In this document: in pieces, positions 1 through 64,000 of the stretch
Layout: each line of letters opens with the position of its first letter
How positions within the stretch are numbered: position 1 is the stretch's first letter
NCBI RefSeq assembly: GCF_018070565.1
Contig: NZ_JAGPXL010000014.1
Location: 62,001-126,000, forward strand
Origin: Streptomyces sp. B93
GTDB lineage: Bacteria; Actinomycetota; Actinomycetes; Streptomycetales; Streptomycetaceae
Direction of reading: 5' to 3'
DNA: 64,000 nt
The notes under the pieces: generated by a model
The model's database searches: none
The model's input: only the letters and a program-made list of their open reading frames with translations
What the model was told of the DNA's origin: nothing
Translations under genes and position numbers: made by a program

Positions 1-69
1 GCGCTGGAGGCCCTCCAGCAGGAGGGGGGCGACGTCACGCTTCCCGATGTATCCGACGATTCCGCACAT
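1..69 (-). CDS. glmS: GlmS glutamine-fructose-6-phosphate aminotransferase, N-terminus only (cut by window edge)
   Basis: The first 23 codons read MCGIVGYIGKRDVAPLLLEG and onward, the hallmark start of GlmS. Cys2, exposed after Met removal, is the nucleophile of the N-terminal glutaminase domain. The enzyme makes glucosamine-6-phosphate from fructose-6-phosphate and glutamine, the entry to cell-wall amino sugars. The rest lies left of the window. Its position near a hexosaminidase with a DasR-type site fits an amino-sugar neighbourhood. In S. coelicolor a glmS copy sits at the same place (from memory). Only the start is visible, so integrity of the gene cannot be judged. Confidence 0.85.
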   Translation of the reverse strand, partial: MCGIVGYIGKRDVAPLLLEGLQR

Positions 70-98
70 GTATGGGTGTTCCTCAGCTAGCTCGGTGT

Positions 99-392
99 TC
101 AGCCGTAGACGATGCGCCGCAGTTGCCTGAGGGTCAGCTCCGGCGGTGCCACGGCGCGGTATTTGAGGTCCGCCTCGATCCGTTCGAAGATCGTCGCGTT
201 GACCAGGCCCTGGGCCTGCAACTCGCGGTGGCGGCGACGGACGTAGTCCTCGGTCGTCTCGTCGAAGTAGGCGAGCACGTCCTGGATCACCCGCAGTGCC
301 TCGCCCCGGCTCAGGGGCGTGGACCGCGTCAGATGATCTACGAGTTCGTCGTGCACCCGGTAGATCCTGGAGTATGCGCCACGGTTTCGCAA
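99..392 (-). CDS. Small conserved-looking hypothetical protein (97 aa)
   Basis: I do not recognise this protein. It is charged, mostly helical by eye, with no signal peptide or membrane segment; one stretch reads RVIQDVLAYFDETTEDYVRR. Codon use is normal for Streptomyces. It lies just upstream of glmS on the same strand, with 29 nt between stop and GlmS start, so co-transcription is likely. The start is uncertain: TTG at 392 follows an AGGA-like site, but an 8-bp inverted repeat lies immediately upstream; GTG at 356 would give 85 aa. Confidence 0.55.
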   Translation of the reverse strand: MRNRGAYSRIYRVHDELVDHLTRSTPLSRGEALRVIQDVLAYFDETTEDYVRRRHRELQAQGLVNATIFERIEADLKYRAVAPPELTLRQLRRIVYG

Positions 393-397
393 GAATC

Positions 398-417
398 CTG
401 CCCGATTCCGGGCAGGT
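398..417. terminator. Short hairpin between the 97-aa gene and the DUF4429 gene
   Basis: CCTGCCCG and CGGGCAGG form an 8-bp perfect stem around a 4-nt ATTC loop. It lies 60 nt past the stop of the DUF4429 gene and 5 nt before the TTG start of the next gene, so it may terminate or attenuate read-through. It lacks a U-tract, as is usual in Streptomyces. Confidence 0.4.
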
Positions 418-426
418 GGCGCGGGG

Positions 427-493
427 AGGTCTACATCCGCTTCAGGGGGAGGTCTACATCCGCTCCATGGGGAAGGCCTACATCCGCTTCAGG
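427..493. repeat. Three tandem 23-24 bp copies of the 3' end of the DUF4429 gene
   Basis: Copies begin near 427, 450 and 474 and share the core TCTACATCCGCTTCAGG (the second and third diverge by 1-3 bases). The third is the real end of the downstream-reading gene (codons LKRM and TAG on the minus strand). The other two reproduce the KRM-stop segment after the stop codon, a small tandem duplication of a gene terminus. Confidence 0.8.
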
Positions 494-1356
494 ATCGCCT
501 GCTTGGCCAGGCTGAACTCCTCGTCCGTCAGCACGCCCGTGCGGTGCAGCTCACCCAGCTCCCGCAACCGGCGCAGCAGGGCGTCGTGGTCGTCCTCGGC
601 GGCGGAGGGCAGGGCGCGGGGCGCCTCGGGCTCCGTCCGCCGGGCCTCGGCGGGGGCCGCCGGGTGCGGGAGGCGGGCCTGGACGGCGGCGGCGACCAGG
701 GCCATCAGCGGGTCCTTCTTGAAGCCCCACAGGTCGACGGCGTGCGGGTCGTACTTGGGCGGGGCGGTGGTGGGGGAGTTCCGGACGGTGAAGCGGAGGT
801 AGCCGTTCTCCAGGCCGACCGCCGGGTGCCACTCCACCGCGACGATGTCGCCGACGGCCAGGGTGCGCGGCCCGGCGGCGGACTTGGCGTCCTCGGTCTT
901 CCAGTTCCACTCCAGCCGTATCTGCTCGCCGTCGAAGCTCACCGTGCCGTCCCCGGCGGACGCCGACAGCGGGACTGGCGGGCCGGGCAGCAGGTACTCG
1001 TCGACCGGATCGGAGGGGACCTGGTCCAGCAGCAGGGCGTTGCGGACCTCGTCCACGAAGTACTCGGCGACACCGAAGCGGTCCGAGTCCACCGTGAGCT
1101 GGTAGGGGTCGTGGGGCTCGCCGAGACGACCGCCGGTGGCGTGCAGCAGGGGGTCGGCGCCGTCCCTCAGCCTCAGCCGCAGCCGTCCGGTCCGGCGGCC
1201 GTGCTCGAAGGAGATGCCCGCCAACGCGCCCAGCGGGACGACGAGTTCGCCCAGGGTCTTGCGGAACAGGCTGACGCTCTTGTCGCGTCCGGGGGTCAGC
1301 CGCAGGGCGTCGCCGTCGAAGGCCCAGGAGCCGTCCTTCTGGAAGATTTCCGCCAT
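478..1356 (-). CDS. DUF4429 / SHOCT domain protein (292 aa)
   Basis: The protein begins MAEIFQKDGSWAFDGDAL and has two related beta-rich modules (about residues 1-110 and 125-215) typical of DUF4429 proteins. A linker rich in Pro/Ala follows, then a C-terminal SHOCT motif (about 258-292) with LLRRLRELGELHRTGVLTDE and the EF-ALKQAIL-type end. SHOCT is a short helical C-terminal domain found on many unrelated proteins, thought to mediate oligomerisation. The biological role is unknown. The reading frame is open 109 codons further upstream, but that part overlaps the divergent hexosaminidase, so ATG 1356 is chosen. It is divergent from the hexosaminidase gene, and the dre-like site lies between them. 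Confidence 0.8.
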   Translation of the reverse strand: MAEIFQKDGSWAFDGDALRLTPGRDKSVSLFRKTLGELVVPLGALAGISFEHGRRTGRLRLRLRDGADPLLHATGGRLGEPHDPYQLTVDSDRFGVAEYFVDEVRNALLLDQVPSDPVDEYLLPGPPVPLSASAGDGTVSFDGEQIRLEWNWKTEDAKSAAGPRTLAVGDIVAVEWHPAVGLENGYLRFTVRNSPTTAPPKYDPHAVDLWGFKKDPLMALVAAAVQARLPHPAAPAEARRTEPEAPRALPSAAEDDHDALLRRLRELGELHRTGVLTDEEFSLAKQAILKRM

Positions 1357-1387
1357 GAGGGGGATTGTTTCACCGGTTTCGCGAGAC

Positions 1388-1403
1388 AGTGGTCCAGACC
1401 TTT
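1388..1403. promoter_or_regulatory. dre-like DasR operator upstream of the hexosaminidase gene
   Basis: AGTGGTCCAGACCTTT matches the DasR consensus ACTGGTCTAGACCACT at 12 of 16 positions, including the central GGTC-AGACC core. DasR is the GntR-family repressor of N-acetylglucosamine and chitin genes in Streptomyces. The site lies 51 bp upstream of the GTG start of the GH20 gene, where repression would be expected. Confidence 0.75.
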
Positions 1404-1453
1404 TGGAACTCCCCAGGTTCAGAGTCAGGCTCAGGTTCAGGAAGGGATCGTTT

Positions 1454-3052
1454 GTGAGACCGCTCCGACCGCACCACAGAACGCTTCGCCTTCTCGTCTC
1501 CCTGCTGCTCGTCGCCTCGGCCGGTGCCTTCGCCACCGCCGCCGCGCCCGCGGAGGGACCCCGCGCCGCACCCCTCGACCGGGTGATCCCGGCCCCCGTC
1601 TCGGCCGAGGCGGGCGGATCGCCGTACCGCGTCACCGACCGCACCCGCATCCGCGTCGACGGTCCGGCCGAGGTCCGCCGCATCGGGGACTACCTCGCGG
1701 GGGTGCTCCGGCCGTCCACCGGGTATCCGCTGCCCGTCACCAAGGGCGGCGGCGCGGACGGCATCCGGCTGCGGCTGGCCAAGGGCCCCTACGGCGCCGA
1801 GGGGTACCGCCTCGACAGCGGTCGCGGCGGCGTCACCGTCACCGCGGCGAAACCCGCCGGGCTCTTCCACGGCGTCCAGACCCTCAGGCAGCTGCTGCCC
1901 GCCGCCGTCGAGCGGGACACCGTACAGCCCGGACCGTGGCTAGTGCCCGGCGGCACCGTCCAGGACTCCCCGCGCTACGGCTGGCGCGGTGCCATGCTCG
2001 ATGTCTCCCGGCACTTCTTCACCGTCGACCAGGTGAAGCGGTACATCGACCAGCTCGCCCTCTACAAGATCAACAAGCTGCATCTGCACCTCAGCGACGA
2101 CCAGGGCTGGCGCATCGCCATCGACTCCTGGCCCCGCCTCGCGACCTACGGCGGCTCCACCCAGGTCGGCGGCGGCCCCGGCGGCTTCTACACCAAGGAC
2201 GACTACCGGGAGATCGTCCGCCACGCCGCCTCCCGCTACCTGGAGGTCGTCCCGGAGATAGACATGCCGGGCCACACCAACGCCGCCCTCGCCTCCTACG
2301 CGGAGCTGAACTGCGACGGAGTGGCACCCCCGCTCTACACCGGCACCGCGGTCGGCTTCAGCTCGCTCTGCGTCGACAAGGAGATCACCTACGACTTCGT
2401 CGACGACGTCGTCCGGGAACTGGCCGCCCTCACCCCCGGCCGCTACCTCCACATCGGCGGCGACGAGGCGCACTCCACCAGCCACGAGGACTACGTCAGG
2501 TTCATGGAGCGGGTGCAGCCGATCGTCGCCGGGTACGGCAAGACGGTCGTCGGCTGGCACCAGCTGACCGGCGCCACCCCCGCGCCGGGCGCCCTCGCCC
2601 AGTACTGGGGCCTGGACGGCACCGCCGCCGCGGAGAAGGAACAGGTCGCGGCGGCCGCCCGCAACGGCACCGGGCTCGTCCTCTCCCCGGCCGACCGGAT
2701 CTACCTCGACATGAAGTACGACGCCCGGACCCCGCTCGGGCTGTCCTGGGCGGGCTACGTCGACGTACGGCGGTCCTACGACTGGGACCCGGGCGCCTAT
2801 CTGCCGGGCGCGCCCGCGTCGGCGGTCCGGGGCGTGGAGGCGCCGCTGTGGTCGGAGACCCTCGAAACCTCCGCGCACATCGAGTACATGGCCTTCCCCC
2901 GGCTGCCCGGCGTCGCCGAGCTGGGCTGGTCCCCGGCGTCCACCCACGACTGGGACGACTACCGGAGCCGGCTCGCGGCACAGGGCCCGCGGTGGGAGGC
3001 GCTGGGCGTGGACTACTACCGGGCGCCGGAGGTGCCCTGGCCGAGCGCGTAG
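1454..3052 (+). CDS. Secreted GH20 beta-N-acetylhexosaminidase (532 aa)
   Basis: GH20 enzyme removing terminal GlcNAc/GalNAc from chitooligosaccharides by substrate-assisted catalysis. A Sec-type signal (about residues 1-37, RTLRLLVSLLLVASAGAFA) is followed by the GH20b domain (about 50-175) and the TIM-barrel catalytic domain. The catalytic Asp-Glu pair is D337-E338 in HIGGDEAHS, and the KINKLHLHLSDDQGWR stretch is characteristic. Length and architecture match S. plicatus/S. coelicolor Hex. GTG 1454 is chosen because AGGAAGGG sits 8 nt upstream and the signal peptide starts there. A dre-like site upstream predicts DasR control. A strong convergent hairpin follows the stop. Confidence 0.93.
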   Translation: MRPLRPHHRTLRLLVSLLLVASAGAFATAAAPAEGPRAAPLDRVIPAPVSAEAGGSPYRVTDRTRIRVDGPAEVRRIGDYLAGVLRPSTGYPLPVTKGGGADGIRLRLAKGPYGAEGYRLDSGRGGVTVTAAKPAGLFHGVQTLRQLLPAAVERDTVQPGPWLVPGGTVQDSPRYGWRGAMLDVSRHFFTVDQVKRYIDQLALYKINKLHLHLSDDQGWRIAIDSWPRLATYGGSTQVGGGPGGFYTKDDYREIVRHAASRYLEVVPEIDMPGHTNAALASYAELNCDGVAPPLYTGTAVGFSSLCVDKEITYDFVDDVVRELAALTPGRYLHIGGDEAHSTSHEDYVRFMERVQPIVAGYGKTVVGWHQLTGATPAPGALAQYWGLDGTAAAEKEQVAAAARNGTGLVLSPADRIYLDMKYDARTPLGLSWAGYVDVRRSYDWDPGAYLPGAPASAVRGVEAPLWSETLETSAHIEYMAFPRLPGVAELGWSPASTHDWDDYRSRLAAQGPRWEALGVDYYRAPEVPWPSA

Positions 3053-3062
3053 GAAGGAGCTG

Positions 3063-3099
3063 ACGGGTGCCCCGGAGGACCGTACTCCGGGGCACCCGT
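3063..3099. terminator. Strong bidirectional terminator between hexosaminidase and desD
   Basis: A perfect 15-bp stem (ACGGGTGCCCCGGAG, 3063-3077, with its complement at 3085-3099) encloses a 7-nt loop. It sits between two convergent genes, 10 nt after the GH20 stop and 14 nt before the desD stop. Confidence 0.9.
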
Positions 3100-3113
3100 C
3101 CGTTCGGTGGGGC

Positions 3114-4889
3114 TCAGAACCCGGCGATCGGGTTGTGCAGGTCGCCGACCAGCTGGAGCGCGGCCGACGGGTCCGCCAGGTCCACCATCTGCTGGTTGTC
3201 GCGCAGCTGGAGCCGGTTCAGGCAGGACAGGGCGAACGTCGGGGCGAACATGTCGTACTGGGCGAACTTGTCGGCGAGTTCGGGGACCGACTGCTGGTAC
3301 TCCCGGGTGATCTCGGCGACCGTGCGCCAGAAGTCGTCCTCCGTCAGGATGCCCTCGCCGGCGAGGTTCGCCGCGAGGAAGCGGAAGAAGCAGTCGAAGA
3401 CGTCCGTGAAGACCGACAGCAGCTTCATGTCGTCCGGGACCTCTGCGCGGATGCGCTGGACCTCGGGCGGCAGCACCGCGTCCGGGTCCATGACGACGAT
3501 CTCCTCGGCGATGTCCTTGTAGATCGCCCGCTCCACGGCCCCGTCCTTCAGGGCGAGGATCACGTTCTCGCCGTGCGGCATGTAGACGAGGTCGTAGGCG
3601 TAGAAGCTGTGCAGGAGCGGGGTGTAGTAGGCGCGCAGGTAGCGGCGCAGCCACTCCACCGGGGTCAGGCCCGAGCGTTCGATCAGGGCGCCCGCGAAGG
3701 ACGCGCCCTCGTGGTCGACGTGCAGGAGGGACGCCATGGTCGCGAGGGTCTCGCCGTCCTTCAGGGACGCCACCGGGCTCTCCCGCCACAGCGCGGCCAG
3801 CATCTTGCGGTACGGCGAGTAGCGGTCGGTCGCCTTCTCGTACTCCAGGTGCCGGTAGCCGACGGCGGCCCGCTCACGGATGATCGTCAGGCCCGTGTCC
3901 TTGAGGACGGGGTCGTTCTCGATGAGCTGGGCGAGCCAGTCGTTGATGGCCGGGGTCGCCTCCATGTAGGCGGCCGACAGTCCGCGCATGAAGCCCATGT
4001 TGACGACGGACAGGGCCGTCTTGACGTAGTGCTTCTCGGGGCTGGTGGTGTTGAAGAAGGTCCGGATCGACTGCTGGGCCAGGTACTCGTCGTCGCCCTC
4101 GCCGAGGCAGACCAGGTGCCGGCGGGCGACCTCGGCGGCGAAGGTGACGGTGAGCTTGTTCCACCACTGCCAGGGGTGGACGGGGATGAGCAGGTAGTCG
4201 GCGGGGTCCAGGCCCTTCTCGCGCAGGGTGCCGTGGAAGCGGGCGACCGTCGCCTCGCCCAGCTCCTGGCGGACGAAGGACTCGTACTCGATGCCGACCC
4301 CGGCCGTGAACGCGGCGCGGGAGCGGTGGGCGGCCAGCCAGACGAGGCGGACGGGACTCGCGGTCTCGGGGGCGTACGACAGGTACTCGTGGATGCCGAA
4401 GCCGAGCCGTCCGTTGTTGGCGACGAAGCAGGGGTGGCCCTCGGTCATGCCGGTCTCGATGGCCTGGAACCCGGACGCCGCCAGCTCGGCGGCCGTGACC
4501 TGCGGTTTGGCGAGCTTGTAGCAGGTGCCGGAGAGGGTGGAGGAGATCTCCTCCAGGTACACCGGGAGGATCGCGTCGCTCAGGCCCAGGGAGGTCCTCA
4601 GCTCGATGAGGAAGTCCAGGGCGGTGAGCGGGAGTTCGGCGCCGCCCTCGCCGTGACGGGTGATCGAGTCGGCGTCCACCTGCCAGTGGTCCAGGGCGCG
4701 GCGGGTGGCGGTGAAGCGGTAGTGGGTCAGGCCGTCGTCGCTGCGGACGGTCCAGCGGCCGTCTTCGTGCTCTGGTGTGATCAGGCGCTCGTGGGCGAAC
4801 TCCGCGAGGGCCTTGCGGACCAGGAGGCGGTTGGCCCGCTCCCAGTGCTCGGGGGAGAGGTGGCTGACGGCGTCGGCGAGGTGCGTCAT
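3114..4889 (-). CDS. desD: DesD desferrioxamine synthetase (NIS synthetase, 591 aa)
   Basis: ATP-dependent NRPS-independent siderophore synthetase of the IucA/IucC family. It adenylates the carboxylate of N-hydroxy-N-succinylcadaverine, then oligomerises and cyclises three units to desferrioxamine E (or, with acetyl caps, B). The start [20 protein letters not shown] and motifs such as EGHPCFVANNGRLGFG (ATP/substrate pocket), LIPVHPWQW and TFFNTTSPEKHYVKTALSV (family signature with Thr/Arg contacts) are all present. Length is normal. ATG 4889 overlaps the desC stop by 4 nt (ATGA), so translation is coupled. It is the last gene of desABCD and ends at a shared terminator. Confidence 0.96.
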   Translation of the reverse strand: MTHLADAVSHLSPEHWERANRLLVRKALAEFAHERLITPEHEDGRWTVRSDDGLTHYRFTATRRALDHWQVDADSITRHGEGGAELPLTALDFLIELRTSLGLSDAILPVYLEEISSTLSGTCYKLAKPQVTAAELAASGFQAIETGMTEGHPCFVANNGRLGFGIHEYLSYAPETASPVRLVWLAAHRSRAAFTAGVGIEYESFVRQELGEATVARFHGTLREKGLDPADYLLIPVHPWQWWNKLTVTFAAEVARRHLVCLGEGDDEYLAQQSIRTFFNTTSPEKHYVKTALSVVNMGFMRGLSAAYMEATPAINDWLAQLIENDPVLKDTGLTIIRERAAVGYRHLEYEKATDRYSPYRKMLAALWRESPVASLKDGETLATMASLLHVDHEGASFAGALIERSGLTPVEWLRRYLRAYYTPLLHSFYAYDLVYMPHGENVILALKDGAVERAIYKDIAEEIVVMDPDAVLPPEVQRIRAEVPDDMKLLSVFTDVFDCFFRFLAANLAGEGILTEDDFWRTVAEITREYQQSVPELADKFAQYDMFAPTFALSCLNRLQLRDNQQMVDLADPSAALQLVGDLHNPIAGF

Positions 4890-5440
4890 GCGTTCGCCAC
4901 CGCCTTCTCGAACTGCTCGCGCGTGCAGAAGCTGAGCAGCGCCCGCTTCTCCGGCTTCTGGATCTCCCGCTCGGGAACGAAGCCGACGGCCTCGTTCAGC
5001 GTGTGGACGGCCTTGTTGGAGACGTCCGGCTCGACGACGACCCGCTCGGTCGCCGGGTCCTCGAACAGGTGGGCCATCACGGCGGTGATGACGGCGCGGG
5101 TGAAGCCGTGCACGGGCCGGTCGGTGGGGGCGACCAGGAAGTGCATGCCGACGTCCCCGGGGAGCGGTTCGTACAGGCCGACCAGTTCCCGGTGGGCCGG
5201 GTCGTACTTCTCCATCAGGAACGCGGGGACGCCGTCGTGCAGGCCGAGCAGGGCGTGGTGGTGCTCGTCGGCGGCGATCTCCATGTACGCGCGCTCGACG
5301 TCCTCCAGCCGGGCGTCCTGCATCATCCAGAAGGCCGCCTTGGGGTGCGTGACCCAGGAGTGCAGCAGCCCGGCGTCCTTGAGGGGGTCGAGGGGGCGCA
5401 GGGTGAGGGTGCCGATCCCTGCGGTGGTGCGGGTGGTCAT
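4886..5440 (-). CDS. desC: DesC N-hydroxycadaverine acyltransferase (184 aa)
   Basis: GNAT-fold acyl-CoA transferase of the siderophore (AlcB/IucB-like) subfamily. It acylates N-hydroxycadaverine with succinyl-CoA or acetyl-CoA to give hydroxamates. The protein begins [20 protein letters not shown]. The central part reads [19 protein letters not shown], the substrate/CoA-facing strand of the fold, and [20 protein letters not shown] is the conserved C-terminal acetyltransferase block. Start and stop overlap desB and desD by 4 nt each, indicating tight translational coupling within the operon under iron control. Confidence 0.95.
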
Positions 5441-6726
5441 ACGGAGAACTCCTGGAACGCGATCGACTTCTCGACCGGGTAGTACTCGCTGCCGAGCAGC
5501 TCACGGATGATGCAGCTGTTGCGGTAGGGGCCCATGCCCAGGTCGGGTGAGGTGATGCTGTGGGTGTGGACCCCGGCGTTCTGGAGGAAGACGCCTCTGC
5601 CGGTGACGTCGATGGCGTAGTCGCGGGTGACGTCGAAGCGGCCGTGGGAGTCGAAGCGCAGGCGGTCGTGGACCGGGGCGAGGAAGGCGGGCGGGGCGTA
5701 GTGGTAGCCGGTGGCCAGGACCAGGCCCTCGGTGGTGATCTCGAAGTCCTTGCCCTGTTCGTCCTGGTGGAAGCCGAGCGTGTACGTGCCGTCCTCGTAC
5801 CGGGCGGTGCGGAGGGTGGAGTTGGTGAGCAGACGGGTGGGGACCGGGCGGTCGCCGCTCTCGACGTCCTTCTGGTAGAGCAGGTCGAAGATCGCGTCGA
5901 TGAGGTCGGAGTTGATGCCCTTGAACAGGCCCTTCTGCTGCTTCTCCAGCCGGTAGCGGGTGTCCTCGGGCAGCGCGCGGAAGTAGTCGATGTAGTCCGG
6001 GGACGTCATCTCCAGGGTCAGCTTGGTGTACTCGAGGGGGAAGAAGCGCGGGGAGCGGGTGACCCAGTTGAGCTGGTAGCCGTGGACGTCGATCTCGGCG
6101 AGGAGTTCGTGGTAGATCTCGGCGGCGCTCTGTCCGCTGCCGACGATCGTGATCGACTCGCTCTTCTGGAGTTCCGCCTTGCGGTGCATGTACTCGGCGG
6201 TGTGCAGCAGGCCGTCGCCGCCCAGGTCCCGGCAGGGCTCGGGGAGGTAGGGGACGGTGCCGGTGCCGAGGACGAGGTGGCGGGCGCGGTAGGTGTCACC
6301 GGCGGCGGTCGTGACGACGTACAGGTCGTCCTCGTACGTCACCTCCGTGACCGTGGTGCTGAAGCGGATGCTGCTCAGCTTGGCGGCGGCCCAGCGGCAG
6401 TAGTCGTCGTACTCGACGCGCAGGGGGTAGAAGTTCTCGCGGATGTAGAACGGGTAGAGCCTGCCCTTCTCCTTCAGGTAGTTGAGGAAGGAGTAGGGGG
6501 AGGTCGGGTCGGCGAGGGTGACCAGGTCCGACATGAACGGGGTCTGGAGGTGGGCGCCGTCCAGGAACATCCCGGCGTGCCACTCGAAGTCGGGCTTCGA
6601 CTCCAGGAAGACGCCGTCGAGTTCGTCGATGGGCTCGGTGAGGCAGGCCAGGCCGAGGTTGAAGGGGCCGAGTCCGATGCCCACGAAGTCGTAGGTGCGG
6701 TCCGTGGTGTCAGCAAGCGCGGTCAA
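5437..6726 (-). CDS. desB: DesB cadaverine N-monooxygenase (429 aa)
   Basis: FAD- and NADPH-dependent N-hydroxylating monooxygenase (lysine/ornithine N-monooxygenase family). It converts cadaverine to N-hydroxycadaverine. The FAD-binding loop is near the N-terminus ([15 protein letters not shown]). The NADPH-binding loop is around residues 180-195 ([18 protein letters not shown]), and the C-terminal [10 protein letters not shown] motif is typical of these enzymes. The start overlaps the end of desA by 17 nt and the stop overlaps desC by 4 nt. Confidence 0.95.
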
Positions 6727-8152
6727 GGGACTCTCCCAGGTACTGCTCGGCGTGGCCGGCGATGAGATCGAGTACGGCGGCGATGTCGGACGCCTTCGTC
6801 TCGGGGTTGAGCAGGGTGAACTTCAGGTAGTGGCGGCCGTTCACCTTGGTGCCCGCGACGATGGCGGCGCCGGAGGCGAACAGGGCCTTGCGGGCGTAGA
6901 GGTTGGCCCGGTCGATCTCGGCGGGGTCGGTGACGGCCGCCGGGACGTAGCGGAAGACGAGGGTGGACAGGGTGGGCTCGACGACGACGTCGTAGCGCGG
7001 GTCGGCGGCGAGCAGGTCGTGGCCCTCGGCGGCCAGGTCGCAGACCTCGTCGAAGAGCTGGCCGATGCCGTCGGCGCCCATCACGCGCAGGGTCATCCAC
7101 AGCTTGAGCGCGTCGAAGCGGCGGGTGGTCTGGAGGGACTTGTCCACCTGGTTGGGGATACGTTCCTGCACCATCCGGCGCGGGTTGAGGTACTCCGCGT
7201 GGTAGGTGGCGTGCCGCAGGGTGGCGGCGTCCCGGACCAGCACGGCGGAGGAACTCACCGGCTGGAAGAAGGACTTGTGGTAGTCGACGGTGACCGAGTC
7301 GGCGCGCTCGATGCCCTCCAGCAGGGAGCGGCGGGTGCGGGAGGTGAGCAGTCCGCAGCCGTAGGCGGCGTCGACGTGCAGCCACGCGCCGAACTGGGCG
7401 CACAGCTCGGCGACCTCGGGCAGCGGGTCGATGGAGCCGAAGTCGGTGGTGCCCGCGGTGGCGACGACGGCCATGGGGACGAGGCCGTCCGCGGCGCAGC
7501 GCTCCAGCTCGTGGGCGAGCGCCACGGTCTGCATGCGCTGGTCGTGGTCGACGGGGACGACGACCACGGCGTCCTGGCCGAGACCGAGCAGTTTCGCGGA
7601 CTTCTTCACGCTGAAGTGGCTGGCCTCGGAGGCGAAGACGCGCAGGCTGCCGAGGTCCTTGGTCTTGGCCTCCTCGCGGGCGAGCAGCAGCGCCTGGAGG
7701 TTGGACTGGGTGCCGCCGGAGGTGAACACGCCGTCGGCGGCCGGGCCGAGGCCGATGCGGTCGGCGGTCCAGTCGATCAGTTTGCGCTCGATGAGGGTGC
7801 CGCCCGCGGACTGGTCCCAGGTGTCGAGCGAGGAGTTGACGGCGGAGAGGATCGCCTCGCCGAGCACGGCCGGGATGACGACCGGGCAGTTGAGGTGGGC
7901 GAGGTAGCGGGGGTGGTGGAAGTAGACCGCGTCCCGGAGGTAGACCTCCTCCAGTTCGTCGAGGGCCGCCGCGGTGTCGTTCAGGGGGCGGTCGAGGTCG
8001 ATCTGCTCGAGGCGGGGGGTGAGGTCGTCGACCGTCACTCCGGTGAACGGCCGGTCGGTGGTGGCGAGTTTGGCCGCCACCCGCTCCACTCCCTCGGTCA
8101 CGGAGCGGCGGTAGTGCTCCGCGGTCGTGTCATTGAGCAGGTGCGAGCGCAT
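6710..8152 (-). CDS. desA: DesA lysine decarboxylase, PLP-dependent (480 aa)
   Basis: First enzyme of desferrioxamine biosynthesis, decarboxylating lysine to cadaverine. It is a group II (glutamate/aromatic-type) PLP decarboxylase: the PLP-binding lysine is K293 in [11 protein letters not shown], and the [11 protein letters not shown] stretch holds the PLP-pyridine Asp. ATG 8152 ([18 protein letters not shown]) is chosen over an upstream in-frame start because CCGGAGGA is 8 nt away and homologues start here. An iron box 49 bp upstream indicates repression by DmdR1-type regulators when iron is replete. Confidence 0.96.
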
Positions 8153-8200
8153 GTGGGGGTCCTCCGGTGGGGACAGTCCGGGTCTCAAGGGGGATCGACT

Positions 8201-8219
8201 TAGGTAAGCCTAACCTAAT
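8201..8219. promoter_or_regulatory. Iron box (DmdR1/IdeR operator) for desABCD
   Basis: TTAGGTAAGCCTAACCTAA differs from the TTAGGTTAGGCTAACCTAA consensus at two central positions. It lies directly upstream of desA on the promoter side and explains iron repression of desferrioxamine synthesis. Confidence 0.95.
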
Positions 8220-8245
8220 TAACTTGCGGGAAACGCGGCCTCATG

Positions 8246-8261
8246 CGTGACTGCCGTCACG
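8246..8261. terminator. Small hairpin downstream of desF
   Basis: CGTGAC, a TGCC loop and GTCACG form a 6-bp stem 41 nt past the desF stop and before the desA promoter. It is a weak candidate for the end of the desEF transcript. Confidence 0.3.
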
Positions 8262-8301
8262 TTGAACAACAGCCGTGACACGGAGAGTTGCCGCTTATGG
8301 C

Positions 8302-9162
8302 CTACTCGCCCTGCTCGCGGAGCTGTTCCTCCGTCAGCCCCTGCCGCCAGTACCCCACGAAGGCCACCCGGCGGCGGTCGACGCCGCGCTCGCCCACGAA
8401 GTGACGGCGCAGCTCCTTCATGCGGCCGGACTCGCCCGCGATCCAGACGTACGGGGCCTCGGCGGCGGGGAGCCGGGCGGCGCGGATGGCGTCGACGGCC
8501 GTGGGAGACCCGTCGTCGCCGGTGATGAGCCAGGTGATGTCCGCGTCCGCCGCCACCGTCAGCTCCTGTACGTCGTCGGCGTGCTGCGCCTCCAGCCAGG
8601 CGACGGCGCGGGTGCCGGACGGCAGCGACTCCAGGATCGCGGAGGCGGCGGGTACGGCGGTCTCGTCGCCCCACACCACCACCAGGTCGGTGTCCTCGGG
8701 CGGCCGGAACCGGATCGCCCGGTTGTCGGCGATCGCCGGGCCGATCAGCCGGACCCGGTCGCCGGGACCCGCCTGGGCCGCCCAGCGGGAGGCGGGGCCC
8801 GCGGGGACGGCCGCGTCCGGCTCGACGCCGTGCAGCACGAAGTCGATGTCGATCTCCGTGGTCGCCCCGTCGGTGTCCCGGCGCAGCTCCCGCAGCGTGT
8901 ACGAGCGCATCACCGCCCGCTCCTCGGCCGGGAGGGCCATCCAGGCCTGCCACCAGTCGTCGCCCTCCTCGACCGGCACCACCGGCTCCTCCTGGCCCGG
9001 GTGCGGCAGGAACAGCGACAGGGACTGGTCGAGGCCGTCGGAGCGGAAGTCCCGCAGCTCGGGCCCGGCGAAGGTGATCCGGACCAGGGACGGGCCGAGC
9101 CGCCTCGTCCGTACGACCTGGAGGGAGAAGAAACGGAACGGGGCGGCTACGGCCGTGGACAT
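8302..9162 (-). CDS. desF: Siderophore-interacting protein, ferric-siderophore reductase (286 aa)
   Basis: FAD-dependent cytoplasmic reductase of the ViuB/SIP family that releases iron from imported ferrioxamine. The N-terminal FAD domain carries MRSYTLRELR (the RxYTxR-type flavin motif, about residues 85-94) and GDRVRLIGP. The C-terminal SIP domain has VVWGDETAVPA (about 165-175) and ends with YVWIAGESGRMKELRRHF and FVGYWRQG, all signature blocks. It follows desE by 53 nt on the same strand. Streptomyces work names this pair desEF; I use that name by homology and position. Confidence 0.93.
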   Translation of the reverse strand: MSTAVAAPFRFFSLQVVRTRRLGPSLVRITFAGPELRDFRSDGLDQSLSLFLPHPGQEEPVVPVEEGDDWWQAWMALPAEERAVMRSYTLRELRRDTDGATTEIDIDFVLHGVEPDAAVPAGPASRWAAQAGPGDRVRLIGPAIADNRAIRFRPPEDTDLVVVWGDETAVPAASAILESLPSGTRAVAWLEAQHADDVQELTVAADADITWLITGDDGSPTAVDAIRAARLPAAEAPYVWIAGESGRMKELRRHFVGERGVDRRRVAFVGYWRQGLTEEQLREQGE

Positions 9163-9215
9163 GCGATGACTCCTGATGTGACGTCAGGGGGCTTTGTGCG
9201 GACGCGGTACGCGGG

Positions 9216-10265
9216 TCAGCTGACCTTCTTGGCGTTCTCCAGCGCCTCGGCCAGGGCCTCCACCAGCGGGGCGCACTTGTCGTAGGAGAGGATCGGCTCC
9301 GCGGAGCGGGCGATGACCTGGCCGGCCTTGACCGCGGGCAGCTTCTTCCAGGTGCCCTCGGTGATGTCGGCGGGCTGGATGGCGGAGGTGCGGTCGTCCA
9401 TCATGATGATGTCCGCGTCGTACTTGTCGACGTTCTCCCAGCTCAGCGACTCGAACCAGCCGCCGCCCTCGGCCTTGGCGTCCTCCGGCGGCTCGACGAA
9501 GTTCACGCCGAGGGCCTTGAAGTACTCCAGGTCGACCGAGAGGTTGGTGCCGGAGACGTAGAAGATGTCCTGGCTCGCGGAGCCCGCCATCACCTTGAGG
9601 TCCGGCTTGGCCTTGGCGGCGGCGCGCAGCCGGGCCGAGGCGTCCTCGAAGCGCTTCTTCGCCTCGGTGATCTTCGACGAGGTCACGTCCGCGCCCAGCG
9701 ACTTGGCGAGGTCCAGCATGCGCTGGAGCGGCTCGGTCAGCTGACGGTCGTAGACGGAGACGCCGACGCTCGGGGCGCCCACGGCGAGGATCTTGTCCTT
9801 GGACTCGTCCGGGACGTACCAGAGGGTGCCCTGGTCGTCGAACATCGTGGAGACCAGCAGGTCCGGGGTGAGGGAGACGTACTTCTCGATGTTGAACTGG
9901 CCCCACTCGTTGCCGAGTATCTCGACCTTGCTGATGTCCATGTCACCGGCCTGGACGTCCGCCTTGCCGTCGGCGGTCTCGGTCGGGCCGAAGACGCCCT
10001 TGACCTCGATGCCGTAGTCGTAGAGCGCGGCGGCGACGCCGGTGAACGCGACGATGTTCGCGGGGACCTTGTCGGCCTTCGCCGTCTCGCCGCGGTCGTC
10101 CTTGAACGTCCAGGGGCCGGACTCCTTGCCGGAGGCCGTCGCGTCCGCGCCACCGCTGTTCGTGTCTTCGTCGCCGCAGGCTGCGAGCACGGCGCCGAGG
10201 CCGAGGGCGCCGCCCGCGGCGAGGATGCCGCGGCGGGTGAGGTGGGTGGCACGGGCGTTGGACAT
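9216..10265 (-). CDS. desE: DesE ferrioxamine-binding lipoprotein (349 aa)
   Basis: Substrate-binding lipoprotein of the FepB/FhuD class for ferrioxamine uptake. The signal peptide has twin arginines (R11-R12 in HLTRRGILAAGG) and the lipobox LAAC with lipidated C30, so Tat export is plausible. The mature part shows GPTETADGKADVQ and the long central helix typical of class III binding proteins. No permease genes are adjacent, so it probably works with an Fhu/Cch-type ABC importer elsewhere. An iron box lies 51 bp upstream. Ends before desF in the same operon. Confidence 0.93.
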   Translation of the reverse strand: MSNARATHLTRRGILAAGGALGLGAVLAACGDEDTNSGGADATASGKESGPWTFKDDRGETAKADKVPANIVAFTGVAAALYDYGIEVKGVFGPTETADGKADVQAGDMDISKVEILGNEWGQFNIEKYVSLTPDLLVSTMFDDQGTLWYVPDESKDKILAVGAPSVGVSVYDRQLTEPLQRMLDLAKSLGADVTSSKITEAKKRFEDASARLRAAAKAKPDLKVMAGSASQDIFYVSGTNLSVDLEYFKALGVNFVEPPEDAKAEGGGWFESLSWENVDKYDADIIMMDDRTSAIQPADITEGTWKKLPAVKAGQVIARSAEPILSYDKCAPLVEALAEALENAKKVS

Positions 10266-10315
10266 GGGCGTGACTGCTTTCGAACAGGGCGGGGCGCCCG
10301 CCGGACAATTCGAAG

Positions 10316-10334
10316 GTAGGTTAGCCTAACCTCA
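10316..10334. promoter_or_regulatory. Iron box upstream of desEF
   Basis: GTAGGTTAGCCTAACCTCA matches the 19-bp iron-box consensus at 16 of 19 positions, with the full AGGTTAGCCTAACCT core. The site is between divergent desE and a small membrane gene and most likely controls desE. Confidence 0.93.
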
Positions 10335-10408
10335 GATCTTGTCCAGGGTCTGGGGGCCCTGACGGTGCGTGGTGTGGATCACTGCCCCGTGTGTGACACA
10401 GTCGTCCG

Positions 10409-10786
10409 ATGCCCACGCCATCCGGCAACTCCCCTCCCCCCGGCGGGCGGAGCGCGCTGCGGACCTGGGCGCTGCCCGTGGTCCTGAATCTCGCGGTCGG
10501 GGTCGTGGCCGTCGTCCCGCTGGCCTTCCTGTGGTTCTTTCTGGCCAACTTCCCCCTCGCGGCCCTGGGGCTCACCAGCCGGGAACCCACGGAGAACGAC
10601 GGCATGCTGCCATGGGCGCTCCTGCTGGTGCCGATGTGGACGCTGCTGCTCGCGCTGTGGGGTTCGCTCAACGCGTGGCTGCGGGACGGGCGCGCCGTGC
10701 CGGGGCGGCGGTACTGGGGGGTCAGCGCGGCCCTGCTGCTGGGCCCGACGGCGGCCCTGGCCGGTGTCCTGGCCGCCGTCGGGTGA
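10409..10786 (+). CDS. Small integral membrane protein (125 aa), unknown function
   Basis: I do not recognise a family. Three hydrophobic segments are visible at about residues 18-50, 68-88 and 100-124, with a short cytoplasmic Pro-rich N-terminus and a loop containing SREPTENDGMLPW. The ATG at 10409 is the only start that keeps the first membrane segment intact. It is convergent with the acyl-CoA dehydrogenase gene (3 nt between stops) and divergent from desE. The proximity to the iron box could mean iron control, but the box orientation does not show it. Confidence 0.7.
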   Translation: MPTPSGNSPPPGGRSALRTWALPVVLNLAVGVVAVVPLAFLWFFLANFPLAALGLTSREPTENDGMLPWALLLVPMWTLLLALWGSLNAWLRDGRAVPGRRYWGVSAALLLGPTAALAGVLAAVG

Positions 10787-10789
10787 AGG

Positions 10790-11950
10790 TCAGCCCGCCA
10801 GCCCCAGTTCCCGGGCGATCAGCATCCGCTGGACCTCGCTGGTGCCCTCGCCGATTTCCAGGATCTTGGAGTCGCGCCACATGCGGGCGACCGGGTACTC
10901 GTTCATGAAGCCGTAGCCGCCGTGGATCTGGGTGGCGTCGCGGGCGTTGTCGACGGCGATCGTGGAGGAGTGCAGCTTCGCGAGGGCGGCCTCCTTCTTG
11001 AAGGGCTCACCGGCGACCAGCCGGGACGCCGCGTCGCGCCAGGCGAGGCGGGCGGTGTGGGCGCGCATCTCCATGTCGGCGAGCTTGAACTGGATGGCCT
11101 GGTTGGCGCCGATCGGGCGGCCGAAGGCGTGCCGTTCCTTCGCGTAGCGGACCGACTCGTCGACGCAGCCCTGCGCCAGGCCCGTGGCCAGCGCCGCGAT
11201 CGCGATGCGGCCCTCGTCGAGGATGCGCAGGAACTGCGCGTACCCGCGGCCCTCCTCGCCGAGCAGGTTGGCGGCCGGGACCCGGACATCGGTGAAGGAC
11301 AGCTCACGGGTGTCGGAGGCGTTCCAGCCGACCTTGGAGTAGGCGGGCGCCACCGTGAACCCGGGCGTGCCCGACGGGACGATGATCGAGGAGATCCGCG
11401 GCTTGCCCTCCGGGGTGCGGTCGGTGACCGCGGTGACCGTCACCAGGCCGGTGATGTCCGTACCGGAGTTGGTGATGAAGCACTTGGTGCCGTTGATGAC
11501 CCATTCGTCCGTCTCCGGGTCCAGGCGGGCCGTCGTCCGGGTCGCGCCCGCGTCCGAGCCGCCGTCCGGCTCGGTCAGGCCGAACGCGCCGAGGACCTCG
11601 CCGGAGCAGAGGCGGGGCAGCCACTTCTCCTTCTGCTCCCTGGTCCCGAACAGGTGGATCGGCATCGCGCCCAGCGAGACGCCCGCCTCCAGGGTGATGG
11701 CGACCGAGGAGTCCACCCGGGCCAGCTCCTCCAGGGCGATGCCCAGGGCGAGGTAGTCGCCGCCCATCCCGCCGTACTCCTCGGGGAAGGGGAGCCCGAA
11801 CAGGCCCATGCGGCCCATCTCCCGGACGATCTCGTACGGGAACTCGTGCCGCTCGTAGTAGTCGCCGATCTTGGGGGCGACCACGTCGTGCGCGAACTCC
11901 TCGACGGTGCGGCGGAGTTCTTCCAGCTCGGGGGAGAGACGGTGGTCCAT
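10790..11950 (-). CDS. acdH: Acyl-CoA dehydrogenase of the leucine/branched-chain operon (386 aa)
   Basis: FAD flavoenzyme oxidising a branched short-chain acyl-CoA, probably isovaleryl- or isobutyryl-CoA, and passing electrons to ETF. Family signatures include GAFGLTEPDGGSDAG (flavin/substrate contact) and QIHGGYGFMNEYPV. The catalytic base appears to be E368 in IGEGTSE, the MCAD/SCAD position. The helix position used by isovaleryl- and long-chain enzymes has Gly before Arg (LDEGRIAIAA). ATG 11950 follows the HMG-CoA lyase stop by 8 nt, with AGGAG upstream. It is the last gene of the operon. S. coelicolor acdH is the likely orthologue (position from memory). Confidence 0.9.
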   Translation of the reverse strand: MDHRLSPELEELRRTVEEFAHDVVAPKIGDYYERHEFPYEIVREMGRMGLFGLPFPEEYGGMGGDYLALGIALEELARVDSSVAITLEAGVSLGAMPIHLFGTREQKEKWLPRLCSGEVLGAFGLTEPDGGSDAGATRTTARLDPETDEWVINGTKCFITNSGTDITGLVTVTAVTDRTPEGKPRISSIIVPSGTPGFTVAPAYSKVGWNASDTRELSFTDVRVPAANLLGEEGRGYAQFLRILDEGRIAIAALATGLAQGCVDESVRYAKERHAFGRPIGANQAIQFKLADMEMRAHTARLAWRDAASRLVAGEPFKKEAALAKLHSSTIAVDNARDATQIHGGYGFMNEYPVARMWRDSKILEIGEGTSEVQRMLIARELGLAG

Positions 11951-11958
11951 GGCTCTGA

Positions 11959-12900
11959 TCACGACTCCTGGTGGGAGAGGGCTCGTACGGTGCGGGACGG
12001 GCTGGGTCGGCCCAGTTGTCCGGCCATCCACACGCTCGTGGCGATGAGGCGGCCGAGGTCGACGCCGGTGTCGATGCCGAGGCCCCGCAGCATCCACACC
12101 AGGTCCTCGGTGGCGAGGTTGCCGGTGGCGGACTTGGCGTACGGGCAGCCGCCCAGGCCGCCCGCGGAGGAGTCGACGGTGGTCACTCCGTGCCGCAGGG
12201 CGGTGAGGGTGTTGGCGAGGGCCTGGCCGTAGGTGTCGTGGAAGTGCACGCCGAGGGCGGACACCGGCACGCCCGCCTCGGTCAGCGCCGTGAGCAGGGC
12301 GGACACATGGCCCGGTGTGCCCACGCCGATGGTGTCGCCGAGGCTCAGCTCGTCGCAGCCCATGTCCAGCAGCGCCCGGCAGACGTGCACCACCTGCGGG
12401 ACGGGGACCTCGCCCTCCCAGGGGTCGCCGAAGCACATCGACAGATAGCCGCGCACATGGACGCCCGCCGCCTTCGCGCGGGTGACGACCGGCTCGAACA
12501 TCGCCAGCGCCTCGTCCATCGTGCGGTTGAGGTTGGCCCGCGCGAAGGACTCGCTGGCGCTGGCGAACACGGCGACCCGGTCGGCGCCCAGGGCGAGTGC
12601 CCGGTCCAGGCCGCGTTCGTTCGGCACCAGGACGGGCAGCGCCACCGGCAGGCCGGCCACCCGCGGGTACAGCTCCTCGGCGTCGGCCAGCTGGGGCACC
12701 CACTTGGGGTGGACGAAACTGGTCGCCTCGACGGTCGTCAGCCCGGCGTCGGCCAGCCTGCGGATGAACTCCGCCTTGACCTCCGTCGGGACGGTCGCCT
12801 TCTCGTTCTGGAGGCCGTCGCGGGGGCCCACCTCGTGGATGCGGACCCGGGCGGGCAGGGCCGCGTCCGGGACCACCATGGGCAGCTGGGGGACAGTCAC
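11959..12900 (-). CDS. hmgL: Hydroxymethylglutaryl-CoA lyase (313 aa)
   Basis: Cleaves HMG-CoA to acetoacetate and acetyl-CoA, the last step of leucine degradation. It is a TIM-barrel DRE-type lyase: the [12 protein letters not shown] motif near residue 23 carries the metal-binding Asp and catalytic Arg. The [10 protein letters not shown] motif supplies two metal His residues, and GGLGGCPYA has the catalytic Cys loop. The GTG start at 12900 overlaps the carboxylase alpha stop (GTGA), so translation is coupled. Length is normal for the bacterial enzyme. Confidence 0.94.
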
Positions 12901-14834
12901 TGTTCCGCCTCCTCGTGCGGGGCGATCACCGCCAGGATCTGGTCCATGGCCACCGTGGTGCCCGGGCGGACGTCCAGCTCGGCGACCGTGCCCGCGTGCG
13001 GGGCGGAGATGACGTGCTCCATCTTCATCGCCTCCACCACCAGCAGGCTCTGCCCGGCCGCCACCTCGTCGCCGACGGCGACCTTGACGACCGTGACCGT
13101 GCCCGGCATCGGGGCGGTGAGGGAATCGGCACCCGAATGCGCCGCACGGGTGAGGGACTCGGCCACCGGGTCGTGGTCGCGCACGTGCCAGGCGTCGCCC
13201 GCGCGGCCGAGCCAGACGCCGTCCGGCGCGGTGGCGCGGTCGAAGGTGTGGCGGACACCGTCGAGGGTGACGGACACCCGGTCGTCGGTGACGGAGTGCG
13301 TCCCGCGCGGCGCGTACTCCACCGCCTCGCGCACCCGCAGCGGGAAGCGGGCCGGACGGGGGGTGCCGCCGAGCCGCCAGCCGTCGGGCACGGAGAACGG
13401 ATCGGTCCAGCCGCCCGCCCCGTTCGGCCGCAGGGCGTCCAGCCGTACGGCCGCCGCCGCCTCGTACACCTCCTCGGGTACGACGGCGGCGACCAGCCCT
13501 TCCACCTCGCGCTCGACCAGGCCGGTGTCCAGGTCGCCCGCGACGACCGCCGGGTGCGCCAGCAGCCGCCGCAGGAACCCGGCGTTGGTGGGCACGCCCA
13601 GCGTGACCGTCTCCGCGAGGGCGGCCCGCAGCCTGCGCAGGGCGGTCGCGCGGTCGGGGCCGTACGCGATCACCTTGGACAGCATCGGGTCGTAGAGGCT
13701 GCCGACCTCGGTGCCCTCGCTGAGCCCGGAGTCCGTGCGGATGCCGTCGCCCTGGGGCTCGCGCAGCCGCAGCACCGTGCCGCCGGACGGCAGGAAGCCG
13801 CGCGCGGGGTCCTCGGCGCAGATCCGGGCCTCCACGGCGTGCCCGGTGAGGGAGACGTCCTCCTGGGCGAACCCCAGCGGCTCGCCCGCCGCCACCCGCA
13901 GCTGCCACTCCACCAGGTCCACCCCGGTGACCAGCTCGGTGACCGGATGCTCCACCTGGAGGCGGGTGTTCATCTCCATGAAGTAGTACGACGTCGGGTC
14001 GCCGCCCGGGACGATGAACTCCACCGTCCCCGCGCCCCGGTAGCCGCACGAGCGCGCCGCCTGCACGGCCGCCTCGCCCATCGCCGCGCGGGTCGCCTCG
14101 TCGAGGAGCACGCTCGGCGCCTCCTCGATGACCTTCTGGTGGCGCCGCTGGAGGGAGCACTCGCGCTCCCCGAGGTGCACCACGTTGCCGTGGCCGTCGG
14201 CCAGCACCTGGATCTCGATGTGCCGGGGCCGGTCGATCCACCGCTCCACCAGGAGCGTGTCGTCGCCGAAGGAGGCGCGGGCCTCACGGCGGGCGGCGGC
14301 GATCTCCTCCTCCAGGAGGGTGAGGTCGCGCACCAGCCGCATGCCCTTGCCGCCGCCGCCCGCGCTGGGCTTGAGCAGCACGGGCGCGCCCAGTTCCCGG
14401 GCGGCCTCGGCGAGATCGGGGTCCCGGCCGCCGGGGACGACGGGCACCCCGGCCTCCTTGACGGTCTCCTTCGCCCGGATCTTGTCGCCCATCAGGGCGA
14501 TGGCCTCGGCGGGCGGCCCGATGAACACCAGACCGGCGTCGGCGCAGGCGCGCGCGAAGGCCGCGTTCTCCGCGAGGAAGCCGTACCCGGGGTGGACGGC
14601 CTGGGCGCCGGTCCGCGCGGCGGCCTCCAGCAGCCGCTCCACGGAGAGATAGCTCTCGGCCGCCGGGGCGGGCCCGATCCGCACCGCGGTGTCGGCTTCC
14701 CTCACGTGCCGGGCGTCGGCGTCCGCGTCGGAGAAGACGGCCACCGAGCGCACGCCCAGCGCGCGCAGGGTGCGGATGACGCGGACGGCGATCTCGCCGC
14801 GGTTGGCGACCAGGACGGTGTCGAACATGGTCAT
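12897..14834 (-). CDS. Biotin-dependent acyl-CoA carboxylase alpha subunit, MccA-type (645 aa)
   Basis: Contains a biotin carboxylase domain (about residues 1-450) and a C-terminal biotinyl domain with K604 in EAMKMEH as the biotinylation site. ATP-grasp features include [13 protein letters not shown], the [15 protein letters not shown] block and [14 protein letters not shown]. The context (beta subunit upstream, HMG-CoA lyase and acyl-CoA dehydrogenase downstream) makes 3-methylcrotonyl-CoA the most likely substrate rather than acetyl- or propionyl-CoA. ATG 14834 is chosen: AGGGGGAG lies 7 nt upstream, inside the tail of the beta gene. Start GTG 14852 is less likely. Confidence 0.93.
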
Positions 14835-14848
14835 CTCGTAGCTCCCCC

Positions 14849-16465
14849 TCACATCCGGAAGACGCCGAACTGGGGGTCACCCAGGGGCGCGTTGCCGCAG
14901 GCCGTCAGTGCCAGGCCCAGCACCTGCCGGGTCTCCAGCGGGTCGATGACGCCGTCGTCCCAGAGCCGGGCGGTGGCGTAGTAGGCGTTGCCCTGGCGCT
15001 CGTACTGCTCCCGGATGGGCGCCTTGAAGGAGTCCTCGTCCTCCGGCGCCCAGTCCTCCCCGCGCGCCTCGAGCTGGTCCCGCTTGACGGTGGCGAGGAC
15101 GGAGGCGGCCTGCTCGCCGCCCATGACGGAGATCTTGGCGTTGGGCCACATCCACAGGAAGCGCGGTGAATACGCGCGCCCGCACATGGAGTAGTTCCCC
15201 GCGCCGTACGACCCGCCGACGACGACGGTCAGCTTCGGTACGCGTGTGCACGCGACGGCGGTGACCATCTTCGCGCCGTGCTTGGCGATGCCACCGGCCT
15301 CGTAGTCCTTGCCGACCATGAAGCCGGAGATGTTCTGGAGGAAGACCAGCGGGATGCCGCGCTGGTCGCAGAGCTCGATGAAGTGGGCGCCCTTCTGGGC
15401 GGACTCGGAGAACAGGATGCCGTTGTTGGCGACGACGCCGACCGGGTGGCCGTGGATGCGGGCGAAGCCCGTGACGAGGGTCTGCCCGAACTCGGACTTG
15501 AACTCCGCGAACCGGGAGCCGTCGACGACCCGGGCGATGATCTCGCGGACGTCGTAGGGGGTGCGGGAGTCGACCGGCACGGCGCCGTACAGCCCGTACG
15601 GGTCGACCTTGGGCTCGGCGACGGGCTCCGTGCGCCAGGGCAGGTCGCCGCGGGCGGGGAGGGTGGCGACGATGTTCCGCACGATGCGCAGCGCGTGCGG
15701 GTCGTCCTCCGCCAGATGGTCGGTGACACCGGACACGCGCGCGTGCACCTCGCCGCCGCCCAGCTCCTCGGCGGTGACGACCTCCCCGGTGGCGGCCTTC
15801 ACCAGCGGCGGCCCGCCGAGGAAGATCGTCCCCTGGTTCCGGACGATGACGGCCTCGTCGCTCATCGCGGGCACATACGCCCCGCCCGCCGTGCACGACC
15901 CGAGCACGGCGGCGATCTGCGGAATCCCGGCACCGGACATCCGGGCCTGGTTGTAGAAGATCCGCCCGAAGTGCTCCCGGTCCGGGAAGACCTCGTCCTG
16001 CATGGGCAGGAAGGCACCGCCGGAGTCGACGAGGTAGAGGCAGGGCAGCCGGTTCTCCAGGGCCACCTCCTGCGCCCGCAGGTGCTTCTTCACCGTCATC
16101 GGGTAGTACGTCCCGCCCTTGACGGTGGCGTCGTTGGCGACGACGACGCAGTCCCGTCCGCTGACCCGCCCGATCCCGGCGATCACCCCGGCGGCCGGAG
16201 CCTGTCCGTCGTACATCCCGTCGGCGGCGAGCGGCGCCAGCTCCAGGAAGGGCGAGCCGGGGTCGAGCAGGGTGTCCACCCGGTCCCTCGGCAGCAGCTT
16301 GCCGCGCGCGGTGTGCCGGGCGCGGGCCTTCTCATCACCGCCCAGCCGGGCCGCGGCGAGCTTGCCGCGCAGCTCCTCGACGAGTGCGCGGTGCGCCTCC
16401 TCGTTGGCCCGCCAGGCCTCCGACGCGGGGTCGGCCGCGGTCGTCAGCTCGGGTGCCTCCTGCAT
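14849..16465 (-). CDS. Methylcrotonyl-CoA carboxylase beta (carboxyltransferase) subunit (538 aa)
   Basis: Transfers CO2 from carboxybiotin to the acyl-CoA. Two crotonase-fold halves are evident, with oxyanion-hole glycines in [17 protein letters not shown] (N-half) and [20 protein letters not shown] (C-half). The latter block is typical of MCC beta rather than propionyl-CoA carboxylase. [21 protein letters not shown] is also diagnostic. First gene of a four-gene leucine/isovalerate operon. ATG 16465 is preceded by GAGGGG. Promoter and two palindromic TetR-type operators lie upstream, shared with the divergent tetR gene. Confidence 0.93.
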
Positions 16466-16509
16466 CCTGCGATCCCCTCACCCGTACGGCCGACCGGTGG
16501 GACGGCCGT

Positions 16510-16554
16510 GTTAATGAGCGTTAACGTATGTCGCCCATGTTAACGACCGCTAAC
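16510..16554. promoter_or_regulatory. Twin palindromic operators between the carboxylase operon and tetR
   Basis: Two 16-bp near-perfect palindromes, GTTAATGAGCGTTAAC (16510-16525) and GTTAACGACCGCTAAC (16539-16554), share half-site GTTAACG/CGTTAAC with a 2-bp spacer. Starts are 29 bp apart. They occupy the divergent promoter region and are the natural targets of the adjacent TetR protein, repressing both directions. Confidence 0.85.
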
Positions 16555-16576
16555 CACGCTGTCTACAATTGCCTCC

Positions 16577-17173
16577 ATGAGCATCAGGACCGACGCCCCC
16601 ACCCGGCGCGAACAGATCCTCAAGGAGGCCGCCCGGCTCTTCGCCGAGCGCGGCTTCCACGGCGTCGGGGTCGACGAGATAGGCGCCGCCGTGGGCATCA
16701 GCGGTCCCGGCCTCTACCGCCACTTCCCCGGCAAGGACGCGATGCTCGCCGAGCTGCTGGTCGGCATCAGCGGCCAGCTCCTCACCGGAGCGAAGCGCCG
16801 CCTGGCGGACGCCGACGGCAGCGCGCCCTCGGCGGTCCTCGACTCCCTCATCGAGGGCCACATCGACTTCGCCCTGGACGACCGTCCCCTCATCACCCTG
16901 CACGACCGCGAGCTGGACCGCCTCCGCGACAGTGACCGCAAACTGGTCCGCCAGCTCCAGCGGCAGTACGTCGAACTGTGGGTCGCGGTGGTCCGAGAGG
17001 TCTATCCCTCCCTCACCGAACCCACGGCCCGCTCAGCCGTCCACTCGGTCTTCGGCCTGCTGAACTCCACCCCCCACCTGGGCCGCCGAGGCTCCCTGCC
17101 GGGCCGCGCGGCAACGTCGGAACTGCTCCACCGCATGGCCCGGGGGGCCTTCGGGGCGGCGGGCGGCGCCTGA
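16577..17173 (+). CDS. TetR-family repressor of the leucine-catabolism operon (198 aa)
   Basis: The N-terminal HTH (about residues 10-57) reads RREQILKEAARLFAERGFHG then ISGPGLYRHFPGKDAMLAEL, a standard TetR DNA-binding domain. The C-terminal part is an all-helical ligand domain. It is divergent from the carboxylase-HMGL-dehydrogenase operon with two palindromic operators between them, so the likely inducer is a leucine-derived acyl-CoA such as isovaleryl- or methylcrotonyl-CoA. A TACAAT element at 16564-16569 only 8 nt before the ATG suggests a leaderless or very short leader transcript. Confidence 0.9.
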   Translation: MSIRTDAPTRREQILKEAARLFAERGFHGVGVDEIGAAVGISGPGLYRHFPGKDAMLAELLVGISGQLLTGAKRRLADADGSAPSAVLDSLIEGHIDFALDDRPLITLHDRELDRLRDSDRKLVRQLQRQYVELWVAVVREVYPSLTEPTARSAVHSVFGLLNSTPHLGRRGSLPGRAATSELLHRMARGAFGAAGGA

Positions 17174-17472
17174 CCCCTCCGGGCCCGCTCAGCCGGGGCG
17201 GTGCCCCACCGCCGGCGACCGGTGGAGCGCGTCGCCGAAGCGGTGCCGTGAACCGCAGCGCCGAACGCGTGCCGGGCCGACCGTTGTTCCGTGCGGAGGG
17301 CGAGCCTCAGGGCCGGGCCCGGGATGGCCGGCCCGAGGTCATCGGCAGGCCGGCCAACGGCCGCAGCGGGGGCGGCCAGGTGACGCAGCGTCTCCGGCGT
17401 GGCCGCGTGAGCCGTGTCCCAGCGGGCGGAACGGCCGGGACGGGGGCCGGGGGCTGCCTCACAATGGGAGGC

Positions 17473-18261
17473 ATGCCGATATCCGGGACACCCAGCCGCG
17501 CAGAACTCGTCGACCACCTCGTCAGAACCCGTATCGCGGGCGAGGTCGCGACGCCGCGCGAGAACAACCTCTCCCACTACCGCCAGTTGTCCAACGGTGT
17601 GCGCAACTTCTGGCTCGGGCTGGAGCTGGGGGACCGCTGGACCGACGAGCAGGACGTGCTCGCGGTGATGGCGGAGCGGGTGGGAGTGAATGATGACCAC
17701 GAGTACCGGTACGGGCAGGACACCATCGACCCGGAGCTGACCGTCGCCGCGTTGGAGCGGATGGCGGGGCGGCTGCGGAAGGCGGCGGACGGACGGCAGC
17801 GGGTGCTGTTCGCGACCGGGCACCCGGGCGGGTTGCTGGACGTGCACCGGGCCACCGCGACCGCTCTGCGCGGCGCCGGGTGCGAGGTCGTCGTCATCCC
17901 GGACGGGCTCCAGACCGACGAGGGCTACGTCATGCAGTTCGCGGACGTGGCGGTGCTGGAGCACGGGGCGACCCTGTGGCACACGCACTCCGGGGAGCCG
18001 ATGAAGGCCATCCTCACCGCGCTGGAGCGGGAGGGCCGCCCGCTGCCCGATCTCGTCGTCGCCGACCACGGCTGGGCCGGTTACGCCGCCCAGCACGGCG
18101 TCGACGCCGTCGGCTACGCCGACTGCAACGACCCCGCCCTCTTCCTCGCGGAGTCCGAGGGCACCCTCCAGGTGGCCGTACCGCTCGACGACCACGTCGT
18201 CAGCCCTCGGTACTACGACCCCATGACCGCCTATCTGCTGGCGGAGGCGGGGCTGGCCTAG
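17473..18261 (+). CDS. Conserved actinobacterial protein, phosphatase-like annotation (262 aa)
   Basis: The protein reads MPISGTPSRAELVDHLVRTR and has a compact two-lobed sequence with LFATGHPGGLLDVHRA, LWHTHSGEPMKAIL and VADHGWAGYAAQHGVDAVGY, suggesting a Rossmann-like fold binding a phosphate or nucleotide. Streptomyces homologues are usually labelled phosphatase (from memory), but I see no named catalytic signature and do not assign a substrate. ATG 17464 is an alternative start; GGGAGG sits only one nucleotide before ATG 17473, so the exact start is uncertain. The 290 nt to the left hold no gene I can support. Confidence 0.7.
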   Translation: MPISGTPSRAELVDHLVRTRIAGEVATPRENNLSHYRQLSNGVRNFWLGLELGDRWTDEQDVLAVMAERVGVNDDHEYRYGQDTIDPELTVAALERMAGRLRKAADGRQRVLFATGHPGGLLDVHRATATALRGAGCEVVVIPDGLQTDEGYVMQFADVAVLEHGATLWHTHSGEPMKAILTALEREGRPLPDLVVADHGWAGYAAQHGVDAVGYADCNDPALFLAESEGTLQVAVPLDDHVVSPRYYDPMTAYLLAEAGLA

Positions 18262-18320
18262 CCCCGGGGCCCTACGCCTGCCCGGCCAGATGGGTCCGCG
18301 CCAGTGCGCGGAACGCCGGC

Positions 18321-18638
18321 TGCAGCGGGCACACCCTCGACGCGGCCCGGCTGTTCCGGCTGGCGCTGGAGGGCGCCCCCGCGGGGGCCCGGCTGGTCGC
18401 GGTCGGGGACGAGGGGGTGCCGTTCCGGGAGATCGCCGAGGTCGTCGGGCGGCGACTGGACGTGCCCGTGGCCGGGATCTCCCGCGAGGAGGGCCAGGAG
18501 CACTTCGGGTTCCTGTCCCTCGCCGTCGGCACCGGCAACCCGGCCTCCGGCGCCCGGACCCGGGAGCCGCTGGGCTGGCGGCCCGAGCATCCGGGGCTGC
18601 TGTCCGACCTGGCGGCCGGGCACCACTTCGGGGCCTGA
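18321..18638 (+). pseudogene. C-terminal remnant of an NAD(P)-dependent epimerase/SDR
   Basis: The frame ending at 18638 encodes HTLDAARLFRLALEGAPAG, then EGVPFREIAEVVGRRLDVP and TREPLGWRPEHPGLLSDL. This is the characteristic end of extended SDR/NAD-epimerase proteins, where VHRLDAARLFRLA and PTHPGLLADL follow a Rossmann N-domain. No in-frame start or N-terminal glycine-rich domain exists upstream, only about 105 recognisable C-terminal residues. Codon bias is still Streptomyces-like, so loss is probably recent. Confidence 0.7.
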
Positions 18639-18790
18639 GGGGCCCCGCACCGCACCGCACCGCACCGATGGCCGACGAGATGTTGCCGCCCCGGCGCGTC
18701 GAGGTGAGCCTGAGCAGGGCGGCACCCGGTCCCGTTGAGCGCGGTCGGACCGCGTCGGCCGTGGTGCGCGGAACGAACGGAGCGAACGCG

Positions 18791-19084
18791 ATGAGGGTCA
18801 TGCTGAGGGCCACCATGAACACCGAGGCCGCGAACGAGGGCATCAAGAACGGCACCCTGCCGAAGGCCGTGGAGTCGATGATGGAACGGCTCAAGCCCGA
18901 GGCGGCCTACTTCACGCCGAACCACGGAGCGAGGTCCTGCATCCTCGTCTTCGACATGCAGGACACCTCGCAGATGCCCAGCGTCTCCGAGCCGCTGTTC
19001 CAGCAGTTCGGCGCGGAGGTCGAGATCCAGCCGGTGATGAACGCCGACGACCTGCGCAAGGGCCTCAGCGCCCTTCAGCAGTAA
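18791..19084 (+). CDS. Small conserved protein, dimeric alpha/beta-barrel type (97 aa)
   Basis: It starts MRVMLRATMNTEAANEGIKN and contains LKPEAAYFTPNHGARSCILV and FDMQDTSQMPSVSEPLFQQF. The pattern of a beta strand, helix, paired strands and a final helix resembles the DUF3303/ABM-like dimeric ferredoxin fold; close copies are frequent in Streptomyces. Function is unknown. The upstream sequence has no obvious strong RBS. It is convergent with tesB, 11 nt between stops. Confidence 0.75.
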   Translation: MRVMLRATMNTEAANEGIKNGTLPKAVESMMERLKPEAAYFTPNHGARSCILVFDMQDTSQMPSVSEPLFQQFGAEVEIQPVMNADDLRKGLSALQQ

Positions 19085-19095
19085 AGGGCCGCGCC

Positions 19096-19980
19096 CTAGT
19101 CCCGCCCCCGCGGTACCCGCACCACGCCCTCCTGCATCACCGTGATCGCCAGTCGGCCGTCCTGGGTGTAGATGCGGGCCTGGCCCAGGCCCCGGCCGCC
19201 GTGTGCCGACGGGGACTGCTGGTCGTACAGCAGCCACTCGTCGGCGCGGAACGGGCGGTGGAACCACATCGCGTGGTCCAGGGACGCGCCGACCACGTCA
19301 CCGACGGCCCAGCCGCCGCGGCCGTGCGCCAGCAGGACCGAGTCGAGGAGCGTCATGTCGGAGACGTAGGTGGCGAGGACGACGTGCAGCAGCGGGGTGT
19401 CGATGTCGCCGTCGAGCTTGCCGTTGGTGCGGAACCAGACCTGGGAGTGCGGGTCGCGGGGTTCGCCGAAGTCACCGTAGGGGGGTTCCTCGACATGGCG
19501 CAGGTCGACCGCGGCGCGGGTCTCGAGGAAGCGCTCCACCACCTCCGGGTCCAGATGGGTGTAGCCGCGCAGGCGGTCCTCCGAGGTGGGGAGGGTGGCC
19601 GGGTCGGGGGCGGGCGGCATCGGGTACTGGTGGTCCAGCCCTTCCTCCGCCGTCTGGAAGGACGCCGAGAGGTGGAAGATCGGGTGACCGTGCTGGACGG
19701 CCACCACCCGGCGGGTGGTGAACGAGCGGCCGTCGCGGATGCGGTCCACCGTGTAGATGATCGGCGCCTCCGGGTCCCCGGGGCGCAGGAAGTACGCGTG
19801 CAGGGAGTGGGCCGGGCGGTCGCCGGGGACCGTACGGCCCGCGGCGACCAGGGCCTGGGCCGCCACCTGGCCGCCGAAGACCCGGGGGACGACGGCGGAC
19901 CGGGAGCGCCCGCGGAAGATGTCCTGCTCGATCTGCTCCAGGTCGAGCAGCTCGAGCAGAGACTGAAGTGCCTGACTCAT
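19096..19980 (-). CDS. tesB: Acyl-CoA thioesterase II, TesB (294 aa)
   Basis: Double-hotdog thioesterase hydrolysing medium/long acyl-CoAs. Signatures are VFGGQVAAQALVAAGRTVP and HSLHAYFLRPGD in the first hotdog, SFTTRRVVAVQHG in the middle, and SLDHAMWFHRPFRADEWLL near the C-terminus with the active-site Asp of the second hotdog. ATG 19980 (MSQALQSLLELLDLEQIEQD) is chosen; an upstream GTG at 20001 would add 7 residues. It is downstream of and co-directional with an acyl-CoA dehydrogenase gene (61 nt apart), suggesting a shared role in acyl-CoA turnover. Confidence 0.93.
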   Translation of the reverse strand: MSQALQSLLELLDLEQIEQDIFRGRSRSAVVPRVFGGQVAAQALVAAGRTVPGDRPAHSLHAYFLRPGDPEAPIIYTVDRIRDGRSFTTRRVVAVQHGHPIFHLSASFQTAEEGLDHQYPMPPAPDPATLPTSEDRLRGYTHLDPEVVERFLETRAAVDLRHVEEPPYGDFGEPRDPHSQVWFRTNGKLDGDIDTPLLHVVLATYVSDMTLLDSVLLAHGRGGWAVGDVVGASLDHAMWFHRPFRADEWLLYDQQSPSAHGGRGLGQARIYTQDGRLAITVMQEGVVRVPRGRD

Positions 19981-20041
19981 GGGGTCAGTTGTACCGGGCA
20001 ATCTTTTCTCGGACCTTACCGACCCGTGTCCTCGCGGGTCC

Positions 20042-21199
20042 TCACAGACCCATGTCCTTGGCGATGATCATCTTCATGACCTCGCTGGTGCCGCCGTAGA
20101 TGCGGTTGACCCGGTTGTCCGCGTACAGGCGGGCGATCGGGTACTCGTTCATGTAGCCGTAGCCGCCGTGCAGCTGGAGGCAGCGGTCGATGACGCGGTG
20201 CGCGACCTCGGTGCAGAACAGCTTGGCGCTCGCGGCCTCCGCGGCCGTCAGCTCACCGGCGTCCAGGGCCTCCAGCGCGCGGTCGGCGACCGCCTCGGCG
20301 GCGTCCACCTCGGCCTGGCAGGCGGCCAGTTCGAACTTGGTGTTCTGGAACGCGGCGACCGGCTTGCCGAAGACGGTGCGCTCCTGGACGTACTGCTTGG
20401 CGAACCGGACGGCGGCCTTGGCCTGCGCGTAGGCGCCGAAGGCGATGCCCCAGCGCTCGGAGGGCAGGTTGGCGCCGAGGTAGTAGAAGCCCTTGTTCTC
20501 CTCGCCGAGGAGGTCCTCCACCGGGACCTTGACGTCGACGAAGGCCAGCTCGGCGGTGTCGGAGGTCTTCAGGCCCAGCTTGTCGAGCTTGCGGCCGACG
20601 CTGTAGCCCTCGGACTTGGTGTCGACGGCGAAGAGGGAGATGCCGTGGCGGCGGTCCTCGGCGGTCGGCGGGGCGGTGCGGGCGCAGACGATGACCTTGT
20701 CGGCGTGGACGCCGCCGGTGATGAAGGTCTTGGCGCCGTTGAGGACGTAGTGCGTGCCGTCCTCGCTCAGCTTGGCGGTGGACTTCATGCCCGCGAGGTC
20801 GGAGCCGGTGCCCGGCTCGGTCATCGCGATGGCCCACATCTCCTCGCCGGAGACGAACTTCGGCAGGAAGCGCTTCTTCTGCTCGTCGGTGGCGAGCATC
20901 TTGATGTAGGGCAGGGCGAGCAGGACGTGGACGCCCGAGCCGCCGAAGGTGACGCCCGCGCGGGCCGTCTCCTCGTACTGGATCGCCTCGAACTTGTGGG
21001 TCTCCAGGCCCGCGCCGCCGAACTCCTCCGGCACGTTGATGCCGAAGACGCCCAGCTCACCGAGCTTGTAGTAGAAGTCGCGCGGCGCCTGGCCCGCGGC
21101 GAACCACTCGTCGTACACGGGTACGACCTCGGCCTCGATGAAGGCGCGCAAGGTCTCCCGGAACGCCTCGTGATCCTCGTTGAACACCGTACGGCGCAC
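20042..21199 (-). CDS. Acyl-CoA dehydrogenase, long-chain type (385 aa)
   Basis: FAD-dependent acyl-CoA dehydrogenase of beta-oxidation. AIAMTEPGTGSDLAGM and QLHGGYGYMNEYPIARLY are family signatures. The C-terminal MCAD-position base is replaced by Gly (IYGGTSE, G369), while E248 precedes Arg in LPSERWGIAF. This is the pattern of long-chain and isovaleryl-type enzymes, where the base comes from the internal helix, so it should prefer different substrates from the 10790-11950 enzyme. GTG 21199 has GGAGG 7 nt upstream. A palindromic operator lies 26 bp before the start. Confidence 0.92.
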   Translation of the reverse strand: MRRTVFNEDHEAFRETLRAFIEAEVVPVYDEWFAAGQAPRDFYYKLGELGVFGINVPEEFGGAGLETHKFEAIQYEETARAGVTFGGSGVHVLLALPYIKMLATDEQKKRFLPKFVSGEEMWAIAMTEPGTGSDLAGMKSTAKLSEDGTHYVLNGAKTFITGGVHADKVIVCARTAPPTAEDRRHGISLFAVDTKSEGYSVGRKLDKLGLKTSDTAELAFVDVKVPVEDLLGEENKGFYYLGANLPSERWGIAFGAYAQAKAAVRFAKQYVQERTVFGKPVAAFQNTKFELAACQAEVDAAEAVADRALEALDAGELTAAEAASAKLFCTEVAHRVIDRCLQLHGGYGYMNEYPIARLYADNRVNRIYGGTSEVMKMIIAKDMGL

Positions 21200-21224
21200 G
21201 CCGCCACCTCCACGGATACATGTC

Positions 21225-21238
21225 TAAGCGCTTGCTCA
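21225..21238. promoter_or_regulatory. TetR-type palindromic operator upstream of the acyl-CoA dehydrogenase gene
   Basis: TAAGCGCTTGCTCA is an imperfect palindrome (TRAGC, 4-bp spacer, GCTYA) next to the GTG start. Similar AAGCGCTTGCT sites precede fatty-acid/acyl-CoA genes regulated by TetR-family proteins in actinomycetes. No matching regulator is adjacent. Confidence 0.55.
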
Positions 21239-21311
21239 GAGGGTTACCGTACCGGCGAGTACGGATCGGCGTCCAGACCGGGTCACGTGGGGCTCGTCAC
21301 GCTCCCCACGG

Positions 21312-22808
21312 TCACGTCCGCCTCAGGGCGAACCACAGCTCCATCCGTACGTCCGGATCGTCCAGGTCCCTCTCCAGCAGCGCCGCGCAGCGGGCGATGC
21401 GCTGGCGCACCGTGTTGCGGTGGACGGACAGTGCCACGGCCGTGCGGTCCCAGCTGCCGTGCAGCGACAGCCAGGCGCGCAGCGTCTCGGCCAGGGCCGG
21501 GCCGAGCGGAGCCAGGAGCGCACGGGCGTGCGCGTCCGCCTCCGCGGGCGGCAGCAGGTCGGTGAGGGAGGGGGCGGCGCCGTGCCGGACCAGCGGGGCG
21601 CGGGTCGCCCGGGCCCGGGCCAGGGCACGCGCCGCCTGGGCGTCGGCCGCGGGCCACTCCGGCGCGGGCACGGAGGCGCTGACGCCCAGCGTCCAGCCGG
21701 GCTGCGCGGTCGGCTCGCGGTCGGCGGGGACGAGGACGCGTACGACCTCCCCCGTGACGTCGGCGTCGACCAGCGGCGAACCCAGCGCCGCGCCCAGCGC
21801 CGACACCGCCGCCGGGTCGACGGGCGGCGCCTGCGGACGGCCGTGCACCACCAGCCACCGCTCGGCACCGAGCAACGGGGCGACCTCGTCGGGCGCGGCC
21901 CCCAGCAGCAGCCGCACCAGCGCGGACGAGCGCGCGGAGGCCGCACCGCTCAGCTGCTCCCCGGTGAGCAGGGACAGCAGTACGGCGGCCACGGACGCGA
22001 TGGTGTGATCGCCGGGGTCGCGCCGGGCGACGGCCACCCCGAGGGCGTATCCCTCCTGGCCGGGGGTGGCACCGAGCGCGTAGGCCGTGAGGTGGGTGAC
22101 GCCGGGGGCGGGGGTGGTCTCCTCTGTGACCACGTCCGTGGCCGTCGTCATCCCCCGCGCCCGCACCACCCCCGCCAGGTCCGCCAGCCTCGCCGCCGCC
22201 GTGGCGCCGATGTCCCGCCCCGCGCCCGCGGGCTGGGTGCCCTCCGGCCCGTACAGCACCGCCCGTCCTCCGAGGCGCTGGGCGAGCTGGCGCAGTACCG
22301 AGGGGACCGGGTCGGGGCGGGCCGCCGCGGCGGCCAGGCTCTGGTGGGCCTCGGTGACCCGGCGGAGTTCGGCGTGCCGGGCGCGGGCCATGAGCTGCCA
22401 GACGGCCCGGGCCACACCCGCGAAGGTGGTGCCCGGCGGAACCTCCAGCAGGGGCAGCTCGTACGCCTCGCAGGCCGCGACCAGCGCCCGCGGCACGGTG
22501 TCGTGCACCGGTGCCAGGCCGAAGCCGAGCGCCGCGCCGCCCGCCGCGACGACCCGGGACACGTAGTCGTCGAAGTACGTGCCCGAGCCCGCCGCCTCCG
22601 GGATGTGCACGCCCGCCGTCAGCAGCAGCTCACCGCCGAGCAGATACGGATACGGGTCGGACATCTCGGAGGTGTGCGCGCCGTGGACGACGACGCCGGA
22701 CGCGGCGGGTCCGGCGATCTGCCGCAGCGCGAGGTCCTCGCGGGCCAGCAGCTCCGACAGGGCGACCGGTGGCGTGGGCGGGACGGTGGTGGACGAGTCC
22801 GGTGGCAT
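21312..22808 (-). CDS. PucR-family transcriptional regulator (498 aa)
   Basis: N-terminal PucR ligand-sensing domain (about residues 15-130) with LLTAGVHIP and a GGAALGFGLAPVHDTVPRAL segment; a GGDEF-like PucR middle part follows. The C-terminal HTH_30 reads LSLHGSWDRTAVALSVHRNT then VRQRIARCAALL (about 450-490). This domain order is that of purine/amine catabolic regulators such as PucR. It is divergent from a symporter-ureohydrolase-ThDP enzyme operon, so it probably senses the substrate of that pathway. ATG 22808 follows GGAGGAA. The two promoters share an inverted repeat. Confidence 0.9.
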   Translation of the reverse strand: MPPDSSTTVPPTPPVALSELLAREDLALRQIAGPAASGVVVHGAHTSEMSDPYPYLLGGELLLTAGVHIPEAAGSGTYFDDYVSRVVAAGGAALGFGLAPVHDTVPRALVAACEAYELPLLEVPPGTTFAGVARAVWQLMARARHAELRRVTEAHQSLAAAAARPDPVPSVLRQLAQRLGGRAVLYGPEGTQPAGAGRDIGATAAARLADLAGVVRARGMTTATDVVTEETTPAPGVTHLTAYALGATPGQEGYALGVAVARRDPGDHTIASVAAVLLSLLTGEQLSGAASARSSALVRLLLGAAPDEVAPLLGAERWLVVHGRPQAPPVDPAAVSALGAALGSPLVDADVTGEVVRVLVPADREPTAQPGWTLGVSASVPAPEWPAADAQAARALARARATRAPLVRHGAAPSLTDLLPPAEADAHARALLAPLGPALAETLRAWLSLHGSWDRTAVALSVHRNTVRQRIARCAALLERDLDDPDVRMELWFALRRT

Positions 22809-22816
22809 GTGTGCGG

Positions 22817-22848
22817 TTCCTCCATTTCGGGCCCGCGGGATGGAGGAA
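22817..22848. promoter_or_regulatory. Inverted repeat over the PucR start region
   Basis: TTCCTCCAT (22817-22825) and ATGGAGGAA (22840-22848) are perfect 9-bp arms around a 14-bp core that itself contains CGGGCCCG. The right-to-left arm contains the PucR ribosome binding site. The arrangement fits an autoregulatory operator, or a structure hiding the RBS. Confidence 0.5.
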
Positions 22849-22991
22849 ACGTACACTTCGCAGTCGCTTTCCGGCCACCTAGTGTCGGTCCGGACCGGCA
22901 GCCCCGGGTACGGGCGGATGTCCCCGGGGACGGCTGCCGGGATCGACGCATCCGCACGACACGCCACCGACCGCGCGCGAAGGAGAGGCCC

Positions 22992-24461
22992 ATGGCCGTC
23001 GACTACACAGTGATCGTCGTCTATCTGGCCGGCATGCTGGCCATGGGCTGGTGGGGCATGCGCCGCGCCAAGTCCAAGAGCGAGTTCCTGGTGGCGGGGC
23101 GACGGCTCGGCCCCGGTATGTACTCCGGCACCATGGCCGCGATCGTCCTGGGCGGCGCGTCCACCATCGGCGGTGTCGGGCTCGGCTACCAGTACGGTCT
23201 CTCCGGCGCCTGGATGGTCTTCACGATCGGCCTCGGTCTGCTCGCCCTCTCCGTGTTCTTCTCGGCCCGCATCGCCCGGCTGAAGGTCTACACCGTCTCC
23301 GAGATGCTCGACCTGCGCTACGGCGGCCGGGCGGGCGTCATCACCGGCGTGGTCATGTGGGCGTACACGCTGATGCTCGCGGTCACCTCGACCATCGCGT
23401 ACGCCACGATCTTCGACGTCCTGTTCGACATGAACCGCACCCTCGCGATCGTCCTCGGCGGCTCGATCGTGGTCGCCTACTCGACGCTCGGCGGCATGTG
23501 GTCGATCACGCTCACCGACATGGTGCAATTCGTGGTGAAGACCATCGGCGTGCTGCTCCTGCTGCTGCCGATCGCCGTCGTCAAGGCGGGCGGGTTCAGC
23601 GAGATGAGGGCCCAGCTGCCGACGTCGTACTTCGATCCGCTGGGCATCGGCGGCGAGACGATCTTCACCTACGTCCTGATCTACACCTTCGGCATGCTCA
23701 TCGGGCAGGACATCTGGCAGCGCGTCTTCACCGCCCGCAACGACCGCACGGCCAAGTGGGGCGGCACCGTCGCGGGCACCTACTGCCTGGCGTACGCCGT
23801 CGCCGGTGCCGTCATCGGTACGGCGGCCAAGGTGCTGTACCCGAACCTGGGCAGCCCCGACGACGCGTTCGCCACGATCGTCAAGGACGAGCTGCCGACG
23901 GGCGTGCGCGGACTGGTCCTCGCCGCCGCGCTGGCCGCCGTGATGTCGACATCCTCCGGCGCCCTGATCGCCTGCGCGACCGTCGCCAACAACGACATCT
24001 GGTCCCGGCTGCGCGGCGCCGTCCGCCCGTCCGGCCGGGAGCCCGACGAGATCAGGGGCAACCGGGCCTTCATCCTGCTCATGGGCGTCGCGGTGATCAT
24101 CACGGCGATCGTGCTCAACAACGTCGTCGAGGCGCTGACCGTGGCCTACAACCTGCTCGTCGGCGGGCTGCTGGTGCCGATCCTCGGCGGACTGCTGTGG
24201 CGGCGCGGCACGGTGCACGGCGCCCTCGCCTCCGTCGCCGTGGGCGGCCTCGCGGTGGTCGGGCTGATGGCGGCCTACGGCATCCTCGCCAACGAGCCCG
24301 TCTACTACGGGCTGCTGGCCTCCCTCGCCGCCTACCTCGTCGTCTCCCTCGCCACCCCCGCCACCGACGCGGCCGTCCTCGCCGCCTGGCGGGAGCGGCT
24401 GGCGGGACGGGCCCCCGAGGCGGCCGAATCCGGTACCGAACCGGTCTCCGTCCACCAGTAG
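22992..24461 (+). CDS. Sodium:solute symporter, SSS family (489 aa)
   Basis: Integral membrane Na+-coupled uptake carrier. About 13 membrane segments span the length; the SSS hallmarks are GRRLGPGMYSGTMAAIVLGG near residues 35-55, GYQYGLSGAWMVFTIG, and MSTSSGALIACATVANNDIW (about 320-339), the sodium-site region of the family. The substrate cannot be read from sequence; its operon with a ureohydrolase and a ThDP decarboxylase suggests a guanidino compound, amino acid or keto acid. ATG 22992 has AGGAGAGG upstream. It is the first gene of the operon. Confidence 0.92.
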   Translation: MAVDYTVIVVYLAGMLAMGWWGMRRAKSKSEFLVAGRRLGPGMYSGTMAAIVLGGASTIGGVGLGYQYGLSGAWMVFTIGLGLLALSVFFSARIARLKVYTVSEMLDLRYGGRAGVITGVVMWAYTLMLAVTSTIAYATIFDVLFDMNRTLAIVLGGSIVVAYSTLGGMWSITLTDMVQFVVKTIGVLLLLLPIAVVKAGGFSEMRAQLPTSYFDPLGIGGETIFTYVLIYTFGMLIGQDIWQRVFTARNDRTAKWGGTVAGTYCLAYAVAGAVIGTAAKVLYPNLGSPDDAFATIVKDELPTGVRGLVLAAALAAVMSTSSGALIACATVANNDIWSRLRGAVRPSGREPDEIRGNRAFILLMGVAVIITAIVLNNVVEALTVAYNLLVGGLLVPILGGLLWRRGTVHGALASVAVGGLAVVGLMAAYGILANEPVYYGLLASLAAYLVVSLATPATDAAVLAAWRERLAGRAPEAAESGTEPVSVHQ

Positions 24462-24517
24462 AGTCGTACGACAAGCAGTGCATACGCGATGAAGCGTGAG
24501 AAAGAAGGCATCCCGTC

Positions 24518-25498
24518 ATGACCGCCCCCGAGACACCCCGCGGCCCCGTCGACTCCTCCCGCGTCCCGCGGTACGCCGGACCCGCGACCTTCGCCCGGCT
24601 GCCCCGCCTCGACGAGGTCGGTACCGCCGATGTCGCCGTGGTCGGGGTGCCGTTCGACTCGGGTGTCTCCTACCGGCCGGGCGCCCGCTTCGGCGGCAAC
24701 GCCATCCGCGAGGCGTCCCGGCTGCTGCGGCCCTACAACCCGGCGCAGGACGCCTCCCCGTTCGCGCTCGCGCAGGTCGCGGACGGCGGGGACATCGCCG
24801 TGAACCCGTTCAACATCAACGAGGCCGTCGAGACCGTCGAGGCCGCCGCGGACGACCTCCTCGGCACCGGCGCCCGGCTGATGACCCTCGGCGGCGACCA
24901 CACCATCGCGCTGCCCCTGCTGCGCTCGGTCGCCAGGAAGCACGGCCCGGTCGCCCTCCTCCACTTCGACGCCCACCTCGACACCTGGGACACCTACTTC
25001 GGCGCCGAGTACACCCACGGCACCCCGTTCCGCCGCGCCGTCGAGGAGGGCATCCTCGACACCTCCGCCCTCTCCCACGTCGGTACCCGCGGTCCCCTCT
25101 ACGGCAAGCAGGACCTCACCGACGACGAGAAGATGGGCTTCGGCATCGTCACCTCGGCGGACGTCTACCGCCGGGGCGCCGACGAGATCGCCGACCAGCT
25201 GCGCCAGCGCATCGGCGACCGGCCGCTGTACATCTCCATCGACATCGACTGCCTCGACCCGGCCCACGCCCCCGGCACCGGCACCCCCGAGGCGGGCGGC
25301 ATGACCTCCCGCGAACTGCTGGAGATCCTGCGCGGGCTGGCCTCCTGCCACCTGGTCTCGGCGGACGTCGTCGAGGTGGCGCCCGCGTACGATCACGCCG
25401 AGATCACGTCGGTGGCCGCGTCCCACACGGCGTACGAACTGACCACGATCATGTCCCGGCAGATCGCCCACCAGAAGCGGGAGAAGGCAGCGCAGTGA
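24518..25498 (+). CDS. Ureohydrolase: agmatinase / guanidinobutyrase-type (326 aa)
   Basis: Dimanganese hydrolase of the arginase superfamily that removes urea from a guanidino substrate. All six metal ligands are present: H128 (GGDHT), D151, H153, D155 (FDAHLDTWD), D242 and D244 ([19 protein letters not shown]). Agmatinase is the usual label (S. coelicolor has an orthologue at this position). 4-guanidinobutyrase fits the neighbouring ThDP enzyme at least as well; sequence alone does not separate these. It is followed by the ThDP gene with a 4-nt GTGA overlap, so the two products are made together. Confidence 0.9.
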
Positions 25499-27216
25499 CC
25501 CACGACCACGACCTGGTGCTCCGCCCCACGCCCGCGCAGACGGAGGCCGCCCTCAACCCTCCCCCCGGCCGCACCGGCGGGGACCTGGTCGTGGAGACCC
25601 TGGCCGGGCTCGGCGCGACCACCGTCTTCGGGCTGCCCGGCCAGCACGCCCTCGGCATGTTCGACGCGCTGCGCCGCTCCGACCTGAGGTACATCGGCCT
25701 CAGGGTGGAGAACAACGCCGGGTTCGCGGCGGACGCGTACGGCCGGATCACCGGTGAGGCCGCGCCGCTGCTGCTGTCGACCGGGCCGGGCGCGCTGACC
25801 TCGCTGGCCGCGCTCCAGGAGGCGGCGGCCGCTTCGGCGCCGGTGCTGGCGATCAGCAGCCAGGTCCCGGTCGCCGGGCTGGGTGGCGGACGCCACGGCT
25901 ATCTGCACGAACTCCCCGACCAGGCCGCTTCGTTCCGGGGCGTGGTGAAGTCGGTGCACACGGTCCGTACGCAGTCGCAGATCCCGTCCGCGATCGCCGC
26001 CGCCTGGCAGTCGGCGCTGACCGCCCCGCACGGGCCGGTGTGGGTGGAGATCCCGCAGGACGTGCTGCTGGCCGAGACGGCGATCCCGGTGGTGACCGGC
26101 GGCGACGCCTTCCCGGAGGAGCTGCCCCCGCGCCCCGAGCTGACCGCCCTCGCCGCCGACCTGCTGTCCAGGGCCGCCCAGCCGGCGATCATCGCGGGCG
26201 GCGGGGTCGTCCGCGCGGACGCGGCGAAGAAGCTGCGGCAGCTGGCCGAACGGCTGGACGCGCCCGTCGTCACCACCTTCGGCGGCAAGGGCGCCTTCCC
26301 CTGGACGCATCCGCTGTCCCTCCAGTCCTGGCTGGAGGACCGGCACATAACCGACTTCCTTGAGGACGCCGACGTCCTGCTCGTCGTCGGCTCCGGACTC
26401 GGCGAACTCTCCTCGAACTACCACACGTTCGCGCCGCGCGGCCGGGTCATCCAGATCGAGGCCGACCTCGGCAAACTGGAGTCCAACCACCCGGCGCTCG
26501 GCATCCACGCCGACGCCCGGCTGGCGCTCCAGGCCCTGCTGGAGACGGTCGGGGAGCGCACCGACCCCACGGCGCCCGAGCGGGTGCGCCCGGTGCTGGA
26601 CCGGGTGCGCGAGCGCATCGCCGCCCAGGACCTCACCCTGGAGCAGGAGGTGCTGGCAGCCGTCCGCCGCGCCCTGCCCGAGCGGTCCCCGTCCTTCTGG
26701 GACATGACGATCCTCGCCTACTGGGCCTGGTCTGCCTTCGACGCCAAGGCGCCCAACACCATGCACTCCGCGCAGGGCGCGGGCGGACTCGGCTACGGCT
26801 TCCCCGCCGCCCTCGGCGCGGCCGCCGCCGACCCGACCCGCCCGGTGCTGGCGGTGTCCGGCGACGGCGGCGCCCTGTACTCCATCGCCGAGCTGGCGAC
26901 GGCCCGGCAGTACGGCCTCGACGTGACCTGGCTGATCGTCGACGACGGCGGCTACGGCATCCTGCGCGAGTACATGACCGACGCCTTCGGCGAGGCCACG
27001 GCGACCGAGCTGACCCGGCCGGACTACGTCGCCCTCGCCGAGTCGTTCGGGGTACCGGGGGTCCGTAGCAGCCCCGGGACCCTGGAGGCGGACCTCGCCA
27101 AGGCGCTGGCGTCACCCGGGCCGTCGGTGGTGGTGCTCCCGGCGGTGCTGCGGATGTTCGCGCCCACGCACCTTCAGACCCCGCCGGACAGCCGGGAATT
27201 TGACGACAGGGCCTAA
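25495..27216 (+). CDS. Thiamine-diphosphate-dependent decarboxylase/synthase family enzyme (573 aa)
   Basis: Three-domain ThDP enzyme of the acetolactate synthase/benzoylformate decarboxylase class. The N-terminal PYR domain has [15 protein letters not shown] and the cofactor-activating Glu in [15 protein letters not shown] (about residues 66-80). The middle domain is present, and the C-terminal PP domain has [20 protein letters not shown]; the usual NN ending of the GDG motif reads DDGG. No small regulatory subunit is nearby, so valine/isoleucine synthesis is unlikely. A decarboxylase like AruI (2-ketoarginine) would feed the coupled guanidino hydrolase. GTG start overlaps the hydrolase stop. 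Confidence 0.85.
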
Positions 27217-27578
27217 CAGGCCCCCGGGCCCACCCCGTCGATACGGCCGCCGAAGTCGCCGAGGTAGCGCGAGCGCCAGTCGCCGTTGAAGACGTCGCGC
27301 TTCTCGACCGGCCCCCAGTTGACGAAGCAGGCCCGGGTGGAGGCGACGAACGAGCCGACGTGGTCGTGGAGGCTGGGCGGCATGTCGCGGTAGCCGCTGC
27401 GGGCGGTCCATTCCCAGTAGTCGCCGCCGAAGCCCTCCTTGCTCCAGAAGCACACCGACCCGTCGGCGCAGGCGGGCGGCGCGGCGGCGGCGAGCTGTGC
27501 GGCGGCGGCGCCCGGGGCGGGCAGCACCAGGGCGGTGAGGGCGAGTGCGGCGGCTGCGGACCAGGTACGAAGCTTCAC
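27213..27578 (-). CDS. Secreted peptidase-inhibitor I36-like / crystallin-fold protein (121 aa)
   Basis: A Sec signal peptide (about residues 1-33, VKLRTWSAAAALALTALVLP) is followed by a short mature protein with four cysteines. The block CADGSVCFWSKEGFGGDYWE resembles the beta/gamma-crystallin-like repeat of the Streptomyces metalloproteinase inhibitor family I36. The mature protein would be exported and could inhibit a protease or bind a ligand. GTG 27578 has AAGGAG 7 nt upstream. The gene is convergent with the ThDP gene, overlapping stops by 4 nt. Confidence 0.8.
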   Translation of the reverse strand: MKLRTWSAAAALALTALVLPAPGAAAAQLAAAAPPACADGSVCFWSKEGFGGDYWEWTARSGYRDMPPSLHDHVGSFVASTRACFVNWGPVEKRDVFNGDWRSRYLGDFGGRIDGVGPGAC

Positions 27579-27788
27579 GGCGTTCTCCTTCGAGCGACGC
27601 CCCGGCACGGCTGCCGGGGCGTTGCCATGGTCCCGAGTCCGCGACCCGCCTTCCCGTGAACGGCCGTTCACACCACCTGTTGGAGCGAACCGGTGGCTCG
27701 GCGCGGCCGGGGCGGACGGCGGCCGGGCGCCGGTGCGCGGGGCGCGCGGGCCCCGGACACCGGCGCCCTCGGGCCGGCCGGGACGCGG

Positions 27789-28589
27789 CTACCAGATTGC
27801 CTCCACCCACTCCGGGTGGTCGATGAACGGGTTCCGGTTGCCCTGGTAGTTGGTGTAGATGAGCTGGTTGCGGCGCTCCTCGAAGGCGTCCGGCGGGTCC
27901 TGCTCGTTCCACTGCTTCAGCACCGACAGACGGCCGTGGTAGGGCACGCTGCCGTTGGTCACCGCGTCGTTGGGCTCCAGGTCGGGCCAGCCGTCGGTGC
28001 CCTCGTACCGCACGGCCATGTAGAGGATCATGCGGGCCACGTCGCCCTTGACGGCGTTGCGGGGCTCGAAGGAGTTGGCGTCGGTCAGGCTGCCACCGCT
28101 GTTGGTGAACGAGCTGCCGCCCAGGTCGAAGTCCTTGTTGCCGCGGGTGCTGTTGACCTGGACGTCCTCGGGGCGCAGGTGGTGCAGGTCGGTGCCGGGA
28201 CCGGCGGAGGTGCCGAAGTCGCCGTGGGACTGCGCCCACACGTGCTCGCGGTTCCAGTTGCCGACGTTGCCGCCGTTGAGGGACTTGCTCCGGGAGATGC
28301 CGGAGTAGAGCAGGACCACGTTGGCGCTGTTGTTGGGGTCCTGGTCGGTGACCTTCAGCGCCTCCCAGACCGCCGAGTAGGAGATCTTCGTCTGGCTGCT
28401 GATGATCGTGTTCAGCGAACTCTTCAGGCTGGCGCCGGTCTTGCCGATCGCGTTCTTGTAGTACGTCGTGTCGTAGGCGGTGGTCGTCGCCGCGGCCGGG
28501 GTGGCGGTGAGGGCCGGGGCGGTGAGGGCGACCAGGACCGTGGAGACGGCCAGCGCGAGGGACTTGAGGCGGCGGGGGCGTACGGGCAT
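27789..28589 (-). CDS. Secreted endonuclease I family nuclease (266 aa)
   Basis: A signal peptide (about residues 1-34, LKSLALAVSTVLVALTAPAL) precedes a His-Me-finger nuclease. The motif GNWNREHVWAQSHGDFGT carries the conserved NREHVW, and TDLHHLRPEDVQVNSTRG contains the metal/catalytic His cluster of the EndA family. It probably degrades extracellular DNA or RNA. ATG 28589 is the first Met in front of a good signal peptide, although its RBS is weak. Confidence 0.9.
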   Translation of the reverse strand: MPVRPRRLKSLALAVSTVLVALTAPALTATPAAATTTAYDTTYYKNAIGKTGASLKSSLNTIISSQTKISYSAVWEALKVTDQDPNNSANVVLLYSGISRSKSLNGGNVGNWNREHVWAQSHGDFGTSAGPGTDLHHLRPEDVQVNSTRGNKDFDLGGSSFTNSGGSLTDANSFEPRNAVKGDVARMILYMAVRYEGTDGWPDLEPNDAVTNGSVPYHGRLSVLKQWNEQDPPDAFEERRNQLIYTNYQGNRNPFIDHPEWVEAIW

Positions 28590-28711
28590 GGGGGTGTCCG
28601 TTCTACGCGGGTTGACTGAGCGGCCGAGAGGCAGCCTGGCATGAACATGCATACCCACGGGTGAACGGCGGATTTCCGCCATGCGTCAAAGTTCCGGTTC
28701 TCCTGATGCGG

Positions 28712-30961
28712 CTATGACCCGGACCCCGGCCCGGAAGGGGACGGGACCCGGCCGCGCACGTCGTCGTCCCGTCCCTCCGGGTCGAGGTGCGGCAGCACCC
28801 GGTCCAGCCACCGCGGCGTCCACCAGGCCGCACGCCCGAGCAGGGTCAGCACGGCGGGCACCAGCAGCAGCCGCACCACGGTCGCGTCGATGAGCACGCT
28901 CGCGGCCAGCCCGAGGCCGAGCATCTTCACCACCACGTTGTCGCTGATGATGAACGCCGCGAAGACGCTCACCATGATCAGCGCGGCGCAGGTGATGACC
29001 CGGGCGGTGATCTCCAGGGCGTGGGCGACCGCCGCCTGGGCGTCGCCCGTGCGCAGCCAGGCCTCGTGGACGCGGGAGAGCAGGAAGATCTCGTAGTCCA
29101 TGCTCAGCCCGAAGACGATGGCGAACATCATCATCGGGACGTAGCTCTCGATGGGCACGGTCCCCGAGACACCCAGCGCGGGGCCGCCCCAGCCCCACTG
29201 GAAGACCGCCACGACGACGCCGTAGCTGGCGGCGATGGACAGCACGTTGAGGACGGCCGCCTTCAGCGCGACCAGCGGGCCGCGGAACACGGTCAGGATG
29301 ACGAGGAAGGCCAGCGCCACCACCACCGCGATGATCAGCGGCAGCCGGGCGGAGACGATGTCCAGGAAGTCGATCTGCGCGGCCGTCGTCCCGGTCAGAT
29401 AGGTGTCGGCGGAGGTGCCGGAGACCGCCTGCGGCAGCACGTCCTCGCGGAGGTGGTCGGCCAGGTCGGTCGTCGCCGCGTCCTGCGGTGCGGCGGTGGA
29501 GTAGGCGGTGCCGATCAGGACGTCCCCGTCCTGCGTCGGCGTCAGCGGGGTGATGTACGCGGCGTCCGGGACGCCGGTGAGCGACTTCGCCGCCTGGTCG
29601 GCGAGGGCCGAGCGCTGCGAGGAGGGCACCTCGCTCTGGTCGATGACCAGTGTGAGCGGCCCGTTGGAGCCGGGCCCGAAGGCGTCGGACATCAGGTCGA
29701 AGGCGCGCCGGTCGGTGAAGGAGGTGGGGTCGGCGCCGTCCCCGATGTGCCCGAGCCGCATCGACAGGACCGGGATCGACAGCACGGCAAGCACGACCAC
29801 ACCGCCCGCCAGGAACCACCACGGTCGGCGCTCGACGCGCTGCGCGTACCGGTGCCAGGTGCCCTGCGGCTGGGCGCCGGGAGCCGCGTCGGTCTCCGCG
29901 ACGGGGGTGCGGGCCCGCAGCCGGTCGATGTGGCGGCCGATCAGGCCGAGCAGGGCGGGGACGAGGGTGAGCGCCCCGAGGACGGCGGTGACGACGGTGA
30001 CCGCGGCGGCCAGGCCCAGCTTGCCGATGAAGGAGATGCCGGAGACCCACAGCCCGGCCAGCGCGATGATCACCGTGCACCCCGACACCAGGACGGCCTT
30101 GCCGCTGGTCGCGGTGGCGTGCCCGGCCGCCCGCACCGGGTCCGCGCCGTCCATCAGGTTCTGCCGGTGCCGGGTGACGAGGAACAGGGCGTAGTCGATG
30201 CCGACGCCCAGGCCGATCATCGTGGCCAGCGTGGGGGAGACCGTGGCGAAGGTGGAGGCGGCGGCGAGCAGCCCCAGCAGGGCCAGCCCGCAGACGACCG
30301 AGATCAGTGCCGTGACCAGGGGCAGTACGGCGGCCAGCACGCTGCCGAAGCCGACCAGCAGGACCAGCACGGCCACACCGAAGCCGATGGCCTCGCTGAG
30401 CACGTCGTTCGGCTCCGGCCGGGCGAGTTCGCCGAGCGGTCCGCCGTACTCCACCTCCACCCCGGCCTTCCGCAACGGCTCCACGGCGTCGTCCACGCCG
30501 TCGAGGTAGCCGCTGCCGAGGGTGCTGGGCTGGACGTCGAAGCGGACGGTGATGTAGGCGGTCTTCCCGTCGGTGGACAAGGGGCCGACATCGGGCGTCC
30601 CCGCGGGCTGCTGCGGCTGGCCGCCGAGGGGGTTCTGCGCGGACAGCACATGGGGGAGCTTCGTCAGGTCGGCGACGGCGGTCGACACCTGGCCGGACAC
30701 CTCGCCGAGCTGTTCGTCCGCGTCGTGCAGCACGATCTGCGAGCTGTACCCGCCCGCCGCCGGATCGTGCGCGCGCAGCACGTCGAGGCCGTCCTGCGAC
30801 TGGGTGCCCGGCACCGAGAAGTCGTCGCTGTAGTCCCCGCCCCAGGTGCGGTCCGCGACCTGGAGCAGCACCAGCGCGGCCAGCCAGGCCACCAGCACGG
30901 TCACCCAGTGCCGGGCGCACCAGCGCCCTGTCGCGCCGAGCGCGGAACGAGGTCCCGGCAT
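28712..30961 (-). CDS. MMPL/RND-type transporter (749 aa)
   Basis: Integral membrane exporter with two MMPL halves, each with one N-terminal helix, a large extracytoplasmic loop and five further helices. Landmarks: [20 protein letters not shown] in the first half and [19 protein letters not shown] in the second, the proton-relay Asp-Tyr/Asp-Tyr pairs of this family. The first periplasmic loop is about residues 45-185 and the second about 400-550. Substrates of such actinobacterial proteins are lipids or drugs; not deducible here. ATG 30961 begins [19 protein letters not shown], with a charged end before the first helix. It is divergent from the ABC exporter, 192 nt apart. Confidence 0.92.
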
Positions 30962-31153
30962 GGCCCACTCCCGCCTGTCCCCGGCACCGGACATGCCGAT
31001 TGAAGGACGGCGGCGGGGCCGGGGCACCCCGGGCGGGCCGACCGGGTGACGCCCCTGCCGGACCGCGGGGAATTGTAGCGGCGGGATGAAATCCGCCCCC
31101 GCCCGCGTTGGTGCCTTCCGGAAGATCAGGTCGATGGAGGGGAAGGCACCCGC

Positions 31154-34100
31154 GTGGACAGGCAACGGGGATGGGCACGGCGGCTGGCCGGATACGCCTG
31201 GCGGTATCCGAAGGACGTCGTCCTCGCCCTGGGGTCCTCCCTCGCCGGAATGGCCGTGATGGCGGTCGTACCGCTGATCACCAAGGTGATCATCGACGAC
31301 GTCATCGGCGACAAGACCCGCGGCATGGCGCCCTGGGCGGGCGGCCTGATCGGCGCCGCGGTCCTCGTCTACGTCTTCACCTACGTCCGCCGCTACTACG
31401 GCGGCCGGCTCGCCCTCGACGTCCAGCACGACCTCCGCACGGAGATGTACGGCACGATCACCCGGCTCGACGGCCGCCGTCAGGACGAGCTGTCCACCGG
31501 GCAGGTCGTCGGCCGGGCCACCAGCGACCTCCAGCTGATCCAGAGCCTGCTGTTCATGCTCCCCATGACCATCGGGAACTTCCTGCTCTTCCTGATCTCC
31601 CTGGTGATCATGGCGTGGCTGTCGATACCGCTCACCCTGGTCGCCCTCGCCGTCGCCCCCGCGCTGTGGTGGATCGCCAAGCGCAGCCGCACCCGGCTGC
31701 ACCCCTCCACCTGGTACGCGCAGGCGCAGGCCGCCGCCGTCGCGGGCGTCGTCGACGGGGCGGTCAGCGGCGTACGCGTGGTCAAGGGCTTCGGGCAGGA
31801 GGCCCAGGAGACCGGGAAGCTGCGCGCGGTCGGCCGGAAGCTGTTCGCGGGGCGGCTGCGCACCATCCGCCTCAACAGCCGGTACACCCCCGCCCTCCAG
31901 GCCGTGCCCGCGCTCGGCCAGGTCGCCATGCTGGCCCTCGGCGGCTGGCTCGCCGTCGGCGGGCACATCACACTCGGCACGTTCGTCGCCTTCTCCACCT
32001 ACCTGGCCCAGCTCGTCGGCCCGGTCCGGATGCTCGCCATGGTCCTCACCGTCGCCCAGCAGGCCCGCGCGGGCACCGAACGCGTCCTCGAACTGATCGA
32101 CACCGAGCCGTCCCTGACCGACGGCACGAAGGACCTGCCCTCCGACGCCCCCGCGACCGTCGAGTTCGACGACGTCTCCTTCGGCTACGCCCCCGACCGC
32201 CCCGTCCTCGACGGCCTCACCTTCCGCATTGCCCCCGGCGAGACCCTCGCCGTCGTCGGCGCCTCCGGCTCCGGCAAGTCGACGGTCTCCCTGCTCATGC
32301 CCCGCTTCTACGACGCCACCGGCGGCGCCGTCCGCATCGGCGGCCACGACGTGCGCGACCTGACCCAGGAATCACTGCGGGCCGCGATCGGACTGGTCCC
32401 CGAGGACTCCTTCCTCTTCTCCGACACCGTCCGCAACAACATCGCCTACGGCCACCCGGACGCCACCGACGAGCAGATCGAGCAGGCCGCCCGCGCCGCC
32501 CAGGCGGACCGCTTCATCGCCGAGCTGCCCGACGGCTACGCCACCAAGGTCGGCGAACACGGCCTCACCCTCTCCGGCGGCCAGCGCCAGCGCCTCGCCC
32601 TCGCCCGCGCCCTGCTCACCGACCCCCGCCTGCTCGTCCTCGACGACGCCACCTCCGCCGTCGACGCCCGCGTCGAGCACGAGATCCACGAGGCCCTCCA
32701 GCACGTCATGGCGGGCCGCACCACCCTCCTTATCGCGCACCGCCGCTCCACCCTGGGCCTCGCCGACCGCATCGCCGTCCTCGACGCCGGACGCCTCGCC
32801 GACGTCGGCACCCACGAGGAGCTGCAAGCCCGCTCGGCCCTGTACCGCCGTCTCCTCACCGACCCCGACGAGCTGGGCGCGGTCTCCCCGGGCCACGCCC
32901 TGCCCGAGGTACCGGCGGAGGACACCTCCGTACGGGAGGAACTGGACGCCGAGTTCGACGCCGAGCGCGGCATCACCCCGAGGCTCTGGGCGGGCGAACG
33001 GCAGCCCCGGGACGCGGCGATGGAGGGCAGCCCCGCCACCCCCGAACTCCTCGCCCAGGTCGACGCGCTGCCCCCGGCGACCGACACCCCCGACATCGAC
33101 GAGAGCCGCGCCGTCACCCCAGAGGACTCCTACGGCCTGCGCCGGCTGCTGCGCGGCTTCGGACTGCCGCTGCTGATCAGCCTCGGCCTGGTCGCCGTGG
33201 ACGCGGGCATGGGCCTGCTGCTGCCCGTGCTGATCCGCCACGGCATCGACAGCGGCGTCACCGAGATGGCGATCGGCGCGGTCTGGGCGGCCTCGCTGCT
33301 CGCGCTGGTCTCCGTGCTGGTGCAGTGGGCGGCGCAGACCGGTGAGATCCGGATGACCGGGCGCACCGGCGAGCGGGTCCTGTACGCGCTGCGCCTGAAG
33401 ATCTTCGCCCAGCTCCAGCGGCTCGGCCTCGACTACTACGAGCGTGAGCTGACCGGCCGGATCATGACCCGGATGACCACGGACGTGGACGCCCTGTCGA
33501 CGTTCCTCCAGACCGGCCTGGTCACCGCGTTCGTCTCGGTCGTCACCTTCTTCGGCATCATGGTCGCCCTGCTGGTGATCGACGTCGAACTCGCCCTCGT
33601 CGTCTTCGCCACCCTGCCGCCGCTGATCGTCGCCACGTTCTTCTTCCGCCGGGCGAGCGTCAAGGCGTACGAACTGGCCCGCGAGCGGGTCTCCACGGTC
33701 AACGCCGACCTCCAGGAGATGGTGGCCGGGCTGCGGATCGTGCAGGCCTTCCGGCGCGAGGGCGACGGCGGCCGGGCGTTCGCCGAGCGCAGCGACGGCT
33801 ACCGCCAGGCCCGCATCCACGGCCAGTGGCTGATCTCCGTCTACTTCCCCTTCGTACAGTTCCTGTCGTCGGCCGCCGCGGCGGCCGTGCTCATCGTCGG
33901 CGCGGGCCGCATCGAGGCGGGCACCCTGACGACGGGCGCGCTGGTGGCGTACCTGCTCTACATCGACCTGTTCTTCGCGCCCGTCCAGCAGCTCTCCCAG
34001 GTCTTCGACGGCTACCAGCAGGCCACCGTCTCCCTCGGCCGCATCCAGGAACTCCTGCGCGAGCCGACCTCCACGCGGAACGCCGAGAAGGCGGCCGACG

Positions 34101-34873
34101 TGCGCTCCCTGCGCGGCGAGATCGCCTTCGAGGACGTGCACTTCGCCTACGGCGACGACGAGGAGGCGCTCACCGGCATCGACCTGCGCATCCCCGCCGG
34201 GCAGACCGTCGCGTTCGTCGGCGAGACCGGCGCGGGCAAGTCGACGCTGGTGAAGCTGGTGGCCCGGTTCTACGACCCGACCGGCGGCCGGGTCACCGCC
34301 GACGGCACCGACGTCCGCGACCTCGACCTGACGGCGTACCGGCACCGCCTCGGCGTCGTACCGCAGGAGGCGTACCTGTTCCCCGGCACCGTCCGGGACG
34401 CCATCGCCTACGGGCGGCCCGACGCCACCGACGCCGAGGTGGAGGCGGCGGCCCGCGCGGTCGGCGCCCACGAGATGATCGCCACGCTGGAGGGCGGCTA
34501 CCTCCACGAGGTCGCCGAGCGGGGCCGCAACCTCTCCGCCGGGCAGCGGCAGCTGATCGCGCTGGCCCGCGCCGAACTCGTCGACCCGGACGTGCTGTTG
34601 CTCGACGAGGCGACGGCCGCGCTGGACCTGGCGACCGAGGCGCAGGTCAACCAGGCGACGGACCGGCTGGCGGGCCGCCGCACCACGCTCGTCGTGGCCC
34701 ACCGGCTGACCACGGCGGCGCGCGCCGACCGGGTCGTCGTCATGGACCACGGGCGGGTCGCCGAGGACGGCACCCACGACGAACTCCTCGCCCGCGACGG
34801 CCGCTACGCCGAACTGTGGCGGACGTTCATCGGCGTACCGGAGCAGAAGGACCTGACCCCGGTGTCCCGCTGA
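31154..34873 (+). CDS. Single-chain ABC exporter: two fused TMD-NBD half transporters (1239 aa)
   Basis: Full type IV ABC exporter in one polypeptide. TMD1 about residues 20-310, NBD1 about 335-560, a linker 560-670, TMD2 670-965, NBD2 985-1230. NBD1 has Walker [10 protein letters not shown] (369-377) and signature LSGGQRQR, but its Q-loop reads VPEDSF (Gln to Glu) and Walker B ends LDDATS (Glu to Asp). NBD2 has GETGAGKST (1023-1031), [14 protein letters not shown] and [11 protein letters not shown]. One consensus and one degenerate ATP site is the heterodimeric-exporter pattern (TM287/288-like). GTG start has GGAAGG 12 nt upstream. Substrate unknown. Confidence 0.95.
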
Positions 34874-34945
34874 TGCAACCAACTCGCCTACGCCAAGCGT
34901 CCGTACACCAGTACGTTCGTTGACCGGTCAGGGGAGGGGACGTCG

Positions 34946-35332
34946 GTGGGCGCAGGCGCGATACGCCGGTGGCTGGTACTGGGCACGGCGGTGCTGACCA
35001 CCGCCGGACTGCTGATCCTCACCGTGCCCACCGACGCGCAGGCCGCGTCGTCCTGCGCGGGCCGCAAGGTCAGGTCGCTGCCCTTCTCCACCGGCACCGT
35101 GCACGTCCACCGCAGCGGCGGCTACGTCTGCGCCGTCACCCTCCCCAGGAGCCCCGGCCCGCGGCGCACCATGTCGGTGAGCGTGCAGGCCCGCGGCAAC
35201 CGTCCCGTCGTCGACAAGGGCGAGTACCGCTACCGCGCGGGTCCGGTGACCGTGCACGCCGGTCAGCGCTGCGTGTGGGTCAAGGGCAGGGTCGGCCGGG
35301 GTTCGGTCAGCTCCGGCTGGATCCTGTGCTGA
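34946..35332 (+). CDS. Small secreted cysteine-containing protein (128 aa)
   Basis: A clear signal peptide (about residues 1-34, IRRWLVLGTAVLTTAGLLIL) precedes a basic mature domain of about 94 residues. Four cysteines (SSCAGRKV, GGYVCAVT, QRCVWV and terminal WILC) could form two disulfides. I recognise no family. GTG 34946 has GGGGAGGGGA just upstream. It is 72 nt after the ABC exporter stop on the same strand, and 71 nt before the S37 peptidase gene. Confidence 0.75.
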   Translation: MGAGAIRRWLVLGTAVLTTAGLLILTVPTDAQAASSCAGRKVRSLPFSTGTVHVHRSGGYVCAVTLPRSPGPRRTMSVSVQARGNRPVVDKGEYRYRAGPVTVHAGQRCVWVKGRVGRGSVSSGWILC

Positions 35333-35403
35333 AGTCCCCCTGGTGCGCCGGAGGTTGCTCCGATAGCTTCCGGCGCACATATGTTTCACAGGGAGGCTGC
35401 TGC

Positions 35404-36822
35404 ATGCGCAAGGCGCTCAGATGGCTGCTTGCGCTCACGGTGCTCATAGGCACCCTGAGCACGGCGGGAACGGCCACCGCCGTCCAGCCGGAGGCCGCGG
35501 ACATCAAGGACCGGCTCCTGGACATCCCGGGCATGAGCCTGGTCGAGGAGAAGCCGTACCCCGGCTACCGCTTCTTCGTCCTGAACTACACCCAGCCGGT
35601 CGACCACCGGCACCCGTCCAAGGGCACGTTCCAGCAGCGCATCACCGTGCTGCACAAGGACGAGTCCCGCCCGACGGTCTTCTACACCGGCGGCTACAAC
35701 GTCTCCACCACTCCCAGCCGCCGCGAGCCGACCCAGATCGTGGACGGCAACCAGGTCTCCATGGAGTACCGCTTCTTCACCCCGTCGCGCCCCGACCCGG
35801 CCGACTGGACCAAGCTGGACATCTGGCAGGCCGCCAGCGACCAGCACCGCATCTTCAAGGCGCTCAAGCCGGTCTACGACAGGAAGTGGCTGTCCACGGG
35901 CGGCTCCAAGGGCGGCATGACCGCCACGTACTACGAGCGCTTCTACCCGCGTGACATGGACGCCGTCGTCGCCTACGTGGCCCCCAACGACGTCGTCAAC
36001 AAGGAGGACTCGGCCTACGACCGCTTCTTCGCCACGGTCGGCACCAAGGAGTGCCGCGACCGCCTGAACGGCGTCCAGCGGGAGGCGCTGGTGCGCCGCG
36101 AGCCGCTGGAGCAGCGCTACGCCGCCTACGCCGCCGACAACGGCTTCACGTTCAACACCGTCGGCAGCCTCGACAAGGCGTACGAGGCCACCGTCCTCGA
36201 CTTCGTCTGGGGCTTCTGGCAGTACAGCCTGCTGTCGGACTGCGACACCATCCCGGCCGACGCGAAGAACGCCACCGACGACCAGATCTGGGAGACCGTC
36301 GACACCATCGCGGGCTTCTCCTTCTACACCGACCAGGGCCTGTCCCCGTACACGCCGTACTACTACCAGGCGGGCACCCAGCTGGGCGCGCCGACGATCC
36401 ACTTCCCGCACATCGAGAAGAAGTACGTCCGCTACGGCTACCTCCCGCCGCGCTACTTCGTGCCCCGGGACATCCCGATGCGGTTCCAGCCGTCCGCGAT
36501 GCGCGACATCGACAACTGGGTGCGGCACAACGCCACCCGGATGCTGTTCGTCTACGGCGAGAACGACCCGTGGGGCGCCGAGCCGTTCCGCCTCGGCAAG
36601 GGCGCACGGGACAGCTACGTCTTCACCGCCCCCGGCGCCAACCACGGTGCCCGGGTCGCCGGTCTGGTCGAGAACGAGCGGGCGCTCGCCACGGCCCGCA
36701 TCCTCGAGTGGGCGGGCGTGGCCCCGGCCGCCGTCCAGGCGGACCCGACGGCCGCGAAGCCGCTCGCGAAGTTCGACGCCAAGCTGGACAAGCGGGGCGC
36801 CGAGCGCACACTGAGGCCGTGA
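35404..36822 (+). CDS. Secreted S37-family tripeptidyl aminopeptidase (472 aa)
   Basis: A serine peptidase of family S37 (PS-10 type, Streptomyces), removing tripeptides from protein N-termini. Signal peptide about residues 1-27 (LRWLLALTVLIGTLSTAG). The nucleophile is S168 in STGGSKGGMTATYYER. The acid is D388 in VYGENDPWG and the His is H414 in GANHGARV, giving a complete triad in alpha/beta-hydrolase order. ATG 35404 is preceded by GGGAGG. It is extracytoplasmic and likely feeds peptide uptake during growth on protein. Confidence 0.93.
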   Translation: MRKALRWLLALTVLIGTLSTAGTATAVQPEAADIKDRLLDIPGMSLVEEKPYPGYRFFVLNYTQPVDHRHPSKGTFQQRITVLHKDESRPTVFYTGGYNVSTTPSRREPTQIVDGNQVSMEYRFFTPSRPDPADWTKLDIWQAASDQHRIFKALKPVYDRKWLSTGGSKGGMTATYYERFYPRDMDAVVAYVAPNDVVNKEDSAYDRFFATVGTKECRDRLNGVQREALVRREPLEQRYAAYAADNGFTFNTVGSLDKAYEATVLDFVWGFWQYSLLSDCDTIPADAKNATDDQIWETVDTIAGFSFYTDQGLSPYTPYYYQAGTQLGAPTIHFPHIEKKYVRYGYLPPRYFVPRDIPMRFQPSAMRDIDNWVRHNATRMLFVYGENDPWGAEPFRLGKGARDSYVFTAPGANHGARVAGLVENERALATARILEWAGVAPAAVQADPTAAKPLAKFDAKLDKRGAERTLRP

Positions 36823-36840
36823 GCTGACGGTGGGCCGCGC

Positions 36841-37446
36841 CTACAGGGGGCGGGCGCAGCCCACCGGACGCACCCCGTCGAGCCGTACGTACAGGGACGT
36901 CGAGGCCGGACACCGGTCGCGGCTGCCGACCGCCGCCGTGACCTGGTACTCCGGTCGCGGCCCGCCCTTCCCGTCACCCTCGCAGGCGGTCTCCCGGACC
37001 CGGCCGCCCCCGACGCCGTACAGACAGTCGCCGACGATGGTGCGCGGCCCGCCCCCGGCGCCCGGGTCCCCGGGATGCGGCGGCTGGAGGGAACGCATGC
37101 AGGCGTAGCCGCGCGGCACATGGCCGTCGCCGTCCTCGTCGGACGCGGGCCGCCGCTCGCTGATGTGCAGCACGAAGTCGGTTCTCGCCGGGCAGGGCGG
37201 CCCGTCGCGTACGGCGCCGTCATGCCGCGCCACCACCCGCGCCGCCGCCCGCTCACTGGCGCAGGGGACCTCGGTGAAGCCCGGTGCTCTGAAGGAACTG
37301 CACTCGTCGACGCCGAGGAAGACGCTGCCGTACCCGGAGTGGAGGACCGCGGACGGCCGCGCCCGCGGCGGGCCCCCGCCCACCTGACACGCCGTCACCG
37401 CCACGGCCACGACCGTCAGCCCCACCACACCACCGCGCACCCGCAT
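36841..37446 (-). CDS. Lipoprotein of unknown function (201 aa)
   Basis: A lipoprotein signal (GLTVVAVAVTACQ, lipidated Cys at about residue 20) is followed by a mature domain with several paired cysteines (DECSS, VPCASE, PPCPART, YACMRS, DCLYG, TACEG, DRCPAS, GCARPL), suggesting extracellular disulfides. I recognise no family. The gene is convergent with the S37 peptidase gene, stops 18 nt apart. Start ATG 37446 is the only Met before the signal segment. Confidence 0.72.
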   Translation of the reverse strand: MRVRGGVVGLTVVAVAVTACQVGGGPPRARPSAVLHSGYGSVFLGVDECSSFRAPGFTEVPCASERAAARVVARHDGAVRDGPPCPARTDFVLHISERRPASDEDGDGHVPRGYACMRSLQPPHPGDPGAGGGPRTIVGDCLYGVGGGRVRETACEGDGKGGPRPEYQVTAAVGSRDRCPASTSLYVRLDGVRPVGCARPL

Positions 37447-37542
37447 GCCATCCCCCCACGCCCAGCGTGGCCCGCTCGAACGGGCGCACGCCAGACGCGC
37501 GGAGGGCTGTGCGGCACGCGGTGCGCGCGCTGGAGCGCCTCC

Positions 37543-39411
37543 CTAGTAGGACAACCCGTGCCCGATGGGGTACAGCACCCGCGCCGGGTCGTCCGCCCGC
37601 TGCACCGGCACCGGGAGCCGCCCGCGCGGGCCCACCCGCCCCGCGATCACACGTGCCGCCGCCCGCAGTTCGACGTCCGTCCAGGAGTACGTCGCCAGGC
37701 AGGCGCGCACCGACGGGAACTGGGCGACGTCGTACGGGTTGCGGATGGCCACCGCGACCACCGGTTTCCCGGTCTCCGACAGCCGCTGCACCAGGGTGCG
37801 CTGGGCGCTGCTCGCGGTGACGTTGTAGGTGGCGACGACCACGGCGTCCACGTCCCGCGCCGCCGCCACCGCCTGCTCGACGACCGCCGCGGAGGGGCTG
37901 GTGCCGGTGGTCAACGGGGTCGCCGTGAAGCCGAGTCCGGTGAGGGCGTCCGCGAGGACCCGCATCGGCGGGCCCGTGGTGGCGGACGGGGAGGCGAGAT
38001 CGGGCCCGGCCACCAGGAGCCTGCCGTGACGGCGCGGCGACAGCGGCAGCAGCGCGCCCTCGTTGACCAGCAGGGTGGTGGTCCGCTCGGCGATGCGGTC
38101 GGCGGCCTCCAGGTGCCCCCGGGTGCCGACGGTGCGCTGGACGCCGCGCGGACTGACGTACGGCTCGTCGAACAGGCCCAGCTTGGCCTTCAGCCGCAGC
38201 ACCCGCAGGATCGACTCGTCCAGCCGCGCCTCGGTCAGCTCGCCGTCCAGCACCGCCTGCCGGACCGCGTTCCAGGCGAGGTCCAGCTCGGGGGCGTTCA
38301 GCAGCAGGTCGACGCCCGCCTTCAGGGCGAGCACGGGCACCCGGTCGTCGCCGTACTTGGTGCGTACGCCCGCCATGTCGAGGGCGTCGGTGACCACCAC
38401 GCCGTCGTAGCCGAGGCGTTCGCGCAGGATGCCGGTGAGGATGGGGCGGGACAGGGTCGCCGGGTCGCCGGAGTCGTCGAGGGCCGGGACCAGGATGTGC
38501 GCGGTCATGATCGAGTCGATGCCCGCCTCGATCGCCGCGCGGAACGGCGGCTCGTCCAGCGTCTCCCACTGCTCGCGCGTGTGCGTGATGGTCGGGAAGC
38601 CGTAGTGGCTGTCGACCTCGGTGTCCCCGTGCCCCGGGAAGTGCTTGGCGGTCGCGGCGACCCCTGACTTCTGGTACCCGGTCACCTCGGCGGCGACCAG
38701 TTCCGCCACCGCCCCGGGGTCGGCCCCGAACGACCGCACCCCGATGACGGGGTTGGCCGGATTGACGTTGACGTCGGCGACGGGGGAGTAGTCCTGCCGG
38801 ATGCCCATGGCCCGCAGCTCCCGCCCCGCGATCCGCCCCAGCGTCCGGGCGTCGGAGGCGGACCCTCCGGCGCCGATCGCCATGGCACCCGGGAAGAGCG
38901 TGGCGGGCTTGCCGACCCGGGCGACGATGCCGTGCTCCTGGTCGGTGGAGACCAGCACAGGCAGCCCGCGCGGGAGGCCGAGGGACGCCCGCTGGATGCC
39001 GTTGGAGAGGTCGGCGATCTGCCGCGGGTCACGGGTGTTGTGCGCCCAGGCGAAGTAGATGACGCCGCCGAGCCGGTACTTGGCGATCAGCTCGGCGGCC
39101 GTGCGCACCCCGAACTGCTGGAGGTTGGCGTCGATGTCGGCCCGGTCGGGGTCGGTGGCGGAGTGGCCGTAGACCCGGGACACGAAGAGCTGGCCGACCT
39201 TCTCCTCCAGTGTCATACGGGAGACGAGGGCGCGGAGCCGGTGGTCGTCGGGGGCGCCCGTGCCATCTGGGGTGTCTGAGGCGGCGGACGCGTGGGTGCC
39301 GAAGGTGAGGGCGGCGCCGACGCCCGCGGTGGCGGCGAGGACGGTGCGTCTGGAGGGGGCGGATGGGGCGGAGGGGGCGGATGCGGGGCTACCCGCGCCG
39401 GTGTCGTGCAC
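37543..39411 (-). CDS. Exported GH3 beta-N-acetylglucosaminidase, NagZ-like (622 aa)
   Basis: GH3 glycoside hydrolase that cleaves terminal GlcNAc. The NagZ-type loop [14 protein letters not shown] (K256-H269) carries the acid/base His269, and the nucleophile is D342 in VVTDALDM; these together separate NagZ-type GH3 from beta-glucosidases. A Tat-type signal (about residues 20-46, [15 protein letters not shown]) indicates export. A C-terminal GH3-C domain (about 425-622) is retained, unlike E. coli NagZ. GTG 39411 with GGAAGGAG 6 nt upstream is chosen. A long inverted repeat lies immediately upstream. Confidence 0.93.
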
Positions 39412-39442
39412 GTGCGCTCCTTCCGGAGAAGATCCACTGAAG

Positions 39443-39479
39443 GAAACTTCCGAGGTGCCACCAATATCCGGGAAGTTTC
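39443..39479. promoter_or_regulatory. Inverted repeat upstream of the GH3 gene
   Basis: GAAACTTCC (39443-39451) and GGAAGTTTC (39471-39479) are perfect 9-bp arms with 19 bp between them; the spacer contains GGTGCCACC, itself symmetric apart from its centre. It sits in the promoter region of the GH3 gene and looks like a regulator operator. It does not resemble the DasR site. Confidence 0.6.
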
Positions 39480-39510
39480 TGCCAGTCAAGGGAGTGCGCG
39501 CGGGCGGGGC

Positions 39511-40422
39511 CTACGGTCGGGCAGCGGGCGGCGGCCAGTGGGCCCGGAGCGTGCGCACCGTCTCGGCGATCGCCGGACGCCGCCCCAGCCCCGAACGCCA
39601 CAGCGCGTAAAGCCGCCGTACCGGCACCGGATCCAGCACCACCTCCACCACCCCCTCCGGCAACGGCCCCCGCCCCAGCCGCGGAATCAGACAGATGCCG
39701 AGCCCGGCCGCGACCAGGGCGACCAGTGTGGGATTCTCATCGGCCTGATGGACGATCTCCGGCTCATGACCCGCCGTCCGCAACGTCCGCACCAGCCACT
39801 CATGACACACCCGCCCCGGCGGCTGGCACACCCACCGCTCCCCGCCCAGCTCCTCCCGCCGCACCGACTCCCGCCCGGCGAACCGGTGCCCGCGCGGCAC
39901 CAGCAGCGTGCACTCGTCCTCCCCGATCGCCGCCTGCTCCACCCCCGGCGGCAACGTCAGCGAGGCGATGTCCCAGTCGTGCGCGACGGCCAGATCGACG
40001 GCGCCCTTGGCGACCATGCCGACCGACAGGTGCGGGTCCACCTCACTGAGCCGCGCGTCCAGCGCGGGATGCCGTACGGCGAGATCCGCCAGCACCCCGG
40101 GCAGCAGCCCGCGCGCCGCCGACGCGAACGCCACCACGGTCAGCCGCCCCGCGGGCGTGCCGCGCCGCTCCTCCAGCTCCGTCTCCGCCCGCTCCACGAT
40201 CGCCATCAACTCCGCGGCCGTGTCGACCAGCTGACGCGCCTCTGCGGTCAGCCGTACCCCGCGCCCCTCACGCTCCAGCAGTACGGTCCTGGTCTCCCGC
40301 TCCAGCTTGGCGATCTGCTGGGACACCGCCGACGAGGTGTACCCGAGCGCGGTGGCGGCGGCACCGACGGTGCCGTGCACGGACACGGCGTGCAGGGCAC
40401 GCAACCGCTGAAGATCAAGCAC
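39511..40422 (-). CDS. LysR-family regulator (303 aa)
   Basis: The N-terminal winged HTH reads HAVSVHGTVGAAATALGYTS then SAVSQQIAKLERE (about residues 10-45), typical of LysR. The C-terminal effector-binding domain contains LPPGVEQAAIGEDECTLLVP and VALVAAGLGICLIPRLG. GTG 40422 is chosen because GGAGGACCC immediately precedes it; an upstream ATG would add 7 residues. It is divergent from an EamA transporter gene, a common LysR-target arrangement, so the transporter is the probable target. The 88-bp spacer has T-N11-A-type symmetry candidates but no clear single box. Confidence 0.88.
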   Translation of the reverse strand: MLDLQRLRALHAVSVHGTVGAAATALGYTSSAVSQQIAKLERETRTVLLEREGRGVRLTAEARQLVDTAAELMAIVERAETELEERRGTPAGRLTVVAFASAARGLLPGVLADLAVRHPALDARLSEVDPHLSVGMVAKGAVDLAVAHDWDIASLTLPPGVEQAAIGEDECTLLVPRGHRFAGRESVRREELGGERWVCQPPGRVCHEWLVRTLRTAGHEPEIVHQADENPTLVALVAAGLGICLIPRLGRGPLPEGVVEVVLDPVPVRRLYALWRSGLGRRPAIAETVRTLRAHWPPPAARP

Positions 40423-40510
40423 GGGTCCTCCATCCATCAGCAACGCTTAATCCAACCATGCAGCAATGATCGCTGGTGCTTCACGGTCGGCGCGGGTGAT
40501 CCTGCCGGAC

Positions 40511-41401
40511 ATGCGCCCCGCACACGTCCTCCTCGCCGTCCTGGTCGCCGCCGTATGGGGCGTCAACTTCACCGTCATAGAGATCGGCCTCGACCACTTC
40601 CCGCCGCTGCTCTTCTCCGCCCTGCGCTTCCTCGCGGCGGCGCTCCCGGCGGTGTTCCTCGTGGGCCGCCCGAAGGTCGCGTGGCGCTGGATCCTGGCCG
40701 TCGGCCTGGTACTGGGCGTGGCCAAGTTCGGCCTGCTCTTCGTCGGCATGGACGCGGGCATGCCCGCGGGCCTGTCCTCGCTGGTCCTCCAGATCCAGGC
40801 GGTCTTCACGGCGCTGATCGCCTACGCCGCCCTGTCCGAACGCCCGACCCGCCTCGCCACCACGGGCATGCTCATCGCCCTGTCCGGCATAGCCGTAGCC
40901 GCCCTGGACGAGGGCACCACCGGCCCCCTCGGCGCCTTCGCCCTCGTGATCCTGGCCGCGGCCTGCTGGGGCGCCTCCAACGTCCTCACCCGCAGGGCGT
41001 CCCCACCCGACGCCCTCAACTTCATGGTCTGGGTCAGCGTGGTCCCCGTCCTCCCCCTGCTGGCGCTGTCGTTGCTGCTGGAGGGCGCGCAGCGCGACCT
41101 GGACGCCCTGCGCGCCCTGGACTGGCAGGGCGCGGGCACCATCGCCTACGTCGCCTGGATCACGACGGTCTTCGGCTTCGGCGCCTGGGGCTGGCTCCTG
41201 CGCCGCCACCCGGCGTCCACGGTCGCCCCCTTCTCCCTCCTCGTACCGGTCTTCGGCATGACCTCGGCGGCACTGTTCCTGGGCGAGCCGGCGACGGGAC
41301 AGCGCTGGTGCGCGGCGGCCCTGCTGGTGGGCGGAGTGGCCCTGACGACCTGGAGGACGCCGGGGCGGCGGCGGGCGGTTGAGGTGCGCGCGGCTACGTA
41401 G
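40511..41401 (+). CDS. EamA/DMT-superfamily transporter (296 aa)
   Basis: Ten membrane helices are visible with the two EamA repeats: residues about 1-130 (MRPAHVLLAVLVAAVWGVNF, LQIQAVFTALIAY) and 145-280 (GAFALVILAAACWGASNVLT, SLLVPVFGMTSAALFLGEP). The family exports amino acids, nucleosides or metabolites such as O-acetylserine (YdeD-like). ATG 40511 gives a normal first helix; an upstream ATG at 40466 would add 15 residues. Divergent LysR regulator suggests induction by the exported compound. Confidence 0.88.
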   Translation: MRPAHVLLAVLVAAVWGVNFTVIEIGLDHFPPLLFSALRFLAAALPAVFLVGRPKVAWRWILAVGLVLGVAKFGLLFVGMDAGMPAGLSSLVLQIQAVFTALIAYAALSERPTRLATTGMLIALSGIAVAALDEGTTGPLGAFALVILAAACWGASNVLTRRASPPDALNFMVWVSVVPVLPLLALSLLLEGAQRDLDALRALDWQGAGTIAYVAWITTVFGFGAWGWLLRRHPASTVAPFSLLVPVFGMTSAALFLGEPATGQRWCAAALLVGGVALTTWRTPGRRRAVEVRAAT

Positions 41402-41502
41402 TTTGCCGGACGACGGGGGAGGACCGCCCGTGGGAAACTGCCGCGCCGCCCGTGAGGGCAGGGCCAGTTGGGCTACGACGTGTTACAGGGAGCGGCCGAC
41501 GC

Positions 41503-42279
41503 ATGGAACGACGTGGGGGGATGGGCCTGTGGGCAGGGCTGGCGGCGACGGCGCTGCTGCTCGCCGGGTGCGGAGGAGGGGGAGGGGACGACGACGCGGG
41601 GGCACCGGCCGGCTCGCCGCCGGCGTCAGAACGCGAACGCACATCGGCACCCCCGGAGACCACCCCGTCGTCCGACTCCCCGACCAGCGACCCCTCGCCC
41701 ACCGGGGCTGCCCCCGCCTCCGACATAGACCTGGACGAGGTCATCCTCAAGCCGGGCGACCTGGCAGAGTTCCAGATCACGGAGAGCCCGGGCGGCGACC
41801 GTGACATCCCACCCACCAAGGCCAGCCCCGCCACGTGCCAGCCGGTGGAGAACCTCCGCCTGGACGCCTACACCGCGACCCCCTCCGCCACGGCCCGCCG
41901 CTTCGCGTTGGCGACGACCGGCGACTACCGGGGCACCGGCACGACGATCACCCTGACCGCCTTCACCGCCACGGACGCCGAGAAGACCATGTCGGACCTG
42001 CGCTCGGCGGTGACGAAGTGCGCGAACGGCTACGAGGGAGGCGCACTCACCTTCAACGAGGTCCGCAAACTCACCCCCGTCCCCGTAGGCGACGAGGCGA
42101 TCTCCTTCCACCTGTCGGGCCGAGCCACCCCGACCTCGTACACCCTGGTCCGCCAGGGCTCCATCCTCGTCCGCCTCAGCTCGGCCGTGGGCACGGGCGG
42201 CGAGGCGGAGGTGCCCCAGCCGGTGGTGGTCCAACAGGTGATGAAGATCCAGGCAGCCGCAGCAAGAACGGCGTCATAA
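41503..42279 (+). CDS. Lipoprotein of unknown function (258 aa)
   Basis: The lipobox LLAGC (in GLAATALLLAGCG) follows MERRGGMGLW, with a low-complexity Ser/Pro/Thr/Asp linker (about residues 30-75). The mature domain contains ILKPGDLAEFQITESPGGDR and ATARRFALATTGDYRGTGTT, a fold often seen in Streptomyces lipoproteins of unknown function. ATG 41503 has GGGAG 9 nt upstream. No co-directional neighbour follows. Confidence 0.78.
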   Translation: MERRGGMGLWAGLAATALLLAGCGGGGGDDDAGAPAGSPPASERERTSAPPETTPSSDSPTSDPSPTGAAPASDIDLDEVILKPGDLAEFQITESPGGDRDIPPTKASPATCQPVENLRLDAYTATPSATARRFALATTGDYRGTGTTITLTAFTATDAEKTMSDLRSAVTKCANGYEGGALTFNEVRKLTPVPVGDEAISFHLSGRATPTSYTLVRQGSILVRLSSAVGTGGEAEVPQPVVVQQVMKIQAAAARTAS

Positions 42280-42344
42280 CCACGCCCCCGAGCAAGTGAC
42301 CGTTGGGGCCGCCCGCTTCTTTGCCAGGGTCGTGCTTCCGCGCC

Positions 42345-42430
42345 CCGGCCTCATGGGCGCTCCGCTACGCTCCGCGTCGCCTTCGGCGATCGGCCTGCGG
42401 CCGCCCCTTGACCCCGGCCCGCTCCAGCCC
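42345..42430. repeat. GC-rich hairpin element typical of Streptomyces intergenic regions
   Basis: Inside a 550-bp stretch without genes (42280-42828) is an 85-bp element with two adjacent hairpins: TCGCC-TTC-GGCGA (42377-42389) and CGGCC-TGC-GGCCG (42391-42403). I recall similar GCGCTCCGCT-type extragenic elements in other Streptomyces genomes. It may end the lipoprotein transcript. No protein is supported. Confidence 0.5.
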
Positions 42431-42501
42431 GGGTGAGAAGCGAGCGGGCGGCCCGGAAAGACGGGTGGCCAGGGTCTGTTGTCCCTTCAGGTGGGCTTCG
42501 T

Positions 42502-42744
42502 GGTGGGTCGGGGTTGTGGGGGTGCGTCAGCCTCTCGCCTGCACGCCGGGCGGGTTCAGCGGGTTGCGGCCCGGTGGCGGGTGCGCGTCAGGTGGTCGGG
42601 GGTACGCCGGGATGGGCTTGGCGGCTATCGGCCGGTGGGGTGCGCATCAGGCAGGCGGCGCGCCGGGACGGGCTCAGCGGCTGACGGTTGGTGGGGGATG
42701 CGCGTCCGGTGGATGGGGCATGCCGGATCGGCTCAGCGAGCCTC
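42502..42744. repeat. Four degenerate tandem repeats of about 56-66 bp
   Basis: Units start near 42502, 42568, 42630 and 42686. Each begins with a GGnnGGTGGGGG-like segment, then TGCGCGTCAGG, GCCGGGACGGGCTCAGC and a short variable tail. Identity between units is partial but ordered. Any open frames across it encode repetitive Arg/Gly/Ala-rich sequence with no conserved domain, so I treat it as noncoding repeat DNA. Confidence 0.65.
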
Positions 42745-42801
42745 GGAGGGCCGTGGGCAGGTGTGCGGGTGGGCAAGAGGCACGGGCCGGGGCCGGACCC
42801 T

Positions 42802-43362
42802 TGAACCGCTCCGGGATCGGTGGAGGCTCTATGCGTTGACTCCAGCCGCCGGTTGGGGCTGGTGTTGAGCGTAGTGGTTGGTCTCGTGCTCGTAGGGCGG
42901 GATGTCGCCGATCGCTGTGTGGAGGCGCTGGTTGTTGAACCAGTCGACCCATTCCGCGGTGGCGAGTTCAACGTCGGCCAGGCCGTGCCAGGGCCTGCGC
43001 GGCTTGATCAACTCCGTCTTGTAGAGGCCGATCTGGGATTCCATGAGCGCGTTGTCCAAGGCGTCGCCGACGGTGCCGATCGAGGCGTCGATGCCGGCCT
43101 CGATCAGGTGCGCGGTGAACGCGAAAGACGTGTACTGACTGCCCGCGTCCGAATGATGAACCAGCCCCGGGCCAGCGGGAGTTCCGGCTCGGTCGCGACG
43201 CCACAAGGCCATGTCGAGCGCGTCGAGGACGAGCTTGGCCCGCTTGCTGGTGGCGACGGACCAGCCCACGATCGCCCGGGAGAACACGTCCACGACGAAC
43301 GCGACGTAGACGATCCCCGACCAGGTGGCGACATAGGTGAAGTCAGCCACCCACCGCTCGTT
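42802..43362 (-). mobile_element. IS3-family insertion-sequence fragment (right end and transposase DDE half)
   Basis: The segment carries the C-terminal integrase-core half of an IS3 OrfB transposase and, downstream of its stop, TGAACCGCTCCGGGATCGGT starting at 42802, which resembles the right terminal inverted repeat of actinobacterial IS3 elements. The left end, orfA and the N-terminal half of orfB are missing; the fragment joins directly to a regulator gene at about 43362. It is therefore a one-ended remnant that cannot move by itself. Confidence 0.75.
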
Positions 43363-43965
43363 CTGGCGCACTGCCGCCAGGCAAGGACTGGACGCCCGCT
43401 GTGCCGCCCAGTCCATTCGATCCAGAGCGACGGATGAGAGGTCGTAGTAGCCGAGCTTCACACTGATGTCGTGTGCTGTCCGGTAGGCGGAGGCGAGGGC
43501 CTTCCACAGCTCGGTCGAGGGAGCCGACCACGACATGTGCGTCAGCTCCGCGATCAAGCTCGGCAACTGCCGGGCAGCCTTCCGTAGGTGTGTGGCCCGC
43601 ACGTCTTCACAGAGACGGTCAGCCGCCGAGATCAGCTGGTCTGCTGGTCGCGCCGTGAGGTCCGGATTGCGGCCGAGGTCGTAGAGATCGAGGGATTCGC
43701 GGATAGGCCGGACCAGTTCGGCGAGGCGGTCCCGCTGTAGTTCCGTCACGTACGGCTGTCCGGTCAGGGCCGTGACATCGATGCTGAGCACCTTGGCGCA
43801 GGCCGCGACGAAGTCCGCTGTCGCTGGGCGGGCACCGCACTCCACTTGGTTGAGCAGACTGTACGAGTAGGGGAGCAGGTCGGCCATCTGGCGCTGTGTG
43901 AGCCTGGCCAGTCTGCGCTGTTCCTTGATGCGCGCGCCAGTGTGGTTGTCGTCCAGCGTGGGCAT
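42829..43965 (-). CDS. XRE regulator fused in frame to an IS3 transposase DDE domain (378 aa chimera)
   Basis: Residues 1-201 are an XRE-type HTH regulator of the Streptomyces XRE/flavoprotein pairs: GARIKEQRRLARLTQRQMAD is the start of the HTH, followed by a helical domain to RASSPCLAAVRQ. At residue 202 the sequence changes without a stop to an IS3 OrfB core: D208 (WVADFTYV), D273 (HHSDAGSQY) and E309 (NALMESQIG), with D273-E309 having the D(35)E spacing. The catalytic triad is intact but OrfB lacks its N-terminal DNA-binding region. ATG 43965 has GGAG upstream. Its divergent partner flavoprotein gene remains intact. Confidence 0.85.
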   Translation of the reverse strand: MPTLDDNHTGARIKEQRRLARLTQRQMADLLPYSYSLLNQVECGARPATADFVAACAKVLSIDVTALTGQPYVTELQRDRLAELVRPIRESLDLYDLGRNPDLTARPADQLISAADRLCEDVRATHLRKAARQLPSLIAELTHMSWSAPSTELWKALASAYRTAHDISVKLGYYDLSSVALDRMDWAAQRASSPCLAAVRQNERWVADFTYVATWSGIVYVAFVVDVFSRAIVGWSVATSKRAKLVLDALDMALWRRDRAGTPAGPGLVHHSDAGSQYTSFAFTAHLIEAGIDASIGTVGDALDNALMESQIGLYKTELIKPRRPWHGLADVELATAEWVDWFNNQRLHTAIGDIPPYEHETNHYAQHQPQPAAGVNA

Positions 43966-44055
43966 ACTGGTCTCCGTTCCAAGCACCCACGTGGCACCGT
44001 ACCCGCCTCTGACTCTCCTGAGTCCGCGAGCGGTTGCATGTGGTCGGATGTGCGT

Positions 44056-44604
44056 ATGAAGCCAACCGACCGTGTCCTCTACCTGTTCGGCTCCGCGGCC
44101 CCGCCCGTTTTCGATATCGCCCGCGCGGTCGCGGCGGCGCAGGCCCACGGCTTCGACGTGTGCCTCGGGCTGACGCCGACCGCCGCGCGGTGGCTGGCGC
44201 CCCAGCTCGTCGAGTTGGAGCGGCAGACGGGGCACCCGGTGCGCAGCGAGTACAAGATGCCCGGTCAGCCGGACGTGTGGCCGAAGGCGGACGTGATCGC
44301 GGTCGCGCCCGCCACTTTCAACACGGTGAACTCATGGGCGCTCGGGCTTACTCATCAGTTCGTCGTGGGTGTCGTCGCCGAGGGCGTCGGCAAGGGCATC
44401 CCCATGGTGACGATGCCGTGTGTCAACGCCGCCTATGTGCGGCACCCACAGTTCGAACGCAGCATCGGCGCGCTGCGTGCGATGGGTGTGCGGGTGCTGT
44501 ACGGCGAGGGCGGCTTCGTGCCCAACGAGCCTGGGCAGGGGAAACCGAGTGAGTACCCCTGGGATCTGGTGCTGAGCGCCGTGGACGAGGTCTGCGTCAG
44601 GTGA
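44056..44604 (+). CDS. Flavoprotein of the HFCD family (182 aa)
   Basis: MKPTDRVLYLFGSAAPPVFD opens a Rossmann-like flavodoxin-related fold (HFCD: homo-oligomeric flavin-containing Cys decarboxylases). ADVIAVAPATFNTVNSWALG is the conserved FMN-binding PASANT-like motif (here PATFNT), and MVTMPCVNAAYVRHP is the active-site segment. Reactions of this Streptomyces subgroup are not established. It is divergent from the XRE chimera gene; the two form a pair repeated often in Streptomyces. No obvious Shine-Dalgarno lies before ATG 44056. Confidence 0.85.
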   Translation: MKPTDRVLYLFGSAAPPVFDIARAVAAAQAHGFDVCLGLTPTAARWLAPQLVELERQTGHPVRSEYKMPGQPDVWPKADVIAVAPATFNTVNSWALGLTHQFVVGVVAEGVGKGIPMVTMPCVNAAYVRHPQFERSIGALRAMGVRVLYGEGGFVPNEPGQGKPSEYPWDLVLSAVDEVCVR

Positions 44605-44618
44605 GCGACCCCGCCCCC

Positions 44619-45428
44619 TCACGCCGAGTCGTTCAGCAGCCGTGCCAGGTGGTCCCGCCCCCCGTCCAGCAGTTCCGGCAGGGGTGCCGCGTCCGGGTGC
44701 CAGCGCTTTTCGTACTCCCAGCACAGCCAGCCGTCCCAGCCGTGGCGGGAGAGGATCTCGACGCACTCGGCGAGGGGGAGGACGCCGGTGCCCAGGGGGA
44801 GCGGGGTGGTGTCGTCGGCGGAGGCGATGTCCTTGACCTGGAGGTAGCCGAGGTAGGGGGCGAGGGCGGCGTAGGTCTCGGAGGGCTGTTCGCCGCCGAG
44901 CCAGGTGTGCATCACGTCCCAGAGGGCGCCGACCTGGCGGTGGCCGACCAGGCCCAGGACGCGGATGGTGTCGGCGGCGGTGCGGTGGGAGTCGTGGGTC
45001 TCCAGGAGGATGCGCACCCCGGCGTCGGTGGCGTGTTCCGCCGCCGTCCCCAGTCGGCGCGCGGCGGTCGCGTCGGCCTCGTCGGGGGCCTGCCCGTGCA
45101 CGTCGGCGCCGGGGAAGACACGGACGTACGGGGCGCCCAGGTCGCGCGCGAGGTCCAGCAGGGCGTACAGCTCCGTGAGTACGGGTTCGTCGTCGCCCGG
45201 CGCGGCCACGCGCGCGTACCCGGCGAGGCTGAGCACCTCGATCCCGGCTGCCTTGAACTGGGCTGCCGCGTCGGCCCGTTCGTCGGGGCTGAGGCCGGGG
45301 TGCACCGGTTCCTCGGCGTGGGCGCGCAGTTCGACGCCGTGATAGCCGTGGTCGGCGGCGAGTCGGATGACGTCGGGGAGGGGGAGACCGGGGACGCCGA
45401 GAGTGGAGAACGCCAGTTTCATGCTCAT
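44619..45428 (-). CDS. TIM-barrel sugar phosphate isomerase/epimerase-like protein (269 aa)
   Basis: AP-endonuclease-2 superfamily TIM barrel. MSMKLAFSTLGVPGLPLPDV opens it, followed by GYHGVELRAHAEEP, the metal Glu region ILLETHDSHRTA, VGALWDVMHTWLG and YLQVKDIASADD, the standard metal-ligand order of xylose-isomerase-like enzymes. WDGWLCWEYEKRWHPDAA closes the barrel. It likely isomerises or epimerises a free or phosphorylated sugar. The gene is convergent with the flavoprotein gene, 14 nt apart. An alternative start at 45422 would remove two residues. Confidence 0.85.
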   Translation of the reverse strand: MSMKLAFSTLGVPGLPLPDVIRLAADHGYHGVELRAHAEEPVHPGLSPDERADAAAQFKAAGIEVLSLAGYARVAAPGDDEPVLTELYALLDLARDLGAPYVRVFPGADVHGQAPDEADATAARRLGTAAEHATDAGVRILLETHDSHRTAADTIRVLGLVGHRQVGALWDVMHTWLGGEQPSETYAALAPYLGYLQVKDIASADDTTPLPLGTGVLPLAECVEILSRHGWDGWLCWEYEKRWHPDAAPLPELLDGGRDHLARLLNDSA

Positions 45429-45460
45429 CGACCCTACTCGGCGCCGCGCCGCCCGGCGCG

Positions 45461-46396
45461 TCACTCCGGCGTCGAGTGCAGTGCCAGCCGCCAGTCCTGG
45501 CCGATCAGGTCGTGGCCGAAGGAGCGGTGCGGCTTCTCGGCGACCAGGACGAAGCCGTGCCGTTGGTAGAGGCGGCGGGCGGCGCTGAGCACGTCGTTGG
45601 TCCACAGGGTCAGGTCGCGGTAGCCGACGCCGCGGGCGAAGTCGACGACGGCCGTGACGAGCCGGTCGCCGATGCCGAGGCCGCGGGCGTCGGGTTCGAC
45701 GAGGAGGAGGCGCAGCCGTGCGGTGCCGGGCGAGTCGTCCCGTACGCACATCACGCAGCCCACGGGGCGGCCGTCCAGCTCGGCGATCCAGGCCCGTTCC
45801 AGGTGCGGGTCGTGGTCCTCGGCGAAGTCGGCGACGATGCGGGCGACGAGGCCCTCGTAGTCGGTGTTCCAGCCGTACTCGGCGGCGTAGAGGGCGGCGT
45901 TGCGCTGCACGATCCAGCCGAGGTCACCGGGGCCGGGTTCGCGCAGCAGGACGTCCTCGGGGTGGGGCGTGCGGTCGCCGTCGCCGAGGATGGTCCGCAC
46001 GGTGCGCATCGCCTCGGCGAGGCGGGGGCGGTCGGCGGGCGCCACCCCTGCGAGCAGCGCGCCGACCGTTTCCCGGGCCCTTTCGTCGAGCCGTGCGGCG
46101 GTCTCGCGTCCCGCGCCGGTGAGGCTGATACGGCGTCGGCGCGGGTCCTTCTCCGACGGCCCCCGTTCGATCAGCCCGTCCTGTTCGAAGCGGTTGAGGA
46201 TACGGCTCAGGTATCCGGCGTCCAGATGCAGCTGAACCCGCAGGTCGGCGGCGTCCGTGTGCGCGGAGTGCGCCAGTTCGTACAGCACGCGCGACTCGGT
46301 GAGCGTGTACGGGGCGTACAGGTGGCGGCCGTAGTCGAGGGCGCCGATGACGTTGGTGTAGAAGCGGTTGAAGGAGCGGATGTCCTGGACGGTCAC
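45461..46396 (-). CDS. MarR regulator fused to GNAT acetyltransferase (311 aa)
   Basis: The N-terminal MarR winged helix (about residues 1-140) has LTESRVLYELAHSAHTDAAD, then LHLDAGYLSRILNRFEQDGL and DPRRRRISLT as wing. The C-terminal GNAT domain (about 155-311) has the acetyl-CoA loop VEPDARGLGIGDRLVTAVVD and the LYQRHGFVLV segment. This domain order is a known fusion in actinobacteria; the acetyltransferase may act on a small molecule sensed by the MarR part. GTG 46396 has GGAGG 10 nt upstream. Confidence 0.9.
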   Translation of the reverse strand: MTVQDIRSFNRFYTNVIGALDYGRHLYAPYTLTESRVLYELAHSAHTDAADLRVQLHLDAGYLSRILNRFEQDGLIERGPSEKDPRRRRISLTGAGRETAARLDERARETVGALLAGVAPADRPRLAEAMRTVRTILGDGDRTPHPEDVLLREPGPGDLGWIVQRNAALYAAEYGWNTDYEGLVARIVADFAEDHDPHLERAWIAELDGRPVGCVMCVRDDSPGTARLRLLLVEPDARGLGIGDRLVTAVVDFARGVGYRDLTLWTNDVLSAARRLYQRHGFVLVAEKPHRSFGHDLIGQDWRLALHSTPE

Positions 46397-46464
46397 GGTC
46401 GATCGGCCTCCAGCCCCGGATGCGTGCCCCCGACATCTGACCTCCGGGCCCTTGACCCGGATAA

Positions 46465-46477
46465 CTGACTCAGTCAG
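46465..46477. promoter_or_regulatory. Palindrome upstream of marR-GNAT
   Basis: CTGACT-C-AGTCAG is a 13-bp palindrome, 68 bp before the GTG start. MarR proteins often autoregulate through such sites; this is the best candidate operator here. Confidence 0.5.
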
Positions 46478-46642
46478 AGGTTCCGTCGACTCGAAGCCTA
46501 GGCCGCCCCCCGGCTCCCGTCCACGCCGCGCACACGCACCGCCGCCCCCGCGGCCCCCCGGAGGTCCGAGCACCGCCGCCCCGAACCGTCCCGGAGGCCC
46601 CCCGCACCCTTACCCCGGCGCACCCCGGAGCCCCCCGCACCG

Positions 46643-47689
46643 TCACCCCCGAGGCACCCCAGAAGACCCCCGCACCATCAACTCCCCCCGCACCATGGCG
46701 ATCCCCCCGGGCGGCGCCTCCTCCCGCCCCATGGCGATCCGCCCCGCCCGTGCCCCCGCCGCGGCCAGCGGCAGCCGGACCGTCGTCAGGGACGGCACCG
46801 CGTCGATGCTGAACGGCAGGTCGTCGAACCCGGCCACGGACACGTCGTCCGGGATGCGCCGCCCGGACTCCCGCAGCGCCGCGCAGGCGCCCAGTGCGAC
46901 GGAGTCGTTGGCGGCGACGACGGCGGTGAGGGTGGGGTCGCGGCGCAGCAGCTCCAGCGTGGCCTCGTAGCCGGAGCGGCGGTCGTAGCGGCCGTGCACG
47001 GTCCAGCGGGGGTCCTCGTCGATCCCGGCGGCGGCGAGCGCCTCGCGGTGGCCCTCCAGGCGGTGCCGGGTGGTGGTGCGTTCCTCGGGCCCGGCGATGT
47101 AGCCGAGCCGTCGGTGGCCGAGGCCGATGAGATGTTCGGTCAGCTGTCGTCCGCCGCCGCGGTTGTCGAAGGTGAGGGCGATGGCCCCGGTGTCGGGCGC
47201 GGGCGGCCGTCCGCACAGCACCACGCGGGTCCCTGCGTCGCCCAGCTTGCGCAGCTTGGACGCCACCGCCGCCGCGTGCGCCGCGTCCTCCATGGCCCCG
47301 CCGGTCAGCACGACCGCCGCGGCCCGCTGCCGTTGGAGCAGGGTCAGGTAGGTCAGCTCACGCTCGGGCGAGCCGCCGGTGTTGCAGACGACGGCGAGTC
47401 GCTCGCCGCCCGCGCGTCCGCCGGGGCCGCCGATCTCGGACTGGATGGCTCCGGCCATGATCCCGAAGAACGGGTCGGCGATGTCGTTGACCAGGATGCC
47501 GACCAGGTCGGAGGTGGCGGCGGCGAGGGCGCTCGCGGGGCCGTTGAGGACGTAGTCGAGTTCGTCGACCGCCTTGAGCACCCGCTCCCTGGTGGAGGCG
47601 GCTACGGGGTAGTTGCCGTTCAGCACGCGCGACACCGTCGCGGGCGAGACCTGGGCGCGGGCCGCCACGTCCGCCAGGGTCACCGTCAT
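46643..47689 (-). CDS. LacI-family regulator (348 aa)
   Basis: HTH MTVTLADVAARAQVSPATVS then RVLNGNYPVAASTRERV (residues 1-37) with hinge helix LNGPASALAA, followed by a periplasmic-binding-type ligand domain (VGILVNDIADPFFGIMAGAI, TAVVAANDSVALGA, VSVAGFDDLPFS). It is divergent from the three-gene carbohydrate operon starting at 48009, with a LacI-type operator between them, so it very probably represses that operon and responds to its sugar substrate. The C-terminus ends GSSGVPRG, preceded by G-rich repeats in the DNA. Confidence 0.92.
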   Translation of the reverse strand: MTVTLADVAARAQVSPATVSRVLNGNYPVAASTRERVLKAVDELDYVLNGPASALAAATSDLVGILVNDIADPFFGIMAGAIQSEIGGPGGRAGGERLAVVCNTGGSPERELTYLTLLQRQRAAAVVLTGGAMEDAAHAAAVASKLRKLGDAGTRVVLCGRPPAPDTGAIALTFDNRGGGRQLTEHLIGLGHRRLGYIAGPEERTTTRHRLEGHREALAAAGIDEDPRWTVHGRYDRRSGYEATLELLRRDPTLTAVVAANDSVALGACAALRESGRRIPDDVSVAGFDDLPFSIDAVPSLTTVRLPLAAAGARAGRIAMGREEAPPGGIAMVRGELMVRGSSGVPRG

Positions 47690-47862
47690 GTCCTCGTCCT
47701 CCGGTCGCGCATCTCGTCGTACGCCGTTGTACAGGCCCTGGGCCCCGGCCGTGGGCGTACGCCCACCTACACATCCGAACCCTCGGTCGCGGTTCCGGAG
47801 CAGACCTTAAGGCCAAGGACACCGTTGTTCGACCCTTCGAACGACTCGCCTTCGCGGTGGTC

Positions 47863-47891
47863 TTGTCCAACCGCAGTTCAGAGGCTAGCTT
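47863..47891 (+). promoter_or_regulatory. Candidate promoter of the carbohydrate operon
   Basis: TTGTCC (47863-47868), a 17-nt spacer and TAGCTT (47886-47891) form a sigma-HrdB-like promoter. The LacI-type site lies just downstream, where a bound repressor would block transcription. Confidence 0.5.
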
Positions 47892-47902
47892 CTGGAGTGA
47901 TA

Positions 47903-47931
47903 GAAAGCGCTTGCTGCATACGCTTGCTGCA
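47903..47931. promoter_or_regulatory. LacI-type operator with a directly repeated half
   Basis: GAAAGCGCTTGC (47903-47914) matches the GAAAGCGCTTTC class of LacI/GalR operators. The segment CGCTTGCTGCA occurs at 47908-47918 and again at 47921-47931, 13 bp apart. It sits between the divergent lacI and operon promoters. Confidence 0.75.
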
Positions 47932-48008
47932 CAGCTCACCACCGCGCACCGGCCCCCCGGTGACGGCCGGGCGTACGCGGCGCGCGGACCGCGTACGAAG
48001 GGACTGAC

Positions 48009-49160
48009 GTGACACGCAAGACGGTGCGTATCGCCATGAACGGCGTGACCGGGCGCATGGGCTACCGCCAGCACCTGGTCCGCTCCATCCTCGCCCTGCG
48101 CGAACAGGGCGGCCTCGACCTCGGCGACGGCACCGTGCTGTGGCCGGAACCGGTCCTCGTCGGCCGTCGTGAGCACGCGCTGAAGGCGCTTGCCGAACGC
48201 CACGGTCTCGACCACTTCTCCACCGACCTCGACGCGGTCCTCGCCGACCCCACCGTCGACATCTACTTCGACGCCCAGGTCACCTCCGCCCGCGAGGAGG
48301 CCATCAAGAAGGCGATCGCCGCGGGCAAGCACATCTACACCGAGAAGCCCACCGCCACCGGCCTGCAAGGCGCCCTGGAGCTGGCCCGTCTCGCGAACGA
48401 GAAGGGCGTCAGACACGGCGTCGTCCAGGACAAGCTCTTCCTCCCCGGCCTGCTCAAGCTGAAGCGGCTCATCGACGGCGGCTTCTTCGGCCGCATCCTG
48501 TCCGTGCGCGGCGAGTTCGGCTACTGGGTCTTCGAGGGCGACTGGCAGACGGCCCAGCGCCCCTCCTGGAACTACCGCGCCGAGGACGGCGGCGGCATCG
48601 TCGTCGACATGTTCCCGCACTGGGAGTACGTCCTGCACGAGCTGTTCGGCCGGGTGAGGTCCGTCCAGGCCATCGCCACCACCCACATCCCGCAGCGCTG
48701 GGACGAGAACGGCAAGCCCTACGACGCCACCGCCGACGACGCCGCCTACGGCATCTTCGAACTCGACGGCGGCGCCATCGCCCAGATCAACTCCTCCTGG
48801 GCCGTGCGCGTCAACCGCGACGAACTCGTGGAGTTCCAGGTCGACGGCACCGAGGGCTCCGCCGTCGCGGGCCTGCGCAACTGCCGCGTCCAGCACCGCA
48901 GCGCCACCCCCAAGCCGGTCTGGAACCCCGACGTCCCCGCCACCGAGGCGTTCCGTGACCAGTGGCAGGAGATCCCGGACAACGCCGACTTCGACAACGG
49001 CTTCAAGGCCCAGTGGGAGCTGTTCCTCAAGCACGTCCACACCGGCGCCCCCTACCACTGGGACCTGCTGGCCGGCGCCCGCGGCGTCCAGCTCGCCGAG
49101 CTGGGCCTGAGGTCCTCGGCCGAGGGCCGCCGCATCGACGTACCGGAGATCGCGCTGTGA
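48009..49160 (+). CDS. Gfo/Idh/MocA-family oxidoreductase (383 aa)
   Basis: NAD(P)-dependent dehydrogenase for a sugar or cyclitol. VRIAMNGVTGRMGYRQHLVR is an atypical Rossmann N-terminus (GxTGxMGY rather than GxGxxG). YFDAQVTSAREEAIKKAIAA and GKHIYTEKPTATGLQGALEL follow; EKP is the family signature with the catalytic Lys. The C-terminal domain contains WNYRAEDGGGIVVDMFPHWE. GTG 48009 follows the divergent promoter region. It overlaps the next gene by 4 nt (GTGA). Confidence 0.9.
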   Translation: MTRKTVRIAMNGVTGRMGYRQHLVRSILALREQGGLDLGDGTVLWPEPVLVGRREHALKALAERHGLDHFSTDLDAVLADPTVDIYFDAQVTSAREEAIKKAIAAGKHIYTEKPTATGLQGALELARLANEKGVRHGVVQDKLFLPGLLKLKRLIDGGFFGRILSVRGEFGYWVFEGDWQTAQRPSWNYRAEDGGGIVVDMFPHWEYVLHELFGRVRSVQAIATTHIPQRWDENGKPYDATADDAAYGIFELDGGAIAQINSSWAVRVNRDELVEFQVDGTEGSAVAGLRNCRVQHRSATPKPVWNPDVPATEAFRDQWQEIPDNADFDNGFKAQWELFLKHVHTGAPYHWDLLAGARGVQLAELGLRSSAEGRRIDVPEIAL

Positions 49161-50308
49161 CCATCCGCCTCCCGGACCCGCAGGGCGTACTGCGGACCTA
49201 CGAGCCCCGCACCGACCCGCTCAGCCTCACCGCAGAAGGCGCTTTCTCCTCGCGTACGGTCTTCTCCGCCGCGCACGTCGTCGCCGACCCCCGCGCCGAC
49301 GTGTCCCCCGACTCACCCGCCGCCGTCGACTGGGACGCCACCCTCGCCTTCCGCCGCCACCTGTGGTCCCACGGGCTCGGTGTCGCCGAGGCCATGGACA
49401 CCGCCCAGCGCGGCATGGGCCTGGACTGGGCGGGCGCCGCCGAGCTGATCCGCCGCAGCGCCGCCGAGGCCAGGGCCGTCGGCGGCCGGATCGCCTGCGG
49501 CGTCGGCACCGACCAGCTCGCCGCCGGTACGACGGCCGAGGTCCGCGCGGCCTACGAGGAGCAGCTCGCCGTCGTCGAGGAGGCGGGCGCCCAGGCCATC
49601 GTCATGGCCTCCCGTGCCCTGACCGCGGCGGCCCGGGGCCCCGAGGACTACCTGGAGGTCTACGGCCACCTGCTGCGCCAGGCCGCCGAACCGGTGATCC
49701 TGCACTGGCTCGGCCCCATGTTCGACCCGGCCCTCGAGGGCTACTGGGGCTCCAGCGACCTGGACGTGGCCACCGGCACCTTCCTCGACGTCATCGCCGC
49801 CCACCCCGACAAGGTCGACGGCATCAAGGTCTCCCTGCTGGACGCCCAGCGCGAGATCGACCTGCGCCGCCGCCTGCCGAAGGGCGTGCGCTGCTACACC
49901 GGCGACGACTTCAACTACCCCGAGCTGATCGCGGGCGACGAGCAGGGCTTCAGTCACGCCCTGCTCGGCATCTTCGACCCGCTCGGACCGCTCGCGGCGG
50001 AGGCGGTGCGCGTCCTGGACACCGGGGACGTCGCGGGCTTCCGTGCCCTGCTCGACCCGACGGTGGAACTGTCCCGCCACCTCTTCCAGGCCCCCACCCG
50101 CTTCTACAAGACCGGCGTGGTCCTCCTGGCCTGGCTCTCCGGCCACCAGTCCCACTTCACGATGGTCGGCGGCCTCCAGTCGGCCCGCTCCCTGCCCCAC
50201 CTGGCCCGCGCCTACGAACTCGCCGACGGCCTCGGCCTGTTCCCCGACCCCAAGCTCGCCGAGGAACGGATGAAGACCCTGCTCGCGCTGTACGGAGTCG
50301 ACCAGTGA
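49157..50308 (+). CDS. DUF993 dihydrodipicolinate-synthase-like aldolase (383 aa)
   Basis: DUF993 protein related to class I (DHDPS-like) aldolases, a TIM-barrel fold. VIMASRALTAAARGPEDYLE and the likely Schiff-base Lys in DGIKVSLLDAQREIDLRRRL are visible, followed by VRCYTGDDFNYPELIAGDEQ. The substrate is unknown. It is in the middle of an operon with an oxidoreductase and an isomerase, overlapping both by 4 nt. A retro-aldol or dehydratase step on an oxidised sugar is the inference. Confidence 0.85.
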   Translation: MTIRLPDPQGVLRTYEPRTDPLSLTAEGAFSSRTVFSAAHVVADPRADVSPDSPAAVDWDATLAFRRHLWSHGLGVAEAMDTAQRGMGLDWAGAAELIRRSAAEARAVGGRIACGVGTDQLAAGTTAEVRAAYEEQLAVVEEAGAQAIVMASRALTAAARGPEDYLEVYGHLLRQAAEPVILHWLGPMFDPALEGYWGSSDLDVATGTFLDVIAAHPDKVDGIKVSLLDAQREIDLRRRLPKGVRCYTGDDFNYPELIAGDEQGFSHALLGIFDPLGPLAAEAVRVLDTGDVAGFRALLDPTVELSRHLFQAPTRFYKTGVVLLAWLSGHQSHFTMVGGLQSARSLPHLARAYELADGLGLFPDPKLAEERMKTLLALYGVDQ

Positions 50309-51156
50309 GCCAACTCGACGACCTCGGTGACCTCGCCCGCTTCAGCATCAACCAGATGACGGTCAAGCAGCTCACCCTGCCCGAACTCGCCGACACCTGC
50401 GGGGTGCTGGGCGTCCGCAACGTCGGCCTGTGGCGCGAACCCGTCCAGCGGTACGGCGTCGAGGCCGCCGCCAAGCTGGTCCGCGACGCGGGCCTGACCG
50501 TGACCACCCTCTGCCGCGGCGGCTTCCTCACCGCCCTCGACGCCGAGGCACGCGCGCGTGCCCTCGACGACAACCGCCGCGCCGTCGACGAGGCGGTGAC
50601 GCTGGGCACCGACACCCTCGTCCTGGTCTCCGGCGGCCTCCCACCCGGCTCCAAGGACCTGCACGGCGCCCGCGAACGCATCGCCGACGCGCTGGCCGAG
50701 CTGGGCCCCTACGCGGAGTCCCATGGCGTACGGCTGGCCATCGAACCGCTGCACCCCATGTACGCCGCCGACCGCTGCGTCGTCTCCACCCTGACCCAGG
50801 CCCTCGACCTCGCCGAGCGCTTCCCCGCCCACCAGGTCGGCGTCACCGTCGACACGTACCACATCTGGTGGGACGACCGGGCGCCCGAGCAGATCGCCCG
50901 CGCGGGCGCGAGCGGCCGTATCCACACCTTCCAGCTCGCCGACTGGACCACTCCGCTGCCGGAGGGCGTCCTCAACGGCCGCGGGCAGATCGGGGACGGC
51001 TCGATCGACATGCGGGAGTGGAAGGGGTACGTGGAGGCGGCGGGGTACACCGGCGCCATCGAGGTGGAATTGTTCAACGATCCCCTGTGGGCACGGGACG
51101 GGCGGGAGGTGCTGGAGGAGACGGCGGCGCGGTTCGTGGAGCATGTGATGCGTTGA
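50305..51156 (+). CDS. TIM-barrel sugar phosphate isomerase/epimerase-like protein (283 aa)
   Basis: AP-endonuclease-2-like barrel: FSINQMTVKQLTLPELADTC, VRLAIEPLHPMYAADRCVVS (metal Glu), VGVTVDTYHIWWDD (metal Asp/His), RIHTFQLADWTTPLPEGVLN and GAIEVELFNDPLWARDG (final metal Glu) are in the normal order. It probably isomerises or epimerises the oxidised sugar. GTG 50305 overlaps the DUF993 stop by 4 nt. The codons for ELFNDP at 51066-51083 contain a copy of the same TTCAACGATCC word that is repeated after the gene. Confidence 0.88.
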   Translation: MSQLDDLGDLARFSINQMTVKQLTLPELADTCGVLGVRNVGLWREPVQRYGVEAAAKLVRDAGLTVTTLCRGGFLTALDAEARARALDDNRRAVDEAVTLGTDTLVLVSGGLPPGSKDLHGARERIADALAELGPYAESHGVRLAIEPLHPMYAADRCVVSTLTQALDLAERFPAHQVGVTVDTYHIWWDDRAPEQIARAGASGRIHTFQLADWTTPLPEGVLNGRGQIGDGSIDMREWKGYVEAAGYTGAIEVELFNDPLWARDGREVLEETAARFVEHVMR

Positions 51157-51157
51157 G

Positions 51158-51245
51158 TCGTTCAACGAGGATCGTTCAACAATCCTTATGAGCCGACGGC
51201 CGAGTGAGGATCGTTCAACGATCCCCTTGTCTCGTTCAACGATCC
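51158..51245. repeat. Four copies of a GGATCGTTCAACGATCC-type palindrome between convergent operons
   Basis: Copies: 51158-51168 (partial), 51169-51185 (one mismatch in the right arm), 51208-51224 (perfect GGATCGTT-C-AACGATCC) and 51232-51245 (partial). They fill the 89 bp between the isomerase stop and the gvpK stop. The hairpins would be stable in either transcript, so a terminator function is plausible, but the repeated exact word also suggests a protein-binding site. Confidence 0.75.
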
Positions 51246-51632
51246 TCACGGCGGCGGGAGCAGCGGCCCCAGCGGCCCCAGGTCCAGGTTGAGGTCCTCC
51301 AGCGTGAGGCCGTACCGGTCGCACAGCTCGGCCATCCTGTCGTGCAGGACCATCAGCGTCAGGCCCAGCCGCTCCTCCTGCTCCTCCGTCAGCCCGCCCT
51401 CGTCGACCCGGCGCAGCGCCTGCCGCTCCATCAACTGGCGCAGCAGCTCGACGATGGTCAGGACCAGCCTGACCAGGTCCCGTTCCACGGTGTCCGGATC
51501 GGTGCGCAGCCGGTGCGCCGCACTCCGCCCGGCCGGAGGCTCCACGAGGTCCTCCGGCCGGGCGGGCAACAGCGAGAACGCGCGCGAGGCCGCGTCGGCG
51601 ACCTCCCGCAGCCGGTCAGCCGGGTCCGTCAC
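51246..51632 (-). CDS. gvpK: GvpK gas vesicle protein (128 aa)
   Basis: GvpK family: VERDLVRLVLTIVELLRQLM and LTEEQEERLGLTLMVLHDRM are the conserved helices, ending in a Pro-rich tail LGPLGPLLPPP. An accessory protein needed for vesicle assembly. GTG 51632 overlaps the end of gvpS by 17 nt; last gene of the gvp operon. Its stop abuts the palindrome repeats. Confidence 0.93.
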   Translation of the reverse strand: MTDPADRLREVADAASRAFSLLPARPEDLVEPPAGRSAAHRLRTDPDTVERDLVRLVLTIVELLRQLMERQALRRVDEGGLTEEQEERLGLTLMVLHDRMAELCDRYGLTLEDLNLDLGPLGPLLPPP

Positions 51633-51903
51633 GGTCGCCGTCGCCTTCCGTGAGCGCCCGGCCCGGCGGTATCAGGGCCCACTGCTCGTCCATCTGCTCG
51701 CGGACGGAGACGATCACCGCACGCAGCGAGATCCGCACCAGGTCGATGTCCGCGATCGACAGCACCAGATCACCGGTCAGCACGACCCCGCCGCTCAGCA
51801 GCCGGTCCAGCAGGTCGATCAGCGCGACCTGCCGCCCGGAGACGGGCCGGTCGTCGTACGGGCCGTAGGAGCCGTACGCGTCCTCGGGGCCGTGTCCGTT
51901 CAC
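51616..51903 (-). CDS. gvpS: GvpS, GvpA-family minor structural protein (95 aa)
   Basis: A GvpA-like core at residues about 26-71 (VALIDLLDRLLSGGVVLTGD then LVLSIADIDLVRISLRAVIV) is preceded by a Gly/Tyr-rich N-terminal extension. GvpS is one of three GvpA-family proteins in the operon, probably a cap or tip component. GTG 51903 overlaps the gvpL stop (GTGA). Confidence 0.88.
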   Translation of the reverse strand: MNGHGPEDAYGSYGPYDDRPVSGRQVALIDLLDRLLSGGVVLTGDLVLSIADIDLVRISLRAVIVSVREQMDEQWALIPPGRALTEGDGDRDGPG

Positions 51904-52712
51904 CGTTGCGGCACCTCCTCCTGCGCCGGGGGCGCGGCGAAGGAGTACGGCGCCCAGGGGCCGGTGACCTCCACCCGGACCCCGGGCAGGCCGTCGGCGG
52001 CGTGCCGCATGCGGTCGCGGAACTCCCCGGCGAGGTGGCGAGGCACGAGGTAGGCGTCGTTGGCGACGTTCTCGGCGGTCCCACCGGTCCCGTCCGGCAG
52101 CTGGGCGAGGTCGCCCTGCTGCGGCCGGTGCCGGGCGCGTTCGACGGCGACGGCACGCGCGAGTTCCTCGGTGCGCCTTACCGCCTCCTGGGCGGACCGC
52201 CAGGTGTCCTCCCGTTCCTGGCGCAGCCTGCGGCGGCTGCGGAGGTACGCGCGTCCGGCGTCGGGGCCGCTGTGCGCGACCGGTGCGGGCGCGGCCGGGG
52301 GCGCGCTCTCGGCGTACACCTTCACACCCCACTCCTCGTGGTCCGCGAACCGTTCGAGGAGCGTGGTGAAGGCCGTCTCGCGCTGCCCGAGCATCGCCGC
52401 GACCCGCGCCTCGTCGAGGTAGACGGTCGCCAGCCGCAGGGGCAGGACGGTGGTGCGTGCCGCCAGGGCCTCGATGACGGAGTGGTGCGCCCGCGCGGTC
52501 GTCTCCAGCCAGTCCAGGTCCTCCAGACGCGACTTCAGGGCGGCCTCGGAGAACTCCCCGGCGGGCACCGTCCCCACCACGGCGGCCAGCGCGCCGGAGC
52601 GTACGTGCGCGACCGGCGCCCCCGCCACGCCGTGCAGCCCCGTCAGCGCGCCCGGATCGGCGACGGCGGACGCCGGGACGACGGCGTACACGTAGGTCAG
52701 CTGCCCGGTCAC
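51900..52712 (-). CDS. gvpL: GvpL/GvpF-family protein (270 aa)
   Basis: GvpF/L fold: LTYVYAVVPASAVADPGALT opens, then RAHHSVIEALAARTTVLPLR and WAPYSFAAPPAQEE at the end, typical of this family. A long Arg-rich central helix (YLRSRRRLRQEREDTWRSAQ) lies at about residues 165-200. Accessory factor that binds GvpA during assembly. GTG 52712 overlaps gvpJ stop. Confidence 0.92.
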   Translation of the reverse strand: MTGQLTYVYAVVPASAVADPGALTGLHGVAGAPVAHVRSGALAAVVGTVPAGEFSEAALKSRLEDLDWLETTARAHHSVIEALAARTTVLPLRLATVYLDEARVAAMLGQRETAFTTLLERFADHEEWGVKVYAESAPPAAPAPVAHSGPDAGRAYLRSRRRLRQEREDTWRSAQEAVRRTEELARAVAVERARHRPQQGDLAQLPDGTGGTAENVANDAYLVPRHLAGEFRDRMRHAADGLPGVRVEVTGPWAPYSFAAPPAQEEVPQR

Positions 52713-53122
52713 GACTCTCGGCTCCGGTCCTCCCGGCGTTTGCGGCGGGGCGCGTCGTCGCGGGACCTGCGGGGCGGCTCGGACGGTTCGGGGAGCTGCC
52801 GGCGCAGTTCCTGGATCTCGGCGCGCAGTCGCCGGTTCTGTTCCTCCAGGGAGCGGCGGCCGTCCGCGCGTGAGGACAGCGCGGGATCGTGCTCCCACCA
52901 GTCGATGCCGATCTCCCGCGCCTTGTCGACCGACGCCACCAGCAGCCGCAGCTTGATCGTGAGCAGCTCGATGTCGAGCAGGTTGATCTTGATGTCGCCG
53001 ACGATGACGATGCCCTTGTCGAGCACACGCTCCAGGATGTCGGCGAGGTTGGCGCTGGAACCCTGGCCGTACGGATAGACGGACCTCGACGGTGTGGGGG
53101 CGGGGGAATCGGGGTGCGTCAC
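52709..53122 (-). CDS. gvpJ: GvpJ, GvpA-family minor protein (137 aa)
   Basis: GvpA-type core at residues about 25-68 (NLADILERVLDKGIVIVGDI then KINLLDIELLTIKLRLLVAS), followed by a long charged tail with RRLRAEIQELRRQLPEPSEP, probably coiled. Overlaps neighbours by GTGA on both sides. Minor structural component of the vesicle. Confidence 0.9.
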   Translation of the reverse strand: MTHPDSPAPTPSRSVYPYGQGSSANLADILERVLDKGIVIVGDIKINLLDIELLTIKLRLLVASVDKAREIGIDWWEHDPALSSRADGRRSLEEQNRRLRAEIQELRRQLPEPSEPPRRSRDDAPRRKRREDRSRES

Positions 53123-54048
53123 CGGGGTGCCTCCTCCTCGTCCTCGTCCTCGTCGTAGTCGTCCTCGCCTTCGTCCTCGTCGTACTCGTCCTCTTCGTCG
53201 TGCTCGGTCTCGTCCGTCCCCTCGGCCTCTTCGTCCCCTTCCTCCTCCTCCGCTTCCTCCGCCCCCCGTACGACCTCGCCGTCGCGGATCTCCCCGCGCC
53301 AGCCTCCGGTGGCCTCGCCGCGCATCATGACGAACGTGCGGTAGAGCTTCAGGTCGAGGCGGGCGCGGCGGCCCTGCGCCCGCACCAGGTTGCCGGTCTT
53401 CTCGAACAGGCCGCTGGGGAAGTACTGGAGGACCAGCAGCACCTTGGTGAGGTTCTCGCCGAGCGGGTGGAAGGTCACCACGCCCTTGGTGGTCCCCTTG
53501 GGTCCCTCGGACGTCCAGGCGATCCGCTCGTCCGGCACCTGCTCGGTGACGACACCCCGCCACCGGCGGTTGGACTTGGCGACCTTCACCTGCCACTCGG
53601 TGGTCGTGTCGTCCTTCCGCTGGACGTCGACCACGCCCTTGGCGAACCGGCCGAACTCCTGGAACTGCGTCCACTGGTTGTACGCCTCGCGCACTGGCAC
53701 GCCGACGTCGATGTCCTCGATGATGGCGATGCTCTTGCCGGTGCCTCCCCCGGACCCCTCGGCGCGCTTCTTGCCGGTGGCCTCCTTCGCCTTGTCCAGC
53801 ACCGCGTCCTTGGCGTGGGATGCGGCCGAGGTGGCCGACGGGAGGAGGTCCTTGGGGTCGAGGCGCGGACTCAGGTGCGGGCGGCGCAGGTGGCCCTCGC
53901 CGAGACGGCGCGCTCCCGAGCCCATCTTCTGGCCCGCGCCCTGGAGCATCGTCTGGAGCCGCGCCTCTATGTACTGCTGCAGCTCCTCCTTGAGGTGGGC
54001 GGTGCCGGGGTTCTGCTGGACCTGCTCACGGAGCTTGCCCTCAGCCAT
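53119..54048 (-). CDS. gvpZ: GvpZ: SRPBCC-domain protein with acidic tail (309 aa)
   Basis: The N-terminus is helical (MAEGKLREQVQQNPGTAHLK). A START/SRPBCC cyclase-like domain occupies about residues 105-240 (SIAIIEDIDVGVPVREAYNQ, GVVTFHPLGENLTKVLLVLQ). The last ~65 residues are almost entirely Glu/Asp with a few Tyr/Gly, ending EEEAPR. This is unusual in gas vesicle clusters outside Streptomyces. It could bind a lipid or hydrophobic GvpA surface, with the acidic tail acting in charge-based recruitment; unproven. Confidence 0.85.
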   Translation of the reverse strand: MAEGKLREQVQQNPGTAHLKEELQQYIEARLQTMLQGAGQKMGSGARRLGEGHLRRPHLSPRLDPKDLLPSATSAASHAKDAVLDKAKEATGKKRAEGSGGGTGKSIAIIEDIDVGVPVREAYNQWTQFQEFGRFAKGVVDVQRKDDTTTEWQVKVAKSNRRWRGVVTEQVPDERIAWTSEGPKGTTKGVVTFHPLGENLTKVLLVLQYFPSGLFEKTGNLVRAQGRRARLDLKLYRTFVMMRGEATGGWRGEIRDGEVVRGAEEAEEEEGDEEAEGTDETEHDEEDEYDEDEGEDDYDEDEDEEEAPR

Positions 54049-54547
54049 CGCCCTGCCTCCTCGACCTCGAGGCGGCCACCGTCTTCTTGCGCGGCGGACT
54101 GGAACGCTTCTTGGGCGTTTCGCGCTTCGGCGTCTCGTCCTCTGCTGTCTTGTCCTTCGGCGTCTCGTCCTGCGCTGTCTCTTCCTCCGGCGCTTCGCCC
54201 TCCGCCGGCTCGTCCGGGGGCTCCTCCTCGAGTCCTTCCCCGGGTTCCTGCGCGTCGCGTCCCTGGTCCCGCAGCCCCGCCGTCCGTTCGTGCAGCGCGT
54301 CGGCGAGGTGGTCGGCCTTCGCGGTGAGGACGGAGCTGGCCGCCGCCTTGCCCGCTTCGGACAGCTCGGTGCGCACCTGCCCGGTGATGTTGTGGAGGAA
54401 GGGCGAGTCGAGGGCCTTGCCGAACTGTCCCGGCCGGACCCGCGATCCGGCCAGCAGGGCGCCGAGGCTGATGGCGAGCTTGCCCTTCTTCGTCCGGCCG
54501 AGCACATAGCCGCCCAGGACGGCCGCGCCGATCTTGGCGTTGTTCAT
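54041..54547 (-). CDS. gvpY: GvpY: small Streptomyces gas-vesicle-cluster protein (168 aa)
   Basis: Starts MNNAKIGAAVLGGYVLGRTK with a Gly/Ala-rich segment resembling a short membrane-associated helix. The C-terminal half is charged and low complexity with repeated ETPK/DETP units, ending in an Arg/Lys-rich stretch. Unknown function. Overlaps gvpZ by 8 nt. The name follows the Streptomyces cluster nomenclature recalled from the literature. Confidence 0.8.
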   Translation of the reverse strand: MNNAKIGAAVLGGYVLGRTKKGKLAISLGALLAGSRVRPGQFGKALDSPFLHNITGQVRTELSEAGKAAASSVLTAKADHLADALHERTAGLRDQGRDAQEPGEGLEEEPPDEPAEGEAPEEETAQDETPKDKTAEDETPKRETPKKRSSPPRKKTVAASRSRRQGDG

Positions 54548-54570
54548 GATCCGTCTTCTTTCCGTGCCCC

Positions 54571-54834
54571 TCACAGCCCCGGCTGCGCGCCGCGCTGGAG
54601 CTGGTGGACCCTGATCTCCTCCAGGCGGTGCAGCAGTGCCTCCTCGTGCCGTGCGAACTCCTCGTCGTCGATCTGTCCCTCGTCCCGGGCCCGTTCCAGG
54701 CTGATGAGCGCCTCCTGCACGGGGGCCGGGTCGTAGTACTCCTCCTCGGCGGCGCGGACGACCTTGTCGATCACCCAGCCGACGCCCCGGAAGGGCGCGA
54801 GCGGCAGCGTCACGATGCCCACGACCAGTCCCAC
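54571..54834 (-). CDS. gvpG: GvpG gas vesicle protein (87 aa)
   Basis: Starts VGLVVGIVTLPLAPFRGVGW, then the helical VQEALISLERARDEGQIDDE and FARHEEALLHRLEEIR blocks typical of GvpG. Accessory assembly protein. GTG 54834 has GAGGAGG 7 nt upstream. It lies 23 nt before gvpY and 16 nt after gvpF. Confidence 0.93.
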   Translation of the reverse strand: MGLVVGIVTLPLAPFRGVGWVIDKVVRAAEEEYYDPAPVQEALISLERARDEGQIDDEEFARHEEALLHRLEEIRVHQLQRGAQPGL

Positions 54835-54850
54835 TGGTGAACCTCCTCGG

Positions 54851-55564
54851 TCAGGCGAAGCTGTACGGCGGGAGGGGGCCGCGCAGCCGGAGTTCGACAC
54901 CGTCGCCGAGCCGTCCGGCCACGTCGTCTCCCACGCGGGCGAAGTCCTCGGCGCGGTCGTCGGGGATCAGGAAGGAGGCGCTGACGAAGTACTGCTGGGA
55001 GGGCGGGGAGAGCTTCTCGGCGAGCGCCAGCGGGCGCAGCGCGGTCAGCACCTCGGCGGCCAGCGCCTCCTGCCGTACCTGGACCTGCTCGGCGAGGAGT
55101 TGTCCGAGGGCCAGCCGGTCCTCGTAGGTGCCACCGCCGTCGCGGGTCGCCGCGTTGAGGGCGCGGGCCTGCTCGGAGTCGGTCAGGACGGCGCGCAGCA
55201 CCGTGTCCTCGTCCTGGACACCCTTGACGTTGAACTCCACGCGTCCGGCGAGTTCGTCCAGGCGCTGGGTGAAGGGTTCGGCGCGTTCGTCGAGCACCGC
55301 GCGTACGGCGTCCTCGTCGGGAGCGACGTATCCGAAGCCGAGGGGGAGGACCGTGCCGTCGGCCCACAGGGTCTCCAGGATCTCCTGGTGGGCGGCCAGG
55401 GCCTCGCGGGAGACGCCCAGTTGTCCGGGGGCCTCGCTGACCACGGCGCACAGGTCGCCGCTGCGTACCGTGCGCACTTCTGTGGGCGCCGCGCCGACAC
55501 CCTTGGCGCCCTCCAGCCGCAGTGGGTGTGACGCCTTGGTGATCCCGTACACGTACAGCGACAT
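54851..55564 (-). CDS. gvpF: GvpF gas vesicle protein (237 aa)
   Basis: GvpF/L family: MSLYVYGITKASHPLRLEGA, then HQEILETLWADGTVLPLGFG, and the C-terminal RLRGPLPPYSFA characteristic of GvpF. GvpF binds GvpA and regulates nucleation. ATG 55564 is preferred; a GTG at 55576 is adjacent to the GGAGG and too close for use. Overlaps no other gene, being 8 nt after gvpA stop. Confidence 0.93.
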   Translation of the reverse strand: MSLYVYGITKASHPLRLEGAKGVGAAPTEVRTVRSGDLCAVVSEAPGQLGVSREALAAHQEILETLWADGTVLPLGFGYVAPDEDAVRAVLDERAEPFTQRLDELAGRVEFNVKGVQDEDTVLRAVLTDSEQARALNAATRDGGGTYEDRLALGQLLAEQVQVRQEALAAEVLTALRPLALAEKLSPPSQQYFVSASFLIPDDRAEDFARVGDDVAGRLGDGVELRLRGPLPPYSFA

Positions 55565-55572
55565 GGGGCGCT

Positions 55573-56034
55573 TCACTCCTCCCGGTCCTTGGAGGAACGG
55601 CGGCCGGAACCGCGTTCCGCGCGCTCGTGCTGCTTCTCACGCCCGGACCGGCGCTCGTCCCGTTCGTCGTCGTGCCCTTTCTGGAGCGACTCGGTGACGG
55701 CCTGGACCGCGCCGGTCAGCGCCCCCTTGCTCTTGCCGCGGGCGCCCCCCTCGGTGGTGTCCTCGACGATGTCGGACAGTTGTGCGGGCGCCTTGCGTCC
55801 GGCTTCGAGGTCCAGCCGGTTGCAGGCCTCCGCGAAGCGCAGATACGTGTCGACGCTGGCGACGACGACCCGGGCGTCGATCTTCACCAGCTCGATGCCG
55901 ACCAGTGACACCCGCGCGAACGCGTCGATGACCAGGCCCCGGTCGAGGACGAGTTCCAGTACGTCGTAGAGATTGCCCGAACCACCGGAACCGGTGGATA
56001 CGGCTCCCCCATTGCCCTGCGGCACCACAGTCAC
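55573..56034 (-). CDS. gvpA: GvpA major gas vesicle protein, extended form (153 aa)
   Basis: Core GvpA at residues about 21-70: [41 protein letters not shown] charged C-terminal extension of about 80 residues ([20 protein letters not shown]) is typical of Streptomyces GvpA, much longer than the ~70-residue cyanobacterial protein. It forms the vesicle wall. GTG 56034 follows AAGGGGAA. Confidence 0.9.
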
Positions 56035-56064
56035 GGGGTTCCCCTTACCGGTTGTGCGTGTCGA

Positions 56065-56343
56065 TCAGCGTCTGTCCCTGTCGACCTGTGAGCGCGTGTA
56101 CCGGCGGCCGCGTTCGTACCCCAGCAGCTTGCCCGCGGGATCGAGAACGACCTGGTAGCTGGCCATCACACTGGTCGTCTCCGGGATGCGCTCCAGCTCC
56201 ACGACCTCGACATCGGCCTCCCAGCCCTGCTCGGTCGGCTTCAGCGCGGAAACCGACTCGGGGGCCCGTCCGAGCAACTCGGTGAGCTGTTCGGCCGCGT
56301 TGCGCATGGCCTCAGCGGCGGAGACCCGTTCGTCGTCGGTCAT
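56065..56343 (-). CDS. gvpO: GvpO gas vesicle protein (92 aa)
   Basis: GvpO family: AEQLTELLGRAPESVSALKP, then GWEADVEVVELERIPETTSV, MASYQVVLDPAGKLLGYERG and the final RRYTRSQVD. First gene of the gvp operon; an assembly/regulatory accessory protein. ATG 56343 is preceded by GTGGAG; an upstream in-frame GTG could extend the N-terminus by about 10 residues. Confidence 0.92.
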   Translation of the reverse strand: MTDDERVSAAEAMRNAAEQLTELLGRAPESVSALKPTEQGWEADVEVVELERIPETTSVMASYQVVLDPAGKLLGYERGRRYTRSQVDRDRR

Positions 56344-56647
56344 CGGTTCGCTCCACCCTCCATCATCGACCTTGCTCGGGTCATATGCCAGTCCGGAAAT
56401 TCCGGTAGTCCGGCGCAACCATCCCGGCGGCCGGTGGGTCGTAGTGGGCGTCAGGGCCTCTGGAGGGGGATTCCGGGGGGAATCCGGGGGGATCTTGGGA
56501 GGCCCTGAAGGGGAGGGAAGGAAAAGGGGAGGGAACCCGAGGGGGCCGGTCGACGGACCGGCCCCCTCGAAGTGCCCTTGAGCTTCCCCCCGGTGCTTCC
56601 AGGCCGCCTCCCCCTCGTGCCGCTACGGCTCCCCTACCCCCGTCCCG
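56344..56647. other. Gvp operon promoter region and ribokinase 3' region (no gene)
   Basis: This 304-bp gap holds the leader of the gvp operon and a strong hairpin. The plus strand is G-rich with GGAAGGGAAGGAAAAGGGGA-like runs at 56461-56533. I see no -35/-10 pair of good quality. Confidence 0.4.
56538..56569 (-). terminator. Strong hairpin after the ribokinase gene
   Basis: A 14-bp stem (56538-56551 with 56556-56569; core GAGGGGGCCGGTC / GACCGGCCCCCTC) closes a 4-nt GACG loop. It lies 79 nt past the ribokinase stop and before the gvp operon, so it should insulate the two. Confidence 0.85.
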
Positions 56648-57550
56648 CTACGGCTCCCCGACCTCCGCGGCCGTCGGATACGACTCCTGCGCCCCCGCCC
56701 TGGTGACCGCCGCCGCGCCCACCCGTGCCGCGTAGGCCGCCGCCCGCGCGAGCGGCTCGCCCGCCCCGAGCCGCCAGGCCAGCGCCGCGGTGAACGCGTC
56801 GCCCGCGCCGGTGGTGTCCACCACGTCGACCGGCACCGACGGCACATGGACGACCCCCTCCCCGGACGCCACCAGCGCGCCTTCGGCGCCGAGGGTGACG
56901 ACCACCGAGCGGGGGCCCTTGGCGAGCAGCAGCCGCGCCCAGTCCCCGGGGGCGTCGCTGACACAGGCCGCGCCAAGGATGACGCGGGCCTCGTGCTCGT
57001 TGACGATCAGCGGGTCGCAGGCGCCCAGCACCTCGCCGGGCAGCCGCCGGGGCGGCGACGGGTTCAGCACGAAGCGGCTGCCGGGCGCCAGGCTCCTCAC
57101 CACCGCCACGACCGTCTCCAGCGGGATCTCCAACTGCGTCGAGACGACCCGGGAGGCATGGAAGAGGCTGGCCGCGGCCCGTACGTCGGCGGGGGTGAGC
57201 TTCCCGTTGGCGCCGGGCGACACCACGATGCTGTTGTCCCCGGACGGGTCCACGGTGATCAGCGCGACGCCGGTCGGCGCCCCGCCCACCAGCACGCCCA
57301 CCGTGTCCACCCCGGCCGCCCGCTGCGAGTCCAGCAGCAGCCGTCCGTACGCGTCGTCGCCGACCCTGGCCAGCAGGGCCGTACGCGCCCCGAGCCGGGC
57401 GGCGGCGACGGCCTGGTTGGCGCCCTTGCCGCCGGGGTGGACGGCGAGGTCCGAGCCGAGCACCGTCTCCCCGGCGTCCGGCCGCCGCTCGACGGCGATC
57501 ACCAGGTCGGCGTTGGCCGATCCCACCACCAGCAGGTCGTAGTGGTACAT
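56648..57550 (-). CDS. rbsK: Ribokinase (300 aa)
   Basis: PfkB-family kinase phosphorylating ribose to ribose-5-phosphate. DLLVVGSANADLVIAVERRP opens; GGKGANQAVAAARLGA is the PfkB signature 1; VVDTTGAGDAFTAALAWRLG (catalytic Asp in GAGD) is signature 2. ATG 57550 has GGAGAGAGG upstream; GTG 57556 is an alternative. No ribose transporter is adjacent, so it may use another source of ribose. Confidence 0.9.
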   Translation of the reverse strand: MYHYDLLVVGSANADLVIAVERRPDAGETVLGSDLAVHPGGKGANQAVAAARLGARTALLARVGDDAYGRLLLDSQRAAGVDTVGVLVGGAPTGVALITVDPSGDNSIVVSPGANGKLTPADVRAAASLFHASRVVSTQLEIPLETVVAVVRSLAPGSRFVLNPSPPRRLPGEVLGACDPLIVNEHEARVILGAACVSDAPGDWARLLLAKGPRSVVVTLGAEGALVASGEGVVHVPSVPVDVVDTTGAGDAFTAALAWRLGAGEPLARAAAYAARVGAAAVTRAGAQESYPTAAEVGEP

Positions 57551-57624
57551 CAGCACCCTCTCTCCGTACGGGGCTCCGGCAGGCGTCCCCGTGCACTGTC
57601 AGTCGCACCCGCTACGGTCGGATC

Positions 57625-59892
57625 ATGTCCAATGAGGCGGGGAACGCGCAGGGGGAACGGCGATCGGCCGTCCTCGAAGGCGTCCTGGAGCGGATCACCT
57701 ACGCCAACGAGGAGAACGGCTACACGGTCGCGCGCGTCGACACCGGCAGAGGCGCCGGCGATCTGCTCACGGTCGTCGGCGCGCTGCTCGGCGCCCAGGT
57801 CGGGGAGTCGCTGCGGATGGAGGGCCGCTGGGGCTCCCACCCGCAGTACGGCAAGCAGTTCACGGTGGAGAACTACACGACGGTCCTCCCGGCCACCGTC
57901 CAGGGCATCCGCCGCTATCTCGGCTCCGGCCTGGTCAAGGGCATCGGCCCGGTCTTCGCCGACCGCATCACCCAGCACTTCGGCCTGGACACCCTGAAGA
58001 TCATCGAGGAGGAGCCCAAGCGTCTGATCGAGGTCCCCGGCCTCGGCCCCAAGCGGACCAAGAAGATCGCCGACGCCTGGGAGGAACAGAAGGCGATCAA
58101 GGAGGTGATGCTGTTCCTCCAGACCGTGGAGGTCTCCACCTCCATCGCGGTGCGCATCTACAAGAAGTACGGCGACGCCTCCATCTCCGTCGTCAGGAAC
58201 CAGCCCTACCGGCTGGCCGCCGACGTCTGGGGCATCGGCTTCCTCACCGCCGACAAGATCGCCCAGTCCGTCGGCATCCCCCACGACAGCCCGGAGCGCG
58301 TCAAGGCGGGCCTCCAGTACGCGCTGTCGCAGTCCACCGACCAGGGCCACTGCTTCCTCCCCGAGGAGCGGCTGATCGCCGACGCGGTCAAGCTGCTCCA
58401 GGTCGACACCGGCCTGGTCATCGACTGCCTCGCGGAGCTGGCGCAGCCCCCGGAGGACGGCGCCGACCCCGGGGTCGTACGAGAACAGGTGCCCGGCCCC
58501 GACGGCGCCTCCGAGCCCGTCACCGCCGTCTACCTGGTCCCCTTCCACCGCGCCGAACTCTCCCTCTCCGCCCAGCTGCTGCGCCTGCTGCGCACCGACG
58601 AGGACCGGATGCCGGGCTTTGGGGACGTCGCCTGGGACAAGGCGCTGAGCTGGCTGAAGGGCCGTACGGGCGCTGAGCTGGCGCCCGAGCAGGAGGCGGC
58701 CGTCAAGCTGGCGCTGACCGAGAAGGTCGCCGTCCTCACCGGCGGTCCGGGCTGCGGCAAGTCCTTCACGGTCCGCTCGGTCGTGGAGCTGGCCCGCGCC
58801 AAGAAGGCGAAGGTGGTGCTGGCCGCGCCCACCGGCCGGGCCGCCAAGCGGCTCGCGGAGCTGACCGGCGCCGAGGCGTCCACCGTGCACCGGCTCCTCG
58901 AACTGAAGCCGGGCGGTGACGCGGCGTACGACAAGGACCGTCCGCTGGACGCCGATCTGGTGGTCGTCGACGAGGCGTCGATGCTGGATCTGCTGCTGGC
59001 CAACAAGCTGGTCAAGGCGGTGCCGCCGGGCGCGCACCTGCTGTTCGTCGGCGATGTCGACCAGCTGCCCAGCGTCGGCGCGGGCGAGGTGCTGCGCGAT
59101 CTGCTGGCCGACGGCAGCCCGGTCCCGGCGGTGCGGCTCACGCGTGTGTTCCGCCAGGCCCAGCAGTCCGGCGTGGTGACCAACGCGCACCGGATCAACG
59201 CGGGGCAGCATCCGGTGACCGACGGCCTGAAGGACTTCTTCCTCTTCGTGGAGGACGACACGGAGGAAGCGGGACGGCTGACGGTGGACGTGGCGGCCCG
59301 CCGTATCCCGGCGAAGTTCGGGCTGGACCCGCGCCGGGACGTGCAGGTCCTGGCCCCTATGCACCGCGGACCGGCCGGGGCGGGCACGCTCAACGGCCTG
59401 CTCCAGCAGGCCATCACCCCGGGCCGCCCGGACCTTCCCGAGCGGCGGTTCGGCGGCCGGGTGTTCCGTGTCGGCGACAAGGTCACCCAGATCCGCAACA
59501 ATTACGAGAAGGGCAAGAACGGGGTCTTCAACGGCACCGTGGGCGTGGTCACCTCGCTCGACCCGGTCGAGCAGCGGCTGACGGTGCTGACGGACGAGGA
59601 CGAGGAGGTTCCGTATGACTTCGACGAACTGGACGAACTGGCGCACGCGTACGCGGTGACCATCCACCGCTCGCAGGGCAGTGAGTACCCGGCGGTCGTC
59701 ATCCCGGTGACCACGGGCGCCTGGATGATGCTCCAGCGCAATCTGCTCTACACGGCGGTCACCCGCGCCAAGCGCCTGGTCGTGCTCGTCGGCTCCCGCA
59801 AGGCGATCGGACAGGCGGTGCGCACGGTGTCGGCGGGGCGGCGCTGCACGGCGCTGGACTTCCGTCTCTCGCCGCGCCACGCGGGCCGGTGA
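57625..59892 (+). CDS. RecD2-like superfamily 1B DNA helicase (755 aa)
   Basis: ATP-dependent 5'-3' helicase of the RecD2 type (no RecBC partner genes nearby). N-terminal domain (about 1-340) with OB-like and helix-hairpin-helix features (IKGIGPVFADRITQHFG, VPGLGPKRTKKIADAW). Helicase motif I is GGPGCGKSF (373-381, K379), motif Ia LAAPTGRAAKRLAEL, motif II VVVDEASM, motif III LFVGDVDQLPSVG, and motif VI VTRAKRLVVLVGS. ATG 57625 starts MSNEAGNAQGERR. It is divergent from ribokinase with 74 nt between starts. Confidence 0.92.
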   Translation: MSNEAGNAQGERRSAVLEGVLERITYANEENGYTVARVDTGRGAGDLLTVVGALLGAQVGESLRMEGRWGSHPQYGKQFTVENYTTVLPATVQGIRRYLGSGLVKGIGPVFADRITQHFGLDTLKIIEEEPKRLIEVPGLGPKRTKKIADAWEEQKAIKEVMLFLQTVEVSTSIAVRIYKKYGDASISVVRNQPYRLAADVWGIGFLTADKIAQSVGIPHDSPERVKAGLQYALSQSTDQGHCFLPEERLIADAVKLLQVDTGLVIDCLAELAQPPEDGADPGVVREQVPGPDGASEPVTAVYLVPFHRAELSLSAQLLRLLRTDEDRMPGFGDVAWDKALSWLKGRTGAELAPEQEAAVKLALTEKVAVLTGGPGCGKSFTVRSVVELARAKKAKVVLAAPTGRAAKRLAELTGAEASTVHRLLELKPGGDAAYDKDRPLDADLVVVDEASMLDLLLANKLVKAVPPGAHLLFVGDVDQLPSVGAGEVLRDLLADGSPVPAVRLTRVFRQAQQSGVVTNAHRINAGQHPVTDGLKDFFLFVEDDTEEAGRLTVDVAARRIPAKFGLDPRRDVQVLAPMHRGPAGAGTLNGLLQQAITPGRPDLPERRFGGRVFRVGDKVTQIRNNYEKGKNGVFNGTVGVVTSLDPVEQRLTVLTDEDEEVPYDFDELDELAHAYAVTIHRSQGSEYPAVVIPVTTGAWMMLQRNLLYTAVTRAKRLVVLVGSRKAIGQAVRTVSAGRRCTALDFRLSPRHAGR

Positions 59893-60005
59893 GAACGGCC
59901 TTTCGGGTCGTGAAGGGCGCACCGGGCAAAAAATGATCGATCAAACGAGTCGTGAAGGTCACAGAGCACTTCCGGATGCGGAAGCGAGCGTGCAGGATGG
60001 GCAAG

Positions 60006-60028
60006 TTGGCGGCACTCAGTGCCGCCAA
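60006..60028. promoter_or_regulatory. Perfect 23-bp palindrome upstream of citrate synthase
   Basis: TTGGCGGCACT, a single C, and AGTGCCGCCAA (11-bp arms) form a perfect odd-centred palindrome 105 bp before the citA start and 113 bp after the recD2 stop. The length and lack of loop favour a dimeric regulator operator over a simple terminator. A 10-bp palindrome TGATCGATCA lies upstream at 59934-59943. Confidence 0.65.
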
Positions 60029-60133
60029 TAAGCCCAATGGTCGACCCCGAGTGCACTCTCCTGAGCCAAATGGGGGATGGTAGAGACAGTCAGGGCACCT
60101 CGAAGATGAGGCACTACGTCGGTGAGGGAAGAC

Positions 60134-61423
<1,290 letters not shown>

Positions 61424-61446
61424 GCCGCACCCGCACCCGCACGCGC

Positions 61447-61480
61447 AGGTCCCGCATCCGACTCCTGGGGTGCGGGACCT
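61447..61480. terminator. Hairpin downstream of citA
   Basis: AGGTCCCGCA (61447-61456) pairs with TGCGGGACCT (61471-61480) around a 14-nt loop, 24 nt past the citA stop. Good terminator candidate. Confidence 0.75.
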
Positions 61481-61532
61481 TCTGCGTACCACTGCGGCTT
61501 GAGTACGGGTGGGCGGGCGGCGGGAACGGCAG

Positions 61533-61702
61533 AAGGCGCCCCGGTGCGTCAGTCCCCCCACGGGCCGACGACCAGGGCGCCTTCCCATGTCCCGGTGCGG
61601 ATTCCCCCCACGGGATCCGGCCGGGCGCTTGTGAGGACCAGCGCCTGAATCGCTGTGTTGCTGCCGTACTGCTTTCGTACCGCTGTGTTGTTGCCGTACT
61701 GC
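61533..61702. repeat. Repeat-rich noncoding spacer between citA and the copper ATPase
   Basis: Within 61424-61994 (571 bp, no supported gene) there are three patterns. First, CCGGTGCG followed by TCCCCCCACGGG occurs at 61540-61564 and 61591-61614, 51 bp apart. Second, AAGGCGCCC (61533-61541) and GGGCGCCTT (61575-61583) are inverted. Third, CGCTGTGTTGCTGCCGTACT occurs at 61651-61672 and again at 61681-61702 (22 bp, one mismatch, period 30). Short open frames here encode only repeat-like peptides. Confidence 0.75.
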
Positions 61703-61994
61703 CTGCGGTCTGCCGGGGACACGCACGCTGGGGTGGCCGCTCAAAGCTCCCCGGTGTACGTGCCCCGGCAACGCAATCTCCGAGGAAGTCCCCCAAGACA
61801 TCCTCGGAAGTGCCAGCCAACGCCCCCCAAGACGCTGTCTGACATCGCCAACTTAGACCTTCGAACCCCTTCGATGGTTACGTTCACATCACTGTGATCT
61901 GCGTCTCTTGCATTTGTCCTATTAGGTGCACAAGAGGCCCGATTCGGTGAACGGGGCTCAAGCGTAAGGAAGATGCGCGAGCCTTGTGAAGAGC

Positions 61995-64000
61995 TTATGT
62001 GAGGGTCGCGCCGGACTCCAGAGGGATCCCGGACCGAAAAGTGCGCAGCCGCAGACTGTTCGTCACCACGAACACCGAGGAGAACGCCATCGCCGCCCCC
62101 GCGATCATCGGGTTGAGCAGCCCGGCCGCGGCCAGCGGCAGCGCGGCCACGTTGTAACCGAACGCCCATACGAGATTGCCCTTGATGGTGGCGAGCGTGC
62201 GCCGGGACAGCCGGATGGCGTCCGCCGCCGCCCGCAGGTCACCGCGGACCAGCGTCAGGTCGCCCGCCTCGATCGCGGCGTCGGTGCCCGTGCCCAGGGC
62301 CAGCCCCAGGTCGGCGGCGGCCAGCGCGGCGGCGTCGTTGACCCCGTCGCCGACCATGGCGACGACCCGTCCCTCGCGCTGCAACCGCCGTACGGCGTCG
62401 ACCTTGTCCTCGGGGAGCACCTCGGCGATCACCTCGCCGATGCCGACCTCCGCGGCCACCGCCTCGGCCACCGTCCGGTTGTCCCCGGTCAGCAGGACCG
62501 GCGTCAGCCCCAGCGCGCGCAGCTGGCGCACCGCCTCGGCGCTGGTCCCCTTGACCGCGTCGGCGACGGCGAGCACCCCGCGCGCCCGCCCGTCCCAGCC
62601 GACCACGACGGCCGTGCGTCCGGCTCGCTCGGCCCGCTCCCGGGCCCGGGCCAGCTCCTCGGGGACCTCGTCGAAGAGACGGCCGACGGCCACCTCCTTG
62701 GCCTCCACGCGCCCGCGTACGCCCCTGCCGGGGACGTTCTCGAAGCCCTCGGCCCCCGGCAGCGGGCCGACCCGCTCCTCGGCCCCCGCGGCCACCGCGC
62801 GGGCGACGGGGTGCTCGGAGGCGTGCTCCAGGGCGCCCGCGAGCCGCAGCACCTCCTTGTCGTCGGTGTCCTCGGCGGCGTACACCTCCCGCAGGGTCAT
62901 CCGGCCGGTGGTGACGGTGCCGGTCTTGTCGAGGACGACGGTGTCGACGCGCCGGGTGGACTCCAGCACCTCCGGTCCCTTGATCAGGATGCCGAGCTGG
63001 GCGCCGCGCCCGGTGCCGACCATGAGCGCGGTCGGCGTGGCCAGGCCCAGGGCGCACGGGCAGGCGATGATCAGTACGGCGACGGCGGCGGTGAACGCGG
63101 CGACGGTGTCCCCGGTGCCGCCCAGCCAGCCGCCGAAGGTGGCGGTGGCGATCAGCAGCACGACCGGTACGAAGACGGCGGAGACCCGGTCGGCGAGCCG
63201 CTGCACCTCGGCCTTGCCGTTCTGCGCGTCCTCGACCAGCTTGGCCATCCGCGCGAGCTGGGTGTCGGCGCCGACCCGGGTGGCCTCGACGACCAGCCGT
63301 CCCCCGGCGTTGACGGTCGCGCCGGTCACGGTGTCGCCGACGGTCACGTCCACCGGCGCGGACTCGCCGGTGAGCATGGAGGCGTCGACGGCGGAGGCGC
63401 CCTCGGCCACGGTGCCGTCGGTGGCGATCTTCTCGCCGGGGCGTACGACGAACCGGTCCCCGACCGCCAGTTCGGCGACCGGGACACGGACCTCACGCCC
63501 GGCCCGCAGTACGGCCACGTCCTTGGTGCCCAGCTCCATCAGCGCCCGCAGCGCGGCGCCCGCGCGGCGCTTGGAGCGGGCCTCCAGATAGCGGCCGAGG
63601 AGCAGGAAGGCGGTGACTCCGGCGGCGACCTCCAGATAGATCGTCGAGGCACCGTCGGCGCGGGAGACGGTGAGGTCGAAGCCGTGCCGCATGCCGGGCA
63701 TGCCCGCGTCACCGAGGAAGAGCGCCCACAGCGACCAGCCGAACGCGGCGAGGGTGCCGACCGACACCAGGGTGTCCATGGTGGCGGCGGCGTGCCGGGC
63801 GTTGGTCCAGGCGGCCCGGTGGAAGGGCCAGCCGCCCCAGACGACGACCGGGGCGGCGAGCGTGAGGGAGAGCCACTGCCAGTTGTCGAACTGGAGGGAG
63901 GGGACCATCGCCAGCAGGATCACGGGGACGGCGAGCGCCACGGAGACCAGCAGCCGCTGGCGCAGGGTGTCGAGTTCGGGGTCGCCGGTGCGCTGTTCCG
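61995..64000 (-). CDS. copA: Copper-translocating P1B-type ATPase, C-terminal 668 residues (N-terminus beyond window)
   Basis: P-type ATPase exporting Cu(I). Membrane part with the CPC ion motif in [20 protein letters not shown]. The actuator loop has [11 protein letters not shown]. The phosphorylation site is [11 protein letters not shown] (Asp of DKTGT), and the nucleotide domain with [17 protein letters not shown] and the hinge [19 protein letters not shown] follow. The reading frame runs unbroken to the right edge (…[20 protein letters not shown]), so the HMA domain(s) and start are off-window. The C-terminus ends GATLT. Confidence 0.94.

Follow-up and report, generated by a model that had tools for sequence, protein, structure and literature searches.

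A 378-codon frame in the window, by which we mean the whole stretch of 64,000 nucleotides of Streptomyces sp. B93 that was analysed, fuses the N-terminal half of an XRE regulator to the catalytic end of an IS3-family transposase. We consider it very probable that this chimera is an accident in which an insertion sequence truncated the regulator, breaking both the regulator and the IS and leaving a chimeric frame behind. The two halves, the exact join between them and the parts that each has lost are clear from comparison with other loci, and the chimera had no second occurrence in the genomes searched. The features of the locus are given in Table 1.

Table 1. Features of the chimeric locus, in positions of the window.
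Feature	Position	Strand	Basis or remark
Chimeric ORF, 378 aa	42829..43965	minus	ATG at 43965, TAG at 42829
XRE regulator N-terminal half, residues 1-201, HTH_31	43363..43965	minus	Pfam and orthologue comparison
XRE/IS3 join	43362..43363	minus	Base-by-base alignment; parents share at most 1 bp (G)
IS3 OrfB C-terminal 177 residues, DDE core (chimera 202-378)	42832..43362	minus	Pfam, NCBIfam
IS3-family fragment, 562 bp of 1321-bp element	42802..43363	minus	98.9% identical to L039
Right terminal inverted repeat of IS (TGAACCGCTCCGGGATCGGTGGAGGCTC)	42802..42829		Match to complete IS end
Dispersed intergenic repeat abutted by IS right end	42294..42801	plus	Own-genome and genus matches
Intergenic region, chimera/flavoprotein gene	43966..44055		Alignable with intact loci
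Divergent flavoprotein gene, 182 aa	44056..44604	plus	PF02441; 83% identical to that of L010

An earlier note on this DNA had described an XRE/IS3 chimera with an unbroken frame and a D208-D273-E309 triad at D(35)E spacing, and both descriptions held. The frame runs from 43965 to 42829 on the minus strand without an internal stop. Its residues 10-63 match Pfam HTH_31 (E 2.7e-8; 34.4 bits against a cut-off of 27), and an integrase core (rve, rve_3 and rve_2) spans residues 200-362, with rve at 200-301 (E 4.2e-22) and rve_3 at 291-357 (E 1.1e-14). The NCBIfam model transpos_IS3 matches residues 196-360 with 178.9 bits (cut-off 160), taking in profile positions 210-368 of 369 only. D208, D273 and E309 are present with 64 and 35 residues in between. 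By these scores the homologies of both halves lie far beyond chance. There is also a longer frame with a GTG start at 44235, but the start methionine of the orthologues corresponds to residue 1 of the chimera.

The earlier note had put the join at about 43362, and base-by-base alignment placed it between 43363 and 43362, directly after codon 201 of the chimera: eight XRE loci cease to match there and six IS loci begin. BLAST agreed, the homology of XRE loci ending between 43354 and 43403 and that of IS loci beginning between 43353 and 43376. At the join the XRE locus L010 reads CGCCAG/TACATG, the IS reads AGGCCG/AACGAG and the window reads CGCCAG/AACGAG. In a protein search of 199 genus genomes, the own genome included, the XRE-side matches listed reached residue 232 at most and the IS-side matches listed began at residue 181 at the earliest; the gene itself aside, none of the matches listed covered both halves.

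Intact XRE orthologues are 393-396 residues long (13 of 13 read through; 17 aligned) and continue after residue 201 with YMRALVYFREGEY. The homology of the chimera to them stops at residue 201, and the C-terminal helical array, which runs to about residue 394, is absent from it, as the earlier note had supposed in proposing the loss of a helical C-terminus. The AlphaFold model of the closest orthologue, L010 (394 aa; mean pLDDT 85.3, pTM 0.72), consists of an HTH domain and, C-terminal to it, a series of helices. Residue 201 falls within one of these (194-210); ten others come after it, most of the last one being below pLDDT 50. On this model the chimera would retain its DNA-binding part and roughly half the helices, with the TPR-like array severed in the middle of a helix. 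A Foldseek search of the intact orthologue against solved structures gave weak matches only, TPR proteins among them and none at E <= 0.001. The HTH-TPR regulators PlcR, PrgX and ComR were in that list with a TM-score by query of 0.34 or less in the rows listed, and the predicted likeness to them is weak and one of architecture only.

On the regulator side, the locus of L010 is the closest known counterpart. Its regulator has the same start as the chimera and 86% identity over residues 1-207 as matched, and the two loci share an alignable intergenic region and the same divergent PF02441 flavoprotein gene; they differ in that the chimera is without residues 202-394, which are most of the TPR-like array. 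That the regulator is the partner of the flavoprotein gene, as the earlier note had it, was borne out by the HTH_31 domain and by the divergent PF02441 gene, whose place beside the XRE gene is conserved in relatives. At the window locus the intergenic region and the flavoprotein gene look intact. A search of the own genome found no close paralogue that might stand in for the regulator, the second matches being 34% over residues 3-81 for the regulator and 27% for the flavoprotein.

For the IS half, the complete element of S. guryensis (L039, 9259-10579, 1321 bp) served as reference. It starts with TGAACCGCTCCGGGTCTGATGGAGGCTC, and its other end read inwards is TGAACCGCTCCGGGATCGGTGGAGGCTC. Its OrfA has HTH_Tnp_1, while the protein of the OrfB frame combines HTH_21 with the integrase core. 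The window shares with it the last 177 OrfB residues and the right inverted repeat, at 98.9% nucleotide identity over 562 bp, and within the IS half there are 6 differences in 531 bp, 2 of them altering a residue. Unlike L039, the window fragment has no left end, no OrfA and no HTH_21, the first 759-760 bp of the element being gone, and of the two inverted repeats only the right one is kept. The earlier note had likewise reasoned that the DNA-binding N-terminus of the IS protein was lost. Such a fragment should not be able to move by itself, and the IS half of the chimera should be unable to find IS ends.

The surroundings of the fragment bear on how it was formed. A one-step insertion of the IS inside the XRE gene was rejected because beyond the right inverted repeat lies the dispersed repeat and not XRE sequence. 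This flank implies an IS position downstream of the regulator and, as it reads, not within the regulator gene unless a second event came after. Besides the window copy, 21 stretches of the own genome match the repeat, some of them short or parts of one copy (the count leaves out its own place and one unrelated row). Several are arranged in inverted pairs separated by about 0.6-1 kb, several lie at the ends of contigs, and some match, many of them weak, was present in 26 of 61 genus genomes including the own. The window copy adjoins the IS end and has no inverted partner on its contig.

These observations lead to the following course of events. The locus would have started as a divergent XRE/flavoprotein pair upstream of a recently arrived IS3-family element, itself inserted in the same orientation in a repeat on the downstream side of the regulator gene. 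Then a single illegitimate event, a deletion or rearrangement with at most 1 bp of homology, would have put codon 201 of the regulator next to an OrfB codon that lies 58% of the way along the IS. This event would have removed the regulator from residue 202 to its end, whatever lay in between and the initial 759-760 bp of the IS. By chance this join would have fallen in frame, and reading would continue to the OrfB stop. We infer a single event. In the earlier note an IS insertion plus a deletion had been offered as the origin of the chimera, and this part of its reading still stands as the simplest; of the other part, that the chimera is kept or used, we found no sign.

A larger rearrangement, an inversion or a translocation, might instead have brought the XRE half beside an IS fragment that was already truncated. 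The flanks of the XRE/flavoprotein pair are not common to the loci compared, and within 36000-50000 of the window but outside 42790-44700 only the locus L088 matched (68%, at 38006-39098), in a comparison with flanks of 1.5 to 10 kb, as far as the contigs reached. On these flanks a deletion and a larger rearrangement look alike. The pair also occurs on plasmids, which fits such a rearrangement. However, this course needs more than one event and the searches of the genome found no trace of the expected other product, and we regard it as very unlikely. Among the best 20 of 1802 plasmid records, a flavoprotein was annotated under the match in 19 and a regulator also in 17, all of them from Streptomyces or Kitasatospora. 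Perhaps the pair is mobile cargo.

The own genome is a draft of 7.99 Mb in 134 contigs, several of which have a copy of the neighbouring repeat at an end, as might be expected if an assembler had made the join at a multi-copy IS. However, the join lies near the middle of a 198-kb contig, about 560 bp from the repeat, and the IS piece is single-copy, with no second copy in the own genome. The earlier note had proposed to look for the missing IS half elsewhere; a search of the own genome did not find the 5' part, a single match of 31 bp coming up when 40 of 190 first-look candidates were scored. For the XRE C-terminus, too, no near counterpart was found, the best match (39%) covering part of the query. 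An IS piece in single copy, missing halves that were not found elsewhere in the genome and a join in mid-contig all speak against a misassembly at a multi-copy IS, which we hold to be very improbable.

With the accidental truncation as the preferred reading, we asked how unusual an in-frame join of this kind is. By chance alone one join in three falls in frame. As a control we took 20 loci with the same IS, which were picked for partial copies and are not a random sample. Fourteen of the 20 have an OrfB-side piece without a 5' end, and upstream of 15 such pieces the frame was open for 1 to 517 codons, the count being uninformative for one locus (L045) whose piece begins in the OrfA part. An in-frame join to a known protein was identified only in the control locus L135 (G013, 1292-3148), where the tail of the same IS follows an IS30-family transposase in one 619-codon frame; the IS30 part scores 213.6 bits and the IS3 tail 78.5 bits, which is below the whole-protein cut-off of the model, as expected for a tail. 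In both loci a different protein runs in frame into the tail of this IS, but the partner in L135 is a transposase within the IS and not a host regulator. The open chimeric frame of the window has therefore at least one parallel, and the movement of insertion sequences in high-GC genomes would be expected to produce such frames. Six loci (L135, L137, L139, L140, L141 and L143) have this IS3 element broken off or interrupted at one and the same place, its base 984-989; in L135 the interruption is the IS30-family transposase. Five of the six have the tail piece and L143 the head piece only, and the IS30 element may insert there by preference.

Among the genomes searched the chimera was confined to one, with no conservation across lineages. 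A scan allowing up to 3 mismatches found the junction sequence in none of the 391 other genus genomes (1 of 392, the own). Of the loci compared, 56 had a match at E <= 1e-15 to the XRE half and 56 to the DDE half, two of each being the own place, and at the other XRE loci the DDE half was found at none of 54, a count in which some places are entered twice and flank sizes vary; the own place in the window alone has both halves. The chimera has no other copy to be compared with, and the few differences of the IS half from the intact IS suggest a recent event, too recent for selection to show.

Constraint on the XRE half was followed at 93 positions that are otherwise invariant, using alignment columns 1-201 only, as an alignment of whole orthologues sets the DDE part against the TPR-like part. 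The XRE half is changed at 2 of these positions. The same count for the 17 intact orthologues gave 2 changes in three, 9 in one and 0 or 1 in 13; the rows L052, L057, L062, L066, L071 and L076 of this alignment end at a fixed length and may lack the last residue or two. Pairwise dN/dS of the XRE half against eight relatives was 0.06-0.16. By these measures the XRE half is without clear decay. This, like the unbroken frame and the intact look of the intergenic region and the flavoprotein gene, fits a recent accident as well as use.

The same evidence bears on a functional fusion, in which the HTH domain would guide the chimera to the operator and the DDE domain would dimerise or block transcription there, the protein acting as a repressor or as a dominant negative. 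The HTH domain, the intergenic region and a DDE core with its triad are all present and in frame. Against this, the earlier idea of a retained chimera is not supported, given its presence in one genome only, an IS half that is 98.9% identical to the complete IS and has left no time for selection to show, the cut in the middle of a helix of the TPR-like array, and the in-frame chimera that the same IS forms elsewhere with an unrelated IS30 transposase. Also, in IS911, a relative that has been studied experimentally, the HTH and multimerisation parts of OrfAB lie within residues 1-149, outside the catalytic domain, and the authors propose that this domain masks DNA binding in the full protein (PMC2909936). 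We give a functional fusion little credence. Hardly any likelihood attaches to a newborn fusion regulator that is made from the promoter of the regulator, folds, has gained a C-terminal module in the DDE domain and alters the control of the flavoprotein gene. Nothing that we found supports domestication, for which the open frame and the intact triad are the only grounds.

If the chimera is an accidental truncation, the regulator would have no activity or, at most, bind DNA weakly or constitutively, since the break in its TPR-like array falls within a helix. The DDE domain would be inert for want of OrfA, the HTH_21 domain and the left IS end. Control of the flavoprotein gene would then probably be lost, and no new activity gained.

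Among the papers listed by searches of an open-access library, judged by titles and the starts of abstracts, none was on the XRE/flavoprotein pair and none on a bacterial transposase-regulator fusion, and in PMC13118837 the places that mention the terms looked up do not concern the pair. The XRE-DUF397 pairs treated in some of the listed papers are a different pair. The locus is a clean and recent case of insertion sequences making chimeric open frames in bacteria, and it shows why a frame without stops and with its catalytic triad intact is no evidence of domestication. If the protein were made and active, it would give a rare opening for the study of a host-transposase fusion right after its formation.
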